DNA of 64,000 nucleotides from Aldrovandia affinis (taxonomy: Eukaryota; Chordata; Actinopteri; Notacanthiformes; Halosauridae). The notes under the pieces are model-generated. The model ran no database searches, was not told the origin of the DNA, and was given only the letters and a program-made list of their open reading frames with translations. The stretch is taken from the NCBI GenBank assembly GCA_029706075.1, contig JAINUG010000256.1:124001-188000 (forward strand), read 5' to 3'. Position 1 is the stretch's first letter, and every line of letters starts with the position of its first letter. The translations under genes were made by a program, and so were the position numbers. Shown here piece after piece: positions 1 to 64,000 of this stretch.

Positions 1-8
1 GTGCGGCT

Positions 9-1194
9 ATGAAAACGTACATTTCCGAATTGTTATCTAACGGGTTTATCAGGTCATCCACGTCTCCTGCTGGGGCGGGGTTCTTTTTTGTTAGTAAAAA
101 AGACAGGGGTTTACGACCATGTATCGATTATAGAGGTTTGAATAACATAACCATAAAAAAATCGATATCCTCTTCCCCTCATGAATTCTGCGTTTGAACG
201 TCTCCAAGGGGCGTCCATTTTTACCAAATTGGATCTTCGTAACGCCTATAATTTGGTGCGGATTCGACAGGGGGACGAGTGGAAAATGGCTTTTAATACT
301 CACAGTGGCCACTATGAGTACCTGGTTATGCCGTTTGGCCTCACGTGCGCTCACGCAGTCTTCCAGGCGCTAGTGAATGACGTTCTCAGGGAGATGTTGG
401 AAAAATCTGTCTTTGTTTATGTGGACGATATCTTGATTTACTCCATTTCCCTCACTGAGCACGTCAAGCACGTAAGACAGGTGCTTAAATGCCTGTTAGA
501 AGCCAGGCTGTTTGTGAAAGCAGAATTTTTTTTATTTCATGTACAGTCAGTTTCCTTTCTAGGATTTATTGTTTCGGAGGGAAGGATCCAAATGGACCCC
601 AGAAAAGTGACTGCGGTCCGGGATTGGCCATCTCCGGGTTCTGTTAAGCAGGTCCAGTGGTTCTTGGGATTTGCGAATTTTTATAGATGGTTTATCCGCA
701 ATTTTATTTCAGTGGTCGCCCCCATCACGGTGCTTACCAAAAAAACAGTCCCCTCTCATTTTCAATGGACTTCTAAAGCGGAGGCGGCGTTCGACGAACT
801 AAAGAGGAGATTCTGTTCAGAGCCCATTTTAATTTCCCCTAACCCTTCGCTGCCCTTCATTGTAGAGGTTGACGCCTCTGAGCTCGGTGTGGGGGCTATA
901 CTATCCCAGTGGTCGGCCTTGGATCAGAAGGTACATCCCTGTGCTTATTTTTCTCTGAGCCTTTCCTCTGCCGAGAGAAATTACGATGTTGGGAACCGGG
1001 AATTATTCCCGGTTAAACTGGCGCTGGAAGAATGGCGTCACTGGTTAGAAGGGGCGGAGCATCCCTTTACTGTCTGGACGGATCATACAAATCTGGAGTA
1101 CATCCAGGGGGCTGAGCGTCATAATTCGCGGCAAGCTCAATGGGCGTTGTTTTTTACCCGGTTTAATTTTCTTTTGACCTACCGTCCGGGTTAA
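9..1194 (+). pseudogene. Gypsy reverse transcriptase and RNase H, frameshifted
   Basis: The first frame (9-about 165) has the Gypsy RT start, with [14 protein letters not shown] and [11 protein letters not shown]. The reading then moves to a second frame that begins at 181 with the continuation of the palm ([15 protein letters not shown]). The catalytic motif [11 protein letters not shown] is intact at about 411-443. The RNase H part includes [34 protein letters not shown] and [13 protein letters not shown]. The reading ends at a TAA at 1192 just after LLTYRPG, where active copies continue with a K-N-I-K-P-D-A-L-type linker, which is still readable after the stop. This is a relic and not a host gene. 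Confidence 0.88.
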
Positions 1195-1224
1195 AAAAAT
1201 ATCAAACCAGACGCTCTTTCCTGC

Positions 1225-1690
1225 TTGTACGATGGGTCAGAGCAAGACCGTCCGCCCACACCCATTATCCCAGTAGCGCAGATTCTATCTCCGGTTTCAT
1301 GGGATATAGAAAAGGTGGTACACGAGGCTCAGCGCCTTGAACCGGATCCTGGTGGGGGTTCTCGGGGGTGCCTCTTTGTACCGTTAGGAGCTCGCGCCGA
1401 GGTACTTCAGTGGGGTCACGGGGAGAAGGATGTGCGGGAGTTTGTGGCAGCCTGTACTGTTTGTGCCCGCAACAAGGGTTCACAGCTGGCACCGTCAGGG
1501 TTACTCCGGCCTTTGCCTGTTCCTCATCGTCCATGGAGCCATATCGCCTTGGACTTTGTTACCGGCCTACCCATTTCGAATGGACATACTGTCATTCTGG
1601 TAGTGGTGGACAGGTTCTCTAAGGCAGCCCACTTCATTCCGCTTCCCAAGCTGCCGTCTGCGCCCGAGACAGCTCGCCTGTCAACAATTG
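1225..1690 (+). pseudogene. Gypsy integrase fragment
   Basis: The reading contains VREFVAACTVCARNKG, the CxxC half of the integrase zinc finger, then LLRPLPVPHRPWSHIALDF and FVTGLPISNGHTVILVVVDRFSKAAHF, the start of the catalytic core with the first Asp positions. The HH half of the finger is largely missing, so an internal deletion is likely near 1400-1430. Similarity stops at about 1680 (PETAR), just before the Tc1 insertion, and the second catalytic Asp and the Glu are absent. Confidence 0.82.
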
Positions 1691-1702
1691 TTGATTGACA
1701 TA

Positions 1703-3148
1703 CACTACCGGTCAAAAGTTTTAGAACACCCCCATTTTTCCAGTTTTTACTGAAATTTAAGCAGTTCAAGTTCAGTGAATAACCTGAAATGGTGCAAAGG
1801 TAAGCGGTAAACTGCCAGAGGTAAAAAAAAAGTTTAGGTTACCAAAAACAGAAAAATTATGTACATTTCAGACTTATGAAAAAAGGCCCTTTTCAGGGGA
1901 CAAGTAATGGGTTAACAACTTACAGCTGTTCTGAAGCAATGGAAGTAAATTAAGCCTTGGAAGTTGATCCAAACAATTCCTACAGGTGTTCCAACTTTTC
2001 AGAATTACTTACAATCCCTCTGTCTGTATAAAAGCAGTATTGGAACAGACTATGTTACTACACCCTCTGAAGCATTATTTGTACAATATTGCACTTCAGG
2101 AAGTAGTATATTGCTATCATAATGGTGAGAAAAAGGCAATTAACAAAGGGAGACCGACAGACCATTATAACCCTTAGAAGTGTAGGTCTTTCCTTTAGAG
2201 AAATTGCAAAGAAGGCCAAGGTGTCAGTGAGTACAGTTTCTACACTATCAAAAGGCACTTGGAAACTCTGACAGGAAGAGGTCTGGCAGACCCAAAGCCA
2301 CAACAAAATCAGAAGACAAGTTTCTGAGAGTCAACAGCTTGCGTGATAGGCAGCTCACAGGACAACAGCTTCAAGCACACTGGTCGAAGTAAGGAACTTT
2401 CAGTGCCAACTGTGAAGAGAAGACTTTGAGCTGCAGGTTTGACAGGTTGAGTGGCAGTAAGAAAGCCATTGCTAAGATGGCAAAATAAGAAAAAGAGGCT
2501 TGCCTGGGCCATGATGGTCTGGGGCTCTTTTGCTGGATCCAGAGTCGGCAACTTGCACAGTGTGACTGGCACCCTGAACCAAAAGGGCTACCACAGCATT
2601 TTGCAGCACCATGCAATACCTTCTGGTCTAAGCCTCGTTGGTCAGGGGTTCATCCTACAGCAAGATAATGACCCAAAACATACCTCCAGGCTATGTCAGA
2701 ACCACCTTAGAAGAAAAGAACAAGACTGTAGGCTTCAAATCATGGAATGGCCAGCACAGTTTCCAGACTTAAACTCCATCGAGCTGATTTGGGATGAACT
2801 AGACAGAAGGGTGAAAGCAAAGCAACCTACAAGTGCAACACATTTGTGGGAACTTCTGCAACTTCTGCAACAGTGTTGGGAAGAACGTTCCAAACAATGT
2901 TTGATTTCCGTTGTAGAAAGAATGCCACTAGTGTGTTCGGCTGTTATCTGCAAAAGGTGGCTACTTTGAGTCAAAAATTTAGATTAGATTAAATTTTGTT
3001 AAACAAAACGGTTCCATGATTTCTTTTTTATCTCCAATTGTTTATTTGTTCTATGCTTTAATTTCAGAGTACATTGAAACATTAAACTGCGTACATATCA
3101 ATAAAAACTGGAAAAATGTAGGTGTTCTAAAACTTTTGACCGGTAGTG
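1703..3148 (+). mobile_element. Tc1-like transposon, about 1.45 kb, inserted in the Gypsy relic
   Basis: Terminal inverted repeats (CACTACCGGTCAAAAGTTTT at the left, its complement ending at 3148) are flanked by TA on both sides, as expected for Tc1/mariner. The same TIR family recurs at 49288-49891, where an internally deleted copy sits in a loxl3 intron. The element carries a decayed transposase on the + strand. Confidence 0.92.
2122..2969 (+). pseudogene. Tc1-like transposase, broken
   Basis: An ATG at 2122 opens a basic N terminus with a helix-turn-helix (VGLSFREIAKKAKVSVSTVS) that soon runs into stops. The catalytic half is in an open stretch from 2451 to 2969. It has [22 protein letters not shown] with the second catalytic Asp, and NSIELIWDELDRRVKAKQP with the Glu of the DD34E triad. 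The segment holding the first Asp (the DET-like motif) is missing between about 2480 and 2510, consistent with a deletion. No function is expected. Confidence 0.88.
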
Positions 3149-3959
3149 TATATATTTTTTTATTTGAATTGTGCAAATAAGGACATAAATTGTCTTAATA
3201 GGGTGTTGTGCCACCATGAGCTACCAGAACTTCAGCTTCAGTGTGCTTGGATACAAGTGTCTGGAACTCTATTGGAACTCTGTTACAACATAGGAAGAAT
3301 GTGATCAGTAATTTGTATTAATTGGCATGTACCTTGCCCTCTAAGGGGTTGAGTGGACCTAAACCATGCAAGGAAAATCTAGCCCACACCATAACAGAGC
3401 AAACAAAACCTTTAATTTAAAGTGTTTCCTTTATTTTGCCAGTTACCTGAAGCAATGATCTTGCTAGCTAAGTATATATGTGGGATACAATTTTGGGGAA
3501 ACGTTGAATGTAAATAATAATAATAAGTAAATAATGGGGGGGGTCATAGCACAGTGCAGAGTTGAGCTGCTCACTAAAAGCCAATTAGGTTTAGCTTTGA
3601 ACCTGTTTGTCCACTTTATTCATATTTGTAACAATACTTTGATGAATGGGGGTTTCTCTAGGAGGTGAAGAGCCATCTTTCCAAAAAGCTATCACCAAAA
3701 GAAAAGTGTGTCTTAGCTAGGTGAAATATCAGGCTTACAATGCTGTTCCTAGCAATGTCACCCTGCCAGACAGTGTACAATGTGCTTTATCATAGAACAC
3801 TTTCCAATACATTTTAGGTGGTGCTCTAGACCAGAGCCTGGTATTGAAATCAGAGCCTAGAAGGATTGAAAAATGTGAACTGCTTTGAACATATCTTTCA
3901 GGATGCCTTCTCTAAGTGCATAGTGTAATTGGTGCATCTGTCATTTGCACCTTTTGAAG
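3149..3959. other. no recognised feature
   Basis: AT-rich DNA between the Tc1 element and the first visible mavs exon. I looked here for the first CARD half (the part ending in an LPCLT-like stretch) in all + strand frames and did not find it. Confidence 0.4.
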
Positions 3960-4140
3960 GAGAAAATTGAGGTGAAGAGGGAAAACAGTGGGAACTACAA
4001 TGCCATGCAGCTGCTGATGACATGTCTGAGAGGCAAGGATACCTGGCTGGAGGAATTTCTCTGCAGCCTGCGTAAATGTGAGCACAGCACCCTCGCGAGC
4101 CAAATACAGGAACAATATGAGTCTCTGAAAGTCCAGCCCA
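3960..4140 (+). CDS. mavs: mavs exon encoding the C-terminal half of the CARD
   Basis: The exon is read from an AG at 3958-3959 to a GTAAGT donor at 4141. It encodes [18 protein letters not shown], then [19 protein letters not shown] and a closing IQEQYESLK helix. This matches the second half of MAVS CARDs, where human has SGNRDT, WVEYFIAALRGCE and LADEV at the same spacing. An in-frame stop at 3921 shows that the exon cannot extend far upstream. The acceptor has a weak pyrimidine tract, so the exact 5' edge (3960 or 3963) is uncertain. The exon ends with one base of a codon, completed by AT at 8652. Confidence 0.82.
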
Positions 4141-7100
4141 GTAAGTCACTCTCTTTTGCACTTTTTCTTCAAATGACCAGTGTGCTCTGGCTGTGAATAG
4201 TGAATTTATTCATGTAAAAAGTGTTGCAGATGAGAGTTACCGCAAGAGATGTGACAGACAGTTTGTCTTACAAATATGTAATTATTTAAATGTTCTATTC
4301 TAATTGTGGAAATATCTGAATAACAACATGATACTTGGAGTGTGACATTTACAGACAGAATTTACGTTTCTCTCCCTCCATGTGTGTGTGTATCAAGGCC
4401 GTAACCATGGAGTCAACATTGGGGGGGACATAGGCTAGGCTATATAGGCTAGGCTATCAGCTAGGCTATATATTGGGGGACATTTTGAGCATATCTCCCC
4501 CCAATATATATGGTAATTTCGGCCTTGTGTGTATACATATATATACAGTTGCAAGAAAAAGTATGTGAACCCTTTGGAATTACCTGGATTTCTGCATAAA
4601 TTGGTCATAAAATGTGATCTGATCTTCATCTAAGTCACAACAATAGACAAACACAGTCTGCTTAAACTAATACCACATAAACAATTATATGTTTTCATGT
4701 TTTTATTGAACACAACATGTAAACATTCACAGTGCAGGGTGGAAAAAGTATGTGAACCCCTAGGCTAATGACTTCTCCAAGAGCTAATTGGAGTCTGGAG
4801 TCTGCCAACCTGGAGTCCAATCAATGAGACGAGATTGGAGGTGTTGGTTAAAGCTGCCCTGCCCTATAAAAAACACACACCAGTTTTGATTTTACTATTC
4901 TCAAGAAGCATTGCCTGATGTGAACCATGCCTCGCACAAAAGAGCTCTCAGAAGACCTACGATTAAGAATTGTTGACTTGCATAAAGCTGGAAAGGGTTA
5001 CAAAAGTATCTCTAAAAGCCTTGATGTTCATCAGTCCACGGTAAGACAAGTTGTCTATAAATGGAGAAAGTTCAGCACTGTTGCTACTCTCCCTAGGAGT
5101 GGCTGTCCTGTAAAGATGACTGCAAGAGCACAGCGCAGAATTGCTCAATGAGGTGAAGAAGAATCCTAGACTGTCAGCTAAAGACTTACAGAAATCTCTG
5201 GCACATGCTAACATCTCTGTTGATGAATCTACGATACGTAAAACACTAAACAAGAATGGAGTTCATGGGAGGACACCACGGAGGAAGCCACTGCTGTCCA
5301 AAAAACTTTGCTGCACGTTTGAAGTTTGCAAAGAGCACCTGGATGTTCCACAGCACTACTGGCAAAATATTCTGTGGACAGATGAAACCAAAGTTGAGTT
5401 GTTTGGAAGGAACACACAACACTATGTGTGGAGAAAAAAGGCACAGCACACCAACATCAAAACCTCATCCCAACTGTGAAGTATGGTGGAGGGGGCATCA
5501 TGGTTTGGGGCTGCTTTGCTGCCTCAGGGCCTGGACAGATTGCTATCATCGACGGAAAAATTAATTCCCAAGTTTATCAAGACATTTTGCAGGAGAACTT
5601 AAGGCCATCTGTCCACCAATTGAAGCTCAACAGAAGATGGGTGATGCAACAGGACAACGACCCAAAGCACAGAAGTAAATCAACAACAGAATGGCTTCAA
5701 CAGAAGAAAACACGCCTTCTGGAGTGGCCCAGTCAGAGTCCTGACCTCAACCCGATTGAGATGCTGTGGCATGACCTCAAGACAACCATTCACACCAGAC
5801 ATCCCAAGAATATTGCTGAACTGAAACAGTTTTGTAAAGAGGAATGGTCCAAAATTCCTCCTGACCGTTGTGCAGGTCTGATCTGCAACTACAGGAAACA
5901 TTTGGTTGAGGTTATTGCTGCCAAAGGAGGGTCAACCAGTTATTAAATCCAAGGGTTCACATACTTTTTCCACCCTGCACTGTGAATGTTTACATGTTGT
6001 GTTCAATAAAAACATGAAAACATATAATTGTTTATGTGGTATTAGTTTAAGCAGACTGTGTTTGTCTATTGTTGTGACTTAGATGAAGATCAGATCACAT
6101 TTTATGACCAATTTATGCAGAAATCCAGGTAATTCCAAAGGGTTCACATACTTTTTCTTGCAACTGTATATATGTGTGTGTGTTACGGTGAATGTGTAAA
6201 ATTGTAAAATTGCGAAATCTGCTAATTCCCCGGTAAATGGGCAGAAAGTTGAAGTATGGAAGTCTATAACGTGAGCAGAGGTCCACCAACTTGTGATAGC
6301 CACATAAATATTGTGTTGGCACAATGCAATGACATGCAATACGATGTACTAACAAAAGAAAATTGATATATGACGCTAATTTTACCCACTGATCTATTTT
6401 GTAATGTGGTCGTACATAACCTGCCATGAATCACATACGGTTACATTATATTTTACATGCCAAGTGTGTACCATTTTTTTAAACGTAGAAAGAGAGGGGG
6501 AGGCAGCCAGGGGAAGGTTTTTTTCAATGTAATGGTGGCAAGCTAGAGTGTAGATTTTTGCTTATGGTTTTATTTTCTCATGGGGGATTATTATTATTGT
6601 TTTACTATAAAGGATTGTTTTTGTGCAATGAATAAATTGGGATTTGCATCAAATAAATTGGCAGACTATTTGAGTTAATACAGACTTTGATATTTTAAAA
6701 AAAGGGACTTCAATCTTTTCTAACATTTCTTGTTTGATTTATTGTGATTTGTGAAAACATTAACGAATTCTAATGAAAAGCATTGAAAACATTTGCTTTA
6801 TTTGCTTATACTTCTGTTTTTTATTTCTCTGTCACAGTTAATTATTGCTTAATCTCTGTCTGGAAACAATTCCTGTGAATATAGCGTGTTCTCCTTTTAA
6901 TTGGGGTTGAATTTGTTATAAGCTCTCTGTCCCGCAGTCAGTTACACATACCCTCTTTTAAACCAGACCGAACAGAAAATGAGTTTTCTACGTATTCTAA
7001 GACCATTAAACCTAATTGTATTCACCCATTCACCCATTTGACAGGTGAATAAGCCTGATATCTTTCAATATAAGCGTAATATGATGAGGAGTGGAATGCC

Positions 7101-10100
7101 CCAAATTGAAGATTTGTTCTGATAGCATAAGGTAACTAGGCAAGATTTAAGTAGCAGCATTGATAATTTCATAAATACATTGGTATTCTAATGATAGGAT
7201 CGCACATCCAACGTCTGAAAATATAACATTCCCAAATTATTTATTTATGCTATCCTACTGACAATATACATAATATAGTATTATTGTACACATATAAGGC
7301 ATTGCACGAGCTGGCGCCGCTTCATATTGCTGAGTTGTTGGTCCCATATACCACAACAAGACCGCTCAGGTCCTCAGGTCATGTTCCAATTCAAATCAAG
7401 GGATGATCGTGCCTTTGCTGTGTTTGCTCCTAGATTCTGGAATAGCCTCTGCTCCTATATTAGATCCGCTGAATCAGTCCCAGCTTTTAAATCTAATCTC
7501 AAAACCCTTTTTTAAATACATTTATTTCTGATTTTTTCCCAGTTTTTCTCCCAATTTGGTTGCCAATTAAACCCTCTATTTACTTGAATTCCCCACCCTC
7601 ACGAGTCCGTCGCCCGTCCTCCGGGATCGAGACACACATTCCTGGTTGAGTGTTCCCACCTCTTTCGAGACGGGAAATCTTCCACGGACTCCTTAACCTT
7701 CCCCTCGACGAACTCGTGCCGGCTCTCCCTCCCCCCTCCCCCGGAGGCGGACAGCCAAATGCCGCCTCCGATTGGGCTGACGACCAGGGCCGGTCTGGTA
7801 GAGAAGCGGGTTTCGATCCGCATCCCTGACGGGCAGCGCACACCACTCTGAAGCGTGGTGCGTTAGACCGCTGCACCATCCGCCAGGCCCCCAAAACCCA
7901 TTTTTACAGATTGGCTTTCCCCAATGTATTATTTTATTGTACTGATTGTTTAGTTTTACTTGTTTTACTTTTATGTTTGTATACTTAATATCCATTGTTA
8001 TGTTTTGCTTTTATTGTTCTTTGTTCTGTGCTATTTTAGTGTCTTTTGTCAAGCACCTCGTGCTCATAGTTAGAAAGGTGCTCTATAAATAAACGTATTA
8101 TTATTATTATAGTCTATGTTTTATATGTGACATTCACAGCATTTATATGTTACAGTAGACAGCAACTGTTCTTTTTGTTCATTTGTCCATTTGTGCATTT
8201 CAATCCAATGTTGAAAGCCTTCAGTTATTTCGGCTATTTCGTTAGCTATAGGAACTAATTTTCCATTTGGGGTAGCTCCTCATAATAATGTACTTATATT
8301 GAACGACATAAGGCTCATTCACCTGTGAAATGGACATTGCATATTGTTATAATTAGGTTTATTGGTCTTGAAATAAGTTGAAATCTGTTTTGCTTATTAT
8401 TTTCTGTTCGGTCTGGCTTAGAAGAAGGTATGCCATCTGACCATGGGGCAGAGAGCAGGTGGACCAGGCAGTCTTCCATGCTTGAACTTTCTACATATTT
8501 ACTGGGGTGTTTACAGATTCCCTATCGCACTGGTGAATTTACACATTCACCATAACACATAACATAACAGAGTATATATATATATAGATGTGTGTATAAA
8601 ACCCTTATTCATAAATGAGTTGAAATTGACATATCAAGTGTTCTCCTGTAGATCGCACTGCTCTTGCTCCCACACCCCATGCCTCTGATGGCACCCCACA
8701 GCCTCCCCTTAACACCAGTACTGCAGCCTCCCCTGATGTTGCTGAGACCCCAGCTTTGGATACAGCTCTCCTCCCCAAAACAAACTTTGGTGACGGGACA
8801 TCGACTAATCACACGGATTCTCCAACTGTAATATTTCCATCCCAGAGCCCCCCAGAACACCCTACTGCCTTCTTGCAAACCTCTCCTACTGAGGAGAATA
8901 CTGGAGCTTCCCCATCAAGCCTCCCTGTAGCCCCAACAGTTGACACTTCCTCTCCTGCAGTACCTTTTCCAGGCCCTCAGGTGCCCCAAGTGAAACTTCC
9001 AGTTCAGGATACCAATTCAGCAGTCACAAAACTACACAATGGAGCTGATATGGCCTCAGAGAGATCTTTGTCAGCAGTGGGTCAGGTGAGCTTATTCCTT
9101 TATATTTCCTGTATGTTCACACCCATGTTAAAATGATGGAAACTTTTGTTGAAAATATTTAAATGACTTCAGATCAGAGAATCTCAAATGGAATAGAAAA
9201 TATAAAATTGGCAAGAGTCAACTCTACTTAAAAGAAAGAGAGGATCTAACTCTCACTAATTCTGTGATTTTTATTAAATATTTCAACAAATACCAGCAAG
9301 AAAGATTGCTCTGCCTTTGAGCAGTTATTTGCTTGATGAAAAATCGTAGCCAAATCATCAATAATCTTTCATGATCATCAATACTCACATACTGTATGTT
9401 CTGTTAAGGAGTGTACTGTATAATCCATAAAACGTACACTTGAACAGTGACTATCATTAATCTCTAACTTTGCACTGTTACTCTTCAAGATTATGGCAAA
9501 AGATCAACATGTAAGTCCAGTGGTGGGGAGTCTGACCCAGGATACAGCTGGAGTTATGGCCTCCTTGACTGCACCGGATGCCACTGATTGCCCTGCCTCT
9601 CCTTCCTGTGTGGAAGGAGCCTCACCAGGTGAAGAATGGTGCCTCAGGAAGCCGGTAATGCTGACGTCCATCCACAGTGTCCAGGTGCACCAGCCATTTG
9701 ATAGCCCTTCCACCTTTCCACCCAGCCCAGAGGAGGGTCTGTACTCTGTAAACCTGGAGTGCAGCTCCAACTCTAATCACAGTTATGAAAGCATCACCCC
9801 CAGCAGTGCTGAGAGGGATACATCCGGCGACACAGAGAGTGTAGATCTCTGTGATCTAGAAAAAGTTTCCCCTAGTGACACCGAGAGTGTTGATCTTTGT
9901 GATCTAGAAAGGGTTGCCACTGACGGCGCAGAAAGTGAAGCTCTCAGAGATGCAGAGAGGGTTGCCCCCAGTGATGCAGAATATGTATCCCCTGGTGCTA
10001 AAGAGAGGGTTGCCTCTGCTGATGCAGCGAGTGTTCACCCAGATGATGTAGATGTCTTATTGTCCAGTGACACCAGGAGTGTACCCCCAGAAAATGTAGT

Positions 10101-13100
10101 AGGTTTTCTGTCTGACAACAAGAAGACCATTGTTCAGAGTGACAAGAACAGCATAGTGTCTGGTAACACTGAGAGTGTTGCTCCCAGCATTGGGGAGAGT
10201 GTAGTGCCAGACCACAAGGCAAGAGTTGCCGTCATTGATGCAAAGAGCTTATTGCATGACGACACAGAAAGTGTTGTCCCTGATGAAGTAGGGGGCATTA
10301 TTTTTGGAGATCCAGAGAGCAGAGCAGAGAAAAATGACCTTACCTACCATAACACCAGCCCCCACAGCCCCACCACAACCAACTACAGCCCAGAGAGTGT
10401 GATCCATGACAATGTAGCTCCTGGCAGCATGCATAATACAGCTGCAGATATCATGGAGAGTATAGCTCCCTGCAATGGGAAAAGTACTGTCTTCAGTGAC
10501 ATAGACTCTGTAGTCCCAAGTGACATATGTCTATCCCAAAATGTATCAAAGGAGAAAAACTATGACTATGGTGAGGGAGACAGTGGGGCTCCAGGCAACA
10601 CAGTCAGAGGGGCCCCTGGACAGGGAGAGAGTGAGGCCCCTGGAAAGAGAGACCATGGGGGCCCTGGTGAGAAAGGCAGTGGGGCCCCTCGACAGGGAGA
10701 CAGTGGGGCCCCAGGTGACACAGACAGTGGGACCCCTGCTGAGGGAGACAATGGGGGCCCTAGTAAAGAAGTCAGTGGGGCCCCTGCTGAGGGAGACAGT
10801 GGGGTCTCAGGCAACACAGACAGTGGGGCCCCTGGTGAGGGAGACAGTGGGGCCCCTCGACAGGGAGACAGTGGGGGCCCTGGTGAGGCAGACAGTGGGG
10901 TCTCAGGCAACACAGACAGTGGGGCCCCTGGTGAGGGAGACAGTGGGGCCCCTCGACAGGGAGACAGTGGGGGCCCTGGTGAGGCAGACAGTGGGGCCCC
11001 AGGTGACACAGACAGTGGGGCCTCTGGAAAGGGAGACAGTGGGGCCCCAGGCAACACAGACAGTGGGGTACCTCGACAGGGAGACAGTGGGGGCCCTGGT
11101 GAGGGAGACAGTGGGGCCCCTGGACAGGGAGACAGTGGGGCCCCAGGTGACACAGACAGTGGGGCCTCTGGAAAGGGAGACAGTGGGGCTCTAGGCAACA
11201 CAGACAGTGGGATACCTCGACAGGGAGACAGTGTGGCTCCTACAGAGGGAGACAGTGGGGCCCCAGATGGCATAAACAGTGGGGCTCCTGGACAGGGAGA
11301 CCAAGGTGACACAGACAGTGGGATCCCTGCTGAGAGAGACAGTAGGGGCCCTAGTAAAGAAGTCAGTGGGGCCCCTGCTGAGGGGGACAGTGGGGTCTCA
11401 GGCAACACAGACAGTGGGGCCCCTCGACAGGGAGACAGTGTGGCCCCTACAGAGGGAGACAGTGGGGCCCCAGGCAAAACAGACAGTGGGACCCCTCGAC
11501 AGGGAGACAGTGGGGCCCCAGGTGACACAGACAGTGAGACCCCTGCCGAGGGAGACAATGGGGGCCCCGGTGAGGGAGACAGTGGGGCCCCTGGACAGGG
11601 AGACAGTGGGGCCCCAGGTGACACAGACAGTGGGGCCTCTGGAAAGGGAGACAGTGGGGCCCTAGGCAACACAGACAGTGGGGTACCTCGACAGGGAGAC
11701 AGTATGGCTCCTACAGAGGGAGACAGTGGGGCCTCAGATAGCATAGACAGTGGGGCTCCTGGACAGGGAGACCAAGGTGACACAGACAGTGGGATCCCTG
11801 CTGAGAGAGACAATAGGGGCCCTAGTAAAGAAGTCAGTGGGGCCCCTGCTGAGGGAGACAATGGGGTCTCAGGCAACACAGACAGTGGGGCCCCTCGACA
11901 GGGAGACAGTGTGGCCCCTACAGAGGGAGACAGTGGGGCCCCAGGCAACACAGACAGTGGGACCCCTCGACAGGGAGACAGTGGGGCCCCAGGTGACACA
12001 GACAGTGAGACCCCTGCTGAGGGAGACAATGGGGGCCCTAGTAAAGAAGTCAGTGCGGCCTCTGCTGAGGGAGACAGTGGGATCTCAGCCGATACAGACA
12101 GTGGGGCCCCTCGACAGGAAGACAGTGTGGGCCCTGGGGAGGCAGACAGTGGGGCCCCAGGTGACACAGACAGTGGGGCCTCTGAAAAGGGAGACAGTGG
12201 GGCCCCAGGCAACACAGACAGTGGGGTACCTCGACAGGGAGACAGTAGGGGCCCTGGTGAGGGAGACAGTGGGGCCCCTGGACAGGGAGACAGTGGGGCC
12301 CCAGGTGACACAGACAGTGGGGCCTCTGGAAAGGGAGACAGTGGGGCCACAGGCAACACAGACAGTGGGGTACCTCGACAGGGAGACAGTGTGGCTCCTA
12401 CAGAGGGAGACAGTGGGGCCCCAGGTGGCATAGACAGTGGGGCTCCTGGACAGGGAGACCAAGGTGACACAGACAGTGGGATCCCTGCTGAGAGAGACAA
12501 TAGGGGCCCTAGTAAAGAAGTCAGTGGGGCCCCTGCTGAGGGAGACAGTGGGGTCTCAGGCAACACAGACAGTGGGGCCCCTCGGCAGGGAGACAGTGTG
12601 GGCCCTGGTGAGGGAGACAGTGGGGCCACAGGTGACACAGATAGTGGGACCCCTGCTGAGGGAGACAATGGGGGCCCTAGTAAAGAAGTCAGTGGGGCCC
12701 CTGCTGAGGGAGACAGTGGGGTCTCAGGCAACACAGACAGTGGGGCCCCTGGTGAGGGAGACAGTGGAGCCCCTCGACAGGGATACAGTGGGGGCCCTGG
12801 TGAGGCAGACAGTGGGGCCCCAGGTGACACAGACAGTGGGGCCTCTGGAAAGGGAGACAGTGGGGCCCCAGGCAACACAGACAGTGGGGTACCTCGACAG
12901 GGAGACAGTGGGGGCCCTGATGAGACAGACAGTGGAGCCCCTGGACAGGGAGACAGTGAGGCTCCTGATGAAGTGGGCATTATAGAGAATCAGTATAACC
13001 CCACTCACCGAGAGGTCAGCTTGCCCTCCTCTGCTTTGTCTGACCACAGCCCAGAGAGAGTTGCCCCCAACAGCATGTGGAGTGTGAGCCCTGGCAACAC

Positions 13101-13695
13101 AGAGACACTCCACATTGAGCCTGAAGAGAACCACTATAGCTCTTTTCACCTTAAGATCAGCTTGAGGTCTGCAGGATCATGCATCCAGAGCACAGACAGG
13201 ATAACCCCTAACAACATAGGGACTGTACCACCTGATCAAACAGCCCCCCCAAAAAACATAGGGAGCCCACCCCCTGGGGATACAAACACCCCCAACAAGC
13301 AACTAACAGAGGACCACTGCAACTCCACCCACCGGAACATCAGTTTGACCTCTGCTGACTCACTCAACCACAAGCCAGACAGTGTTGCCCCCGTTGATAT
13401 GGAGTCGCACACACACAAGCTAATGGAGACTCAATACAACTCTGCTTGCCATGGTGTAACAAATGAGCAAGCAGAGCAGAAAAATTACCTCTGTATGTCT
13501 GAAGACTCAGCCATCCAGAATCACCCCGCTTTTGATGAAACACCAGGGGGCGCTGTCACAAAGAACCACCACCCTGCAGAGGCTCTTCAAGAACAGGCCC
13601 AGGCGAACACCAGAATCCTGCAAGGAAACTACTACGTACATGCTGCTGCTGTCACTATGGTTGCCGCGGCAATTCTATGGCAACTGAAGAAGTAG
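3960..13695 (+). CDS. mavs: mavs, mitochondrial antiviral signalling protein, 5' partial; exons 3960-4140, 8652-9085, 9490-13695
   Basis: MAVS is the adaptor on the mitochondrial outer membrane that receives the signal from RIG-I and MDA5 through CARD-CARD contact and recruits TRAFs, TBK1 and IRF3. Three exons join with consistent phases (181 nt leaving one base, 434 nt restoring frame, then phase 0) and give about 1,606 codons. In order they encode the second half of a CARD, a Pro/Thr/Ser-rich region with PVQDT, a huge disordered Asp-Ser-Gly-Ala-Pro repeat, PEENHY, HLKIS and a C-terminal hydrophobic anchor followed by QLKK. Human MAVS has the same order in about 540 residues. The first CARD half and the start codon are outside the window or unrecognised. 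The call rests on the CARD pattern plus the tail anchor plus the TRAF motifs; no alignment was run. Confidence 0.85.
4394..4527. mobile_element. short palindromic MITE
   Basis: The ends are perfect inverted copies, CAAGGCCG and CGGCCTTG, and the inner part folds back through GGGGGGGACA/CCCCCC and repeated TAGGCTAGGCTAT. It is 134 bp long with no coding capacity, in the large mavs intron. Confidence 0.55.
4546..6166 (+). mobile_element. Tc1-like transposon, 1.62 kb, nearly complete, with about 210-bp inverted repeats
   Basis: Both ends are flanked by TA. The outer TIR is CAGTTGCAAGAAAAAGTATG and its complement, and each arm (about 4546-4755 and 5955-6166) carries a second inner copy of the AAAAAGTATGTGAACCC motif, the IR/DR layout of Sleeping Beauty-like elements. 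The two arms are nearly identical over about 200 bp, so this is a young insertion. It lies in the mavs intron in the same orientation as the gene. Confidence 0.95.
4927..5946 (+). pseudogene. Tc1-like transposase with two frameshifts
   Basis: The transposase starts at an ATG at 4927 ([12 protein letters not shown]) and runs as three overlapping open stretches, 4927-5151, 5141-5479 and 5428-5946, ending in a TAA after GGSTSY. The paired-like DNA-binding domain ([20 protein letters not shown]) is followed by [13 protein letters not shown] with the first catalytic Asp, [10 protein letters not shown] with the second, and [15 protein letters not shown] with the Glu. About 340 residues is the usual length. 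Only small indels near 5140 and 5430 break it. Confidence 0.93.
7305..8105 (+). mobile_element. LINE 3' end (RT C-terminal tail plus 3' UTR), split by a SINE
   Basis: Residues [20 protein letters not shown] at 7411-7470 match the conserved C-terminal tail of L2/Rex-type LINE proteins (PRLWNSLP-like). After the SINE the 3' UTR resumes at about 7906 and ends with GAAAGGTGCTCTATAAATAA and (TTA)n at about 8105, a typical LINE end. Confidence 0.7.
7525..7905 (-). mobile_element. tRNA-derived SINE
   Basis: Read on the - strand it starts with a tRNA-like head. GGTGCAGCGGTCTAA resembles box A and GGATCGAAACC fits the box B pattern. It ends in AATTGGGAGAAAAACTGGG. AAAACCC before the element and CAAAACCCA after it look like a target-site duplication inside the LINE tail. 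Relatives are at 15225, 39020, 48085 and 59925. Confidence 0.78.
8652..9085 (+). CDS. mavs: mavs exon encoding the proline-rich region with a TRAF-binding motif
   Basis: The acceptor is TTCTCCTGTAG at 8641-8651 and the donor is CAG|GTGAG at 9085/9086. The 434-nt exon starts by completing the codon left from 4140 and then reads [18 protein letters not shown] onward, rich in Pro, Ser and Thr. PVQDT at 8999-9013 fits the PxQxT TRAF2/3/5 consensus and matches human MAVS PVQET in type and in position after the CARD. The exon ends in phase 0, in frame with the next. Confidence 0.83.
8999..9013 (+). other. mavs: PVQDT, candidate TRAF2/3/5-binding motif
   Basis: Codons CCA GTT CAG GAT ACC read PVQDT, fitting PxQxT. 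Human MAVS uses PVQET for TRAF3. Binding is inferred from the motif and its position only. Confidence 0.7.
9086..9489 (+). other. mavs intron between proline-rich and last exon
   Basis: A 404-bp AT-rich intron with GT/AG ends. No repeat or RNA feature was recognised. Confidence 0.6.
9490..13695 (+). CDS. mavs: mavs last exon: degenerate and expanded repeats, TRAF6 and pLxIS motifs, tail anchor
   Basis: The acceptor is TACTCTTCAAG ending at 9489, and the exon runs 1,401 codons to TAG at 13693-13695. From the ATG at 9493, residues 1-100 are unique, 100-350 are degenerate ESVAPxD-like repeats, about 359-1158 are about 100 copies of an 8-residue xxDSGAPx unit, and 1159-1400 are unique again. The tail holds PEENHY (13120-13137), HLKIS (13147-13161) and a final hydrophobic helix [19 protein letters not shown] of the tail-anchor type. 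The repeat region lacks Cys and is rich in Asp, Gly, Ser and Pro, so it is predicted disordered. The frame stays open through all 24-bp units, which argues for selection on, or at least tolerance of, the coding frame. Confidence 0.85.
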   Translation: MMAKDQHVSPVVGSLTQDTAGVMASLTAPDATDCPASPSCVEGASPGEEWCLRKPVMLTSIHSVQVHQPFDSPSTFPPSPEEGLYSVNLECSSNSNHSYESITPSSAERDTSGDTESVDLCDLEKVSPSDTESVDLCDLERVATDGAESEALRDAERVAPSDAEYVSPGAKERVASADAASVHPDDVDVLLSSDTRSVPPENVVGFLSDNKKTIVQSDKNSIVSGNTESVAPSIGESVVPDHKARVAVIDAKSLLHDDTESVVPDEVGGIIFGDPESRAEKNDLTYHNTSPHSPTTTNYSPESVIHDNVAPGSMHNTAADIMESIAPCNGKSTVFSDIDSVVPSDICLSQNVSKEKNYDYGEGDSGAPGNTVRGAPGQGESEAPGKRDHGGPGEKGSGAPRQGDSGAPGDTDSGTPAEGDNGGPSKEVSGAPAEGDSGVSGNTDSGAPGEGDSGAPRQGDSGGPGEADSGVSGNTDSGAPGEGDSGAPRQGDSGGPGEADSGAPGDTDSGASGKGDSGAPGNTDSGVPRQGDSGGPGEGDSGAPGQGDSGAPGDTDSGASGKGDSGALGNTDSGIPRQGDSVAPTEGDSGAPDGINSGAPGQGDQGDTDSGIPAERDSRGPSKEVSGAPAEGDSGVSGNTDSGAPRQGDSVAPTEGDSGAPGKTDSGTPRQGDSGAPGDTDSETPAEGDNGGPGEGDSGAPGQGDSGAPGDTDSGASGKGDSGALGNTDSGVPRQGDSMAPTEGDSGASDSIDSGAPGQGDQGDTDSGIPAERDNRGPSKEVSGAPAEGDNGVSGNTDSGAPRQGDSVAPTEGDSGAPGNTDSGTPRQGDSGAPGDTDSETPAEGDNGGPSKEVSAASAEGDSGISADTDSGAPRQEDSVGPGEADSGAPGDTDSGASEKGDSGAPGNTDSGVPRQGDSRGPGEGDSGAPGQGDSGAPGDTDSGASGKGDSGATGNTDSGVPRQGDSVAPTEGDSGAPGGIDSGAPGQGDQGDTDSGIPAERDNRGPSKEVSGAPAEGDSGVSGNTDSGAPRQGDSVGPGEGDSGATGDTDSGTPAEGDNGGPSKEVSGAPAEGDSGVSGNTDSGAPGEGDSGAPRQGYSGGPGEADSGAPGDTDSGASGKGDSGAPGNTDSGVPRQGDSGGPDETDSGAPGQGDSEAPDEVGIIENQYNPTHREVSLPSSALSDHSPERVAPNSMWSVSPGNTETLHIEPEENHYSSFHLKISLRSAGSCIQSTDRITPNNIGTVPPDQTAPPKNIGSPPPGDTNTPNKQLTEDHCNSTHRNISLTSADSLNHKPDSVAPVDMESHTHKLMETQYNSACHGVTNEQAEQKNYLCMSEDSAIQNHPAFDETPGGAVTKNHHPAEALQEQAQANTRILQGNYYVHAAAVTMVAAAILWQLKK
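9810..10310 (+). repeat. mavs: old degenerate coding repeat, ESVAPxD type
   Basis: Imperfect units of about 10-14 residues recur, such as [47 protein letters not shown] and [10 protein letters not shown]. Similar units return after the young array ([30 protein letters not shown]). The young array itself has GDSVAPTE units, so it may have grown from this older motif. Confidence 0.65.
10567..12966 (+). repeat. mavs: 24-bp coding minisatellite, about 100 units, in the mavs last exon
   Basis: The unit core is GACAGTGGGGCCCC, in a 24-bp period, coding for xxDSGAPx with variants such as [32 protein letters not shown] and QGDSVAPT. The unit variants form higher-order blocks: a QGDSVAPT[11 protein letters not shown] block, which shares a 9-nt loss, recurs near 11221, 11692 and 12379 (spacings about 471 and 687 bp). 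Because 24 is a multiple of 3, other frames on both strands are also open here. Confidence 0.95.
13120..13161 (+). other. mavs: PEENHY (TRAF6-type) followed by HLKIS (candidate pLxIS)
   Basis: PEENHY at 13120-13137 fits PxExx(aromatic/acidic) and resembles human MAVS PEENEY. Only three residues later, HLKIS at 13147-13161 fits the pLxIS pattern used by MAVS, STING and TRIF to bring in IRF3 after serine phosphorylation. In human MAVS the pLxIS site lies before PEENEY, so the order differs here. Related degenerate units ([20 protein letters not shown]) lack the Leu. Confidence 0.6.
13630..13692 (+). other. mavs: C-terminal tail anchor of MAVS
   Basis: About 15 mostly non-polar residues ([15 protein letters not shown]) are followed by QLKK and the stop. 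A single C-terminal helix with a short basic end is the mitochondrial outer-membrane tail-anchor layout of MAVS. Confidence 0.75.
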
Positions 13696-14490
13696 ACCCA
13701 GTGCCAGTGTCAGGACGGAACCAGCTGGGCAAGTCCCCAAGGTCATTCTATATCTACCACTAGGGCCTGTCTAACAAATGCAACAAATGCAAATGCAATT
13801 TTAAAGGTTTTAGGTGCAGTAATGATAACTGAAGAGAGTGCACTTGCACAAAAATGGTTCTCTCGTGTGTTATGTCATCTTCAAAACAATCATTCTGAGA
13901 CTGGAGCCAAAAAACAAGCCATACAAACCACACTGGGTATACACATCTGTTCTTCAAAGACTTGAACTCTAGTCATCTGTCAATCTAGACTTTGGGTTCT
14001 GTGCAACCTCATTAGTGTGATATTGTTAGGGACACCAGTTTATCTAGGGCATGTGACTCCAAATTATTTTCACTTGCATTAACATCTAAATCCCTGTGGG
14101 GTCACTGTAGGTATTGGATTCTCGCAATCACCTGACAATTAGTGTGCAAACCGCCAGAGTTTATTTTGCACAGTTTGAAACTAATCCATACAGGCATAAG
14201 AACAACAATAGAGGAGCAGTTACAGACAAAAAAAAACATCAATTGCGGTCTGAAATAAACAATGAGGGGAATCCTGTCAGTGAAAAAAACGGAATTGAGC
14301 GGTGGACGTTTGAGATCATACGGATGCATCTTTGAGTGCAAACATTCCACTTGACAATTCTAAATGACAATTGACAATTCTAAATGATGTCCATTTTTAA
14401 ATATGCATGTAAGAAATCGCGGAAAATAAGTACATGCTGACTTGCATAAAGAAAAGCTAAAGGTGCTAGTCAAATCAGCTGGCAGACCAG
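13696..14490 (+). other. mavs 3' UTR and flank
   Basis: Non-coding sequence after the mavs stop. An AATAAA at 14254-14259 is the first canonical poly(A) signal noticed, about 560 bp after the stop. Nothing else was recognised. Confidence 0.4.
14254..14259 (+). promoter_or_regulatory. mavs: possible mavs poly(A) signal
   Basis: AATAAA on the sense strand about 560 bp after the stop. Position and hexamer only; no transcript evidence. Confidence 0.35.
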
Positions 14491-14497
14491 TCAACAG

Positions 14498-15225
14498 ATG
14501 ACACAATTATGTTTTGCACATTTTATTTGTTCTACAAGGAAACTGTTCTTGCTGACACTATACCTTGATGCCAAAAATTACAGCACAGACATGGATAGCA
14601 TCAAACAATGCTTATTGAACTTTGACGTTGATTTCAACAATGTAACTGCATTTGTCTTGGATAGTGCAAGTTACATGTTGAAATAATACAATGAAGCCAT
14701 CAAAGGCTTAATGCCAAATGCAGTTAATTTAACATTTGGGCTAATAATTTCCCAAAAGTAGACAAATTTGTGTGAGTAGTCAAAACGATTTTCAAGCAAT
14801 GTCCAAGCACAAAGTTGTTCTACACAGCACTTCTAAGCAATAGAGCAAGTCTCAGATTTGACTGTAAAACTCCTGCCTGAGCCATGCAGTTTGTACTCCA
14901 GATTTGTGAACCTGGAACCGGACATCAATACTGCTGTGCTGCCTCAGCTACGGGAGTTGTTGCGCAACAAGGGTGTAGGGGCACCGCTCAAGTTGATCAA
15001 GGAACATGGCAAAAGTCTGGTCGAAATAATCAGCTGATTTGAGAGTAAAGAAATCAGAATACATTAAACATACAATAAGGTGGAACAACTCAAAAATGAA
15101 TACCAAACACTGGCTCAACAGACACACAGTGCAGTCAAATCAATAAATACCCAATGCGTCAAAATATTAAAAGAAGTTGTTGAGAAGCTGACAGCATATT
15201 ACAACCCAAATGCACTCCAAAAGAA
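14498..15225 (+). pseudogene. hAT-like transposase remnant, heavily decayed
   Basis: Short stretches such as DVDFNNVTAFVLDSASYMLK followed by EAIKGLMPNAVNLTF resemble the central part of hAT-type transposases (the LDSASYM...PNAVHITCWAH region). Further matches continue in shifting frames to about 15200. Many stops interrupt it. Confidence 0.5.
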
Positions 15226-15595
15226 ACCATGGCGGTGGGCGGCGGATAGCGTAGTGGTCTAACGCAGCCGTATCTTTGCAGGTCCAATACGAGTGTGCGC
15301 TGCTTATTAGGGACGCGGTTCGAAACGTGTCTCTGCCAGACCAGCCCTGGCCATTCCTTCCGATCGTGGGCGGCATTTTGTTGTTCGCCCCAGGGAGGGT
15401 GAGCCGGCTGTAGTTTGCCGTGAAACACATAAGCGTGTCTCCACAACGTGGGTGAGTGAATTCCGAATTCCGAGAATTAGCTTCTCTTGTAGAGACGAGC
15501 GGCAAACTCGTGTGGGGAGGGCAAATTAAAATAAATAGAGGGTATAATTGGCCACTAAATTGGGAGAAAAACAGGAAAAAACTAATTGAAAATTT
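15225..15595 (+). mobile_element. tRNA-derived SINE
   Basis: The head has GGATAGCGTAGTGGTCTAA (box A-like) and CGGTTCGAAACG (box B-like), and the element ends in TAAATTGGGAGAAAAACAGG before an A-rich tail. Same family as the SINE at 7525-7905. It landed inside or at the edge of the hAT remnant. Confidence 0.8.
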
Positions 15596-15599
15596 AAAC

Positions 15600-16834
15600 A
15601 TTTAAATTTTTTTTTGGCAGACTCAATATCTGTGGGGGTCTGTGTACAGGGTTTCTCCCAGTCTACAGGACAGCCTTAAGAGCGATGAATGATAAACCGG
15701 TCCTGATCCATCAAGTGAATCAGACAACAGTATTTCAATCACGGATTCAAAGTTGCATTAATATTTCAATAGTGCACAATTATTTTTAGATTTTTATTTT
15801 GAATGTAACTGTAAACACTATAATTATGATTGTTGAAAGCATTTAGCCATTTTATTTAGTCAGTGTGAGATTAAATGAGAACTAAATATTGCTCCTGTTG
15901 TAGTTGTTGATTATACTGTTACTTCTGATTCTGTATCATAATTTATCTTGTTTATCTTTATTAATCAGAAGTTTGGTTGTATTTATTTTTGGTATGGTAT
16001 GGAAATGGTATTAAATGAATGGCAGATGAATGCAATCAACTATGTTTTATTAGTGATAGCCTTTCATAGTATAATGTCAGAAATACTGTTTTATTAATGA
16101 TAGCCTTTCATTGTATAATTTCAGAAATAAATCTGCTGTACATTAGGAAATTGAGAACATGAGCACAATACATAAACAAAAGTAAAATAGAATATACCTA
16201 AATGTAGTTTGGCACAGATCTAATGGCTTGTCCGGTCTCATTTATTTGAAGACATTTTTTTATATTGCATATGCCTATGTCTACATTTTATTCGATATGT
16301 AGTCTTGCTGAAAAGCTGTTATCAGACCATTATTGGATTTTGTTTGATTTGAGTATATCTGTCAATATTTTAGCATTAAGATTCAAGCTTATGGTGTAGT
16401 GTTGTCGAACCTGTATTGTTTTTGGCAAGCTTAAGCTTCCAGAGAGCACACCCGCGATAAGATATGGAGAGTTATGCAAATAACTACAATGTCCTTTTCA
16501 TATTTCCAAATGTATAAACAATATAGTGTTGACCAGGGCCGCAACTATAGGGGGTGCAGGGTATGCTACGCATAGGGGCGTAAGACCATAAGGGGCGCCA
16601 AAGAGCACCGCAGAAATGTTTTAGTTTTTTTTAAAAGCAAGGCTCATGGGATAACTTTTCACAAGTAAGTGGCTATTTCACTATTTCACGGTCACTTAAA
16701 GCTGACGTTGAATAACCGACAGATATCGCCATGATGATAACAAAACTTATCATGTTAGCTAGCCTAGTTGTCAAACCACTGCATGACCATGTGACTGAAA
16801 GTGATATAGGATTTTAAAAAATTGAGCGTTACAT
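15600..16834. other. no recognised feature
   Basis: AT-rich DNA with no credible coding region. A short partial repeat (GTTTTATTAGTGATAGCCTTTCA near 16043 and again near 16088) is the only structure noticed. Confidence 0.4.
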
Positions 16835-17032
16835 CTAGAGGGCATTTCTATGACAGCAAATTCAAGTTTATGATTAACTTTGTTTTGTTTTTAATTAAAT
16901 CATTTATGATTAATGAAGAAAATCCACTGAGTAATTCATGTAATATCCTGTATTTAAGCAGAGTTAAAAGCAGTATAAAGATACAGAATAAGAACATAAG
17001 ATTAAGAATACATAATGACGAGAACACGCCAT
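16835..17032 (+). repeat. 198-bp direct duplication, copy 1
   Basis: This sequence reappears at 17107-17304, offset by 272 bp, with no difference that I could see by eye. It encodes nothing recognisable. Confidence 0.9.
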
Positions 17033-17106
17033 ATATATAAGAAATACTTGGGCTATTCAAGTCTAGGCTAGATGCAGTACTAGATACTCTTTAGATTAGG
17101 ACAAGC
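17033..17106 (+). mobile_element. CR1-like LINE 3' fragment between the duplicated copies
   Basis: The sequence reads ACTTGGGCTATTCAAGTCTAG and GATGCAGTACTAGATACTCTT, the same LINE end seen at 26610-26660 and 38860-38915 (residues LGLFKSRLDAVLDTL). Confidence 0.65.
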
Positions 17107-17304
17107 CTAGAGGGCATTTCTATGACAGCAAATTCAAGTTTATGATTAACTTTGTTTTGTTTTTAATTAAATCATTTATGATTAATGAAGAAAATCCACT
17201 GAGTAATTCATGTAATATCCTGTATTTAAGCAGAGTTAAAAGCAGTATAAAGATACAGAATAAGAACATAAGATTAAGAATACATAATGACGAGAACACG
17301 CCAT
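17107..17304 (+). repeat. 198-bp direct duplication, copy 2
   Basis: Second copy of 16835-17032. It ends exactly where a Tc1 fragment begins. Confidence 0.9.
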
Positions 17305-17683
17305 TTAGTAAATGTTTTTTTCCGACCACATTTCTTCCTCGAAGATGATGGTTCACCACTATCCTTCCAGGCTTTAATGATGCGTTGGACAGTTCTTAAC
17401 CCAATTTTAGTAGTTTCAGCAATCTCCTTAGTTGTTTTCTTTGCTTGATGCAGGCCAATAATTTGACCCTTCTGAAACAGATTAACATCTTTTCCACGAC
17501 CACAAGATATGTCTTCCGACATGGTTGTTTAAGAAATGAGAAGCTACACACTGCATCAGTTAGGGTTAAAAAACTTGTTGCCAGCTAAAACATATTAATC
17601 ACTGCAGTAATTATCCAATGGAAGGCTCTTACCTATTTGCTTAGTTAAATCCAGGTGGTGACTTTTTTTTGGCCAGGCAGTGT
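17305..17683 (-). mobile_element. truncated Tc1-like transposon, DNA-binding end
   Basis: The - strand from 17522 reads a transposase N terminus (MSEDISCGRGKDVNLFQKGQ, then EIAETTKIGLRTVQRIIKAW, a helix-turn-helix). The end TTGGCCAGGCAGTG before TA at about 17683 is the TIR. Everything after about 75 residues is missing at the duplication boundary. Confidence 0.75.
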
Positions 17684-18337
17684 ATAACATTAATATGTCA
17701 TACACATATTATTGGATTGTCTCAAAGTCCTCCAAAATATGAAGAATATATGTACATTGCATCTCAAATTATTTTGTTTTTAGGCAAAATTTGTAAATAG
17801 TATGTAGTAGTAGTATTTTTTTTCTGAGGTGCAAAAACTGTTTTCTAATCTTTTTTGGATATCTAAGATTAATGGAATTTCTTTTGTCTTTTCCTTTTTT
17901 TTTTAAATGGAAAACTTTTATCTCTGAATGTTATATAGGGATACAGCAACATGCACAGGGAGAAGGGCAAATGACCAAGTAGAACAGATAATCCATTGTC
18001 GCTGGGGAATTACTGAAAACACAGAACATTTCATATGTTGTCATTGAGTCTTTGTACTGGTCCGTACATCCATTGAGCAACCTTGACCTTTTACTTCTGA
18101 TAATTCTTTGCCTGTGGTCTAGTCACTTTTTTCTATGACTTGTTATTATTTATGATTTTATTATGTACAATCAGTAATTCACTTCCAAGATGATTACTAT
18201 AGATTACATGAAACCCTTCAAAATAAAATCCACATTTAACATAATTGTCTCTGTATTATTTTGGTTTATTGCTTCTCCTTCTTTTAGCAAGCTGTAATCA
18301 AACATTACCTTTCCAAAAATAAGTCTTTGCCAACGTA
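17684..18337. other. no recognised feature
   Basis: AT-rich spacer between two Tc1 fragments. Nothing recognised. Confidence 0.4.
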
Positions 18338-18905
18338 CAGTACCAGTCAAAAGTTTGAGTACCCCTTCCATCTGGACTACGGCTAAGCGGGCACTCCCTC
18401 ATTCTTGAGCAAGATAACGACCCGAAACACACCTTGAAGTTGTGCAAGAACTATCTGGTGAAGGAGGAACGTGAAGGACAACTCAAACTAAGGACCTGGC
18501 CTGCCCAGTGTCCAGACCTCAGTCCCATAGAACTTGTCTGGGATGAACTGGACAGAACAGTCAAAGCAAAGCAACCCACAAGTGCCTCTGGGAATTGCTG
18601 CAGGAGAGCTTGGAATACATATCGGGTGATTTCCTGCTGAAACTTAATAACCGAATGGCCCGTGTTTGTGAGGCTGTTATCACAGCAAAGGGTGGCTATT
18701 TTGAGGAATCCAAGATTCAATTTTCAAAAAAATTTTTTTGAACATTGCTTTGATGTTCCTTTTGTTTATCGTTACATGTGTTTTTTGTAATTTTTAGATT
18801 ACAAATTTTTTAAGTATTTAAAGAAACGTATATGGTGTAAAACATTGTCAATTATGAGATAAACCTAGTTTCCAGCAGGTGTACTCAAACTTTTGACTGG
18901 TACTG
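18338..18905 (+). mobile_element. internally deleted Tc1-like element, 568 bp
   Basis: Intact TIRs (CAGTACCAGTCAAAAGTTTG and its complement) are flanked by TA. Between them remains only the C-terminal transposase coding part: LEQDNDPKHTLKLCKNYL, then CPDLSPIELVWDELDRTVKA, then VITAKGGYFEE in another frame. The N-terminal two thirds is deleted, so it could move only with help. Confidence 0.9.
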
Positions 18906-19797
18906 TAGTTGTAATGTAACAGCTGAAACTGTGTATTCCCCCTACTACCGATCACCACATTAGCTTCACAGGTATGTTTGGACTGAAAATAAACAGCACT
19001 GGAGATAGGCAAAGACAAAATAAATCGATACAGAACTGTGAATGATGTTGAATGTTATTCACCATCAACAAGATAATTGGATTCCAGTGTAATGTATATA
19101 CATGTAATAACACTAAAAACACACCTGTAAAACGCTGCCGCAGGAAAAGGCATTGCTGAAGAGAAAAAAGGTAAAAAATAATCAAACCCTGGTCTAAGAA
19201 TCAAACCCCAGTGTTCAGTACTCATCATGCCACAGACTCACACATTTGCAAGTGATAGTTTACTATGTATTATACAACAATATTTCAGATAACTATTTTC
19301 TAACACATAATAATGATTTATCAAAATGAAATGTATTCATTTAAAAATAAAAATGCATATCCATTCTACAGTATGGACACTAGAGGGAGCAACATCTTTG
19401 GCAAATGAACCAAACAGAACATAGAACAGATAATGCCTGTCGAGGAAACAGGACAGGAAGAGGCTTTTGTTGGTTAGTTTTTTAGAGGCAGTTTGGAGAA
19501 AGACAACTAGGTGGAGAACTATACAGTTATGCAGAGGAAGTTGTATTCTGTTTTCAATCAAGGAAGTAGTATTCTGTTTTAAGTGGAAATCAATGGTAAC
19601 AGAAGTATTATGTTTTGACTGATATTTTTCCAACCTTGACACAAGTGAGCTACTTTGCTAACAGACTAAAACAAAGAAATTAAATTTTTATACAAACTTA
19701 AACAGATTTTCGGAGCAACCTGGCGCAACACTGCAACTTACAAGATAAAAAATATTCAAATGATCATTTTAATTTCAAATTTAAAGACAAATAATAC
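18906..19797. other. no recognised feature
   Basis: AT-rich spacer with only short chance open frames. Confidence 0.35.
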
Positions 19798-20845
19798 ATT
19801 TTACATTTACATTCTACATTTTAAGCATTTAGCAGATGCTCTTATCCAGATTGACTTACAAGATGTGCATAAATACATGGTAGGAACAATCATACTGTAG
19901 TACGCACATGAGATCAGTGCAGTAATACAGCGATAGACATCATTGCAGGTAGCTGCCTACCATACCTGTAACACTGGGAAGGAAAAGGTTAGTTTTTTTT
20001 ATTTAATTTAAATTTTTTATTATTAAGTGGAGTAAGCAGGAGTATACAGTGTAGAGCAAGTAAGCAGTGGTGATGACAATTAGCTAGATATACAGAGTTC
20101 AGTGGTAGTGAAGTCTGAAAAGGTGGGTTTTGAGTTTCTTGCGGAAGATCGCAAGTGATTCCGCGGTCCTGACTGATTGTGGAAGGTCGTTCCACCAGCG
20201 AGGGGTCAGGACAGAGAAGAGACGAGACCGCGAGGAGTGGCTGCCAGGCACCCGGAGGCATGGGGCAGTCAGTTTGCCAGAGGAGGCGGAGCGGAGGGGT
20301 CTGGCTGGGGTGTAGGGAGTGATGAGTAACTGGAGGTATGGGGGAGCAGTACCTCTAGCCGCTTGAAAAGCAAGCACCAGTGATTTGAATCTGATGCGTG
20401 CTGCGATGGGGAGCCAGTGCAGAGAGGAGAGTAGAGGGGTGACGTGGGTGAACTTCGGCTGGTTGAACACCAGACGAGCGGCAGCATTCTAGACTAGTTG
20501 CAGTGGCTTGATGGCACAGGCCAGTAGGCCTGCCAGCAGGGAATTGCAGTAGTGCAGACGTGAGATCACCAGGGCCTGGATCAGGAGTTGTGTGGCCTCT
20601 TGGGTGAGGAACGGTCGGATCCTCCAGATGTTGTGGAGGGAGAATCGGCAGGTCCGAGTGATCGCTGCAATGTGGCCCGAGAGGCACAGCTGGTTGTCCA
20701 GGGTCACTCCAAGACTCCTGGCAGACTGAGGTGGAGACACTATGGAGCCTTCAACAGTGATTAACGCATCAATCATCGGGGAGCCCTTCGCTGGGAGGAA
20801 GAGCAGCTCTGTCTTCCCCAGGTTCAGCTTCAGGTATAGTGTCAA
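19798..20845 (-). mobile_element. L2-type LINE, 5'-truncated 3' end with RT C-terminal region
   Basis: The - strand reads LKLNLGKTELLFLP at the 5' edge, then SARSLGVTLDNQL, LLIQALVISRLHYCNSLLAG, a TAG stop at about 20490, and then NAAARLVFNQPKFTHVTPLL, LHWLPIAARIRFKSLVLAF and RWWNDLPQSVR. This is the end of an L2-clade ORF2. The 3' end near 19800-19860 has the L2 tail (complement of CATTTAGCAGATGCTCTTAT). One stop codon breaks the reading. Confidence 0.9.
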
Positions 20846-21023
20846 TACAGATATAGTGTGTTTTCTGTGTTAATATTTTAAAATCTGTAGATGGCATAAA
20901 TGCATTGACATTGTAGGCCTACTCTTGTTATGCTGGTTGTGCTGTAATGAAAGGGAATATCCACAAATGTATTTCAAATAAATTAGATATGGGATAAATA
21001 TTGTCTTGTAAATATTATATATA

Positions 21024-22381
21024 CAGTGGGGAAAATAAGTATTTCACCCCCTGCTGATTTTGTGAGTTTGCCCCCTTACAAAGAAAGGAACGGAACGGTC
21101 GGTCTATACATTTCATGGTAGGTTCATCTTAACAGTGAGAGACAGAATATAAGAAAAAATCCCAGAAAATCACATTATATGAATTTTAAACATTTATTTG
21201 TGTTTTATTGAGGAAAATAAGTATTTCACCCCCTAGCAAAACAGCAAGAATTCTGGCTCCCACAGACCGGTTATGTGACCAGGAGGCACACAGATTAGTC
21301 CTCTTACTTAATTAGTACTCCTAATTAAGTACTCGTTACCTGTATAAAAGACAACTGTCCACAGAATCAATCAATGAATCAGATTCCAACCTCTCCACAA
21401 TGGGCAAGACCAAAGAATTGTCTAAGGACATCAGGGACAAAATTGATAATTAGAAAATGGAAGAAACACCAATTGACCATCAATCTCCCTCGGTCTGGGG
21501 CTCCACGCAAGATCTCACCTCGTGGAGTGAACCTGATCATGAGAAAGGTGAGGGAACAACCCAGAACTACACGGCTGGAGCTTGTTGATGATCTCAAGGC
21601 AGCCTGGACCACAGTCACCAAGATGACCATTGGTAACACACTACGCCGTAATGGATTGAAATCCTGTAGTGCCCGCAAGGTCCCCCTGCTCAAGAAGGCA
21701 CATGTACAGGCCCGTCTGAAGTTTGCCAATGAGCACCTGGATGATTCAGAGGAGGCTTGGGAGAAAGTGCTGTGGTCAGATGAGACTAAAATCGAGCTCT
21801 TTGGCATCAACTCGACTCGCCGTGTTTGGAGGAAGAAAAAAGCTGCCTTGGACCCCAAGAACACCATCCCCACCGTCAAGCATGGCGGTGGAAACATTAT
21901 GCTTTGGGGCTGTTTCTCTGCTAAGGGCACAGGACGACTTCACCGGATCGAGGGGAGGATGAATGGGGCCATGTACTGGGAAATCTTGCGTGAGAACCTC
22001 CTTCCCTCAGCCAGGACACTGAAAATGGATTTCTAAGGATTTGGAGAGGATCTGCAAAGAGGAGTGGGCCAAAATCCCTCCTGGGATCTGCGCAAACTTG
22101 GTGACCAACTACAAGAAACGTCTGACCGCTGTGCTTGCCAACAAGGGTTTCTCCACCAAGTACTGAGTCATGTTTTGCTAGGGGGTGAAATACTTATTTT
22201 CCTCAATAAAACACAAATAAATGTTTAAAATTCATATAATGTAATTTTCTGGGATTGTTTTTAATATTCTGTCTCTCACTGTTAAGATGAACCTACCATG
22301 AAAATTATAGACCGTTCCTTTCTTTGTAAGGGGGCAAACTCACAACATCAGCAGGGGGTGAAATACTTATTTTCCCCACTG
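21024..22381 (+). mobile_element. Tc1-like transposon, 1.36 kb, non-autonomous
   Basis: TIRs of at least 70 bp start CAGTGGGGAAAATAAGTATT and are flanked by TA. An inner copy of AATAAGTATTTCACCCCCT lies in each arm (IR/DR layout). The transposase inside is deleted in two places. Confidence 0.93.
21401..22166 (+). pseudogene. Tc1-like transposase lacking the catalytic centre
   Basis: The reading starts [15 protein letters not shown] at 21401 and continues, after a loss of part of the DNA-binding domain near 21450, as an open frame to 22036 with [16 protein letters not shown] (first Asp) and [16 protein letters not shown]. The stretch holding QQDNDPKH and NPIE is deleted at about 22030, and only the last part ([20 protein letters not shown] to KGFSTKY) remains up to TGA at 22166. 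It cannot be active. Confidence 0.88.
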
Positions 22382-22384
22382 TAT

Positions 22385-22570
22385 TCATCTCATCTCATCT
22401 TCAGCCGCTTATTCCTAGTTAGGGTCGCGGGGGGGCTGGAGCCTATCCCAGCATGAATTGGGGCGAGAGGCAGGAATACACCCTGGACAGGTCGCCAATC
22501 CATCGCAGGGCACTACATACACCATTCACTCACACACTCATACCTACGGGCAATTTAGACTTTCCAATGT
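22385..22570 (-). mobile_element. SINE 3' part, same family as 23975-24355
   Basis: Contains the complement of GGCGACCTGTCCAGGGTGTA and GGGATAGGCTCCAGCCCCCC, the shared SINE/LINE tail found again at 24000-24160. The tRNA-like head is absent. Confidence 0.75.
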
Positions 22571-22910
22571 ACAAACCCGATACTACCTCAGTACATTTCA
22601 ACCTGCTGTCGTGAGTGCTCGGTTTGTTTACGTGATACTGAACGCATCCGCTTGCGTCACCTGAATATCCGTCACATTTTTTTGGACGCAAATGACGTAC
22701 AGTTGACGCGTCCATTTGGTGTAACTGTAATGTCGTCCGGATGGAAACAGTAGAATTTTAAGAGTCGTGGGAATATGCGCTGCCCGTTGTGGGAACATGC
22801 GCTGCACGTTGTAATAACGAAAAGGAAAAAAGGTGTGAACATTTGTCAAAAAGCGGGAGAAATACGGGAGAATCGTGACCCCTGGAGAAAACTGGGTGAG
22901 GACAATGAAA
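22571..22910. other. unidentified, leads into the hairpin array
   Basis: Moderately GC-rich sequence with no recognised gene. It includes AAATACGGGAGAATCGTGAC just before the first hairpin. Confidence 0.3.
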
Positions 22911-23117
22911 ATCGGGACACGGAATGTCGAGTAGCTGTTCTGTATACAGACAGCGAATGCTCCGAGTCCCGATAACACTACTCTGTAGAACTTAGAATGT
23001 CGAGTAGCTGCATATGCCGGCAGCGAATGCTCTAAGTTCTGATGCCACTGAACTTCGATTAGACTTAGAATGTCCGCAGTAGCTGTACTGTAGTCAGGCA
23101 GTGAATGCTTTAAGTCT
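22911..23117 (+). repeat. three tandem hairpins with conserved inner loops, period about 75 bp
   Basis: Hairpins lie at 22911-22973, 22987-23040 and 23061-23117. All three keep an inner 5' arm GAATGTC(G/CGC)AGTAGCTG and a 3' arm CAG(C/T)GAATGCT, which form a short GCTG/CAGC stem next to an AGTA/GAA pair of the loop-E (bulged-G) type. The outer stems differ in sequence but each still pairs: ATCGGGAC/GTCCCGAT, AGAACTTAGA/TCTAAGTTCT and AGACTTA/TAAGTCT. No known RNA family was recognised; a transposon origin is possible. Confidence 0.6.
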
Positions 23118-23432
23118 TGAAATCTCGGGGTACCAGGCTCGCCATGGAATAAGTTGTCTATGATGTGGGTCTAGAGGTTAAGCCCTTCGACTCCTATATG
23201 GCTGTTACAGGGACAGGGGCAAACACAATGTCCGCGGCATATGTTGTCTGTACTTACTTTATGTCAATTGTATTGTTTGTCCTGATCATGTTCCCCAAAT
23301 CGCTCCAGAGAAAAGCGGAGGTTCAACGTGGTACGATTGACCTCATAATATGGAAGCGATAATTAATCAAATCCATTTCACTAGAATGTCATACGGTACA
23401 TGTCTCATAAAATTTCCCTACATGGTAGTATA

Positions 23433-23632
23433 ATGGCCTACGTCAAGAGTGTGACTTAGGCCGTTGTATTTTTTGCCTAAGTCACAAGACAATGTGACTT
23501 AGGCAATTTTACAAGCTTTCAAGATGGCGGCTGCTTGCCTAAGTCACTTACTCCAGAAGTAATTTGGCCTAAGTCAGGTTTAAAATGGCCTAAGTCACAA
23601 CGGCATGTTCGTAAATTGGCCTAAGTAATCTA
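23433..23632. promoter_or_regulatory. cluster of eight GCCTAAGTCA-like motifs in both orientations
   Basis: The 10-bp word GCCTAAGTCA or its complement TGACTTAGGC occurs near 23452, 23475, 23496, 23537, 23566 and 23587, with one-base variants GGCCTACGTCA near 23435 and GGCCTAAGTAA near 23618. Neighbouring inverted copies can pair. It could be a factor-binding array or a decayed palindromic element. Confidence 0.45.
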
Positions 23633-23730
23633 ATTCTCTTATGTTACATAATTGACAGACAGCGTTATTTGTATGTCAATCGTCATATATTGTCGTAACC
23701 TTTGTTATAAAACATTTTTTTTTTTTAAAT

Positions 23731-23749
23731 ATATATATATATATATATT
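23731..23749. repeat. (TA)n microsatellite
   Basis: A run of alternating TA just before the TGTGGTGTCCCC end of the element at 23750. A second (TA)n lies at 24721-24736 at its other end. Confidence 0.8.
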
Positions 23750-24718
23750 GTGGTGTCCCCAGGGGTTGGGCAACACCCACGGACCTTGCAGAGGGCGTAG
23801 GCAAGTTCAAGAACAAGGAGGAGGCAGTATTCAGAAACCAAAATGATAATTTAATAAATAAACTCTTGACAACACAAAACAAAGGGGTGGGGTCTTCAGG
23901 GGAATACAAACACACAAAGTCCGCAATCCTAGCTCGTTGTCAATGTCCGTTCCAATTCCAAATCCAAGTCCATCCATCCATCCATCCATCCATCCATCCA
24001 TTGTCTAAGCCGCTTATTCCTGGTCAGGGTCGCGGGGGGGGGGCTGGAGCCTATCCCAGCATGCGTTCCGGGCGAGAGGCAGGAATACACCCTGGACAGG
24101 TCGCCAATCCATCGCAGGGCACACACACCATTCACTCACACACTCATACCTACGGGCAATTTAGACTCTCCAATTAGCCTAACGTGCATGTCTTTGGACT
24201 GTGGGAAGAAACCGGAGTACCCGGAGGAAACCCACGCGGACACGGGAGAACATGCAAACTCCGCACAGAAAGGCCCCCGGCCTGGATTCGAACCCGAGAC
24301 CTTCTTGCTGTGAGGCGACAGTGCTATCCACTGCACCACCGTGCCGCCTCAAATCCAAGTCAGTTCCGCAATCCAGTCCGTCGTCAAAATCCAAAGGGGG
24401 GTCCTCAAACAATCCAATTTTCATACTCAAAACACTCCAACAATCACTCTCTCTCTCCAAATACTGGCTGGTCAATCGACTTCACAGTTTTCTCTCCTTT
24501 CCACACTCACCAACTCCTCACAAACACTTTCCTACTCCTCTCCCAGTGTAATGGGATTCAGCCCTTTAAATAGGCCTTGAAATGGCCTTCAGCTGGTTAG
24601 TCCCGTTGCCTTGACTTGCTCAGGTGTTTCTGTGGCCTGCTGGGAAATGTAGTGTTTTGGCTCCCATGTGTCGAAGGACCCGGCAGCCATTTCCTTGTGC
24701 AGCCCATTGGGCTGCCAC
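23750..24718. mobile_element. possible solo LTR or other element with TGTGG/CCACA ends
   Basis: The segment begins TGTGGTGTCCCC and ends GGGCTGCCACA, both inside (TA)n runs. TG...CA ends fit an LTR, and the AATAAATAAA and TTTAAATAGG words inside fit LTR signals, but no coding region or second LTR is present. A SINE is nested within it. Confidence 0.35.
23965..24355 (-). mobile_element. tRNA-derived SINE with (ATGG)n tail
   Basis: On the - strand it begins GGCGGCACGGTGGTGCAGTG (box A-like GTGCAGTGGATAG), has a consensus-like box B GGTTCGAATCC at about 24285-24295, and runs through the common fish tail GGCGACCTGTCCAGGGTGTA to (TGGA)n at 23972-24001. Confidence 0.88.
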
Positions 24719-24736
24719 AATATATATATATATATC

Positions 24737-26289
24737 CAAAAACATAAATACATGAAACTACAAACCAGTGGCAGATGTTGCTTTCTTGAAGGCGGAGATT
24801 TTCCTGACACGTTTTGGATAGAACATTGTACCATTTTCTTTCGGCTTTCCTCCAGGCTCCGAATGGCGGAGATGAAGCTTGCATTAATTTTGTCTGTGAT
24901 CTGCCTCCTTGCCTCTTTTATATGATGACTTGTAAGTGTGGGGCTAAATGTTCCCTTAATTGTTTCCTTTTTTGAGTCTATCTGATCTGCAGTCCAATTA
25001 GGTTTTCATTTTAAATCCAGTTTGCTTAGCCTAACATTAGCCAACAAGACATATTTTATAATGATGGTGGTGTGTTTAACTTTATTGGAAACTTGTGTTG
25101 ACCATCAAAGAATACAAATTTTCCAAAAGCAGATTGTTTCTTTCTCTTTGCAATTTCAGCAATTGATGACCTCATCTTAATCTTTTCATTTGCGGCACCC
25201 GTGATTGTGGCAAAAACACACTTAGTTAGAGTTACTCTTGTGAATATTTAAAGACTTACCTAAGAGAAAGTGTGAGCTGCTTGATAACTATGTTTTACAG
25301 ACCACTTTAAGCGAAGAATGACTTCACTCCAAAGTAAGCTCTTAGGAGGTGTGTTTAGTGTAATTTTTAAGATCTTTGGCCCGGCCCGACCAGTGGACTT
25401 TTGGAGTTCTGGGATGAACCAGGGTGCAGGGTATTCAACAGAGCTTCCATCACACTTCCACTGGGTAATACTTAGTGAGCGAATGTTCCAGAACGACAGG
25501 TAGCCCTATATGCAGAATATGTTGGTAAAAGTATATTATCTCTATGCTGTTGGTTGAATGAATGACCACTCCAGAAGCAGTTGGGATTTACACCTCTTAA
25601 ACACTCAACAAGAGAAGAAAACTGCCTACATGAAAATGGAAATGTCTCAATGGCAGCCTCCATGCAGTCACAGAACTATCAAATTGGAAAGATAGGAAGT
25701 GCGCCCTCTAGGAGTAACTATGTTAAAAGTGCATAATGGGGGAAATGGCGGTCCCTTAGTCCACTACTATATACACTCTATTATACTATGATGAATGCTC
25801 ACAATGGTTAGCATAGTGGGAGACAGCAGAGAGGACCGCGAAGCCATGCACTACAGAATAGTTTTATGTCAGAGGGAGATCATAATCCATTCGATACTTA
25901 CATACATTACCTATATTATGCTTCCCATGAGTCCTATCTTCTTTTGAAATTCCAGTCCTCAGAGAACATGAGTACAGGAGTAGGAATTTCCTTCACTGTG
26001 TCTATATAACTAAGGTGTTTTTAAGCAAATCTGATCAATTGTATGATATTAATTTTCTTCTCTGAAGAGAAAAATTACTTTATTTTGAACACTTTTATTG
26101 TTAAATTACAAGCCAATTTTTTCTAACGTTAGAAATCGTAGGCGATTGAAACCACTTGTGCAGTAGGCCTACTATGTTGAAATATAAATGTGTCTAAATA
26201 TAAATGATTTTGTTGTCAATTTCAATTAAGGGGTTAGCTATCAATAACAAAGTAACCTCAGAGTTCAGCACTACTGATGAAGCAATGAC
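24737..26289. other. no recognised feature
   Basis: AT-rich DNA; no coding, RNA or clear repeat feature was identified. Confidence 0.35.
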
Positions 26290-27480
26290 ATCACAGGAGG
26301 CATTCCAGGCTCGCCCTCTTTTGGAGGACTTCCCTGGCCTTATGGGGAAGATGTCAGTTGTGGCTAAGTGACCTCCACCAACCCTCCTCCAATACACCAG
26401 CTTGTCGACTCTTTCTACAAGAAGCCCCGCTCCAAGTGTGCCATGCACCCCTTCCTCGCTTGCCCTAGAATGTATGGATATGTTATAGGATATAGAGGCC
26501 ACAGGTGGAAATTAGTTAAAGGCAAATTCTGCACAGATATTAGGTTTTTCTTTACACAGAGAGTTGTCAATGCCTGGAACAGCTTGCCAGGTCAGGTAGT
26601 AGAGGCAGAAACACTTGGGCTATTCAAGTCCAGGCTAGATGCAGTACTAGATACTCTTTAGATATAGGACATGATGAGCCGAGATGAGCTGACCGGCCCG
26701 TTCTCGTCATTATGTATTATTATGTTCTTATGTTCTTATGTTGAGAAGTTCTGGGACTCTCCCTACTCGGCTAAAGCCCAGTTATCCTCACCTCACTTAC
26801 CATTCACAGTGGTGGATGGCAAACAGGCTCAAGTAAGGACAACACCCCCAGTTAGTCCCTTGCCCACTATATCCTGCCACCAGCATCTCGCTGGCCTAAA
26901 AAATAGCAGGTAACTACCTCCCTCATGGAGAGGTCTCATGTCTGTGCTGCTCAGGGTGTGCTGGAAATTAATAATCTGACTATCTGCCCTATCTATCAGG
27001 CAGAGCTGTTAGATAAGTGAGAGGGACAGCTGACAGAGGAGATTTTGTAACTGCGCCGGGCAAACAACTCTATTCTCCACCACCCGCAGAGAGCAAGCCG
27101 AGCAACAGGCAGCAGTTTGCATATATGCCTCTGTGAACATAATACCACCTGTAGACCTGGAAAGGGTTTTGATAATAAGAACCTCTGCCAGGTCTCCTTA
27201 TACTGGCCAGACTGCCAGCCCTCTCGCCCCCTCCCCTCTAGCACCTTACTATCAGGAGTCGATCAGAGCATGCAGATTGTCATCCAGGCTGGATTCAATA
27301 ATCCAGACAATTTACTCGCTACAGTTCGTTGAACACCTTCGGCTTTCAGTGACATTAGAGAGACGTCCGTATCCCCCACTCTGACTCCCACAGATCGCAG
27401 ACCTCTTGGCAAAGGTATCTGTCTCAGTGGTTCTGTAGGCAGACAGAGCGAAAAGGTTTTAAGCTCTCTACTGCCTTGTC
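26290..27480 (+). pseudogene. possible DIRS/Ngaro-type retroelement gag remnant, split by a LINE end
   Basis: Fragments such as PPPIHQLVDSFYKKPRS at about 26380, KFWDSPYSAKAQLSSP at about 26745 and ILXLRRANNSILHHPQRA at about 27045 recall DIRS-like gag proteins (W-D-x-P-Y-S-A and L-R-R-A-T-type segments). They occur in shifting frames with stops. Recognition is from memory of the family pattern and is weak. Confidence 0.3.
26464..26740 (+). mobile_element. CR1-like LINE 3' end
   Basis: Residues GYRGHRWKLVKGKFCTDIRF, FFTQRVVNAWNSLPGQVVEA and LGLFKSRLDAVLDTL match the same tail in the longer CR1 copy at 54160-54430. The element ends in (TATGTTCT)-like repeats at about 26705-26740. Confidence 0.85.
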
Positions 27481-28415
27481 CCAAATAAGGACGGTGGAAT
27501 GATAACAATTGAACAACAGTTTAATAAAACACCGGTTTCAGATGCGCCTGCTTGTCTCAGTGTGTCCTGGCAATTGGACCTATTTTCACGTCACGGTGGT
27601 GCAATGTCACAGGAAAATTATTTGTTTTGCATTCCAGGGTATAGCATTCAAATTCAACAGACTCTTTGTGAAGTGTGTATGAGCAGCTATCAATCTCTTG
27701 GGATAAGATATCTTGTCATATCTTGATAATTAGCTTATCCTTGCTCCCTCCTGGGATGCAGTTGTGGGGGCCAGGGTGTGGTTTAATCACATCAGGTTAT
27801 ATTTAATCAGTCTCATAAAATTAAATAATTATAATCAGTCTCACAAAAAAGATTTATTAAACGTAACAAAATCCACAGATTTGTTATTTGTGTTTTGGTG
27901 AATAACGTTATGTTAGTTTCATAAGGAGTAGCACTGCATGTAAGGGAAGTGTAGCTTCAGTGCGCAAGTTATACTACTAACCAAACTTCTAACGAGTTAT
28001 TCCAATCCTGCAAAACATGGAGATCTTTCATGTGACAAAGTTGGCTAGTTACTGGGGAAATGATAAATTAAAAGGAATGAACAAGCTACTCTGTTAGCAT
28101 AGCTACGGTCAACTTGGAGGCAACAAGTTAAATAGCTAACTAGTTAACCTGTTGTTACAATTCTTAATTCTAACGCACTCGCTAAACGGTAATATAATAT
28201 AACACAGTGCCGATACATTTATTATATAATGACTACCCTAGCTATTGCCTGGGATGTTTTGTCAGCCTTACTGCAGTCCTGAGCGTGTGGTTGCTTCTGG
28301 TGGCATGACTCCAAGATGGTGGCAAGATGGCGGCGCACATAGTTGCTGCAGCTAAATGCTCTGTCGGTCAGTGCTTTGTGTGGCTGTTTGTGTACTTGTT
28401 TTTTATTTGTAATGT
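27481..28415. other. no recognised feature
   Basis: AT-rich spacer; nothing recognised. Confidence 0.35.
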
Positions 28416-28419
28416 TACA

Positions 28420-28684
28420 TCTGTGATACATGTCTGAAAGTGCAATACTTATCTTAAAGTGCAATAAGGGAATGTGCAATGACGGAGAATGTTTGAATGT
28501 GTGGTTGTGTGTGTTTCACTTAGTATTTATCCCAGATATATTACTCTGTAAATTCTGTAAATTACTGATATTTTTTTTATTCGTACATGTCTTTACATAC
28601 TGTTGTAATTTTGCACTGACTGGTTGGCATTTCAATTTCGTTGTACGTGTTACAATGACAAATAAAGGATCTATCTATCTATCA
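28420..28684 (+). mobile_element. LINE 3' UTR remnant with (ATCT)n tail
   Basis: The end TTCAATTTCGTTGTACGTG and ACAATGACAAATAAAGGATC followed by (TATC)n matches a common fish LINE 3' end. No coding part remains. Confidence 0.5.
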
Positions 28685-30854
28685 ATGGTGGTTCCAGTGG
28701 TTATACACATGGTGTGTGCATGGGTCCCTTTTGTTAGAGCATGAAGTAAAGTTCTTCCTCCTTTGCTGTGTCTTTCGCGTGTGTGCAGGCTGTATGTGGT
28801 CCTCGCTGTGGCTTACCTCCCAAAAAAATGTTTTTTTAACTCAAATGGAGAATATTGTTTTCATATTCCCTGATGCTTTGGAATGCATTAAAAATGACTA
28901 GCAAGACTATGCAGCATATTAAACAGCAGTATTAAATACAGTGAATACAATTGTACAAATATCTTAATAATAAGTTGTGGCCCTTTGCATCTGTTGTGGT
29001 TTAAATATGGCCCTCTTGGCCTCTGAAGTTGAGTACCCCTGGTTTAATGGATGTAAGAGCGAAGTGATTGGCTTCACTACATTGCTGCTGACATTTTATG
29101 TTATTCCAAGGCTGTTTCAATGGCCAAGAGCCCATAGTAAATGTAATGCTGCCATTGGCCAGTAGCTGGCATTGTTTTAGATTTGCCAATTCCTATATAG
29201 AGCCAATCAATTCGCTTTTACATTCATAAAACCAAGGTTAACTGTAAAACCAAGGTTAAGGCTGTAACTAGCTAGCCACAATGATGCAACATCTTTGTTC
29301 TGTTTTAACAACGAACTCCTACAGCTAGTTAATAAAAAAAATACACCTAGCTTGAAGAAAAGGTTACCAGCGTAACAGCGTAACTCGTAAAGGTTAAAGC
29401 TGGCTGTGCTAACTGGTTAGGTTATGCATAGAGCTAGCTTATCTTGCTAGCTAACTATCAATTAGTTAGCCCAGCCAGGTAGTAACTAAATTGAATAGTT
29501 ATCAAGATAGGCCAGTCAGCTAGTTTGCTATCCAAACTGCCATCTTGCTAGGCTAACTATCATAACAGTTAAAATTGCTGTTATGATTTGGGGCTACCCG
29601 CTTATTATAGCCAAGTGAATAGGCTGGTTATTGTGTGATGCTGTGTGTGACAGCTGCTGTATGTTGTATCTCTGTGTGACAAAGTGTGGTCTACTTCAGC
29701 ACCATGCAGTGCACAGGTATTCAGGCAGCTGCCCTTTTAGCACCACAAGCCCGTCACATATTTTGATTGTTTTGCTGTTGGTGAGTTTAATGAGGATGGT
29801 ATTAGGCTAGGTTGTGTAGTTTTCTAGGGAACAACAGTGTGATTGTTGCTAGGCACATTGTTTTATACCATGTGTCACTGTTGTGGTGTGCCACAGACAC
29901 CAGTGCACAGCCTGGTCCTAGTTTTATCAGGCTAATTCATGTCATGTTTTCTGAAGTCATCTAAAAGCATTGTCTCTCCTGCACTAGAGCTTGAATGATG
30001 CGACTCAAAGATATAATGTAGGGATGCATTATAAGCGATGCTATGTTTCTGTTATTTTTATGAGACGTTCAACATCACGCAAGATTTTTGGTCCCACTGA
30101 AAGCCTAGGTCCAATAGTCCCAGTTTGCCACTGGATTGAACCAAATATTTTGTCCAACCCATGGCCAAGTTGCTTAAAATAATTCTCAAATATTCTGACT
30201 ACTTCCTTCCAGACATCAAAAGCATTTTCATTCCAAACATAAAATGGTCTCTCATGCTCATTCCAAACATAAAACAGTTCATGCCCATTTGGACAGTGGT
30301 GGAAAATAAATGGTGCATTTAATTTGGGAATTTTTCCTGTATATTGTTTTTCTCCATCCTATTTGTGTAGGAGGCTGAGTGAATAAAGTTGCTGTTTGTA
30401 GGAGCACTAATGACCAGTATAGGAATAGACAGCTGCTGCCAGGAAAATTCCAGAAATAGGAGACTGAAAAACGTTTTCACACTTGTAGAAAAAATATAAA
30501 CCCAGAAAATGAGTGGATGGAATTAAATTCACTGTCAGTTGTTTCAAAGTGTGAGACAAAGTGGAAGAAGCCACTCAGAATGCTGAAAAAGATAAACCAC
30601 TGTTACATTATTGACTTCCATGATTTACTCTACTTTAGGTGACTGACACTAGCAATCAAAAATAATTACTTGAAAAACACTCTTTTTATCATGGAATACT
30701 TAATTATGGTGGCATACACATATCTGTTTTTAAAACCCTTCCCTAGCTTTAATAACAGCCCAGTGTAAAGTGACTGTAGTTTCTGCCCCTGCCTCTGCTA
30801 AACAGAGGCCTCAGATCAGACCATCTCAAAAAGCACTGCATGTGGTACTATATA
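28685..30854. other. no recognised feature
   Basis: Non-coding sequence with a stretch rich in GCTAGCTAACT-like words at 29260-29560. No gene or element could be assigned. Confidence 0.35.
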
Positions 30855-30890
30855 CAGTGGGTATACAAAATAATAGAAACACCAAATGTA
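30855..30890 (+). mobile_element. possible single Tc1-like end
   Basis: TA followed by CAGTGGGTATACAAAATAAT has the look of a Tc1-like TIR after a TA target. No partner end or transposase was found. Confidence 0.3.
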
Positions 30891-32945
30891 AACGTACTCA
30901 TATTTGAAGTAACTGAGTCACAATTAACAAGGTCTACATGTGTTTCATATTAATGAAAATACTAAGTACCAATATGTTTTAGCCATAAAATAAGTTTAAA
31001 CATCAACACTTTAATATGTAAGTTCTAACGACAGTGGTCAAATAATTGGTGCCCAAATTGCAGTTGCATCAGTCACAGCTTGAAGTTCACTGACAGGGAT
31101 CTCTCATGTTGCTTTAGAAAACTCACAAACCTGGACAGTCAAAATCCAGATTTTCATGAAATAGGTTGATGTTTGGGTGAAACCAGATGAAAGTGGGATG
31201 TTGACTGTTGTGGGTACGCCAACAATGCTGGGTTAGGCTCCTCTTTTGTGTAAAAAAACCTGGATTGGAACAGAACAGCAGGATGCAGGGAATGGAGTTA
31301 TCAGTCTGCAGACTGGATTTTATTTTCTCTCCCACAGGCAGAGAGGGAGAGAAAACCCAAACTATATAAATTAATAAAATAAACTTTGGCCGTCCCCCTC
31401 ACGGGTTCCGGTTAAAAACAATAAATCAAAATAACAAACTAAATCAAAAGCGCCTTTCAGCAAAACAGTAGACATTAACACACGCAAATGTTTGAAACTT
31501 TTCAGTTGTTTTCTTCGCAGTGTAAGGGTTCTCTCTAGCCAGGTTTTTGCTTCTTTGTTCCAGGTACACAGGTACAATAGTAGGTAGATCATTCTGCAAA
31601 GCTGTGTGCCCTAGCTGCCCTACCAGTAGGCATGGCTGTTAATCACCCCGATTCCCCCCCCGCCTAGACTGATGCCTTCCACATACACTAATGACAGCTT
31701 ACCAAAAATCACCACCTGTAAGCGTCATCAAGTGCATTTGAATTGTTTACTAGCCAGAAAATTTAGCTAGCTGCAAAAATAAAAATGTGATGAACAGCAA
31801 TAGGTGTTACCTAACATGGTAAAGCGTCACTGTGTCATGCCTAGATGTCAAAAAACAAATATGTCCTTGCACATTTCATCATAAAATCAATAGGAGCGAG
31901 ATAAATAGCTGCAATTTATTTAGGTTTGGTGCACTCTCTCTCTTACTCTTATTCCATTTAAAAAACACAGGACCCAGTTGCTGATATAGGTCAATATGAG
32001 TGTAAAAGAAGTGGCTTGTGAATATTAGCTCCTCGCCCACTCAGCCTGCCTTACAGCCTTGCTCATAGTCAGAGATGAGATATAAGGCATATATCTCCAA
32101 TTCTGACTATTTTAATTGGGATGGTAAAAAGTATTAAGGATGATTTTTTTGGCACACTCTGAGGTTATTTACTTGAAATACAATGACTGCAAAGGACCTT
32201 TCTTGTATAACAGAAACATATTGGTTTCCATTATTTATGGAAATAGCATAAAATATCCTTATAGACTTAGAAATGTGACTATATAAAATATAACTTTTTA
32301 TTGGACTAAATCTTTGCACTAGCTATAGTTAGTAACTAAGCAACGAGAGTTACAACATTAATCAAAGGTCAGATGTTTATGTAAATATACGTAGTTTTAT
32401 AAGTAGTAATTAACTAACTTCTGTAATGAAATAAGAGAGAACAAATGGAGAGTGTATGCACCTTTGTGTTGGAGAGATAATATCAAGTAACACTGCAGAG
32501 AAAATTGGATCACTTTGGTCCTGGTGTCACTTTACCTTACTCTGTTTTGGGTTTGTGAACAGATGTCCGATTCACATGTGGCATCGATAACTTGTATGAA
32601 TGCATTTTCATAAACCAATCTTGATCTTGATCACAGTTTTGATCAGAGAATTGAACAGTACACTTTGACAATAATGGTGACCGTCATTTTAATTTAAACT
32701 TTTAAGCAAAGCAACATAAGTTTTTGATGAAGAAGACATAAAAGTATTGGCTTTATGTCTTTCAACCCACTTGGCTCTAGTCTTTATTAGCAGTTATTGT
32801 GCTCAGTAAGATCCTCATGTTTCACTTGTATGTCCAATGCATGTGGAACTGTTAGAAATGCAGCCACCGTAGTCCTGTTCTCCTGCAGCCATACCCCCTG
32901 CGTAGTTTCAGAAGTAACAGAACAATTACCTTGTTTGCTGTAGAG
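30891..32945. other. no recognised feature
   Basis: AT-rich DNA. Only short chance open frames are present. Confidence 0.35.
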
Positions 32946-34188
32946 CAGGGGTGGCCAAACTTTTTTCACTGAGGGCCACATACAGAAAAATATACGAAAG
33001 GCTCAGCCATATCCAGTCCGGGGTACACACGAAAAAAGCTGAGACCAGTTCAATTATTTCGCGGGGGGGATTGGTGCATGGGGGAAAAAATGTGTGCCCC
33101 TCGGAATTTTACACCCAGTGCATGAAACCGGTCCGTGGTGCAAAAAAGGTATATCGCCTCACCTCTAGTGTATTAAACTTAACAAAATCAATCAAATGTA
33201 GGTAAATTATGCTTGATAATTGAATATGCTTAAAAAAAAAAAACTGCCTACATCACAACTTTCCATTAATGGGTTTTCATTTATTTTCTTACAAAAAGGG
33301 TTGGCAGCTCATTCTCAAAACAGCAGCCTCAGATTGCTTCTTAGTCAGGATGGTGATCCCCCTTCACAGCCCTGTATAAAGAGGGAAAAATAAGGGGACA
33401 AGGCGATGGGTATATTTAAGCTAGTTATGCAAATAAGTTATTGGGGTTGTTAACACATCAACTAATGTTTGTTAGAAAATGTTATCAACTTTAATTGACT
33501 GAATTTATTAAGTAATTGGGCTTGTGAACACATGAATACTGTGTAATATATTTTTAACTCACCTATAATGGGAACAGCATTTTAAGGACACTTGATGTTT
33601 TAAGTTAGCTGACAAGTCTTCGATTCGCCGCACAACTGTGTTTCTGGACATGCTCACGTTGTTGAATTCCTGCATCTTTTCCGGGCACATTATTCCTGCG
33701 ACTTTAGTCTGTTTTATGAAGTCACCATCTGAGAAAGGTTTCCCGTGTCGCGCTATGAGTTGAGCTACCTCGTAGCTGGCTATTGTGGCATTTTCTTGTG
33801 TTTTGTTAGCACGGAAAAAATACTGTTGTTGAGCTAGCAGGCTAGCTGCCATTTGCATAACTTTCTCTTCTCGCTCAGCACCAGTGTAGGACGTGTAGGT
33901 CTGATGTTTGGTTTCATAGTGTCGTCGTACATTGTACTCTTTCATCGCTGCAACAGTATCATTGCAAATCAAACAGACACACTTCCCCTTGACTTCTATA
34001 AAGAAATATTCATTTTCCCACCGTGTCTGATATATTCTTGTGTAAACTTTGTTATAAAAAGATGTACTGTGAATGACTTCATGAATGAATTGATGTATTT
34101 TTATAACTTGTTTAATAATTGGTGTCTGTCTGTCTTTACGGACATTGCCACTGCTGTTTTGCCTTTTTCTGAAGTAATCGAATAACAT
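32946..34188 (-). mobile_element. hAT-type transposon, partial
   Basis: The end CAGGGGTGGCCAAACTTTTT at 32946 is a typical hAT terminal sequence, and a transposase N terminus lies on the - strand at 33559-34188. The opposite end was not found. Confidence 0.6.
33559..34188 (-). pseudogene. hAT transposase N-terminal part (ZBED/GTF2IRD2-like)
   Basis: The open frame of about 209 codons has a BED-like zinc finger (WENEYFFIEVKGKCVCLICN, then NVRRHYETKHQTY, a C-C-H-H arrangement). It then continues with SYEVAQLIARHGKPFSDGDF and MSRNTVVRRIEDLSANL, a pattern shared by hAT-Charlie transposases and the host genes derived from them. The catalytic core and the C-terminal dimerisation region are missing. 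With a hAT end at 32946, a transposon origin is preferred over a domesticated gene. Confidence 0.72.
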
Positions 34189-34963
34189 TAGTTTTGCCTT
34201 CTCTTACACTGTTATGTGAATAACATTAGCTTCGCTGTTGTCTAGGATTTTAATGGAATAACATCAGCTTTGCCTTAAAAATATATTTCAATAAAATTAG
34301 CTATGCCTTCTCCCACAATTTATTGGAATTATGTCAGTTTTGTTTTAGTCGCTGATTCCTAGCATTTTAAGTTAGAACGAGAGTAGCTTAACCTGATATA
34401 ACATCCCCTTTGGTTTATTCCCTTTGTAGTTTTGTTTGGAGCGGTTGCGGCAATAGTCGCGGGTGGGGCATTCTTCAGGATAGCGGTCCCTGTCCCTCAC
34501 ACTGCATGTTGCACACGCCACCCTCCATGGTTTTATAGTTATTGTCTCTGGAGGCAGTCAGCAGTACTTAAACGGAGTCATTATTCTTAACTTGGATAAT
34601 ACCTACTGTCTGTGTGCATTAATAAAATTCCGGTTTTAACTTTCCCTCCATCTCTAGCTTGGTGCTTGAAGTGTTAAATAAAATGATCCATTACCCATCC
34701 AATTATCCTATGTGTTGGGGAAAACCCTCTTGTCTCTTGAGGTGAGAAAGCTAAAGTTATTTCCTTGGGTAACAGTCCCAAGGTGGCGTAGTCTGGTATT
34801 ACAACAAGACCTCACTCTTGCAGTTGGTCACACATCTTAATTTTTACATTTCAACAAGGATTGTAGCAAACTGAACAGGTTATTATCAGGTTAAGTCAGG
34901 GTTCAAATATGAATGCATAATAGCCTTCATGCCAGGGTCATATTGAAAAGATTCTCCCTATTA
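34189..34963. other. no recognised feature
   Basis: Non-coding spacer; repeated AATAACATTAGCTT-like words at 34180-34320 suggest a decayed short repeat. Confidence 0.35.
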
Positions 34964-36790
34964 CAGTCAAGCCGGAAAGTCTGCACACCCCTTTCACCCT
35001 CTCCACGTTTCATTGCGTTACAGACTTATTCTACAATAGATTAAGTTCATTTTTTGTCTCAAAATTCTACACAAAATAGCCCATAATGGCAAAGTGAAAA
35101 CAGGTTTTTAGACATTTGTGCTAATTTATAAAAAATGTAAAATATATGTACACAAGTGTGCACACCCTTTGATATGACACCCAAAAGTGAGCTGAGGTGC
35201 ATTTTGTTTCCACTGATACTGCTTGAGATGTTTCTACAACTTGATTCTAGTCCACCTGTGGTAAATTCAATTGATTGGACATGATTTGGAAAGGCACACA
35301 CCTGTCTATATAAGGTCCCACAGTTGACAGTGCATCTCAGAGTAAAAACCAAGCCATTAAGTCCTAGGAACTCTCCATAGACCTCCGAGATAGAATTGTG
35401 TTGAGGCATAGATCTGGGGAAGGGTATAAAAACATTGCTAAAGCATTGAAAGCACCCAGGAGAACAGTGGGAACCACCACAGCTCTTCTTAGAGCTGGCC
35501 GTCTGGCCAAACTCAGTAACCGGGCAAGAAGGGCCATGGTCAGGGAGGTGACCAAGAACCCAATGGCCACTCTAAGAGAGCTTCAGAGTTCCTCTGCAGC
35601 GATGGGAGAACCTGGTAGAAGGACAAACATCTCTGCAGCACTCCCATCAATCAGACCTTTATGGTAGCACTTGGCATTCAGGCCAAAAAGTTCAATTTGT
35701 GTCTCATTAGACCGGATAATCTTTTTCCTGATGCTCTTAGAGTCCTTTAAGTGCCATTTGGCGAACTCCAGGTGGGCTGTCATATGCCTTTCACTCAGGA
35801 GTAGCTTCTGTCTAGCCACTACCAAAAAAGCCTGATTGATGGAGTGGTGCAGAGATGGTTGTCCTTCTGCCAGGTTCTCCCATCGCTGCAGAGGAACTCT
35901 GAAGCTCTCTTAGAGTGGCCATTGGGTTCTTGGTCACATCAGCATAGGATAACTCTTTCTCACTGAGAAGCAGCAATAACACAGAGGTTGCTGTTCCAAA
36001 GTTTCCCCATTAGTAGTTCTGTTTCCTTTAGAACATTGGCGTCAACTTCATTCCATGGAGGGTCAAGTGTATGTAGGTTTTTTTTGTAACCAATGCACCA
36101 CAACAGATGATTTAGCAAATTAGCTCACTTCAACCAATGAGGAAAACTAACTGAAGTCACCTGGTGTAGTTCATTGAGTACAACAAACACCTGCACACAT
36201 TCAGCCCTCTGTGGAATTAGTCTGACACCTGTGCTTTAGAATGTTGCACTGAATTTACATTGGAGGTTTAAAAAAATGTATTATAACTTGTGTGAAAAAT
36301 TCCCTCAAACAGGTGTTTCTAAATAGTTTTTTTGCTGGGTGGTATGCTGTATAAAACAGTCCACATGTGAGAACAGTTAATTTGCATTTTTGTTGACTGT
36401 CAATGTATTCCAATGCTAAGGTCTAGTAAAGGTGAAGGCCAACAAATGTTCATTTTAACATGTACAATGCTAATTTACATTAGTCAAGTAGTGCAGAATG
36501 GATATTATTTCATCACATTAATACATACCAATACAAACACTGCTATAGACAATTATTTTAGTTTTTACAACTTAATTTCCTTGTAGAGAATCCAAAAGAG
36601 TACTATAATCAAGGAATACTCAACACCAATCACTTTATGAAGCCTTATGTGTGCCTTTCCAAATCATGTCCAATCAATTGAATTTACCACAGGTAGACTA
36701 GAATCAAGTTGTAGAAACATCTCAAGCAGTATCAGTGGAAACAAAATGCAATTCAGCTCACTTTATGAAGCCAATCACTTTTACACACAA
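34964..36790. mobile_element. Tc1-like element rearranged into an inverted duplication
   Basis: A Tc1 TIR (CAGTCAAGCCGGAAAGTCTG) starts at 34964 and leads into a broken transposase N terminus on the + strand (SGEGYKNIAKALKAPRRTVG at 35410-35470). From about 35670 the transposase continues on the opposite strand, and 35535-35645 is repeated in inverse at 35835-35940. The 5' UTR part at 35190-35310 also returns in inverse at 36640-36770. The right arm contains other sequence between 35945 and 36600. Confidence 0.75.
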
Positions 36791-38261
36791 GCCTTGTGCA
36801 ACTGCTACGCTATAGTTCTGACAATAATATTTTGTTTTTTTTCTAACAAAATGAGGTAGGATGGTTTAACCAACCCTTCTAAGTGTCTCCCATCTTTTTG
36901 GAGGGCATTGTTTCACTGGAATGATAAAAAGCCTCAAGATATACCAAACAGAAGACACTTGACATCTGAGTTTAGCCTGCAGTTTAGACTGTGTGGTAAA
37001 TTGATTCCAAAGTACTATTAGAGGGAATCACACAGTGGTGTGAAATTAAGGCTAGTCAGTAAAATAACCTGTTTGGTAATCAGAATACATGTAATATTAT
37101 TATGACTTTGCACTTATGTTGTCTATATGTTTGTGACAATTCACACACTGGGATATTACAGCTAAACTGAGTGATTGAAATTATTTGACTGACTGATGTA
37201 CAGATGAATGGTGGTTAGGCTAGGGAATATGGGTATTTAATTATTTCACAAATGTAAAAACATGAACACATTTCAACTGTCTACTTTAAAAAAATATAAT
37301 TTGCAATTTAAATCGTTGTTTTATTTAAAACATGAAAAACTATAACTGAACCAAGCTTGACAAATATACAGTATATATACACTATATATTATACACACAT
37401 ATAAATTCAGAGGCCTGGTCCATACGCTGGGGTTGTACCTACTTGTTAAGCAGACTAGCTATCAGTAGGCTATACAGAGCGTTTCTTTGTGAGCATCAAT
37501 ACAAGGCTACCAGTGGCTACGTCACACTGACCTGACTGTCTTTGAAGATGTCATCAGATTTGGGTGTATTCACATGTAAAAGTTGCTCTCAGTTTTGTGG
37601 GGAAGGGCACAGTGTGAAAATGTACTTAATTTTGTTCATGAATACAAACATATCTGTTCTTAAATTTGAACAATGTCAGTGTGGTGCATGACAAATTTCC
37701 TGATGTGACATAAGAACAAGAGTCTCCTTCTGCTTCATCCAACATCTGAATGGAAGCTACCTTTTGAAATGAAGTAGCCATCTCCATTTAACCTGTCGTG
37801 AGTCACTGGTGGATGTTCACATACTCCACAGAATTCAAATGCATGAGTAATTGTAACAGCTAGGAAGCATAATATACAAAGATGCATGTTTTTTTATGTC
37901 AATAAAGTAAATAAAAAAACGTTCAACTTGAAAATGTCACAAAATATTCAAGTATAATACTACTTGTACAGCTGACACATTCACTGTGAAATAAGTATCC
38001 TGTGATGGGTCACATTTAGCTAGAATACCAACAAATAATGAACACTGATCAACACATCAGATAGTCCATTTGCTTTCTTTGTTTTAGCTTCTGAATGATT
38101 CATGTTTGTTAGTCTTAGTTCTGGGGTGACATCAAAATAGGTCAATTAAAGTGTTTGGCATCCCCCCCTTCACACACACAAAAACTAAAAATCTGTGTCT
38201 TAAGGGCTGCCCCCACCTCTGGCTTCTAATACAAAGTGACTCTAAAGGACATCTGGTGGAA
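36791..38261 (-). other. loxl3 3' UTR and flank
   Basis: Sequence beyond the loxl3 stop. A TTTATT (AATAAA on the - strand) at about 37320-37325 is a possible poly(A) signal, about 940 bp after the stop. Nothing else was recognised. Confidence 0.35.
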
Positions 38262-38335
38262 CTAGGAGATCTGGTTATTTAGCTGTCCTGGGTACTTTTC
38301 AAATCTCTTCTCTGCCTCTTCACTGAATGAATCAC
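38262..38335 (-). CDS. loxl3: loxl3 last exon
   Basis: A 74-nt exon reads, after two bases completing a Gly, [18 protein letters not shown] and NNQIS before TAG (38264-38262). Human LOXL3 ends in DAFSEEANRRFERYPGQ, so the match is clear. The acceptor TATTCCCAG precedes 38335, and the phase fits the penultimate exon. Confidence 0.93.
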
Positions 38336-41300
38336 CTGGGAATAAAGGAGAGACCAGACCACAGAGCATTAGCTTTTAGCTGCGGATGAACTTGTGCTTT
38401 TAGCTGAAGATGAACCTGTGCTTCTAGCTACAGCTGAACCTGTGCTTTTAGCTGCAGTTGAACATGTGCTGCAGTGTGCTGTGTGCTTTTAGCTGCAGCT
38501 GAATGTGTGTTTTAGCTGAAGAGGAACATGTACTTTTAGCTGCACCTGAATGTGTGTTTTAGCTGCAGCTGAACCTGTGCAATCAGTTCATGCAAACAGT
38601 TTGGAATCGACTAAAGTAATCCAAGAGGATTTAAACAAATGTAAAGTTATGCATGTGGGAAATAAAAACATAAGACAGGAGTATTTTATGGGAGGATAAA
38701 AATGTGTAGGTGTTCAATTTGAAAAAGACTTAGACTTTGATCAACTACAATTCCTATCTGCATCAAAGCAGTGTGCTACAGCAGTGAAAACGGACAACAG
38801 GATGCTGGGATACATAGCAAAAAGCAGGGGCGATTCTAGGATCGGGTAGTAGAGGCAGAAATACTTGGGCTATTCAAGTCTAGGATAGATGCAGTACTAG
38901 ATACTCTTTAGATTAGGACAAGACGAGCCTAGATGGGCTGATTCTTGTCATTATGTATCCTTATGTATTCTTATCTTAACCTGTGCTTTTAGCTGCAGCT
39001 GCGATCACCGAGTAATCATCCCTGCTGATTTTATCCAGTTTTTTCTCCCAATTTGGTAGCCCATTACAGACGGCCATGCCGTAGACCACAACCCGGTACA
39101 ACAGCACCACTCCTGTGTGCAGCGAACGCCATGTCAGCTTCCCTCCCCCCTCCCTGGGGCAGACAGCCACTTGCCGCCCCCGGTGGCACTCTTGGCCAGA
39201 GCTGACTCTGGTGCGGCCGGTGGAATTGAACCCCGGTCGCCGTGGCCAGCGTTGGACGTTGAAATCACGGGACCACGTGGGAGGCTCCGAAATCAGCCCT
39301 GCTTAGTGGGAGATACATTGAAACTCTCTTATATTAATTACACTGGTCCAACCTAATTTGATTCTTATGAATCAAAGCATTTTATATGGGTTTGTACTGG
39401 TTTTACCCAAAGACTATGGCCAGAATTTGTGGCAATGCAAATCTTTCATCAATAATTCTGCGCATAATTTTCTGGGGGCGACACTGGTTAGCGTCTTGGG
39501 CTGGCAACCGGAGGGTTGCTGGTTGGAATCCCAGGATTCCCTCCGGGCACCTGGTAGCCCTCTTCGCAGTCTCGCCTCTTCTCTGTCCTGACCCCTCGAT
39601 GTTGGAATGACCTTCCGTAATCGGTCAGGACCGCGGAATCACTTGCGATCTTCCGCAAGAGACTCAAAACCCACCTTTTCAGACTCCACTACCACTGAAT
39701 TCTGTACTTCTAGCCAATTGTCGTCACCACTGCCTACTTGTTCAATACTTTTTGTATATGTATCCCTGCTTACTCCTCATTTTAAAAAATATAATAATAA
39801 TACATTTACTAACCTTTATCTTCCCAGTGTTACAGGTATGGTATGCAGCTGCCTACAACTATGTCTATCGCTGTATTACTGCACTGATCTCTTGCACAAA
39901 CTATGATTGTTCCTACCATGTATTAATGCACATATTGTAAGTCGCTCTGCATAAGAGCGTCTGCTAAATGCTTAAAATGTAAAATGTAAATGTAAAATGT
40001 AGGAAGGCCAAACAGAACAACAATGAACTGGAAACCGGAGGGATGTTGGTTCACCTCCTGGTGCACTGCCGAAGTGCCTTTGAGCAAGGCAATGAACCCT
40101 TAACTGCTCCAGGGGCGGCGTACTATGGCTGACCCTGCGCTCGGACCTCTCTTAGTAGAGCTATGCGGAAAAACTCATTCCAATTACTTTGTGTAACATG
40201 GCAATAAAGAATATTAAATTAAATGTGTGCATATCCCATTTATTTTCCAGCATTATAACAATATGTAGATCCTTATAAGAGGATCCTTACTGAATTGAAA
40301 AATGTATAGATAAATTAAATTCTGGAGGTTTGGTAGTTTTTGTTCCAGCCACTGCTGCTATCGTTTTATTTGCTCAGTTAGTAGCAAAGCTTCAATATTT
40401 TTTATATTCACTTACGACTAAAGACTGCCCATGCAGTGTATTTTTGGGAAGTGCATCATGTTGAGTAAATGTTAACAGTGTATAAGGTGTTTTGCCAGTA
40501 ACATGGAACACAGTTCAATCAGTCTTACCGGCTCCCCCGACTCACCAAGATGGCATTTGTGCAGCCAAACACGATGGCCATCGTACTTGCAGTTGCATTT
40601 CATGGCGTTGTTGGTGAAATCACTCTCCGCCACTTCAAAGTTTGGGTTTATCACCACCTGAGCAGGGGGAATGAAGAGACCCTCTGAAGATTTCTCAGCC
40701 TCAGGTCCTTGATTCTCAGTAATAATTTTCCAATCTCCTATACTTTCCCTTGCAATACTTTCCATCCTGTTGCTCATTAATACAGCTGAGTGTGGGCTGG
40801 GGCAACTGCAGAAAAGATCCTGACCTCCTCACTCGAGGTTCAACTGCAGTGTCTCACCTGGGATTCAAACTTGTAACTCAATTGCCATAAGCACTATTTT
40901 GCTGTGCCTCATTGCTCTCCTGACACTATTGTAATGTAAGTGCTTAGTGGACTATTGGATTTTATGGTTGGATGCTTTGGACCAGAGTAATACTTGTCAG
41001 TGTATGGTGAAATGTACAGTTAAAGCAATTTTGCTTTTAGTATATGTCAACATACTGTGCGGTCCAAAACACACACTACCAAGATCTGTTTGTTTTCATC
41101 ATTCATCGATAACTAACACAAACTTTTTACTCATGTGGTATTTGTTATTCAAAAATGTCATAAAACACTGATAGGTGAAATAGAAAATGTTTGTTTGAGA
41201 AAGGATGGTATGAAATTGAAATATCTATAAATATTAAGTTTGCACACCGTTGCCTTTCATTTCCTCAAATGCCTCTTATTTTTCATTTAGGTTTTAATAC

Positions 41301-42506
41301 ATGGACACTCCTAATACACAGTGTGAGTTGTTTGTCTTGTAACAATTAATACAGAATATTGACGTATGTGTTCTCCTTGCTACTGCAGGTGCTTTAATAT
41401 TGAAAAGGACACTTCCTTTGCAAAAGTTTTTGCAGCTATTTGTAATTATGTCAGCAGAGCTTAGTGAAGTAGTTAGAGGGCCTGGGTAAAAATGTTGTGT
41501 TCGTTTTTGATGAATGATGAAAAGAAACAGGTCTTGGTTGTGGACTCAGACTTTTGGACCATACTGTATGTGGCACACACGTATGACATTTTTACACATG
41601 TAAATTGTAGATATTTTTACATGTGGTATTGTATAAGATACTTGAGAACATAAACAGAAAATTACAGGAATGGAAGTGGCAATCATATTTATATACCAGA
41701 TATGGTAGATTCTGACATATTCCTTAAATTGTAAAGATTATAAATCTTAATATATACTATTCGTTAACGGAATCTCTTCACATAGTTTATTTTATATTTA
41801 TCCATTTTCTGTTTTCCCTACACTTTCTGCCACACCCATATCTGATCTTTGGGCTCCATGTTTACCTGTAATATGTAGCTTCCTGGTTTGACATCGGTGA
41901 TGTCGATCCACTGGCAATCGATATCATGGCGGTACACATCCCAGCATCCCACTGTGATTCCTTGTTCGCCGAAGTTGGCACACTCATACCGCTTTGAAAT
42001 CCCTGGAGAATTTGCACAATACACCATGGACACACTTCCCTTACATTCATGCAATGTAAGCAGACACTCAGTATTATATCTCATTGTCAATATAAACCAG
42101 TCAATTATAGCATGCTGTCATGAAGTACAGAATCTCTGTACTCATCTCTGATTTAGTGTTCACTCGGTTTAATGCCAAGCCTAGGCATGCAGTACATTAG
42201 AGGACTTACTACTGTGTGAAGAACCAACAGTGTGTCATGTCAAGTAGAGTGTACATGGAATTACACCCAGTAACAAGACACCACTGCAAATTAAATGTGC
42301 AACAACTCTTGCTCACCAGCATACTTCAAGCACTTCCTCTGTAGTTTCACCAACAGAGGACGCTATAAATACTCACTTCCCCTGACAGGCTGCTCAACTA
42401 CAGCTCTGAAACGAAGAGCTTATTTATTTATTTTATCAAGGCTATGCAGATCCACTAACATGTCAGTCATCTGGATAGATACTGAGTACACCATATAAGC
42501 CAATCC

Positions 42507-42541
<35 letters not shown>

Positions 42542-45500
42542 GTATATGTATATGTATGTATATATAAAGACTGGTGAACCTGTCAACCTGCACAGGATTG
42601 TGCAATAGGCTGTCAGGCTGCATAGATGGTGTGTAGGTACTCTGCTGATTGATCTTGAATTATGTAATTATAATTATAATGTACCTAGTGAGTGTGATGA
42701 GCTCGCAGTATGAATCTGATTATACAAAGCCCAGAAACATGAGTTGGAATCTAAAACAAAAACATAAATCCCCAAATTAGATTATTCTAAATAACTTCCA
42801 GAGGGAAGGCAGGGGTGCCCCACTGTGCCCCTACGGTCCAACAGTACCTTCCGGGCAGTCTGTGTCCTCCAGGCAGAAGCTGGCCTTGTGGCCATCTGCC
42901 ACCTTAGTGCCATTTATGGACAGTAGATCATAGTGGGTGAAGATGTCCATGCTGTGATAGTGCCTGAGGGACCAAACACACACACACACACACACAGGCA
43001 CACACACACACACACACACACACATGCATACACGCATATATACATAGACACACACGTATACACACGCACACACACATGCATACATAAACATTCAAGTGAA
43101 ACATTCCAAAGGAAGAAGCAATTTTCATAGGGCCTACCACTCACTGTGTAAACAGCTAGTGTGTAACATTCTTACCATGTTTCTGTAACATTTGCCCTAA
43201 ATATTGTGAGTATGCTATGTATGCTGGAAGAAACCTCATAGAACAGCTGAAGCTCTCAGGACCATGACAAAATTAGTGATGTAGAGTGAGAGGTAAATGT
43301 TAAGAATGCAATGCTGTTAAAAAGCTCTTAAATTCAGATTTTAGGAGACAAAAGAAGGTTGTGAAAATGCAAAGAGATTTGACCCTTTCCGCATGTACTT
43401 GTTTGTGCTCTCCTGAATGGATGATGAATGTTGCAGAAATAAAACAGACCCATAAATACAGCTGGACAGTTCAAAATGGTAGAAAATGCTCTCCTCCAAA
43501 GCACATATGGTCAGGCCCTGCTTCTACTTACTCCGCAGTCTGCCAACTGAGCTGTGCAGTCATCGCATTGGAAGACTACAATTCATGCACAGCTGCTACA
43601 GGAAGATTGCAGGCGCACGATTGACCAGATGAGGTTGCTGATGCCTGATGTGACACTGGAAACCCCCTGTGGGGCTGCTGTCACAGTCAGCACTGGTGTG
43701 GTCAGGATTCGATACCAGACCATGGGGCAGATCCACACCTTGGAACAGTATCTAAACTTGATGGGCCACACAGCAGCCCAGCAGACATGATGCAGGCATA
43801 CTTTATGTAAAATGAAAGCTCTGAGCGTGTTGCATTGTATTTGGAAGCCTTTGAAGTTTGGTGGGGAATTTGTAAACATTAAGTTCTCATCTAAGTTCTC
43901 AACACTAAGTTCTAGCAATTAGCCCTAAGATGGTGCAGAGCATAGGGGAGATGCCAATGGAGACAAAGTGAGAAATACAATGTGGTTGGTAGTACAACAA
44001 CTACAAGAACAACGACGATGAACACAGCCATTTTTTCAGCTCACCGCCATGCTCACTGCCACAGATAGAAAGAGGCCAGAGGGTGGACCATGCGGACCAT
44101 GCTTTGAGTGGATCATGCTGTTGAGCTATACAGTGCCTCACCACAAACAGGTTGCTGGGACAGACGACGCCCCCTGAAAGCCACAGCTAAGCACCGCATT
44201 TACCTATGACACTCGTGCCACACCCAGGAGTGGCGGCCGGCCTTGGGGCGGAAGTCTGCACGGCCAATGTTGTGGATCTGAGAGGAAAAGCGCAGTAGGC
44301 GCCGGTGGCCATAGGGCCAGGTGGCCTTGGCGGCAGATTTTGAGAGGCAGTCCTCCTCAGCGGCACAGTAGAGCATGTGCAAGGGCCGGTCCTCGATGTA
44401 GACTGTCTGCTCCACCAGGGGGGCATGCAGAATCAGGTCAGAGGCGGCTATTACAAAGACAGAGAAAATGAAGGGGGAGAGAGGAGGGGAAGACAGAGAG
44501 AATGAGGAGGGTGAAAGAGAGGAAGGAAAGAAAGAGAATGAAGGGGGGAGAGAGGACAGAAAAACAGAATTAAGGGGGGGAGAGGAGGGAAAGACAAAGG
44601 GAATGAAGGTGGAGAGAGCAGGAAAAAGAGAGTTTTCTATCTCTCTGGACAGTAAAGCACCAACATACACTGATTCAGGAACAGTGGATGCATTTGCTCA
44701 ATGAATCTATTAACTTCAAGAACTGACTGACAAAATTAAAACTCACCATTCAACAGCAGCAGCAGTGTTCATTTGTACACAGGCAGAAAAATTACATGGG
44801 GCACCAGCACACAATAAACTAACTTCTATTTTTCCTCAGCATTGCATTCATAACAGTCAATTCCTCACAGAGTACACACATTCCTCAACTCTTCATGGCT
44901 TATTATTATTATTATTATTTTTTAATTGTATTGCTTAATTCAAGGTGAAACATAGCCCCAACGTGATGGGGAATGGGGTGCAAACTACGAAAACCCAAGC
45001 GCTGGAACGGGGAAAAGAGTATTTTAGATTCCAACTCATGTTTCTGGGCTTTGTATAATCAGATTCATACTGAGAGCTCACTCACACATCATTTTGGCTT
45101 CCAAGCTTCCGCTAGCCTCTTATACTGGCTAAAATATGAAAATTCCTTAATAATGAGAGGAAATGTTAACATCCGGAAAGCTAAATATTCTTACACCAAG
45201 GAGTGGGGTGCACTTTTAAACAGTAAACAGAACATGTTTAGGCAGGTCACTCACAGTCGGAGCAGATGACCCCAGCAGCGAACCGCGTCCCAGCCTTCTT
45301 GCAGCTGATGCTCTTGTGGCGCTGGCAGTCACTGAGTGCCATCTCATCCCCGGTGCACTTGACCCCGCTCATCACCATATCTGTCACATTGCTGCTGTCC
45401 CAGTACCATGTTTCCTTGGCAACAGACACAAATACAGAGGAGTCAGAGGGGTTTTCTTCAGGTAACTTCAGGCTCTAAAAGTTTTGATAACACTATGAAA

Positions 45501-48500
45501 TGTTTTATACCAACTGACATAGACCATCATCCATGGTCAAATATTACTTTACCCTGACAAACGAAATCAAACTTTCATGGTAAAAATTGTAGGGTTATGA
45601 GCTTATGACAAACACTATGACAGTCACATCTATTTTTACAGATTTTTTGGCAGGGAGGCAGGTGGGATAGGAGGCCATGGGGAATATGTTACTAACAGTT
45701 ATGGGATGTGGGAAATATACTAATCATGGTTATGGCATTTATGGAGTATGCTACTTATGGTGACTGCATACGAGAAGTCTGCATGGAGGGAGTGTTACAC
45801 ACAGTGATGGTATGCATGGAATATATGACATGCAAGGGGTAACTAATGTTACTCACACTGAGTGATAACATACAGTGTGTACATTACTCATAGAAATGGC
45901 ATGCAGTGTGTACATTACTCACAGTTATGACATGCAGTGTGTACATTACTCACAGTGATGGTATGCAGTGTGTACATTACTCGCAGTGATGGTATGCAGT
46001 GTGTACATTACTCGCAGTGATGGCATGCAGTGTGTACATTACTCACAGTGATGACATGCAGTGTGTACCTTACTCACAGTGATGACATGCAGTGTGTACC
46101 TTACTCACAGTGATGGTATGCAGTGTGTACATTACTCACAGTGATGGCATGCAGTGTGTACATTACTCACAGTGATGGTATGCAGTGTGTACCTTACTCA
46201 CAGTGATGACATGCAGTGTGTACCTTACTCACAGTGATGGTATGCAGTGTGTACATTACTCACAGTGATGGTATGTGTACATTACTCACATGGCATGATG
46301 GATGACATGCAGTGTGTACCTTACTCACAGTGATGACATGCAGTGTGTACATTACTCACAGTGATGACATGCAGTGTGTACCTTACTCACAGTGATGACA
46401 TGCAGTGTGTACCTTACTCACAGTGAGACATGATGTACCTTACTCACAGTGATGACATGCAGTCACAGTGTGACACATTACTCACAGTGATGGTATGATG
46501 GTACATTACTCACAGTGATGGTATGCAGTGTGTACATTACTCACAGTGATGGCATGCAGTGTGTACCTTACTCACAGTGATGACATGCAGTGTGTACCTT
46601 ACTCACAGTGATGACATGCAGTGTGTACATTACTCACAGTGATGACATGCAGTGTGTACCTTACTCACAGTGATGACATGCAGTGTGTACCTTACTCACA
46701 GTGATGACACATGTACCTTACTCACAGTGATGACATGCAGTGTGTACCTTACTCACAGTGATGACATGCAGTGTGTACCTTACTCACAGTGATGGTATGC
46801 AGTGTGTACATTACTCACAGTGATGGTATGCAGTGTGTACATTACTCACAGTGATGGCATGCAGTGTGTACCTTACTCACAGTGATGACATGCAGTGTGT
46901 ACCTTACTCACAGTGATGACATGCAGTGTGTACATTACTCACAGTGATGACATGCAGTGTGTACCTTACTCACAGTGATGACATGCAGTGTGTACCTTAC
47001 TCACAGTGATGGCATGCAGGGTATACATTACTCACAGTGGTGGCATACAGTGTGTACCTTACTCACAGTGATGGCATGCAGTGTGTACATTACTCACAGT
47101 GGTGGCATGCAGTGTGTACCTTACTCACAGTGATGGCATGCAGTGTGTACATTACTCACAGTGGTGGCATGCAGTGTGTACATTACTCACAGTGATGGCA
47201 TGCAGGGAATAACCAAGCCCCAGCTGTCTGCAGGCCACCATAGCCTCTTTCGTTGTCCAGCCATCACTGCAGATTGTGCCCCACCCGGACCCCACCTTAA
47301 CCTCCACCCGACCCTCATAATCCGTCCGTCCGCCCACAATCCGTACCTGTGGAGAGGCCCTGCGGGATGTCAGTGCGCAGAGACCTGACCTCCCCTCTCC
47401 CTTTCTGGATCTCCTTCCCTACTGAAATCCCTCGCATTTTCACCCTATGCATCATGCCATTACCTGTGGCTTTCTACATTTTCAGTCTAAAATGCTTACA
47501 AACCTGGAGAATTGAATGAGCTCCCCTTTAGTGAGGTCTCATACTGAAGCTGATCCCTAAGCCCTGGAAGTGTGCTTTGAGGCCTTCCATAATAAGTGTA
47601 TGGATTAGAGAACAAACAAATCTTCTGGTTTCACTTAAAATTATATTCTACCCAAAAATTCACGACTTTCATGACTTCCGATGTAAATTGAGTGTTGTCA
47701 AGATAGTTTTGTAATGTTTTGTACACTGAACATTTCAGTGTAACCTTTCGGTGCCTTTCAGTGTGAGCCAAGAGCTACTGAATACCAAATATACTGGTGG
47801 TCAATGGTAAAAAATCTCACACAGAAAGAACTCACACAGATGGCAAAATCACATATGGCATATTTTAACGTATCTTTTCCCCAGTAAGTATTTTTTTTCC
47901 TTTTCTACCAGGAGCCAGTGTTGGCTTCAAGATCAAGTTAAAATATTTTAGATATAATATATATGTTTTATATATTAATATATCATTGCAGCCATTGATT
48001 CAAACATTTACAAAGTATTATGGAACCAAATGAGGTCAATCAAAGATAGTCTGTGGTGATTTTGCCATGTATTAAGTGTGAGTTACTTTTTTGTTATATT
48101 TTTCCAGATTTTTCCCAGTTTTTTCTCAGAATTTAGTGGCCAATTATACCCTCTATTATTCCAACTACCCCCCCACAAGCCTGTTGCTAGCCTATTTCTG
48201 ATACCGGTAGTGGCAGGAATGACAAACCGCCTTCTCCTAGATGGAACTCGCTACTTGCCGACCGTGATTCCAATATGGCCGGAGAAGCTTTCTGCAGCTC
48301 ATGCCGGCTTCCCTCCCCCTCCCTGGGGCGGACAGCCACAGCCACAGATTGGTGCAGCTGGGAATCGGTCAGATTATTTTAACGTTACGCCACCCGGGAG
48401 GCCCAGTGTGTGAGATTTTGACCATTGACTATATTTAGCATTTAGATGTTCATTGCTCACACTAAAACGTAAGGCAGCAGAATATTAGCAACAAAACTAT

Positions 48501-51500
48501 CTGGATGGCTTGACAACACCGAAAGTAAGTCGAAAATCATGACATTTTTGGTACTCATTAAAGTAAGAATGATAAGCAGTCATCAAAGTACCTCATTTGT
48601 AATGTCTGAGACTGGAAAAAAATGCTCTCCATCTCTCTAAGAGAAAGACTGTCAGGTGTTAATACCTACTTATGTGGTGTAAGGCCTATGTGAAGTGTTA
48701 TCCACTAGTGACATCAGTTATTCTTTATGGTAATTTTAATTTTATTCTTACTCCCATTCTCAACCACAGTTTAGTATGTCCAATTTTAATTGCAGGTTGA
48801 CCCATTACTACATTGCCAATATTTGGGTATGTGTGTTTGGCTACATACTTGCAGGCCACTGTTAGCGTAGCCCAGCCCCAGCTGTCTGCAGACCACCATG
48901 GCCTCTCGCGTAGTCCAACCCACTCCACAGATCACCCCCCAGTCTTCCGTCCCATTCCCCTCTGGGGTCAGGACCTCCACGCGCCCCTCAAACTGAGTAC
49001 GCCCCCCTGTGAGACGGATCTGTGCAGGAGCGGGGATGGAGCAGTTAGAGATAGCCAAGTGTGCCATCAGAAATAGCAATAAGCATGGGATTTAAACATG
49101 GCCAGGCTGTTCATCAATGACTGTCCTGAAGGACTAATTGAGTACATATTGAATCAGCAGCCGGCATGTTGGTTTTTGGACACTTTACAGGGGAAACAAA
49201 TGCATTATGTTTGCTGATTTCAATTCCTGGAGATAGATCCAAACTCTCCATATACATAACACGTGCATGGGAAACAATTCTGATATACACTACCGGTCAA
49301 AGGCTTTAAAACCCCCCCATTTTCTAGTTTTTACTGAAATTTTAAGATTTCAAATTTTGATTCTTTGGTCCATAAGACCTTCTTCCAGCCTTCAGTAGTC
49401 CACTGGCGGTGCTTCATGGCCCAGGCAAGCCTCTTTTTCTTATTTTGCCATCTTAGCAATGGCTTTCTTACTGCCACTCGAGCTGTCAAACTTGCAGCTC
49501 TAAGTCTTCTCTTCACAGTTGAAACTGAGACTTCCTTACTTCGACCAGTGTTAAGCTGTAGCTTGAGGCTGTTGTCCTCTGAGCCGCCTATCACGCAAGC
49601 TGTTGACTCTCAGAAACTTGTCTTCTCATTTTGTTGTGGCTTTGGGTCTGCCAGACCTCTTCCTGTCAGTTTCCAGTTTCCAAGTGCCTTTTGATGGTGT
49701 AGGAAACTACTCACTGCCAAAAAAATTACATTATTTTTCAATTTTTGGTAACCTAAACTTTTTTATTTATTTACCTCTGGCAGTTTACTGCTTACCTTTG
49801 TACCATTTCAGGTTATTTACTGGACTTGAACTGCTTAAATTTAGGTAAAAACTGGAAAATGGCGGTGTTCCAAAACCTTTGGCCGGTAGTGTATGTTGGT
49901 AATAGTGAACTATTAATACTAGTAATACTACTATTATCAAATTAAAATTTTCATTGGTTGGTGAAACAACTTTTTCACTGCAGAATGAAACAGTTTTTGA
50001 ATGTTTTGGAAAGTGATGGTTTTACTCATTACTGTGTGCTTTTGCAGGGATGATATTTTGAGAGTTTTATTGTTGAATCTGTAAAAGTCTCTCGGGAGAT
50101 CATAATGCAGCACAGTAACCAAAGACTTAGGAAAGCATTGACATCAATCTCTGCCTGTTCGTAGATTAATCTGTTTAATTAATTTGATTATGTACAATAT
50201 ATTTGAAATGATTCACTGTCAAGAAAAAAGTTGGCATCTACTGTACTTTACTTCTAAGACCACTTCTTATATGGGTTACCTCATTCTCCATTCAACAGGC
50301 CATAATCAGCATCACAATGTATTCCGTTTCTCCAATCAGTGAATAAATACAGTACATATGTAGAGAAAGGTGTCAGTGTTGCAGTGAGAGAGAACATGCA
50401 GTTCCCTTTGGTTTCTCAGACTTTTTATAGAAGAGATCAGTCAACCAGCTTCACCTCAGATTCACTGTTATACAGTCAAAATGTATTTAAAGTGTACCTG
50501 CTAACTCTCTCTCCTATTAGCTTCCAGCTTCTGTTTCCCACAAACCACCGAACCTATATACAGTAGGCTCTGTTTTTATTCATACCCTTGATAAAGATGA
50601 AAAAAAGACATAGTATAAAATAAACTATATTAGTAATGAGGTACATTTTATACTATACATTTTCAGAAAAATCCAAACCTATATTGATAATACTAGTTGT
50701 TCAGTAAAACATATTTTGTTTTATTAATAATATATTTTTTCCAGAAAACATCTGAATCGCAATTATTCATACCCCTAGGTATTCTTTTAAATTTAGCCAA
50801 AAAAAACAAATCTTCATATATATACAATTTATTTTAAGTTCATTGGACGGTTACAATGGTTTCCTGTTTCCCTTGGGTATAAAAAGGAGTGCACACACAT
50901 TTGAAATACTGTGGTCAGCCATCATCATGGTGAAAGGCAAATAACTCCCTGAAAGCATCAGACAAAAGGTTATTGACCTCTACAGATCAGGAGATGGCTA
51001 CAAAAAACTAAAAGTTAAAAGATATTGCTTTCCAGTGTTGTGTCAATTATTAGGAAGTTAAAGGCCACTGGAATAGTGGCTAATCTGCCAGGTAGAGGAC
51101 AAAAGTCTATCTTGCCCCCACATGTAGTGAGACGGAAGGCAAAAAGAAGTCCAATGGGCACAGTTCAAGATCTCCATCAACAACCTGGCATCTTGAATTG
51201 AATTGAATTGAATTGAACATTGGATTTATGTCGCGCTTTTCAAGGAACCCAAAGCACTTCACAATCATAGGAGCAACTCACCTCAACCACCACCCATTGG
51301 TGCAGCACCCACCTGGGTCAACGCGACGGCAGCCATAGTGCGCCAGTACAAACTCACCACACATCAGATACACAGTGGAGAGGCGAGGAGTTACAATGGG
51401 GTTACAAAGTGTCAAAGCTACCATTCGACGATGCTTACATGACAATGGCCTTATGGCAGAGTTGCAAGAAGCCTCTTTTGAAGACAATTAATCGAAAAAG

Positions 51501-53672
51501 AGATGGAACCATAAACTCCAGCATGTACCAAGACATTTTGTCCAAAAACCTTGTTCCCTCTGCCAGTAAGCTACACCTTGGTCACAGATGGACCTTCCAA
51601 CAAAACAACGATCCCAAATATACGTCCAAAGAAACTAAAATGGTTGACAGAGCACAAGATCAATGTCCTGACGTGGCCATCTCAGTCTCCAGACCTTAAT
51701 CCATTTGAAAATGTGTGGTTTGAACTAAAAAAAGCAGTCCACAAACATCAACCCAAGAATTTGAAGGAACTAGAACAATTCTGCATGGAGGAAGGGTTGA
51801 GGATCCCCCCCAACAAGTTCCATAACCTCGTACAACACTACAGAAGGTGACTACTTGCTGTTATAATGGCCCAGGGAGGAACCACAAAGTACTGATAACA
51901 GGGGTGTGAATATTTATGATTCTTAATTTGTAAACTGTTCGATTGTGGTTCGTGCCAATGCATTATTATTGATTGATTGATATTATTGATTATATGATCG
52001 ATTTTTTTTGCATAAAATTTACCTCATTACTTATATAGTAGTTTATTTTATACTCTTTAAACTCTTTTGTTAATCTCTATCAAGGGTATGAATAAAAACA
52101 GAGCCTACTGTATGCAACCATTGCAACATACAGAACACTACCAGGTAACTACCTTCTGCTTATTAAATCCAAGCAAAGCTTTAGATAGATCTAAGCACCA
52201 ATACAGGATATGCTACACTAACTTTCACTTGTTCTGCAAATAACAGATCCTGGGTCAGTGCTGGACAGGTCCAATGAAACACTTTCCCCGCTGTTCACTT
52301 TCAAACATACTGATTTTCTTTCACATAATTTACCATTTTGGAATCTTATGTGTACCATTTTAAACTTTTTGTGATCCAATATCAAATATTACTTATTTCA
52401 GGGAACAACCTATATTGTCATGAAATGTATGATGCCATTTCCAACTGTTATACAACAGTGGGTTCATATAAGCATTAATATAGAAATTTGGAGAATCACT
52501 CAGACTCAGTATCTGAGGAGCTGTTTGACATCAAGACAGAAAAATACCAATAATTCCTTTTCTCAAATGAGTCATTTCATTCAAGATGTAATTATTGTAC
52601 CATGTCTGCCTACAGATGTCATGTCTGGTTAGCAACTAGCATACAAGTAGCATTAGCATGGGCCTGGGGTGCACTAAGGGATGCACATGATTCCAAGTAG
52701 AATAACAGTTTTGTAATGATATACTTGGCCAAACACAATCCAGTGATGACTGGGCTTCAGTACATACTATCCACTATCCAGATATCAACACTCAAAAGCC
52801 CCAGGCGCGTATTTATCACATTGTTCCAGACAAAATGCCAAGACCCTCTCCTTTTACCCACTTGCTGAAAATCACAAATATAAAATAGCGGTCACTAGAC
52901 TCCTATATGTAAACACTGTCCATAATTCTGGTCTCCATTTACTTACTGAACTGAGTGATTCTGATGCCATTGAAGCACTGCAGAGCCACTGTATGTGTAC
53001 GGATGGACTATTTCCATGACATAAGATACCAGTTTAATGATGATAATGTTTCCCATCATTCATGTCATGAAATACATAATAAAGCTTGCTGGATATAGTG
53101 AAGCGTTTCATTGAAACTTAATATCAGACAGTAATAATATGTTTGTGCACTATGCCTCACAGAGGCTTAAACTGCATAATTTAGCAAAATCATGACCCTC
53201 TATCCACGCTAGTACTAAATACCAGTGGTCCATACAGGCAATAGATCAACATTGTAACATGTATGTTAAACAGCAATTACACATGAAAGTGACACAGGGC
53301 CTAAATACCTGGGCACAGACAGTAGAGATTGGAGATGACCTGAATGGGTTATGCACTGACAATCACAGACCCGTACAAAACAAAAAACACATTGCTCTCA
53401 ATAGCAGAATACTGAAATTGGTTCTAACTAGTGAGGGATTGACAGCACATGACTCCCATCACTACTTAACAAGAGAAGGTGTGGCTGTTGTGAACAAGAA
53501 GGGCAGGGCTTTCTGACCGTTTTCTCCAAGGCCATATAAGGCACGTTGCACTTGACAGAGGCATCTTCCATATGCTGGCAGTTCTCAGAGGTGATGTTTT
53601 TGAAAGGACAGTTCCACAGGGACTTCTCCTGCCCTGAACAGAGGACCTCATTCATGTGGATAGGACCCATTC
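38262..53672 (-). CDS. loxl3: loxl3, lysyl oxidase-like 3, 5' partial, nine exons visible
   Basis: LOXL3 is a secreted copper amine oxidase that oxidises lysines in collagen and elastin to start cross-linking. The nine exons, read right to left, are 53672-53518, 49019-48849, 47346-47191, 45414-45255, 44447-44204, 42963-42848, 42002-41866, 40657-40546 and 38335-38262. All have GT/AG borders with matching phases. They encode the end of SRCR3, SRCR4, and the full catalytic domain: Cu ligands in WHECHRHYH, the LTQ lysine in [10 protein letters not shown] and the LTQ tyrosine in [13 protein letters not shown]. The protein is closer to LOXL3 than to LOXL2 or LOXL4 (KNIT-type SRCR3 end, [31 protein letters not shown]). 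Signal peptide, SRCR1, SRCR2 and the start of SRCR3 lie upstream and were not found before 64000. Confidence 0.95.
38369..38587. repeat. minisatellite of about 24 bp in the last loxl3 intron
   Basis: Units of the form CTTTTAGCTGCAGCTGAACC recur about nine times with variation. One more unit appears at 38981-39002, beyond a LINE fragment that split the array. Confidence 0.8.
38590..38975 (+). mobile_element. CR1-like LINE fragments
   Basis: It contains AAAGTTATGCATGTGGGAAA (residues KVMHVGN, compare KVLHVGN in the copy at 54800) and, after an internal loss, GGGCTATTCAAGTCTAGGAT and the tail CATTATGTATCCTTATG. It interrupts the minisatellite. Confidence 0.75.
39020..39305 (-). mobile_element. 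tRNA-derived SINE
   Basis: The - strand contains GGGGTTCAATTCCACCGG (box B-like) and ends in CCAAATTGGGAGAAAAAACT, the same tail as the SINEs at 7525 and 15225. Confidence 0.75.
39465..39995 (+). mobile_element. SINE with tRNA-like head and L2 3' tail
   Basis: A tRNA-like head (CACTGGTTAGCGTCTTGGGC, GCTGGTTGGAATCCC) is fused to the 3' part of the L2 LINE. The sequence from 39551 to 39990 matches the L2 copy at 19798-20250 and ends in GTAAGTCGCTCTGCATAAGA and an (AAATGT)n tail. Confidence 0.75.
40005..40230 (+). mobile_element. SINE remnant
   Basis: The words CCGGAGGGATGTTGGTTCAC, GCCTTTGAGCAAGGCAATGA and CTGACCCTGCGCTCGGACC are widespread in fish SINEs. The element ends in AATAAAGAATATTAAATTAA. 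Confidence 0.65.
40546..40657 (-). CDS. loxl3: loxl3 penultimate exon
   Basis: The acceptor CCCCCTGCTCAG precedes 40657 and the donor CTTG|GTGAGT follows 40546. It reads [20 protein letters not shown], then [18 protein letters not shown]. Reading past the donor would give an unrelated tail, so the donor and the short last exon at 38335 are preferred. Confidence 0.93.
40658..41865 (-). other. loxl3 intron
   Basis: A 1.2-kb AT-rich intron; nothing further recognised. Confidence 0.5.
41866..42002 (-). CDS. loxl3: loxl3 exon: LTQ tyrosine
   Basis: The acceptor AATTCTCCAG precedes 42002 and the donor ACAG|GTAAAC follows 41866. It reads [20 protein letters not shown], then [20 protein letters not shown] and SYILQ. 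The Tyr in DVYRHD is the LTQ cofactor residue. Phases match both neighbours. Confidence 0.95.
42506..42533. repeat. (AT)n microsatellite
   Basis: A run of AT dinucleotides in the loxl3 intron at 42003-42847. Confidence 0.9.
42708..42762 (+). repeat. dispersed repeat, inverted partner at 45022-45080
   Basis: AGTATGAATCTGATTATACA and ACATGAGTTGGAATCTAAAA occur here, and their complements occur at 45022-45080. The two copies lie in different loxl3 introns. The family is unknown. Confidence 0.75.
42848..42963 (-). CDS. loxl3: loxl3 exon: copper site and LTQ lysine
   Basis: The acceptor GGTCCCTCAG precedes 42963 and the donor GGAAG|GTACTG follows 42848. It reads [20 protein letters not shown], then [20 protein letters not shown]. 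The HYH histidines complete the copper site, and the Lys in GHKASF forms the lysyl tyrosylquinone cofactor. A long (TG)n tract lies 10-60 nt upstream of the acceptor in the transcript. Confidence 0.95.
42964..44203 (-). other. loxl3 intron
   Basis: Apart from the (CA)n tract at its 3' end, it holds a moderately GC-rich stretch at 43500-43800 that may be a decayed repeat. Nothing coding was recognised. Confidence 0.4.
42975..43080. repeat. (CA)n microsatellite adjoining a loxl3 splice acceptor
   Basis: Two long (CA)n runs at about 42975-42997 and 43001-43023 and an imperfect run to 43080. In the loxl3 transcript they read (UG)n and end about 10 nt before the acceptor of exon 42963-42848. Confidence 0.95.
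44204..44447 (-). CDS. loxl3: loxl3 exon: start of the lysyl oxidase domain
   Basis: The acceptor TTTGTAATAG precedes 44447 and the donor CATAG|GTAAAT follows 44204. It reads [67 protein letters not shown]. It carries the first of the three copper-binding histidines; the next exon carries the other two. Confidence 0.95.
44452..44640 (-). promoter_or_regulatory. loxl3: long polypyrimidine tract before a loxl3 exon
   Basis: The + strand is almost all purine (GAGAGGAGGGGAAGACAGAG-type units). In the loxl3 transcript this is about 190 nt of C/U-rich sequence just upstream of the acceptor at 44447, so it likely acts as an extended pyrimidine tract. Confidence 0.6.
45022..45080 (-). repeat. dispersed repeat, inverted partner of 42708-42762
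   Basis: TAGATTCCAACTCATGTTTC and TATAATCAGATTCATACTG are the complement of the copy at 42708. Flanking sequence to 45235 shows an open frame of unknown origin. Confidence 0.75.
45255..45414 (-). CDS. loxl3: loxl3 exon: second half of SRCR4
   Basis: The acceptor TCTGTTGCCAAG precedes 45414 and the donor GACT|GTGAGT follows 45255. The exon reads [20 protein letters not shown], then [15 protein letters not shown] and [13 protein letters not shown], with the SRCR cysteines. It starts in phase 0 and ends with one base of a codon. Confidence 0.94.
45850..47190. repeat. 31-bp minisatellite, about 43 units, in the intron after loxl3 exon B
   Basis: The unit contains CATTACTCACAGTGATGGCA and GCAGTGTGTA, in a 31-bp period, with subtypes (GATGGC, GATGGT, GATGAC; ACATTAC, ACCTTAC). 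It starts flush with exon B. On the transcript strand each unit reads CATGCCATCACTGTGAGTAA, identical to the end of exon B and its donor. Confidence 0.95.
47191..47346 (-). CDS. loxl3: loxl3 exon B: first half of SRCR4, version 2
   Basis: The acceptor CTCTCCACAG precedes 47346 and the donor ACT|GTGAGT follows 47191. The 156-nt, phase 0-0 exon reads [18 protein letters not shown], then [18 protein letters not shown] and [15 protein letters not shown]. It aligns end to end with exon A but lacks the extra loop. Both would join the same following exon (ETWYWDSSN). Using both in one transcript keeps the frame but gives two first halves for one second half. The last 15 bases are the seed of the adjoining minisatellite. 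Confidence 0.9.
47347..48848 (-). other. loxl3 intron between exons A and B
   Basis: A 1.5-kb intron containing one SINE (48085-48410). No branch-point or competing secondary structure could be judged by eye. Confidence 0.5.
48085..48410 (-). mobile_element. tRNA-derived SINE
   Basis: It has the shared body TTCCCTCCCCCTCCCTGGGG and CGGACAGCCAC and the tail (complement of TTTTTCCCAGTTTTTTCTCA and ATTATACCCTCTAT). Box B is degenerate (complement of GGGAATCGGTC). Confidence 0.75.
48849..49019 (-). CDS. loxl3: loxl3 exon A: first half of SRCR4, version 1
   Basis: The acceptor TCCTGCACAG precedes 49019 and the donor CAA|GTATGT follows 48849. The 171-nt, phase 0-0 exon reads [19 protein letters not shown], then [18 protein letters not shown] and [13 protein letters not shown]. 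It keeps the LOXL2/LOXL3-type extra loop before WG and ends in GYANxGLQ as in human LOXL3, so it is the likely orthologous exon. Confidence 0.92.
49288..49891 (-). mobile_element. internally deleted Tc1-like element, 604 bp
   Basis: The TIRs CACTACCGGTCAAAGGCTTT and TTTGGCCGGTAGTG, flanked by TA, belong to the family of 1703-3148. On the - strand it keeps part of the transposase ([20 protein letters not shown] and [11 protein letters not shown], the first catalytic region) and lacks the rest. Confidence 0.9.
49892..50560 (-). other. loxl3 intron sequence
   Basis: Spacer between two Tc1 elements; nothing recognised. Confidence 0.4.
50561..52110 (+). mobile_element. Tc1-like transposon, 1.55 kb, split by a LINE end
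   Basis: TIRs CAGTAGGCTCTGTTTTTATT and its complement are flanked by TA. The transposase starts near 50927 (MVKGK, then a stop), shows [17 protein letters not shown], and is decayed in the first half. After the insertion at 51192-51408 the C-terminal part runs to about 51850, with [10 protein letters not shown] and [20 protein letters not shown]. Confidence 0.9.
51192..51408 (-). mobile_element. LINE 3' end with (TTGAA)n tail, nested in Tc1
   Basis: (TTGAA)n at 51192-51217, then CATTGGATTTATGTCGCGCT and ACCCAAAGCACTTCACAAT, the reverse of a common fish LINE 3' end. It lies within the Tc1 transposase region. Confidence 0.65.
52111..53517 (-). other. loxl3 intron sequence
   Basis: AT-rich; nothing recognised. 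Confidence 0.4.
53518..53672 (-). CDS. loxl3: loxl3 exon: second half of SRCR3
   Basis: The acceptor CTCACGTCTGCAG precedes 53672. The exon reads [20 protein letters not shown], then [20 protein letters not shown] and [11 protein letters not shown], with the conserved SRCR cysteines. The donor is ACG|GTCAGA, which is weak. The length of 155 nt starts with two bases of a codon and ends in phase 0. Confidence 0.92.
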
Positions 53673-54060
53673 CTGCAGACGTGAGGACATGACCAATAAA
53701 CATCCTATAGGGTAGTGTCTTGGAGGGTCGCAGGGTATGCTGTTTTTTGTTTTCACCTTATAACCAGCACCCAATTTAAACCCAAGAAGCCAGATGAGGT
53801 GAGTTAACTGTGTAATTAAACCTGCTTTAATTGATAAATTGAGTGCTGATTACCAACAAAAACCAATACACCCTGTGGCCCTCCAGGACTGGAGTTTGGG
53901 AACCATGCTATAGGGGATTTAACCAATAAACACCTTGATTAACAAACACTGTGCGTGGGGAAATACAGGGCAGTATATGAAAGGGTACATTCCCACACTC
54001 AGGCAAACAGAAATGACACAAAATATCACAGCGGACTATACAGTAGAGTTGAAGTACTCT
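53673..54060 (-). other. sequence upstream of the first visible loxl3 exon
   Basis: Intron sequence preceding the SRCR3 exon; nothing recognised. Confidence 0.4.
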
Positions 54061-55425
54061 TAACATAACATAACATAACATAAGGGGAAGACGAGAACAG
54101 GCCATTCAGCCCAACACTGCTCGTCCATTCCTACCACTAATCTGCTCACAATGCTTAGTTTACCCAAAGGCTAGAGTGTCTAACACTGGATCGAGCCTGG
54201 CCTTGAATACCCCTAGTGTCTCAGCCTCTACTACATGTCCAGGCAAGCTATTCCACGCATTGATCACTCTCTGTGTGAAAAAATATTTCATAGTGTCCGT
54301 GTGAAATTTACCCTTTGTCAGTTTCCATTTATGCCCCCTCGTTCTGCTAACCGAACTCAACTTGAATAATCTCCTGTAATTCACTTTGTTAATTCCTTTA
54401 ATAAATTTAAAAGCCTCAATCAAATCTCCCCTAAGTCTCCTTTTACTAAGCTTGAACAGTCCAAGCATCTCTAGCCTTTCCTCATAACACTTGTCTTTTA
54501 TGCCTGGAATCAGTCTGGTTGCCCGTCTTTGGACCTTTTCCAGCGCATCTACGTATATATTTTTTGTAGTGCGGTCCCCAGAACTGCACACAATATTCCA
54601 AGTGTGGCCTAACAAGGGCATTGTATAGGGTGCGTATGGTCTCCTTCGATTTGTACTCAATACTCTTGGCTATGTATCGCAGCATCCTGTTGGCTTTTTT
54701 AACTGCTACCGCACATTGACCAGACCCTGACAAGCTTTGATCAACTAGTACTCCTAGGTCTTTTTCTACGTGTGCACATTCTAGTTTTCTACCTCCCATA
54801 AAATAATCCTGTCCTATGTTTTTATTCCCCACATGTAGAACTTTACATTTAGTTGTATTAAATTTCATTTGCCAGGTTTCTGCCCATTTCTGGATTCTAT
54901 TCAGATCGTCTTGGATTACTTTAGTAGATTCCTGACTATTTGCTAAGCCTCCCAGTTTTGTATCATCTGCAAATTTAACTAATGTACTTTCAATGTCCAT
55001 ATCAATGTCATTTATGTAAATAATAAAGAGCAGTGGACCCAGCACCGATCCCTGCGGGACTCCACTTCCCACTATACCCTCCTCGGATAAGATCCCGCCT
55101 ATTACTACCCTTTGTGTTCTATCCCGTAACCAGTTCCGAACCCACTCTAAAATGCTACCTGTAATTCCTACTGCTCTCATTTTGATAATGAGTTTGTCAT
55201 GTGGCACCTTATCAAATGCTTTTTGGAAATCTAAGTTTATAATATCATACGCCTTTCTCTCATCCAGACACTTGGTTGCTTCCTCAAAAAATGTCAGCAG
55301 ATTTGTCAGACATGACCTACCCTTACAAACACCATGCTGGCTATCCCTTAGGATGTTGTAATTTTCAAGAAATACTTCTAGTTTATCTTTAATAATAGAT
55401 TCTAATATTTTGCATATGATGCATT
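54061..55425 (-). mobile_element. CR1-like LINE, 3' half of the reverse transcriptase to the tail
   Basis: The - strand reads DFQKAFDKVPHDKLI, GSGVPQGSVLGPLLFIIYIN, then VKFADDTKLGG with the catalytic FADD, then WQMKFNTTKCKVLHVGN. After a frameshift near 54560 it continues with RATRLIPGIKDKCYEERLEM and FFTQRVINAWNSLPGH. The 3' end has (TTATG)n on the - strand at 54061-54083. The 5' half is absent. Younger-looking than the fragments at 17033, 26464 and 38590. Confidence 0.93.
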
Positions 55426-55710
55426 AATGCACACCTTATTTTGTTTCCAAGGGCATTCATGTATGTGTGGTCTATTTTATTTCTGAAATCAGAAGTTGAA
55501 CTTGAATAATGAAGTTGAGGCAGGCAGGTCATTAAACTTCCTGAATGAAAGGATTCTCACCATACTATTATTCTGAAATGACCATTGTTAGAGAAAGAGG
55601 GGGTTATAGGGGGAAATCTCAATATGAAAAAGCTATATGAATTGCTTGTACCAAGAACATTGTCACTGTTATACGGTATGTGCTGAGCTCAGAAAGTATC
55701 AAGACACTGT

Positions 55711-56498
55711 GGGCCAGATTTACTAAGATAATCGCAGTGCAAGATCGTAGCAATTTTTTTGCAGCTATTTTGCGGTCACAAATAGTGACACATTAACGAC
55801 CAATTTACTAAGACTGGTACTAATTACACAATCAAATAAATTAAATGCCTTCATTTGCAATTTGCGGTAGGATATACAACATTGTCTGAAACAACATGGC
55901 ATGCCCACACCTCCAAGAAATGGATATGCAGCAACCAGGCAGAAGTAGCAGTCGCAATAATTTTTATTTCAACTTCTAGTAAATTCTGATGTAACTGTTT
56001 GTAGATACAGTCCAGAAAATAAAGCTGTTGTGACATGAACCGGGTTACTTTGCAACAATATTTGTGATTATTTGATTTGCATCGCTGGGACAGCAACTAG
56101 CCCCTTGGAAAGCAAAATACAAAATGGGAATTATGAAACACCTAGGTGATATCAGTGCTCATAAAATACTGCCTGGTTTGAAGAGTTCTTAAAATTATCA
56201 CACAAAGAGGAGAGTCACAATTAAGGCATGCTTTAGTAAATCAGAGAGAATACATAATCTACCTAATTTACAAAATCTCCACCCTGTTTTAGCACATCAC
56301 TCCAGGTATACATATTCATGAACAGATTGAACTATTCATCTAAAGGAAAGTTGCAAAGTGACTTAACCCCCGCTAATTACATCCTAACAGCGATTTGAAT
56401 CATTGCAACCATTTGGTAAATCCAACGTAGATATTGCAACCTTGTAGTGACTGCTTTTGCATTGGAAAGCAGTCGCAATCCTTTAGTAAATCTGGACC
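55711..56498. mobile_element. non-autonomous DNA transposon, Harbinger-like ends
   Basis: The left end GGGCCAGATTTACTAA and right end TTAGTAAATCTGGACC are inverted copies, and similar TTTACTAA/TTAGTAAAT words recur inside. No transposase is present. Assignment to Harbinger is by the look of the ends only. Confidence 0.65.
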
Positions 56499-56805
56499 TG
56501 ACTACATCTAACAAATTATTCTCAGGGAATTCAGTCAATCAGAATGCTATCTGATGTAGTGTCCTTACAGAGAAAACAAGTATGTTTGTTCCTGACCGAG
56601 TCAAAAGTGTACATTAGGTTGAAGCTTGAAAAGGAGAGCAATGGTTCTGTGGCAACAGAAAAGAAGCAACAGAAAAGAAGCAAGAGATCTGATAAAACTG
56701 TATTTGATTTAAGACAGAGATACTATATCCTAACAGTACATTTACATTTGTGATAAGCTACCATATAACCAAGTTGGTCTTCATATAGACACAAATATAC
56801 ACCTA

Positions 56806-58366
<1,561 letters not shown>

Positions 58367-58489
58367 TAAGTGTATATGTGTATATTGTAAAAAAATCCCA
58401 AAACAGCAACAAGATGGTCTTTGTATGATTTGATAGATGACAATACTGAGTAAAATGCACTAAGATTACAGTTTTTTCTGATTGCTTAG

Positions 58490-58702
58490 GCCAGGGGTGT
58501 CCGATCTTATCCAAGAAGGGCCAGTGTGGGTGCAGGCTTTTGTTCTAGCACAGCACTAAACAACTGATTAAACTAATCAAGGTCTTGATTGTAGACCATG
58601 ATTGGTGAATTAGTTGAATCAGGTGTTTTAGTGCAGGGCTAGAACAAAAGCCTGCACCCACACCGGCCCTTCTCGGATAAGATTGGACACCCCTGGCTAT
58701 AG
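58490..58702. mobile_element. palindromic MITE
   Basis: The left half CAGGGGTGTCCGATCTTATC and GGTGCAGGCTTTTGTTCTAG is matched in inverse by CTAGAACAAAAGCCTGCACC and GATAAGATTGGACACCCCTG. The centre is about TTGATTGTAGACCATGATTG. This perfect-looking foldback of about 210 bp is a common fish MITE type. Confidence 0.85.
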
Positions 58703-59925
58703 GCTATTTTTGCTAAACTCTGCACACTAATCACAAAACCTTACACTAAACCAGCAAAACATTATACATCTCTTTCAAAAGCAAACAATTCTAGCAAAAC
58801 TCTTCAAACTCTTTTAAAAAATTGCGTTTTTGCTTCAATACAGTACACACAAACCATCATTTGAATAAGTACACGAAGCACCAACTACACACTGATAGTA
58901 TAAATGAAAAACACTTGTGGCTTTTTCTTTTTCTGTGTAGTAAACACACATGCACACAGGTATCCAAATTTGTAAAGTATGGATGTGTATTCCGAACATA
59001 ACACACTACCAATACAAATAAGGGGAAAAAGTTTTTTTTTTTTCCTCAAAATGTTCTAACACTCCTCAAACAACAAAAGCGCAGTAGAAGAAAACAAAAA
59101 CATTTGTGTTAGAAAAAAAAGGACAGAACTCCAGCCTCCCTCATGCTCATCCCATGGTTGACAACATGGTCAACCACAGTCACTCTGATTTAATCAGTTA
59201 TTGTGTTTCTGACTCCCCTTCCTCTTCCCCGTCCTCTCCTTCTCCCCCGTCCTACTTCACCTTGTCCTTGTCCTTCTCCTCCTCCTCCTCTTACTTCTTC
59301 ACCTCCTTGTCCTCCTCTAGTTCTCACCCCTCTTACTCTCTGTCCAATATTGGCCTCCATTGTTGTCCAAATCAAATGTTTCCCTGTGGCCTATGCTCAA
59401 GCTCTGATTTGTAAGTGAACTCAATATCTAAAGGTGTTTTCACATGTGTCAATGTGGAAAGGCAATTGGAAAAATAGTGTAGCAATGTAGAGACCAATGT
59501 TTACAGTTTTGCTTGAAGTGTGTTAATAAATTGAAAACTGAGTGTTAAGCAGTGGTTTTTGTTTACAGTTTTGCAAAAAGTGTGTTATAAAATTACAAAC
59601 TGAGTGTAAAGCAGAGAACGTGCATTCAGTTTTGCACACTTGGTAAATGCATTGGCTACAAGTGTTAATGATTTCAGAGATAGTGCTTCAAGAATCACTG
59701 TTAGTGTTTAAGCATTCAGAAAAAACTGTAATAGATGCACACACTTATTAAGAGCTGGAGCAAAGGAAATTAGGACCAGTGTTTGGAGTAGACCATTTCC
59801 AGAGCAGGCAGTTCCACCCCCCACCATAACCTTCCTTCCTTTAATGTTTTGCTCAGGCTGGACACTAAATAAACCTGAATATCTGCCATTGCTGGAGGTC
59901 TCTGCTCTTGGAAGAAACTTTGGCG
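58703..59925. other. no gene; CT-rich microsatellite at 59215-59340
   Basis: A (CCT/CTT)-rich run lies at 59215-59340. The rest is AT-rich, with repeated words such as ACAGTTTTGC near 59490-59650. No gene was recognised. Confidence 0.45.
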
Positions 59926-60215
59926 TCTTTTTTTTTTTCTCCATTTTTCTCCCAATTTGGAATGCACAATCGTATTCTAAAGCCACACTCGCCGCAAACA
60001 TGCTCTCCTCCGTGATGTCAACCGCTACTTCTTTTCACACTGCAGTCCACAAGTTAAACTTGCATAGACATGAGCTGGAGGAAGACACTCCATGTGCAGC
60101 TTTATACCGGTAGACTGTGGGCGCCTAATTTACCAGCGGGGGTCGCTTATGTGTGACAAGACATGGGCATCCCTGCTGGCTGTAGCCGTCTGGTACCGAT
60201 ACCAGACCGATTGAT
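59925..60215 (-). mobile_element. tRNA-derived SINE, degenerate
   Basis: It starts with the SINE tail (TTTTTTTCTCCATTTTTCTC and CCAATTTGGAATGCACAAT on the + strand) and contains the SINE body up to CGATACCAGACCG. The head is decayed. Confidence 0.6.
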
Positions 60216-60697
60216 TGATTGACCAAACTGATCACATCACTAGAACTGTGGCATGTCAAAATTTCCAGCCCAGGGAAATAAATTAATATCTCACTTGTTT
60301 CTGGTTGCTTAGCTAGAAAATCTGATCCTGTTTCTATCCAATAGGAGCCTTAACAGGCCAGCCCCTTTACTCAAACCCTGGCCAAGAGAAGAAACATCAT
60401 CAACCTCCTATAACCTCCTGTTACAAACAGCGTAAATCATACTAGAGCACCTTGTATTCCAATTTTGTGAGAGCAGAGTACATTTCCAAAAGGAAGAATT
60501 GCATAATACACTTTTGGCCAATGTTTGGAATACCTGATGTGTTCTCAAGATAGACAGTCAGGGGGTGAGCACTGACTGACTACAATTCCAGACTGTTTAC
60601 CCTGACTATGCTCATTCTTTAATTATTTTAATTGTATTTTTTTTGTTTGTTCCTGTATTCCTGATCCAGAACTACCAGTCCAGAAAGGTACCATATA
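60216..60697. other. no recognised feature
   Basis: Spacer; nothing recognised. Confidence 0.35.
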
Positions 60698-60890
60698 CAG
60701 TGCCTATAGAAAGTCATCATACCCTTTTGAAATAGTCACTTTTGTTTGTCTTACAGCCTGAAATGAAAGTACATAAAATCCATCTTTTTCCTTACAACAT
60801 TGCCTTACAAGTGAAAAAAAAGGGCACAATTTCTGATCATTAATAAAAAATGAAAAACTAGAATAACATGGTTGGAAAAGTGATGATTGA
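60698..60890 (+). mobile_element. single Tc1-like end
   Basis: TA then CAGTGCCTATAGAAAGTCAT, a widespread Tc1 TIR, with about 190 bp of the 5' arm. No transposase or right end follows. Confidence 0.75.
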
Positions 60891-61620
60891 TCTTAGACTG
60901 TTTGACTTTTTACCTTACTACTCCTGGATCTTCTGGCTCACACCCTGTGTCTATGCTTATATTCACAGGTAGCTGAGAGTGTGTGTGCCTGGCCCATCTT
61001 CCTACACTTGCACTTACAGATTGTATTTACACTTTTTTTTGTGCGTTTCCTTATCTGATGGGAAGACGTCTGGTGGGACGATGCGGAGGTAAGGCTTTTG
61101 CCTTTCGGTATTCCACATCCTCCTCCAACACTGCTGACTCACAAGTCTATCTGCACAGTGTGAATTTTCACAATCTCATATCAACCATATAACGCATATG
61201 CTACTCAATAGTCTATACCTTTTGGTGCAGAACCCTGCTACCTGCATTCAACTATGCAGCTGTTTGACGTTGTGGAGCCACTGGTGCAGGGGGCAAAGAT
61301 TTTGTTTTTGGTATCGATCTCTCCGATAAAATATTTAAACCTATGTTTACAAAAATATATATATTACCTGAAGCCAGGCTGAGCCAGTGCACTGCTTTCA
61401 CTAAATTAAACGTTTATTTCTCAAACTCGCGAGTACACTAGTTGTGTGCAGGGGCATCCATTTTGAAGCTGTCTGTGCAAATGTATCTTCATTCTTTGTA
61501 CAGGCATTCCTGCGCAGCATATACGCAGTGTGAGTGCTCATGAACTTCCTGCGATTGCTCCTCATTGATTCCTCACCTCACAGAACTTTGTGGGAGCAGG
61601 AGACCTAAACAAAAACCATG
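60891..61620. other. no recognised feature
   Basis: Non-coding; nothing recognised. Confidence 0.35.
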
Positions 61621-61624
61621 TGAA

Positions 61625-61930
61625 ATGGCTGAAAAGAAGCAAAGTGTTGTGTGGTGTTACTTCACGCATGTGGAATAAGCAGGGCAAGCTGTGACACATG
61701 CAGCACGATCAACACTCTGGTAATACCACTAATCTATTTAAACATTGAAAACTTAAACACCATGATCAATACGAAGAAAGCCAGTCAAAAAAGAGGGAGG
61801 AAGATTCCCAGAGAAGCACACCAAGAACTCAGGCGTCCACTGAGAGTCCACTGATGGCGTCATTTTTAAGAGGCAGAGCATATCCAGGTATCTAGTCAAA
61901 CAGATAACGTTTGCCAGTCTTCAAGAGCTT
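61625..61930 (+). pseudogene. BED zinc-finger hAT remnant
   Basis: MAEKKQSVVWCYFTHVE at 61625 resembles a BED finger start. After a frame change come GNTTNLFKH and KLKHHDQYEESQSKK, the usual H-x-x-x-H end of the finger. Stops and frameshifts break it. The remainder of the transposase is missing. Confidence 0.5.
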
Positions 61931-63380
61931 GATAGTTTATTTTAATCAAATTTGTTCATTCAGCATGCCTGTATTGAATTTAGTACCTCTACTTGTTAGC
62001 TAGGTAGCATAACTGATCTAATACATGCTAACCTAATGTTGCTAGCTAGCTAGGAGCTACCACCAGTTTTAAAGGGTGATTAATGCCAAACTATTCAGAA
62101 ATATCAATATGATTTTACCCAGATTTTTTTATATTCTCTTTACATTACAGTGCACTGTTCCTGTGTAACAAGTATTGTATTCATTGCTGCACACTGTTGT
62201 TACTGCATTAATACCTACGAATAAGGTTAGGGTTAGGAAGGTTAATGTTAATAAAAATTGCAATGTAGTAAGTACAGTGTAACAATAAGTAATTAAGATG
62301 TTTAATATGTATGTACACAGTAATTACAGTGGAATCAGAGCACTGTGATGTAAAGTTTTACCTTTTCTTTTTTATTTGTAGTTAGGCTTAATACAGTAAA
62401 TCCACTCTCCTTTACCATTATACCTAAATAGATTGGCATGAATTACCCATTGCATAATAATAATAATAATAATAATAATCTGTTTAATATTTCTACTTCC
62501 ATTTAAAATATTTTTCATAAGAGTTTTCGTGCCATGTGGTGTTGTGTGGGTAACTGAAAGTGCCAAGGAATATGCCAAGGAAGCAGAAATACCTGTATTC
62601 ATCACAGTGTTCACTTTTTCCTTCCCCTTTAAAAGTACAACAGCATTTATTATTGAAAAATATCGGTATCGGTATATTTACCAAATAAATTATGTTAACC
62701 GCTGTGTCTATCTTTGGTCTACATACGACGTAGTGATCGCATTTTCAAAGATGTTGAGATTTATTGAGGGTGCAAGTCCACCCCCCCCCCTAGCAAAAAA
62801 AAACCCATACACAACTCAGAAGAGCCCATAACCATCACTGACTCATTCAAATTTCTCGGTACCCACACCAGCAACACACTTGTCGGGCAGTTGAAATATT
62901 ACTCCAGTATATATGCATTTAGATCTATTATAACTATTGTTATACGTATTCTCATGTTATATATATATCCTGGCTTTTTCTAATCTATCCACTTTCTCCC
63001 CTCCTCCCCTCCTGGAGTCATAAATGTCGCCACCTTAGAATGTAGGATGCCAGACATCACATTTCCAGGGAAACTCCCTTGTCTCCCCTGCCTAATGGGT
63101 GTGAGCTTGGCCTCATGCTGTCAACCAGGAGGCGATCAAACGATAAATAGGTAGGCTATCTGATTTATAACACCTCCTCGCCAGACGCCTCCCCTAGCAC
63201 GCAAATCATCAAACTCCTAAATATATGTGGACACTATTGTCATACTAGTATCCCAAGAGGCTCTTATCGGATTAGGTGTTGATCCGAACATAAATAATTT
63301 GAATTCCTTTAGTATCGACAGAACCACATTGCCATCTTTCGCATGTGGTTGGTAATGACAACCTCTCATAGACAAAACAT
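61931..63380. other. no gene; (TAA)n at 62456-62479
   Basis: AT-rich, with a (TAA)n microsatellite and no credible coding region. Confidence 0.4.
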
Positions 63381-63384
63381 AGTC

Positions 63385-63485
63385 ATTATCGTAAAAATAC
63401 TAGGACTTTTATTATTAATTATTAAGCAATTCTTGTATGAAAGGTGCTATATAAATAAAGTCTTACTTACTTACTTACTTACTTA
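63385..63485 (+). mobile_element. LINE 3' end with (CTTA)n tail
   Basis: GAAAGGTGCTATATAAATAA followed by (ACTT)n at 63463-63485 is the LINE end type also seen at 8060-8105. Confidence 0.65.
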
Positions 63486-64000
63486 CAAACGCGGTTTAGC
63501 CATGGTTATTATTGTCGACAACTGTAACTAGTGGTGTGTCTTTTTGAATGAATCCTTTTGGTGAATGGAAGGAACTGACTCACCTCCATGTCGGATTCAT
63601 TCCTTTGGTGTGCTTTCTGAGCCCCTCCCATCGGAAAACTTGACCGAAAGCAACAGTAACTCCAGTTCCTGAACTGGAACTGACTGAGGACCGAATCTGT
63701 GAAGGAACTGGAACTGGACATGCTGTTGCTCTCGTTCCTCGTTCCATGAGGCAGGTCCAGATCCGGAACGGGACACTAGCCTACGTATTCGCTGCAGCTG
63801 TACATCTCTCCCTCCCCATAATGTCTTCATATTGCAATGACAAACTTGCCTGAGTATAAATTAAAAGCAACTGGTTTACACTAGTTGCTTAGCCCAGCAG
63901 TTACATCTGAGAAACACTTAGCCTATAGCCTACTCCCAATTAGTAAATAAATAAACGTGAACGAAAGAGGCTATTTCCCAATGGAGACGTCGCAAACTTA
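63486..64000. other. unidentified, GGAACTGGAACT-rich stretch
   Basis: Repeated and inverted CAGTTCC/GGAACTG words at 63550-63740 suggest a short transposon end or MITE. No identification was possible. Confidence 0.3.

Follow-up and report, generated by a model that had tools for sequence, protein, structure and literature searches.

A putative long MAVS paralogue of elopomorph fishes with a re-amplified 8-residue repeat array in Aldrovandia affinis

On its + strand, the stretch of Aldrovandia affinis DNA analyzed here (64,000 nucleotides, hereafter the window) contains what looks like an intact gene, the product of which is an unusually long relative of MAVS, a protein of antiviral signalling. 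The comparisons presented below indicate that this gene is a long MAVS paralogue of elopomorphs (eels, bonefishes, tarpons), distinct from ordinary MAVS. They also indicate that the 8-residue period of its product is older than the 24-bp array found in its last exon, the array having been re-amplified from an existing repeat domain. As an overall explanation, we lean slightly towards an elopomorph long MAVS paralogue acting as a CARD adaptor that is fixed to a membrane and bears a long acidic spacer, and whose array was recently re-amplified to about 100 units.

Three exons were recognized on the + strand. The first (3960..4140) encodes the second half of the CARD and ends at the donor CCCA/GTAAGT in phase 1. 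Its assignment is based on the CARDs of relatives, on Pfam CARD_2 (PF16739, E 6.3e-11, 42.6 bits vs. a curated cut-off of 28.2, profile positions 38-92) and on a PDB search, in which MAVS accounted for 9 of the 15 matches listed, the MAVS CARD chains starting at 4.6e-4 behind a top match to an MDA5 (IFIH1) chain at 3.1e-4. The proline-rich exon (8652..9085), which is also matched in relatives, lies between the acceptor cctgtag/AT and the donor GGTCAG/gtgagc, both read directly. The last exon (9490..13695) contains 1,401 codons from the acceptor before 9490 to the stop (13693-13695), within a frame that is open over 9451-13695, and its parts flanking the array match five long relatives. Splice sites and phases of the three exons are compatible, and joining them gave a stop-free product of 1,606 residues. 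As this product lacks the first CARD exon, which the numbering of relatives puts at about 41 residues, the full protein is expected to reach about 1,650 residues, in line with the length of about 1,600 proposed in the sequence-only reading. Visual inspection of those + strand open stretches in window 1-4000 that have at least 20 residues did not reveal a first CARD exon.

The same upstream segment, window 1-4000, contains a piece of a transposase and a reverse transcriptase of gypsy type. Throughout the window, pieces of reverse transcriptase, DDE_3 and Tc3-type transposase were found at 157-1194, 2451-2969, 5398-5946, 21329-22036 and 54482-55423; the piece at 5398-5946 is located in the stretch that separates the CARD exon from the proline-rich exon, and two more lie just upstream of the CARD exon. 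A neighbouring lysyl-oxidase-like gene has its exons at 40472-53757 on the - strand (two frames with Lysyl_oxidase, two with SRCR). Also, two other tandem repeats were detected: a minisatellite at 45861-47205 (31 bp, 43.5 copies, 90% matches), outside the long open frames listed, and a 24-bp repeat at 38372-38580 (9.1 copies, unit GCTTTTAGCTGCAGCTGAACCTGT), the sequence of which is unlike that of the mavs array.

Putative binding sites were located by motif count. The proline-rich exon encodes PVQDT, a PxQxT motif of TRAF2/5 type (8999..9013, + strand), and the last exon encodes, on the same strand, PEENHY, of TRAF6 type (13120..13137), and HLKIS, which is pLxIS-like (13147..13161). Human MAVS has motifs of the same kinds: an excerpt of PMC3743401 gives the TRAF motifs PVQET (143-147), PGENSE and PEENEY (455-460), and an excerpt of PMC4518314 gives L439, I441 and S442 as residues serving TBK1/IRF3. 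The region following the array (12967..13692, + strand), recognized by its identity to the five long relatives, ends with a 22-residue tail anchor (13627..13692), assigned by its likeness to the consensus NYYIPAAAxAGVxALxMLWxLRN of the tails of long and short relatives. A MAVS-type CARD (second half), a PxQxT site in the proline-rich region, TRAF6-type and pLxIS sites, and a tail anchor together place the product in the MAVS family. The post-array region also holds three sites of the loose pattern H(L/R)x(I/V)S (HREVS, HLKIS and HRNIS, 13006-13344). By this same pattern, three sites each were counted in both Albula proteins and in the long Megalops protein, and one each in Anguilla and Conger; the post-array sites may possibly derive from multiplication of a pLxIS-like site.

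The array (10567..12966, + strand) lies inside the last exon, between the proline-rich region and the TRAF6/pLxIS/tail-anchor end, where the sequence-only reading had put it. It spans exactly 800 codons with no stop, which, for the copy number present in the assembly, consist of a Tyr at the front, 98 full 8-mers and three copies of the 5-mer GQGDQ; the earlier figure of about 100 in-frame copies was therefore borne out. The unit consensus is G-E/Q-G/T-D-S-G-A-P. Register shifts occur only at the three 5-mers, which keep the frame because each is 9 bp shorter than a full unit. Thus, it is correct that no unit is frameshifted and that the downstream end, with PEENHY, HLKIS and the tail anchor, stays in the last-exon frame to 13695. 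The 98 full units fall into 46 different kinds at the residue level and 54 at the DNA level. With 957 G, 571 C, 596 A and 276 T, the coding strand of the array is rich in G. Among the periods reported by Tandem Repeats Finder, 24 bp gave 101.2 copies with 63% matches, 72 bp gave 33.7 copies, and 471 bp gave 4.1 copies with 83% matches over 10938-12869. Block copies at offsets of 157, 386 and 229 codons (471, 1158 and 687 bp) showed identities of 91.3, 90.9 and 90.2% across 244, 228 and 201 codons, respectively, the blocks at 471- and 687-bp offsets being 9-10% diverged. The array thus grew in A. affinis by recent duplication of blocks of several hundred bp.

Several readings of the array content were set aside. 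Among known domains in Pfam, only Cornifin matched the array (E 0.0035), and we read this match as a low-complexity likeness since its 18 bits are below the cut-off of 34.8. Multiplication of TRAF motifs by the repeat was rejected, as the array contains no PxExx[DEFWY], no PxQxT and a single [PSAT]x[QE]E. The sequence-only reading had also suggested a phospho-acceptor surface with one DSG per unit. The array does contain 67 DSG; with the beta-TrCP degron defined as DSGxxS and CK2-type motifs in their usual definition, we counted 0 DSGxxS, 4 DSGxx[SDE] and 11 CK2-type sites per 800 residues. CK2-type sites are few because 79 of the 98 units have Pro at position +3 from the DSG serine. These counts leave the phospho-acceptor suggestion weak, and a role of DSG as beta-TrCP degron or as a field for acid-directed kinases was rejected.

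The 8-residue period extends upstream of the array. The part of the last exon that precedes it gave z-values of 6.3, 8.6, 5.0 and 7.1 at lags 8, 16, 24 and 32, and when it was compared with the array unit, the best matches in frame reached 18, 17 and 16 of 24 bases, with no more than 11 and 12 in the two remaining frames. In this old, degenerate stretch (9826..10566, + strand), whose pattern is roughly D/N-T-E-S-V-x-P, pN was 0.48-0.56 at lags 8, 16, 24 and 32 vs. 0.68-0.72 at lags 7, 9, 15 and 17, while pS was near background, with 0.66-0.79 in register vs. 0.70-0.84 out of register. The lower in-register pN combined with background pS means that the period is visible at the residue level while silent sites are saturated. 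Thus, the 8-residue pattern ahead of the array has outlasted the DNA likeness among its copies. In the part that follows the array, the lag-8 signal was not clear (z 1.4).

Three protein searches led to 15 proteins; in one of them, scoring was confined to the 7,993 candidates with the most words in common, so that ordinary MAVS of other fishes are under-sampled. Five of them are long relatives: Anguilla rostrata (LOC135259621, 1201 residues), Conger conger (LOC133135408, 1111 residues), Albula glossodonta (1152 residues), A. goreensis (1146 residues) and Megalops cyprinoides (1279 residues). Three are short MAVS from genera that we take to be elopomorph, namely M. atlanticus (455 residues), M. 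cyprinoides (454 residues) and Synaphobranchus (522 residues). The remaining proteins fetched come from Coilia, Denticeps, Paralichthys, two Etheostoma and Amia, together with a 649-residue gene model of A. anguilla. The CARD exon of the window is 68-70% identical to the CARDs of the long proteins of Anguilla, Albula and Conger, and 56% identical to that of the long Megalops protein. Identity to the five long relatives is 34-49% in the proline-rich exon (57-147 columns), 33-39% over most of the last exon before the array, and 43-50% after it (238-245 columns). All five have the layout of CARD, proline-rich part, acidic 8-residue-periodic part and tail anchor, the Conger model being without the CARD start.

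Periodicity was examined in 9 of the 15 proteins and in three regions of the window. The five long proteins gave lag-8 z-values of 13.3, 11.3, 8.6, 9.7 and 9.8. For the ordinary proteins profiled from M. cyprinoides (short), Synaphobranchus (short) and Paralichthys, the six strongest lags did not include lag 8, and Coilia MAVS showed a weak signal (z 3.9). Units were then scored in 11 of the 15 proteins and in the window with a profile made from the units of the window itself, which favours the window. The window reached 104 units, A. rostrata 28, Conger 23, A. glossodonta 30, A. goreensis 34 and the long Megalops protein 13; the A. anguilla model reached 9, and the five ordinary MAVS tested 0-2. 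Shuffled sequences gave mean counts of 13.9 (window), 3.7-5.2 (each of the five long proteins), 2.3 (A. anguilla) and 0.65-1.35 (ordinary MAVS). The sequence-only reading had called for a comparison of last exons in related fish; presence of the repeat is upheld by the period in all five long relatives, and a copy number like that of the window is not, with 13-34 units vs. 104. The repeat units of the relatives are also older and more degenerate than those of the window array, and the expanded stretch of the long Megalops protein consists of a different, ESVAPGD-like 8-mer. The A. anguilla model matches the A. rostrata protein and omits two last-exon stretches with most of the repeat units, which could be due to splicing, with introns in the repeat region, or to a modelling error.

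Phylogenetic analysis of the CARD and the tail (127 columns, 15 rows) placed the window and the five long proteins on one side of a branch supported at 100/99. The window was thus positioned within the long group and not with short elopomorph or other teleost MAVS. This tree, the motif count and the first AU-test tree covered 14 of the 15 proteins, the A. anguilla model being left out, and Amia (344 aa), which is without the tail, was included by its CARD only. In a tree of the non-repeat parts (6 of the 15 proteins and the window), the window was next to Albula at 91/92, a branch that was not starred, and in these parts its highest identity was to Anguilla (56%); the position next to Albula suggests, short of proof, an albuliform or related fish. 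AU tests, run to see whether the two copies arose in the teleost genome duplication or on the elopomorph stem, rejected none of the three arrangements compared, i.e., an elopomorph-only duplication (p 0.075), short proteins with other teleosts (p 0.199) and long proteins with other teleosts (p 0.466). Long and short kinds were observed in one species solely in M. cyprinoides, where the long gene and the 454-residue MAVS are on separate contigs of 31.2 and 27.9 Mb. The identification of the gene as MAVS made in the sequence-only reading therefore holds at the level of the family, through CARD_2, the PDB matches, the tail and the motifs, and has to be amended from MAVS itself to a long paralogue.

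Selection on the array was evaluated from its own copies. Nei-Gojobori dN/dS values for the three longest block pairs were 0.99, 1.04 and 1.31, within a range of 0.67-1.85 across the 25 longest pairs, which overlap. A minimum spanning tree of the unit variants required 98 substitutions, of which 23 were synonymous against 26.4 expected. These values indicate that the residues of the array drift nearly freely. No stop occurred among the inferred substitutions, where chance would give just 1.8, so that this deficit is not significant (P 0.16). Also, the antisense frame over the array is likewise open (10566-12989, 807 aa, no stops). Openness alone is thus weak evidence, and the homologous flanks bear the weight; for the same reasons, we dropped the open frame as a proof of selection. 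The exception to this near-neutral drift is the Asp-Ser core, which is under-mutated (13 changes vs. 24.0 expected, P 0.004, for a pair picked post hoc among seven adjacent pairs).

These results bear directly on the main rival to the spacer reading, namely that the repeat number is meaningless. The array would then be neutral baggage, a coding minisatellite with a 24-bp unit in a gene that works with, and tolerates, any length of acidic disorder. Such an explanation draws on dN/dS values close to 1 between the array blocks, on the synonymous share expected by chance, on the spread of unit numbers from 13-34 in relatives to 104 by a profile built on the window, and on the separate 8-mer expanded in Megalops. 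Against it stand the residue-level period in the old copies and in five species, the under-mutated D-S core, and a length of at least 1,111 residues in all five long relatives, and we consider it rather unlikely. A spacer for which length and charge count, and in which Asp-Ser is retained, agrees with the conserved period as well as with the near-neutral drift.

The signalling motifs were compared across the family. In the long line, PxQxT was found in the window and in Megalops (PVQDT) and is missing from Anguilla, Conger and both Albula, and the C-terminal PxExxY was found in the window and is missing from all five long relatives. A pLxIS-like motif is present in 5 of the 6 long proteins, window included. 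Short elopomorph MAVS have PEEDHY (3 of 3), PVQDT (2 of 3) and RLQIS (2 of 3), the M. atlanticus version of the latter being RLQMS. As the TRAF motifs are not kept across the family, signalling by the long paralogue may differ from that of MAVS. It might instead be a regulator, whose tail-anchored CARD would enter MAVS filaments and dilute or delay TRAF recruitment through eroded and distant TRAF sites. The loss of both TRAF motifs in Anguilla, Conger and the two Albula proteins, next to their retention in short MAVS and to the CARD and tail anchor kept by the long line, points in this direction. On the other hand, PVQDT, PEENHY and HLKIS are all present in the window gene, Megalops keeps PVQDT, and the pLxIS-like motif is widespread, which makes a purely regulatory paralogue improbable in our judgement.

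That this gene is the ordinary, sole MAVS of A. affinis, a protein of 500-600 residues freshly enlarged by a minisatellite insertion, along the lines of the sequence-only reading, was rejected as scarcely credible: its anatomy is complete except for the first CARD exon, but the layout and the 8-residue period are shared by long relatives of four other genera, older 8-mers lie ahead of the array, M. cyprinoides has a separate short MAVS, and the tree places the window in the long line.

Under the reading that we prefer, that of a long paralogue with an acidic spacer, the last exon would long ago have turned into an 8-residue repeat domain, one stretch of which would have been re-amplified to about 100 units in A. 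affinis by block duplication. By analogy with MAVS, the CARD would join RLR-nucleated CARD filaments, and the C-terminus would anchor the adaptor in a membrane. The repeat region of about 1,000 residues, acidic and probably disordered, would keep the filament off the membrane as an entropic spacer bearing charge, and would separate the CARD-side PVQDT from the membrane-side PEENHY/HLKIS block. Spacer length, charge and repeated Asp-Ser would then count for more than the exact residues. We infer disorder, filament entry, the spacing role and the expression of the long protein. In the proposal of an 800-residue acidic, disordered spacer between CARD and membrane made from the sequence-only reading, the acidic stretch is indeed in place, with a net charge of -112 for the array, and disorder is the inferred part.

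Net charge was computed for 9 of the 15 proteins and the window. The whole window protein has -10.8 per 100 residues, within the range of -9.7 to -12.1 of five long proteins (window, Anguilla, Conger, A. glossodonta, Megalops), and the three short elopomorph MAVS have -2.9 to -3.3. The ordinary MAVS of Paralichthys and Coilia, with -10.3 each, show that acidity does not set the long proteins apart. This acidity counts against the spacer reading, as do the dN/dS values near 1, which leave little residue-level constraint in the array, the TRAF motifs missing from Anguilla, Conger and both Albula, the weak lag 8 of Coilia and the A. anguilla model short of units.

Compared with known systems, the closest are the elopomorph long MAVS-like proteins themselves, which have the same CARD, proline-rich part, acidic 8-residue-periodic part and tail anchor, at 33-70% identity by region. 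They differ from the window in their 13-34 scored units and in the absence of PxQxT from 4 of the 5 and of the C-terminal PxExxY from all. Canonical teleost MAVS (Megalops 454/455, Synaphobranchus 522, Paralichthys 643 residues) share the CARD, the proline-rich region and the tail anchor with the window. Their pLxIS and PEEDHY/PGENHY sites are about 20-45 residues apart, whereas in the window, from which alone this order was read, the place matching pLxIS precedes the repeats and PEENHY follows them. In an alignment of 9 of the 15 proteins (three long ones and six others, without the window), the short RLQIS paired with the pre-repeat stretch, as NLECS in Anguilla, and the PEEDHY site was not paired with the post-array region. 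Mucins are also coding minisatellite proteins, in which a tandem repeat varies in number within one exon and stays in frame. In contrast to mucins, the repeat of the window is acidic, belongs to a cytosolic immune adaptor, and is built on an older repeat of equal period. Human MAVS has 540 residues according to an excerpt of PMC12364878, and MAVS is described as one gene in mammals in an excerpt of PMC5536018. Judged by title and beginning of the abstract, none of the papers listed in literature searches that did not extend to most subscription journals deals with a second or repeat-bearing MAVS in elopomorphs. The elopomorph paralogue with its repeat domain is a little-described second line of MAVS.

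We tentatively put forward, as a possibility still open to considerable doubt, that a second, giant MAVS has been kept in elopomorphs for well over a hundred million years as a length-tunable device, in which the CARD and the TRAF6/IRF3 block would be held apart and the repeat number re-set in each lineage by block duplication, with either a signalling output of its own or a brake on ordinary MAVS. The paralogue reading would also mend the database names of these proteins, which are 'uncharacterized' for the long proteins of Anguilla and Conger and 'cell surface glycoprotein 1-like' for that of Megalops, the long Albula proteins being named MAVS in UniRef. A long second MAVS with a block-duplicating spacer would constitute a natural experiment on the distance of the CARD filament from the membrane and from the TRAF sites.
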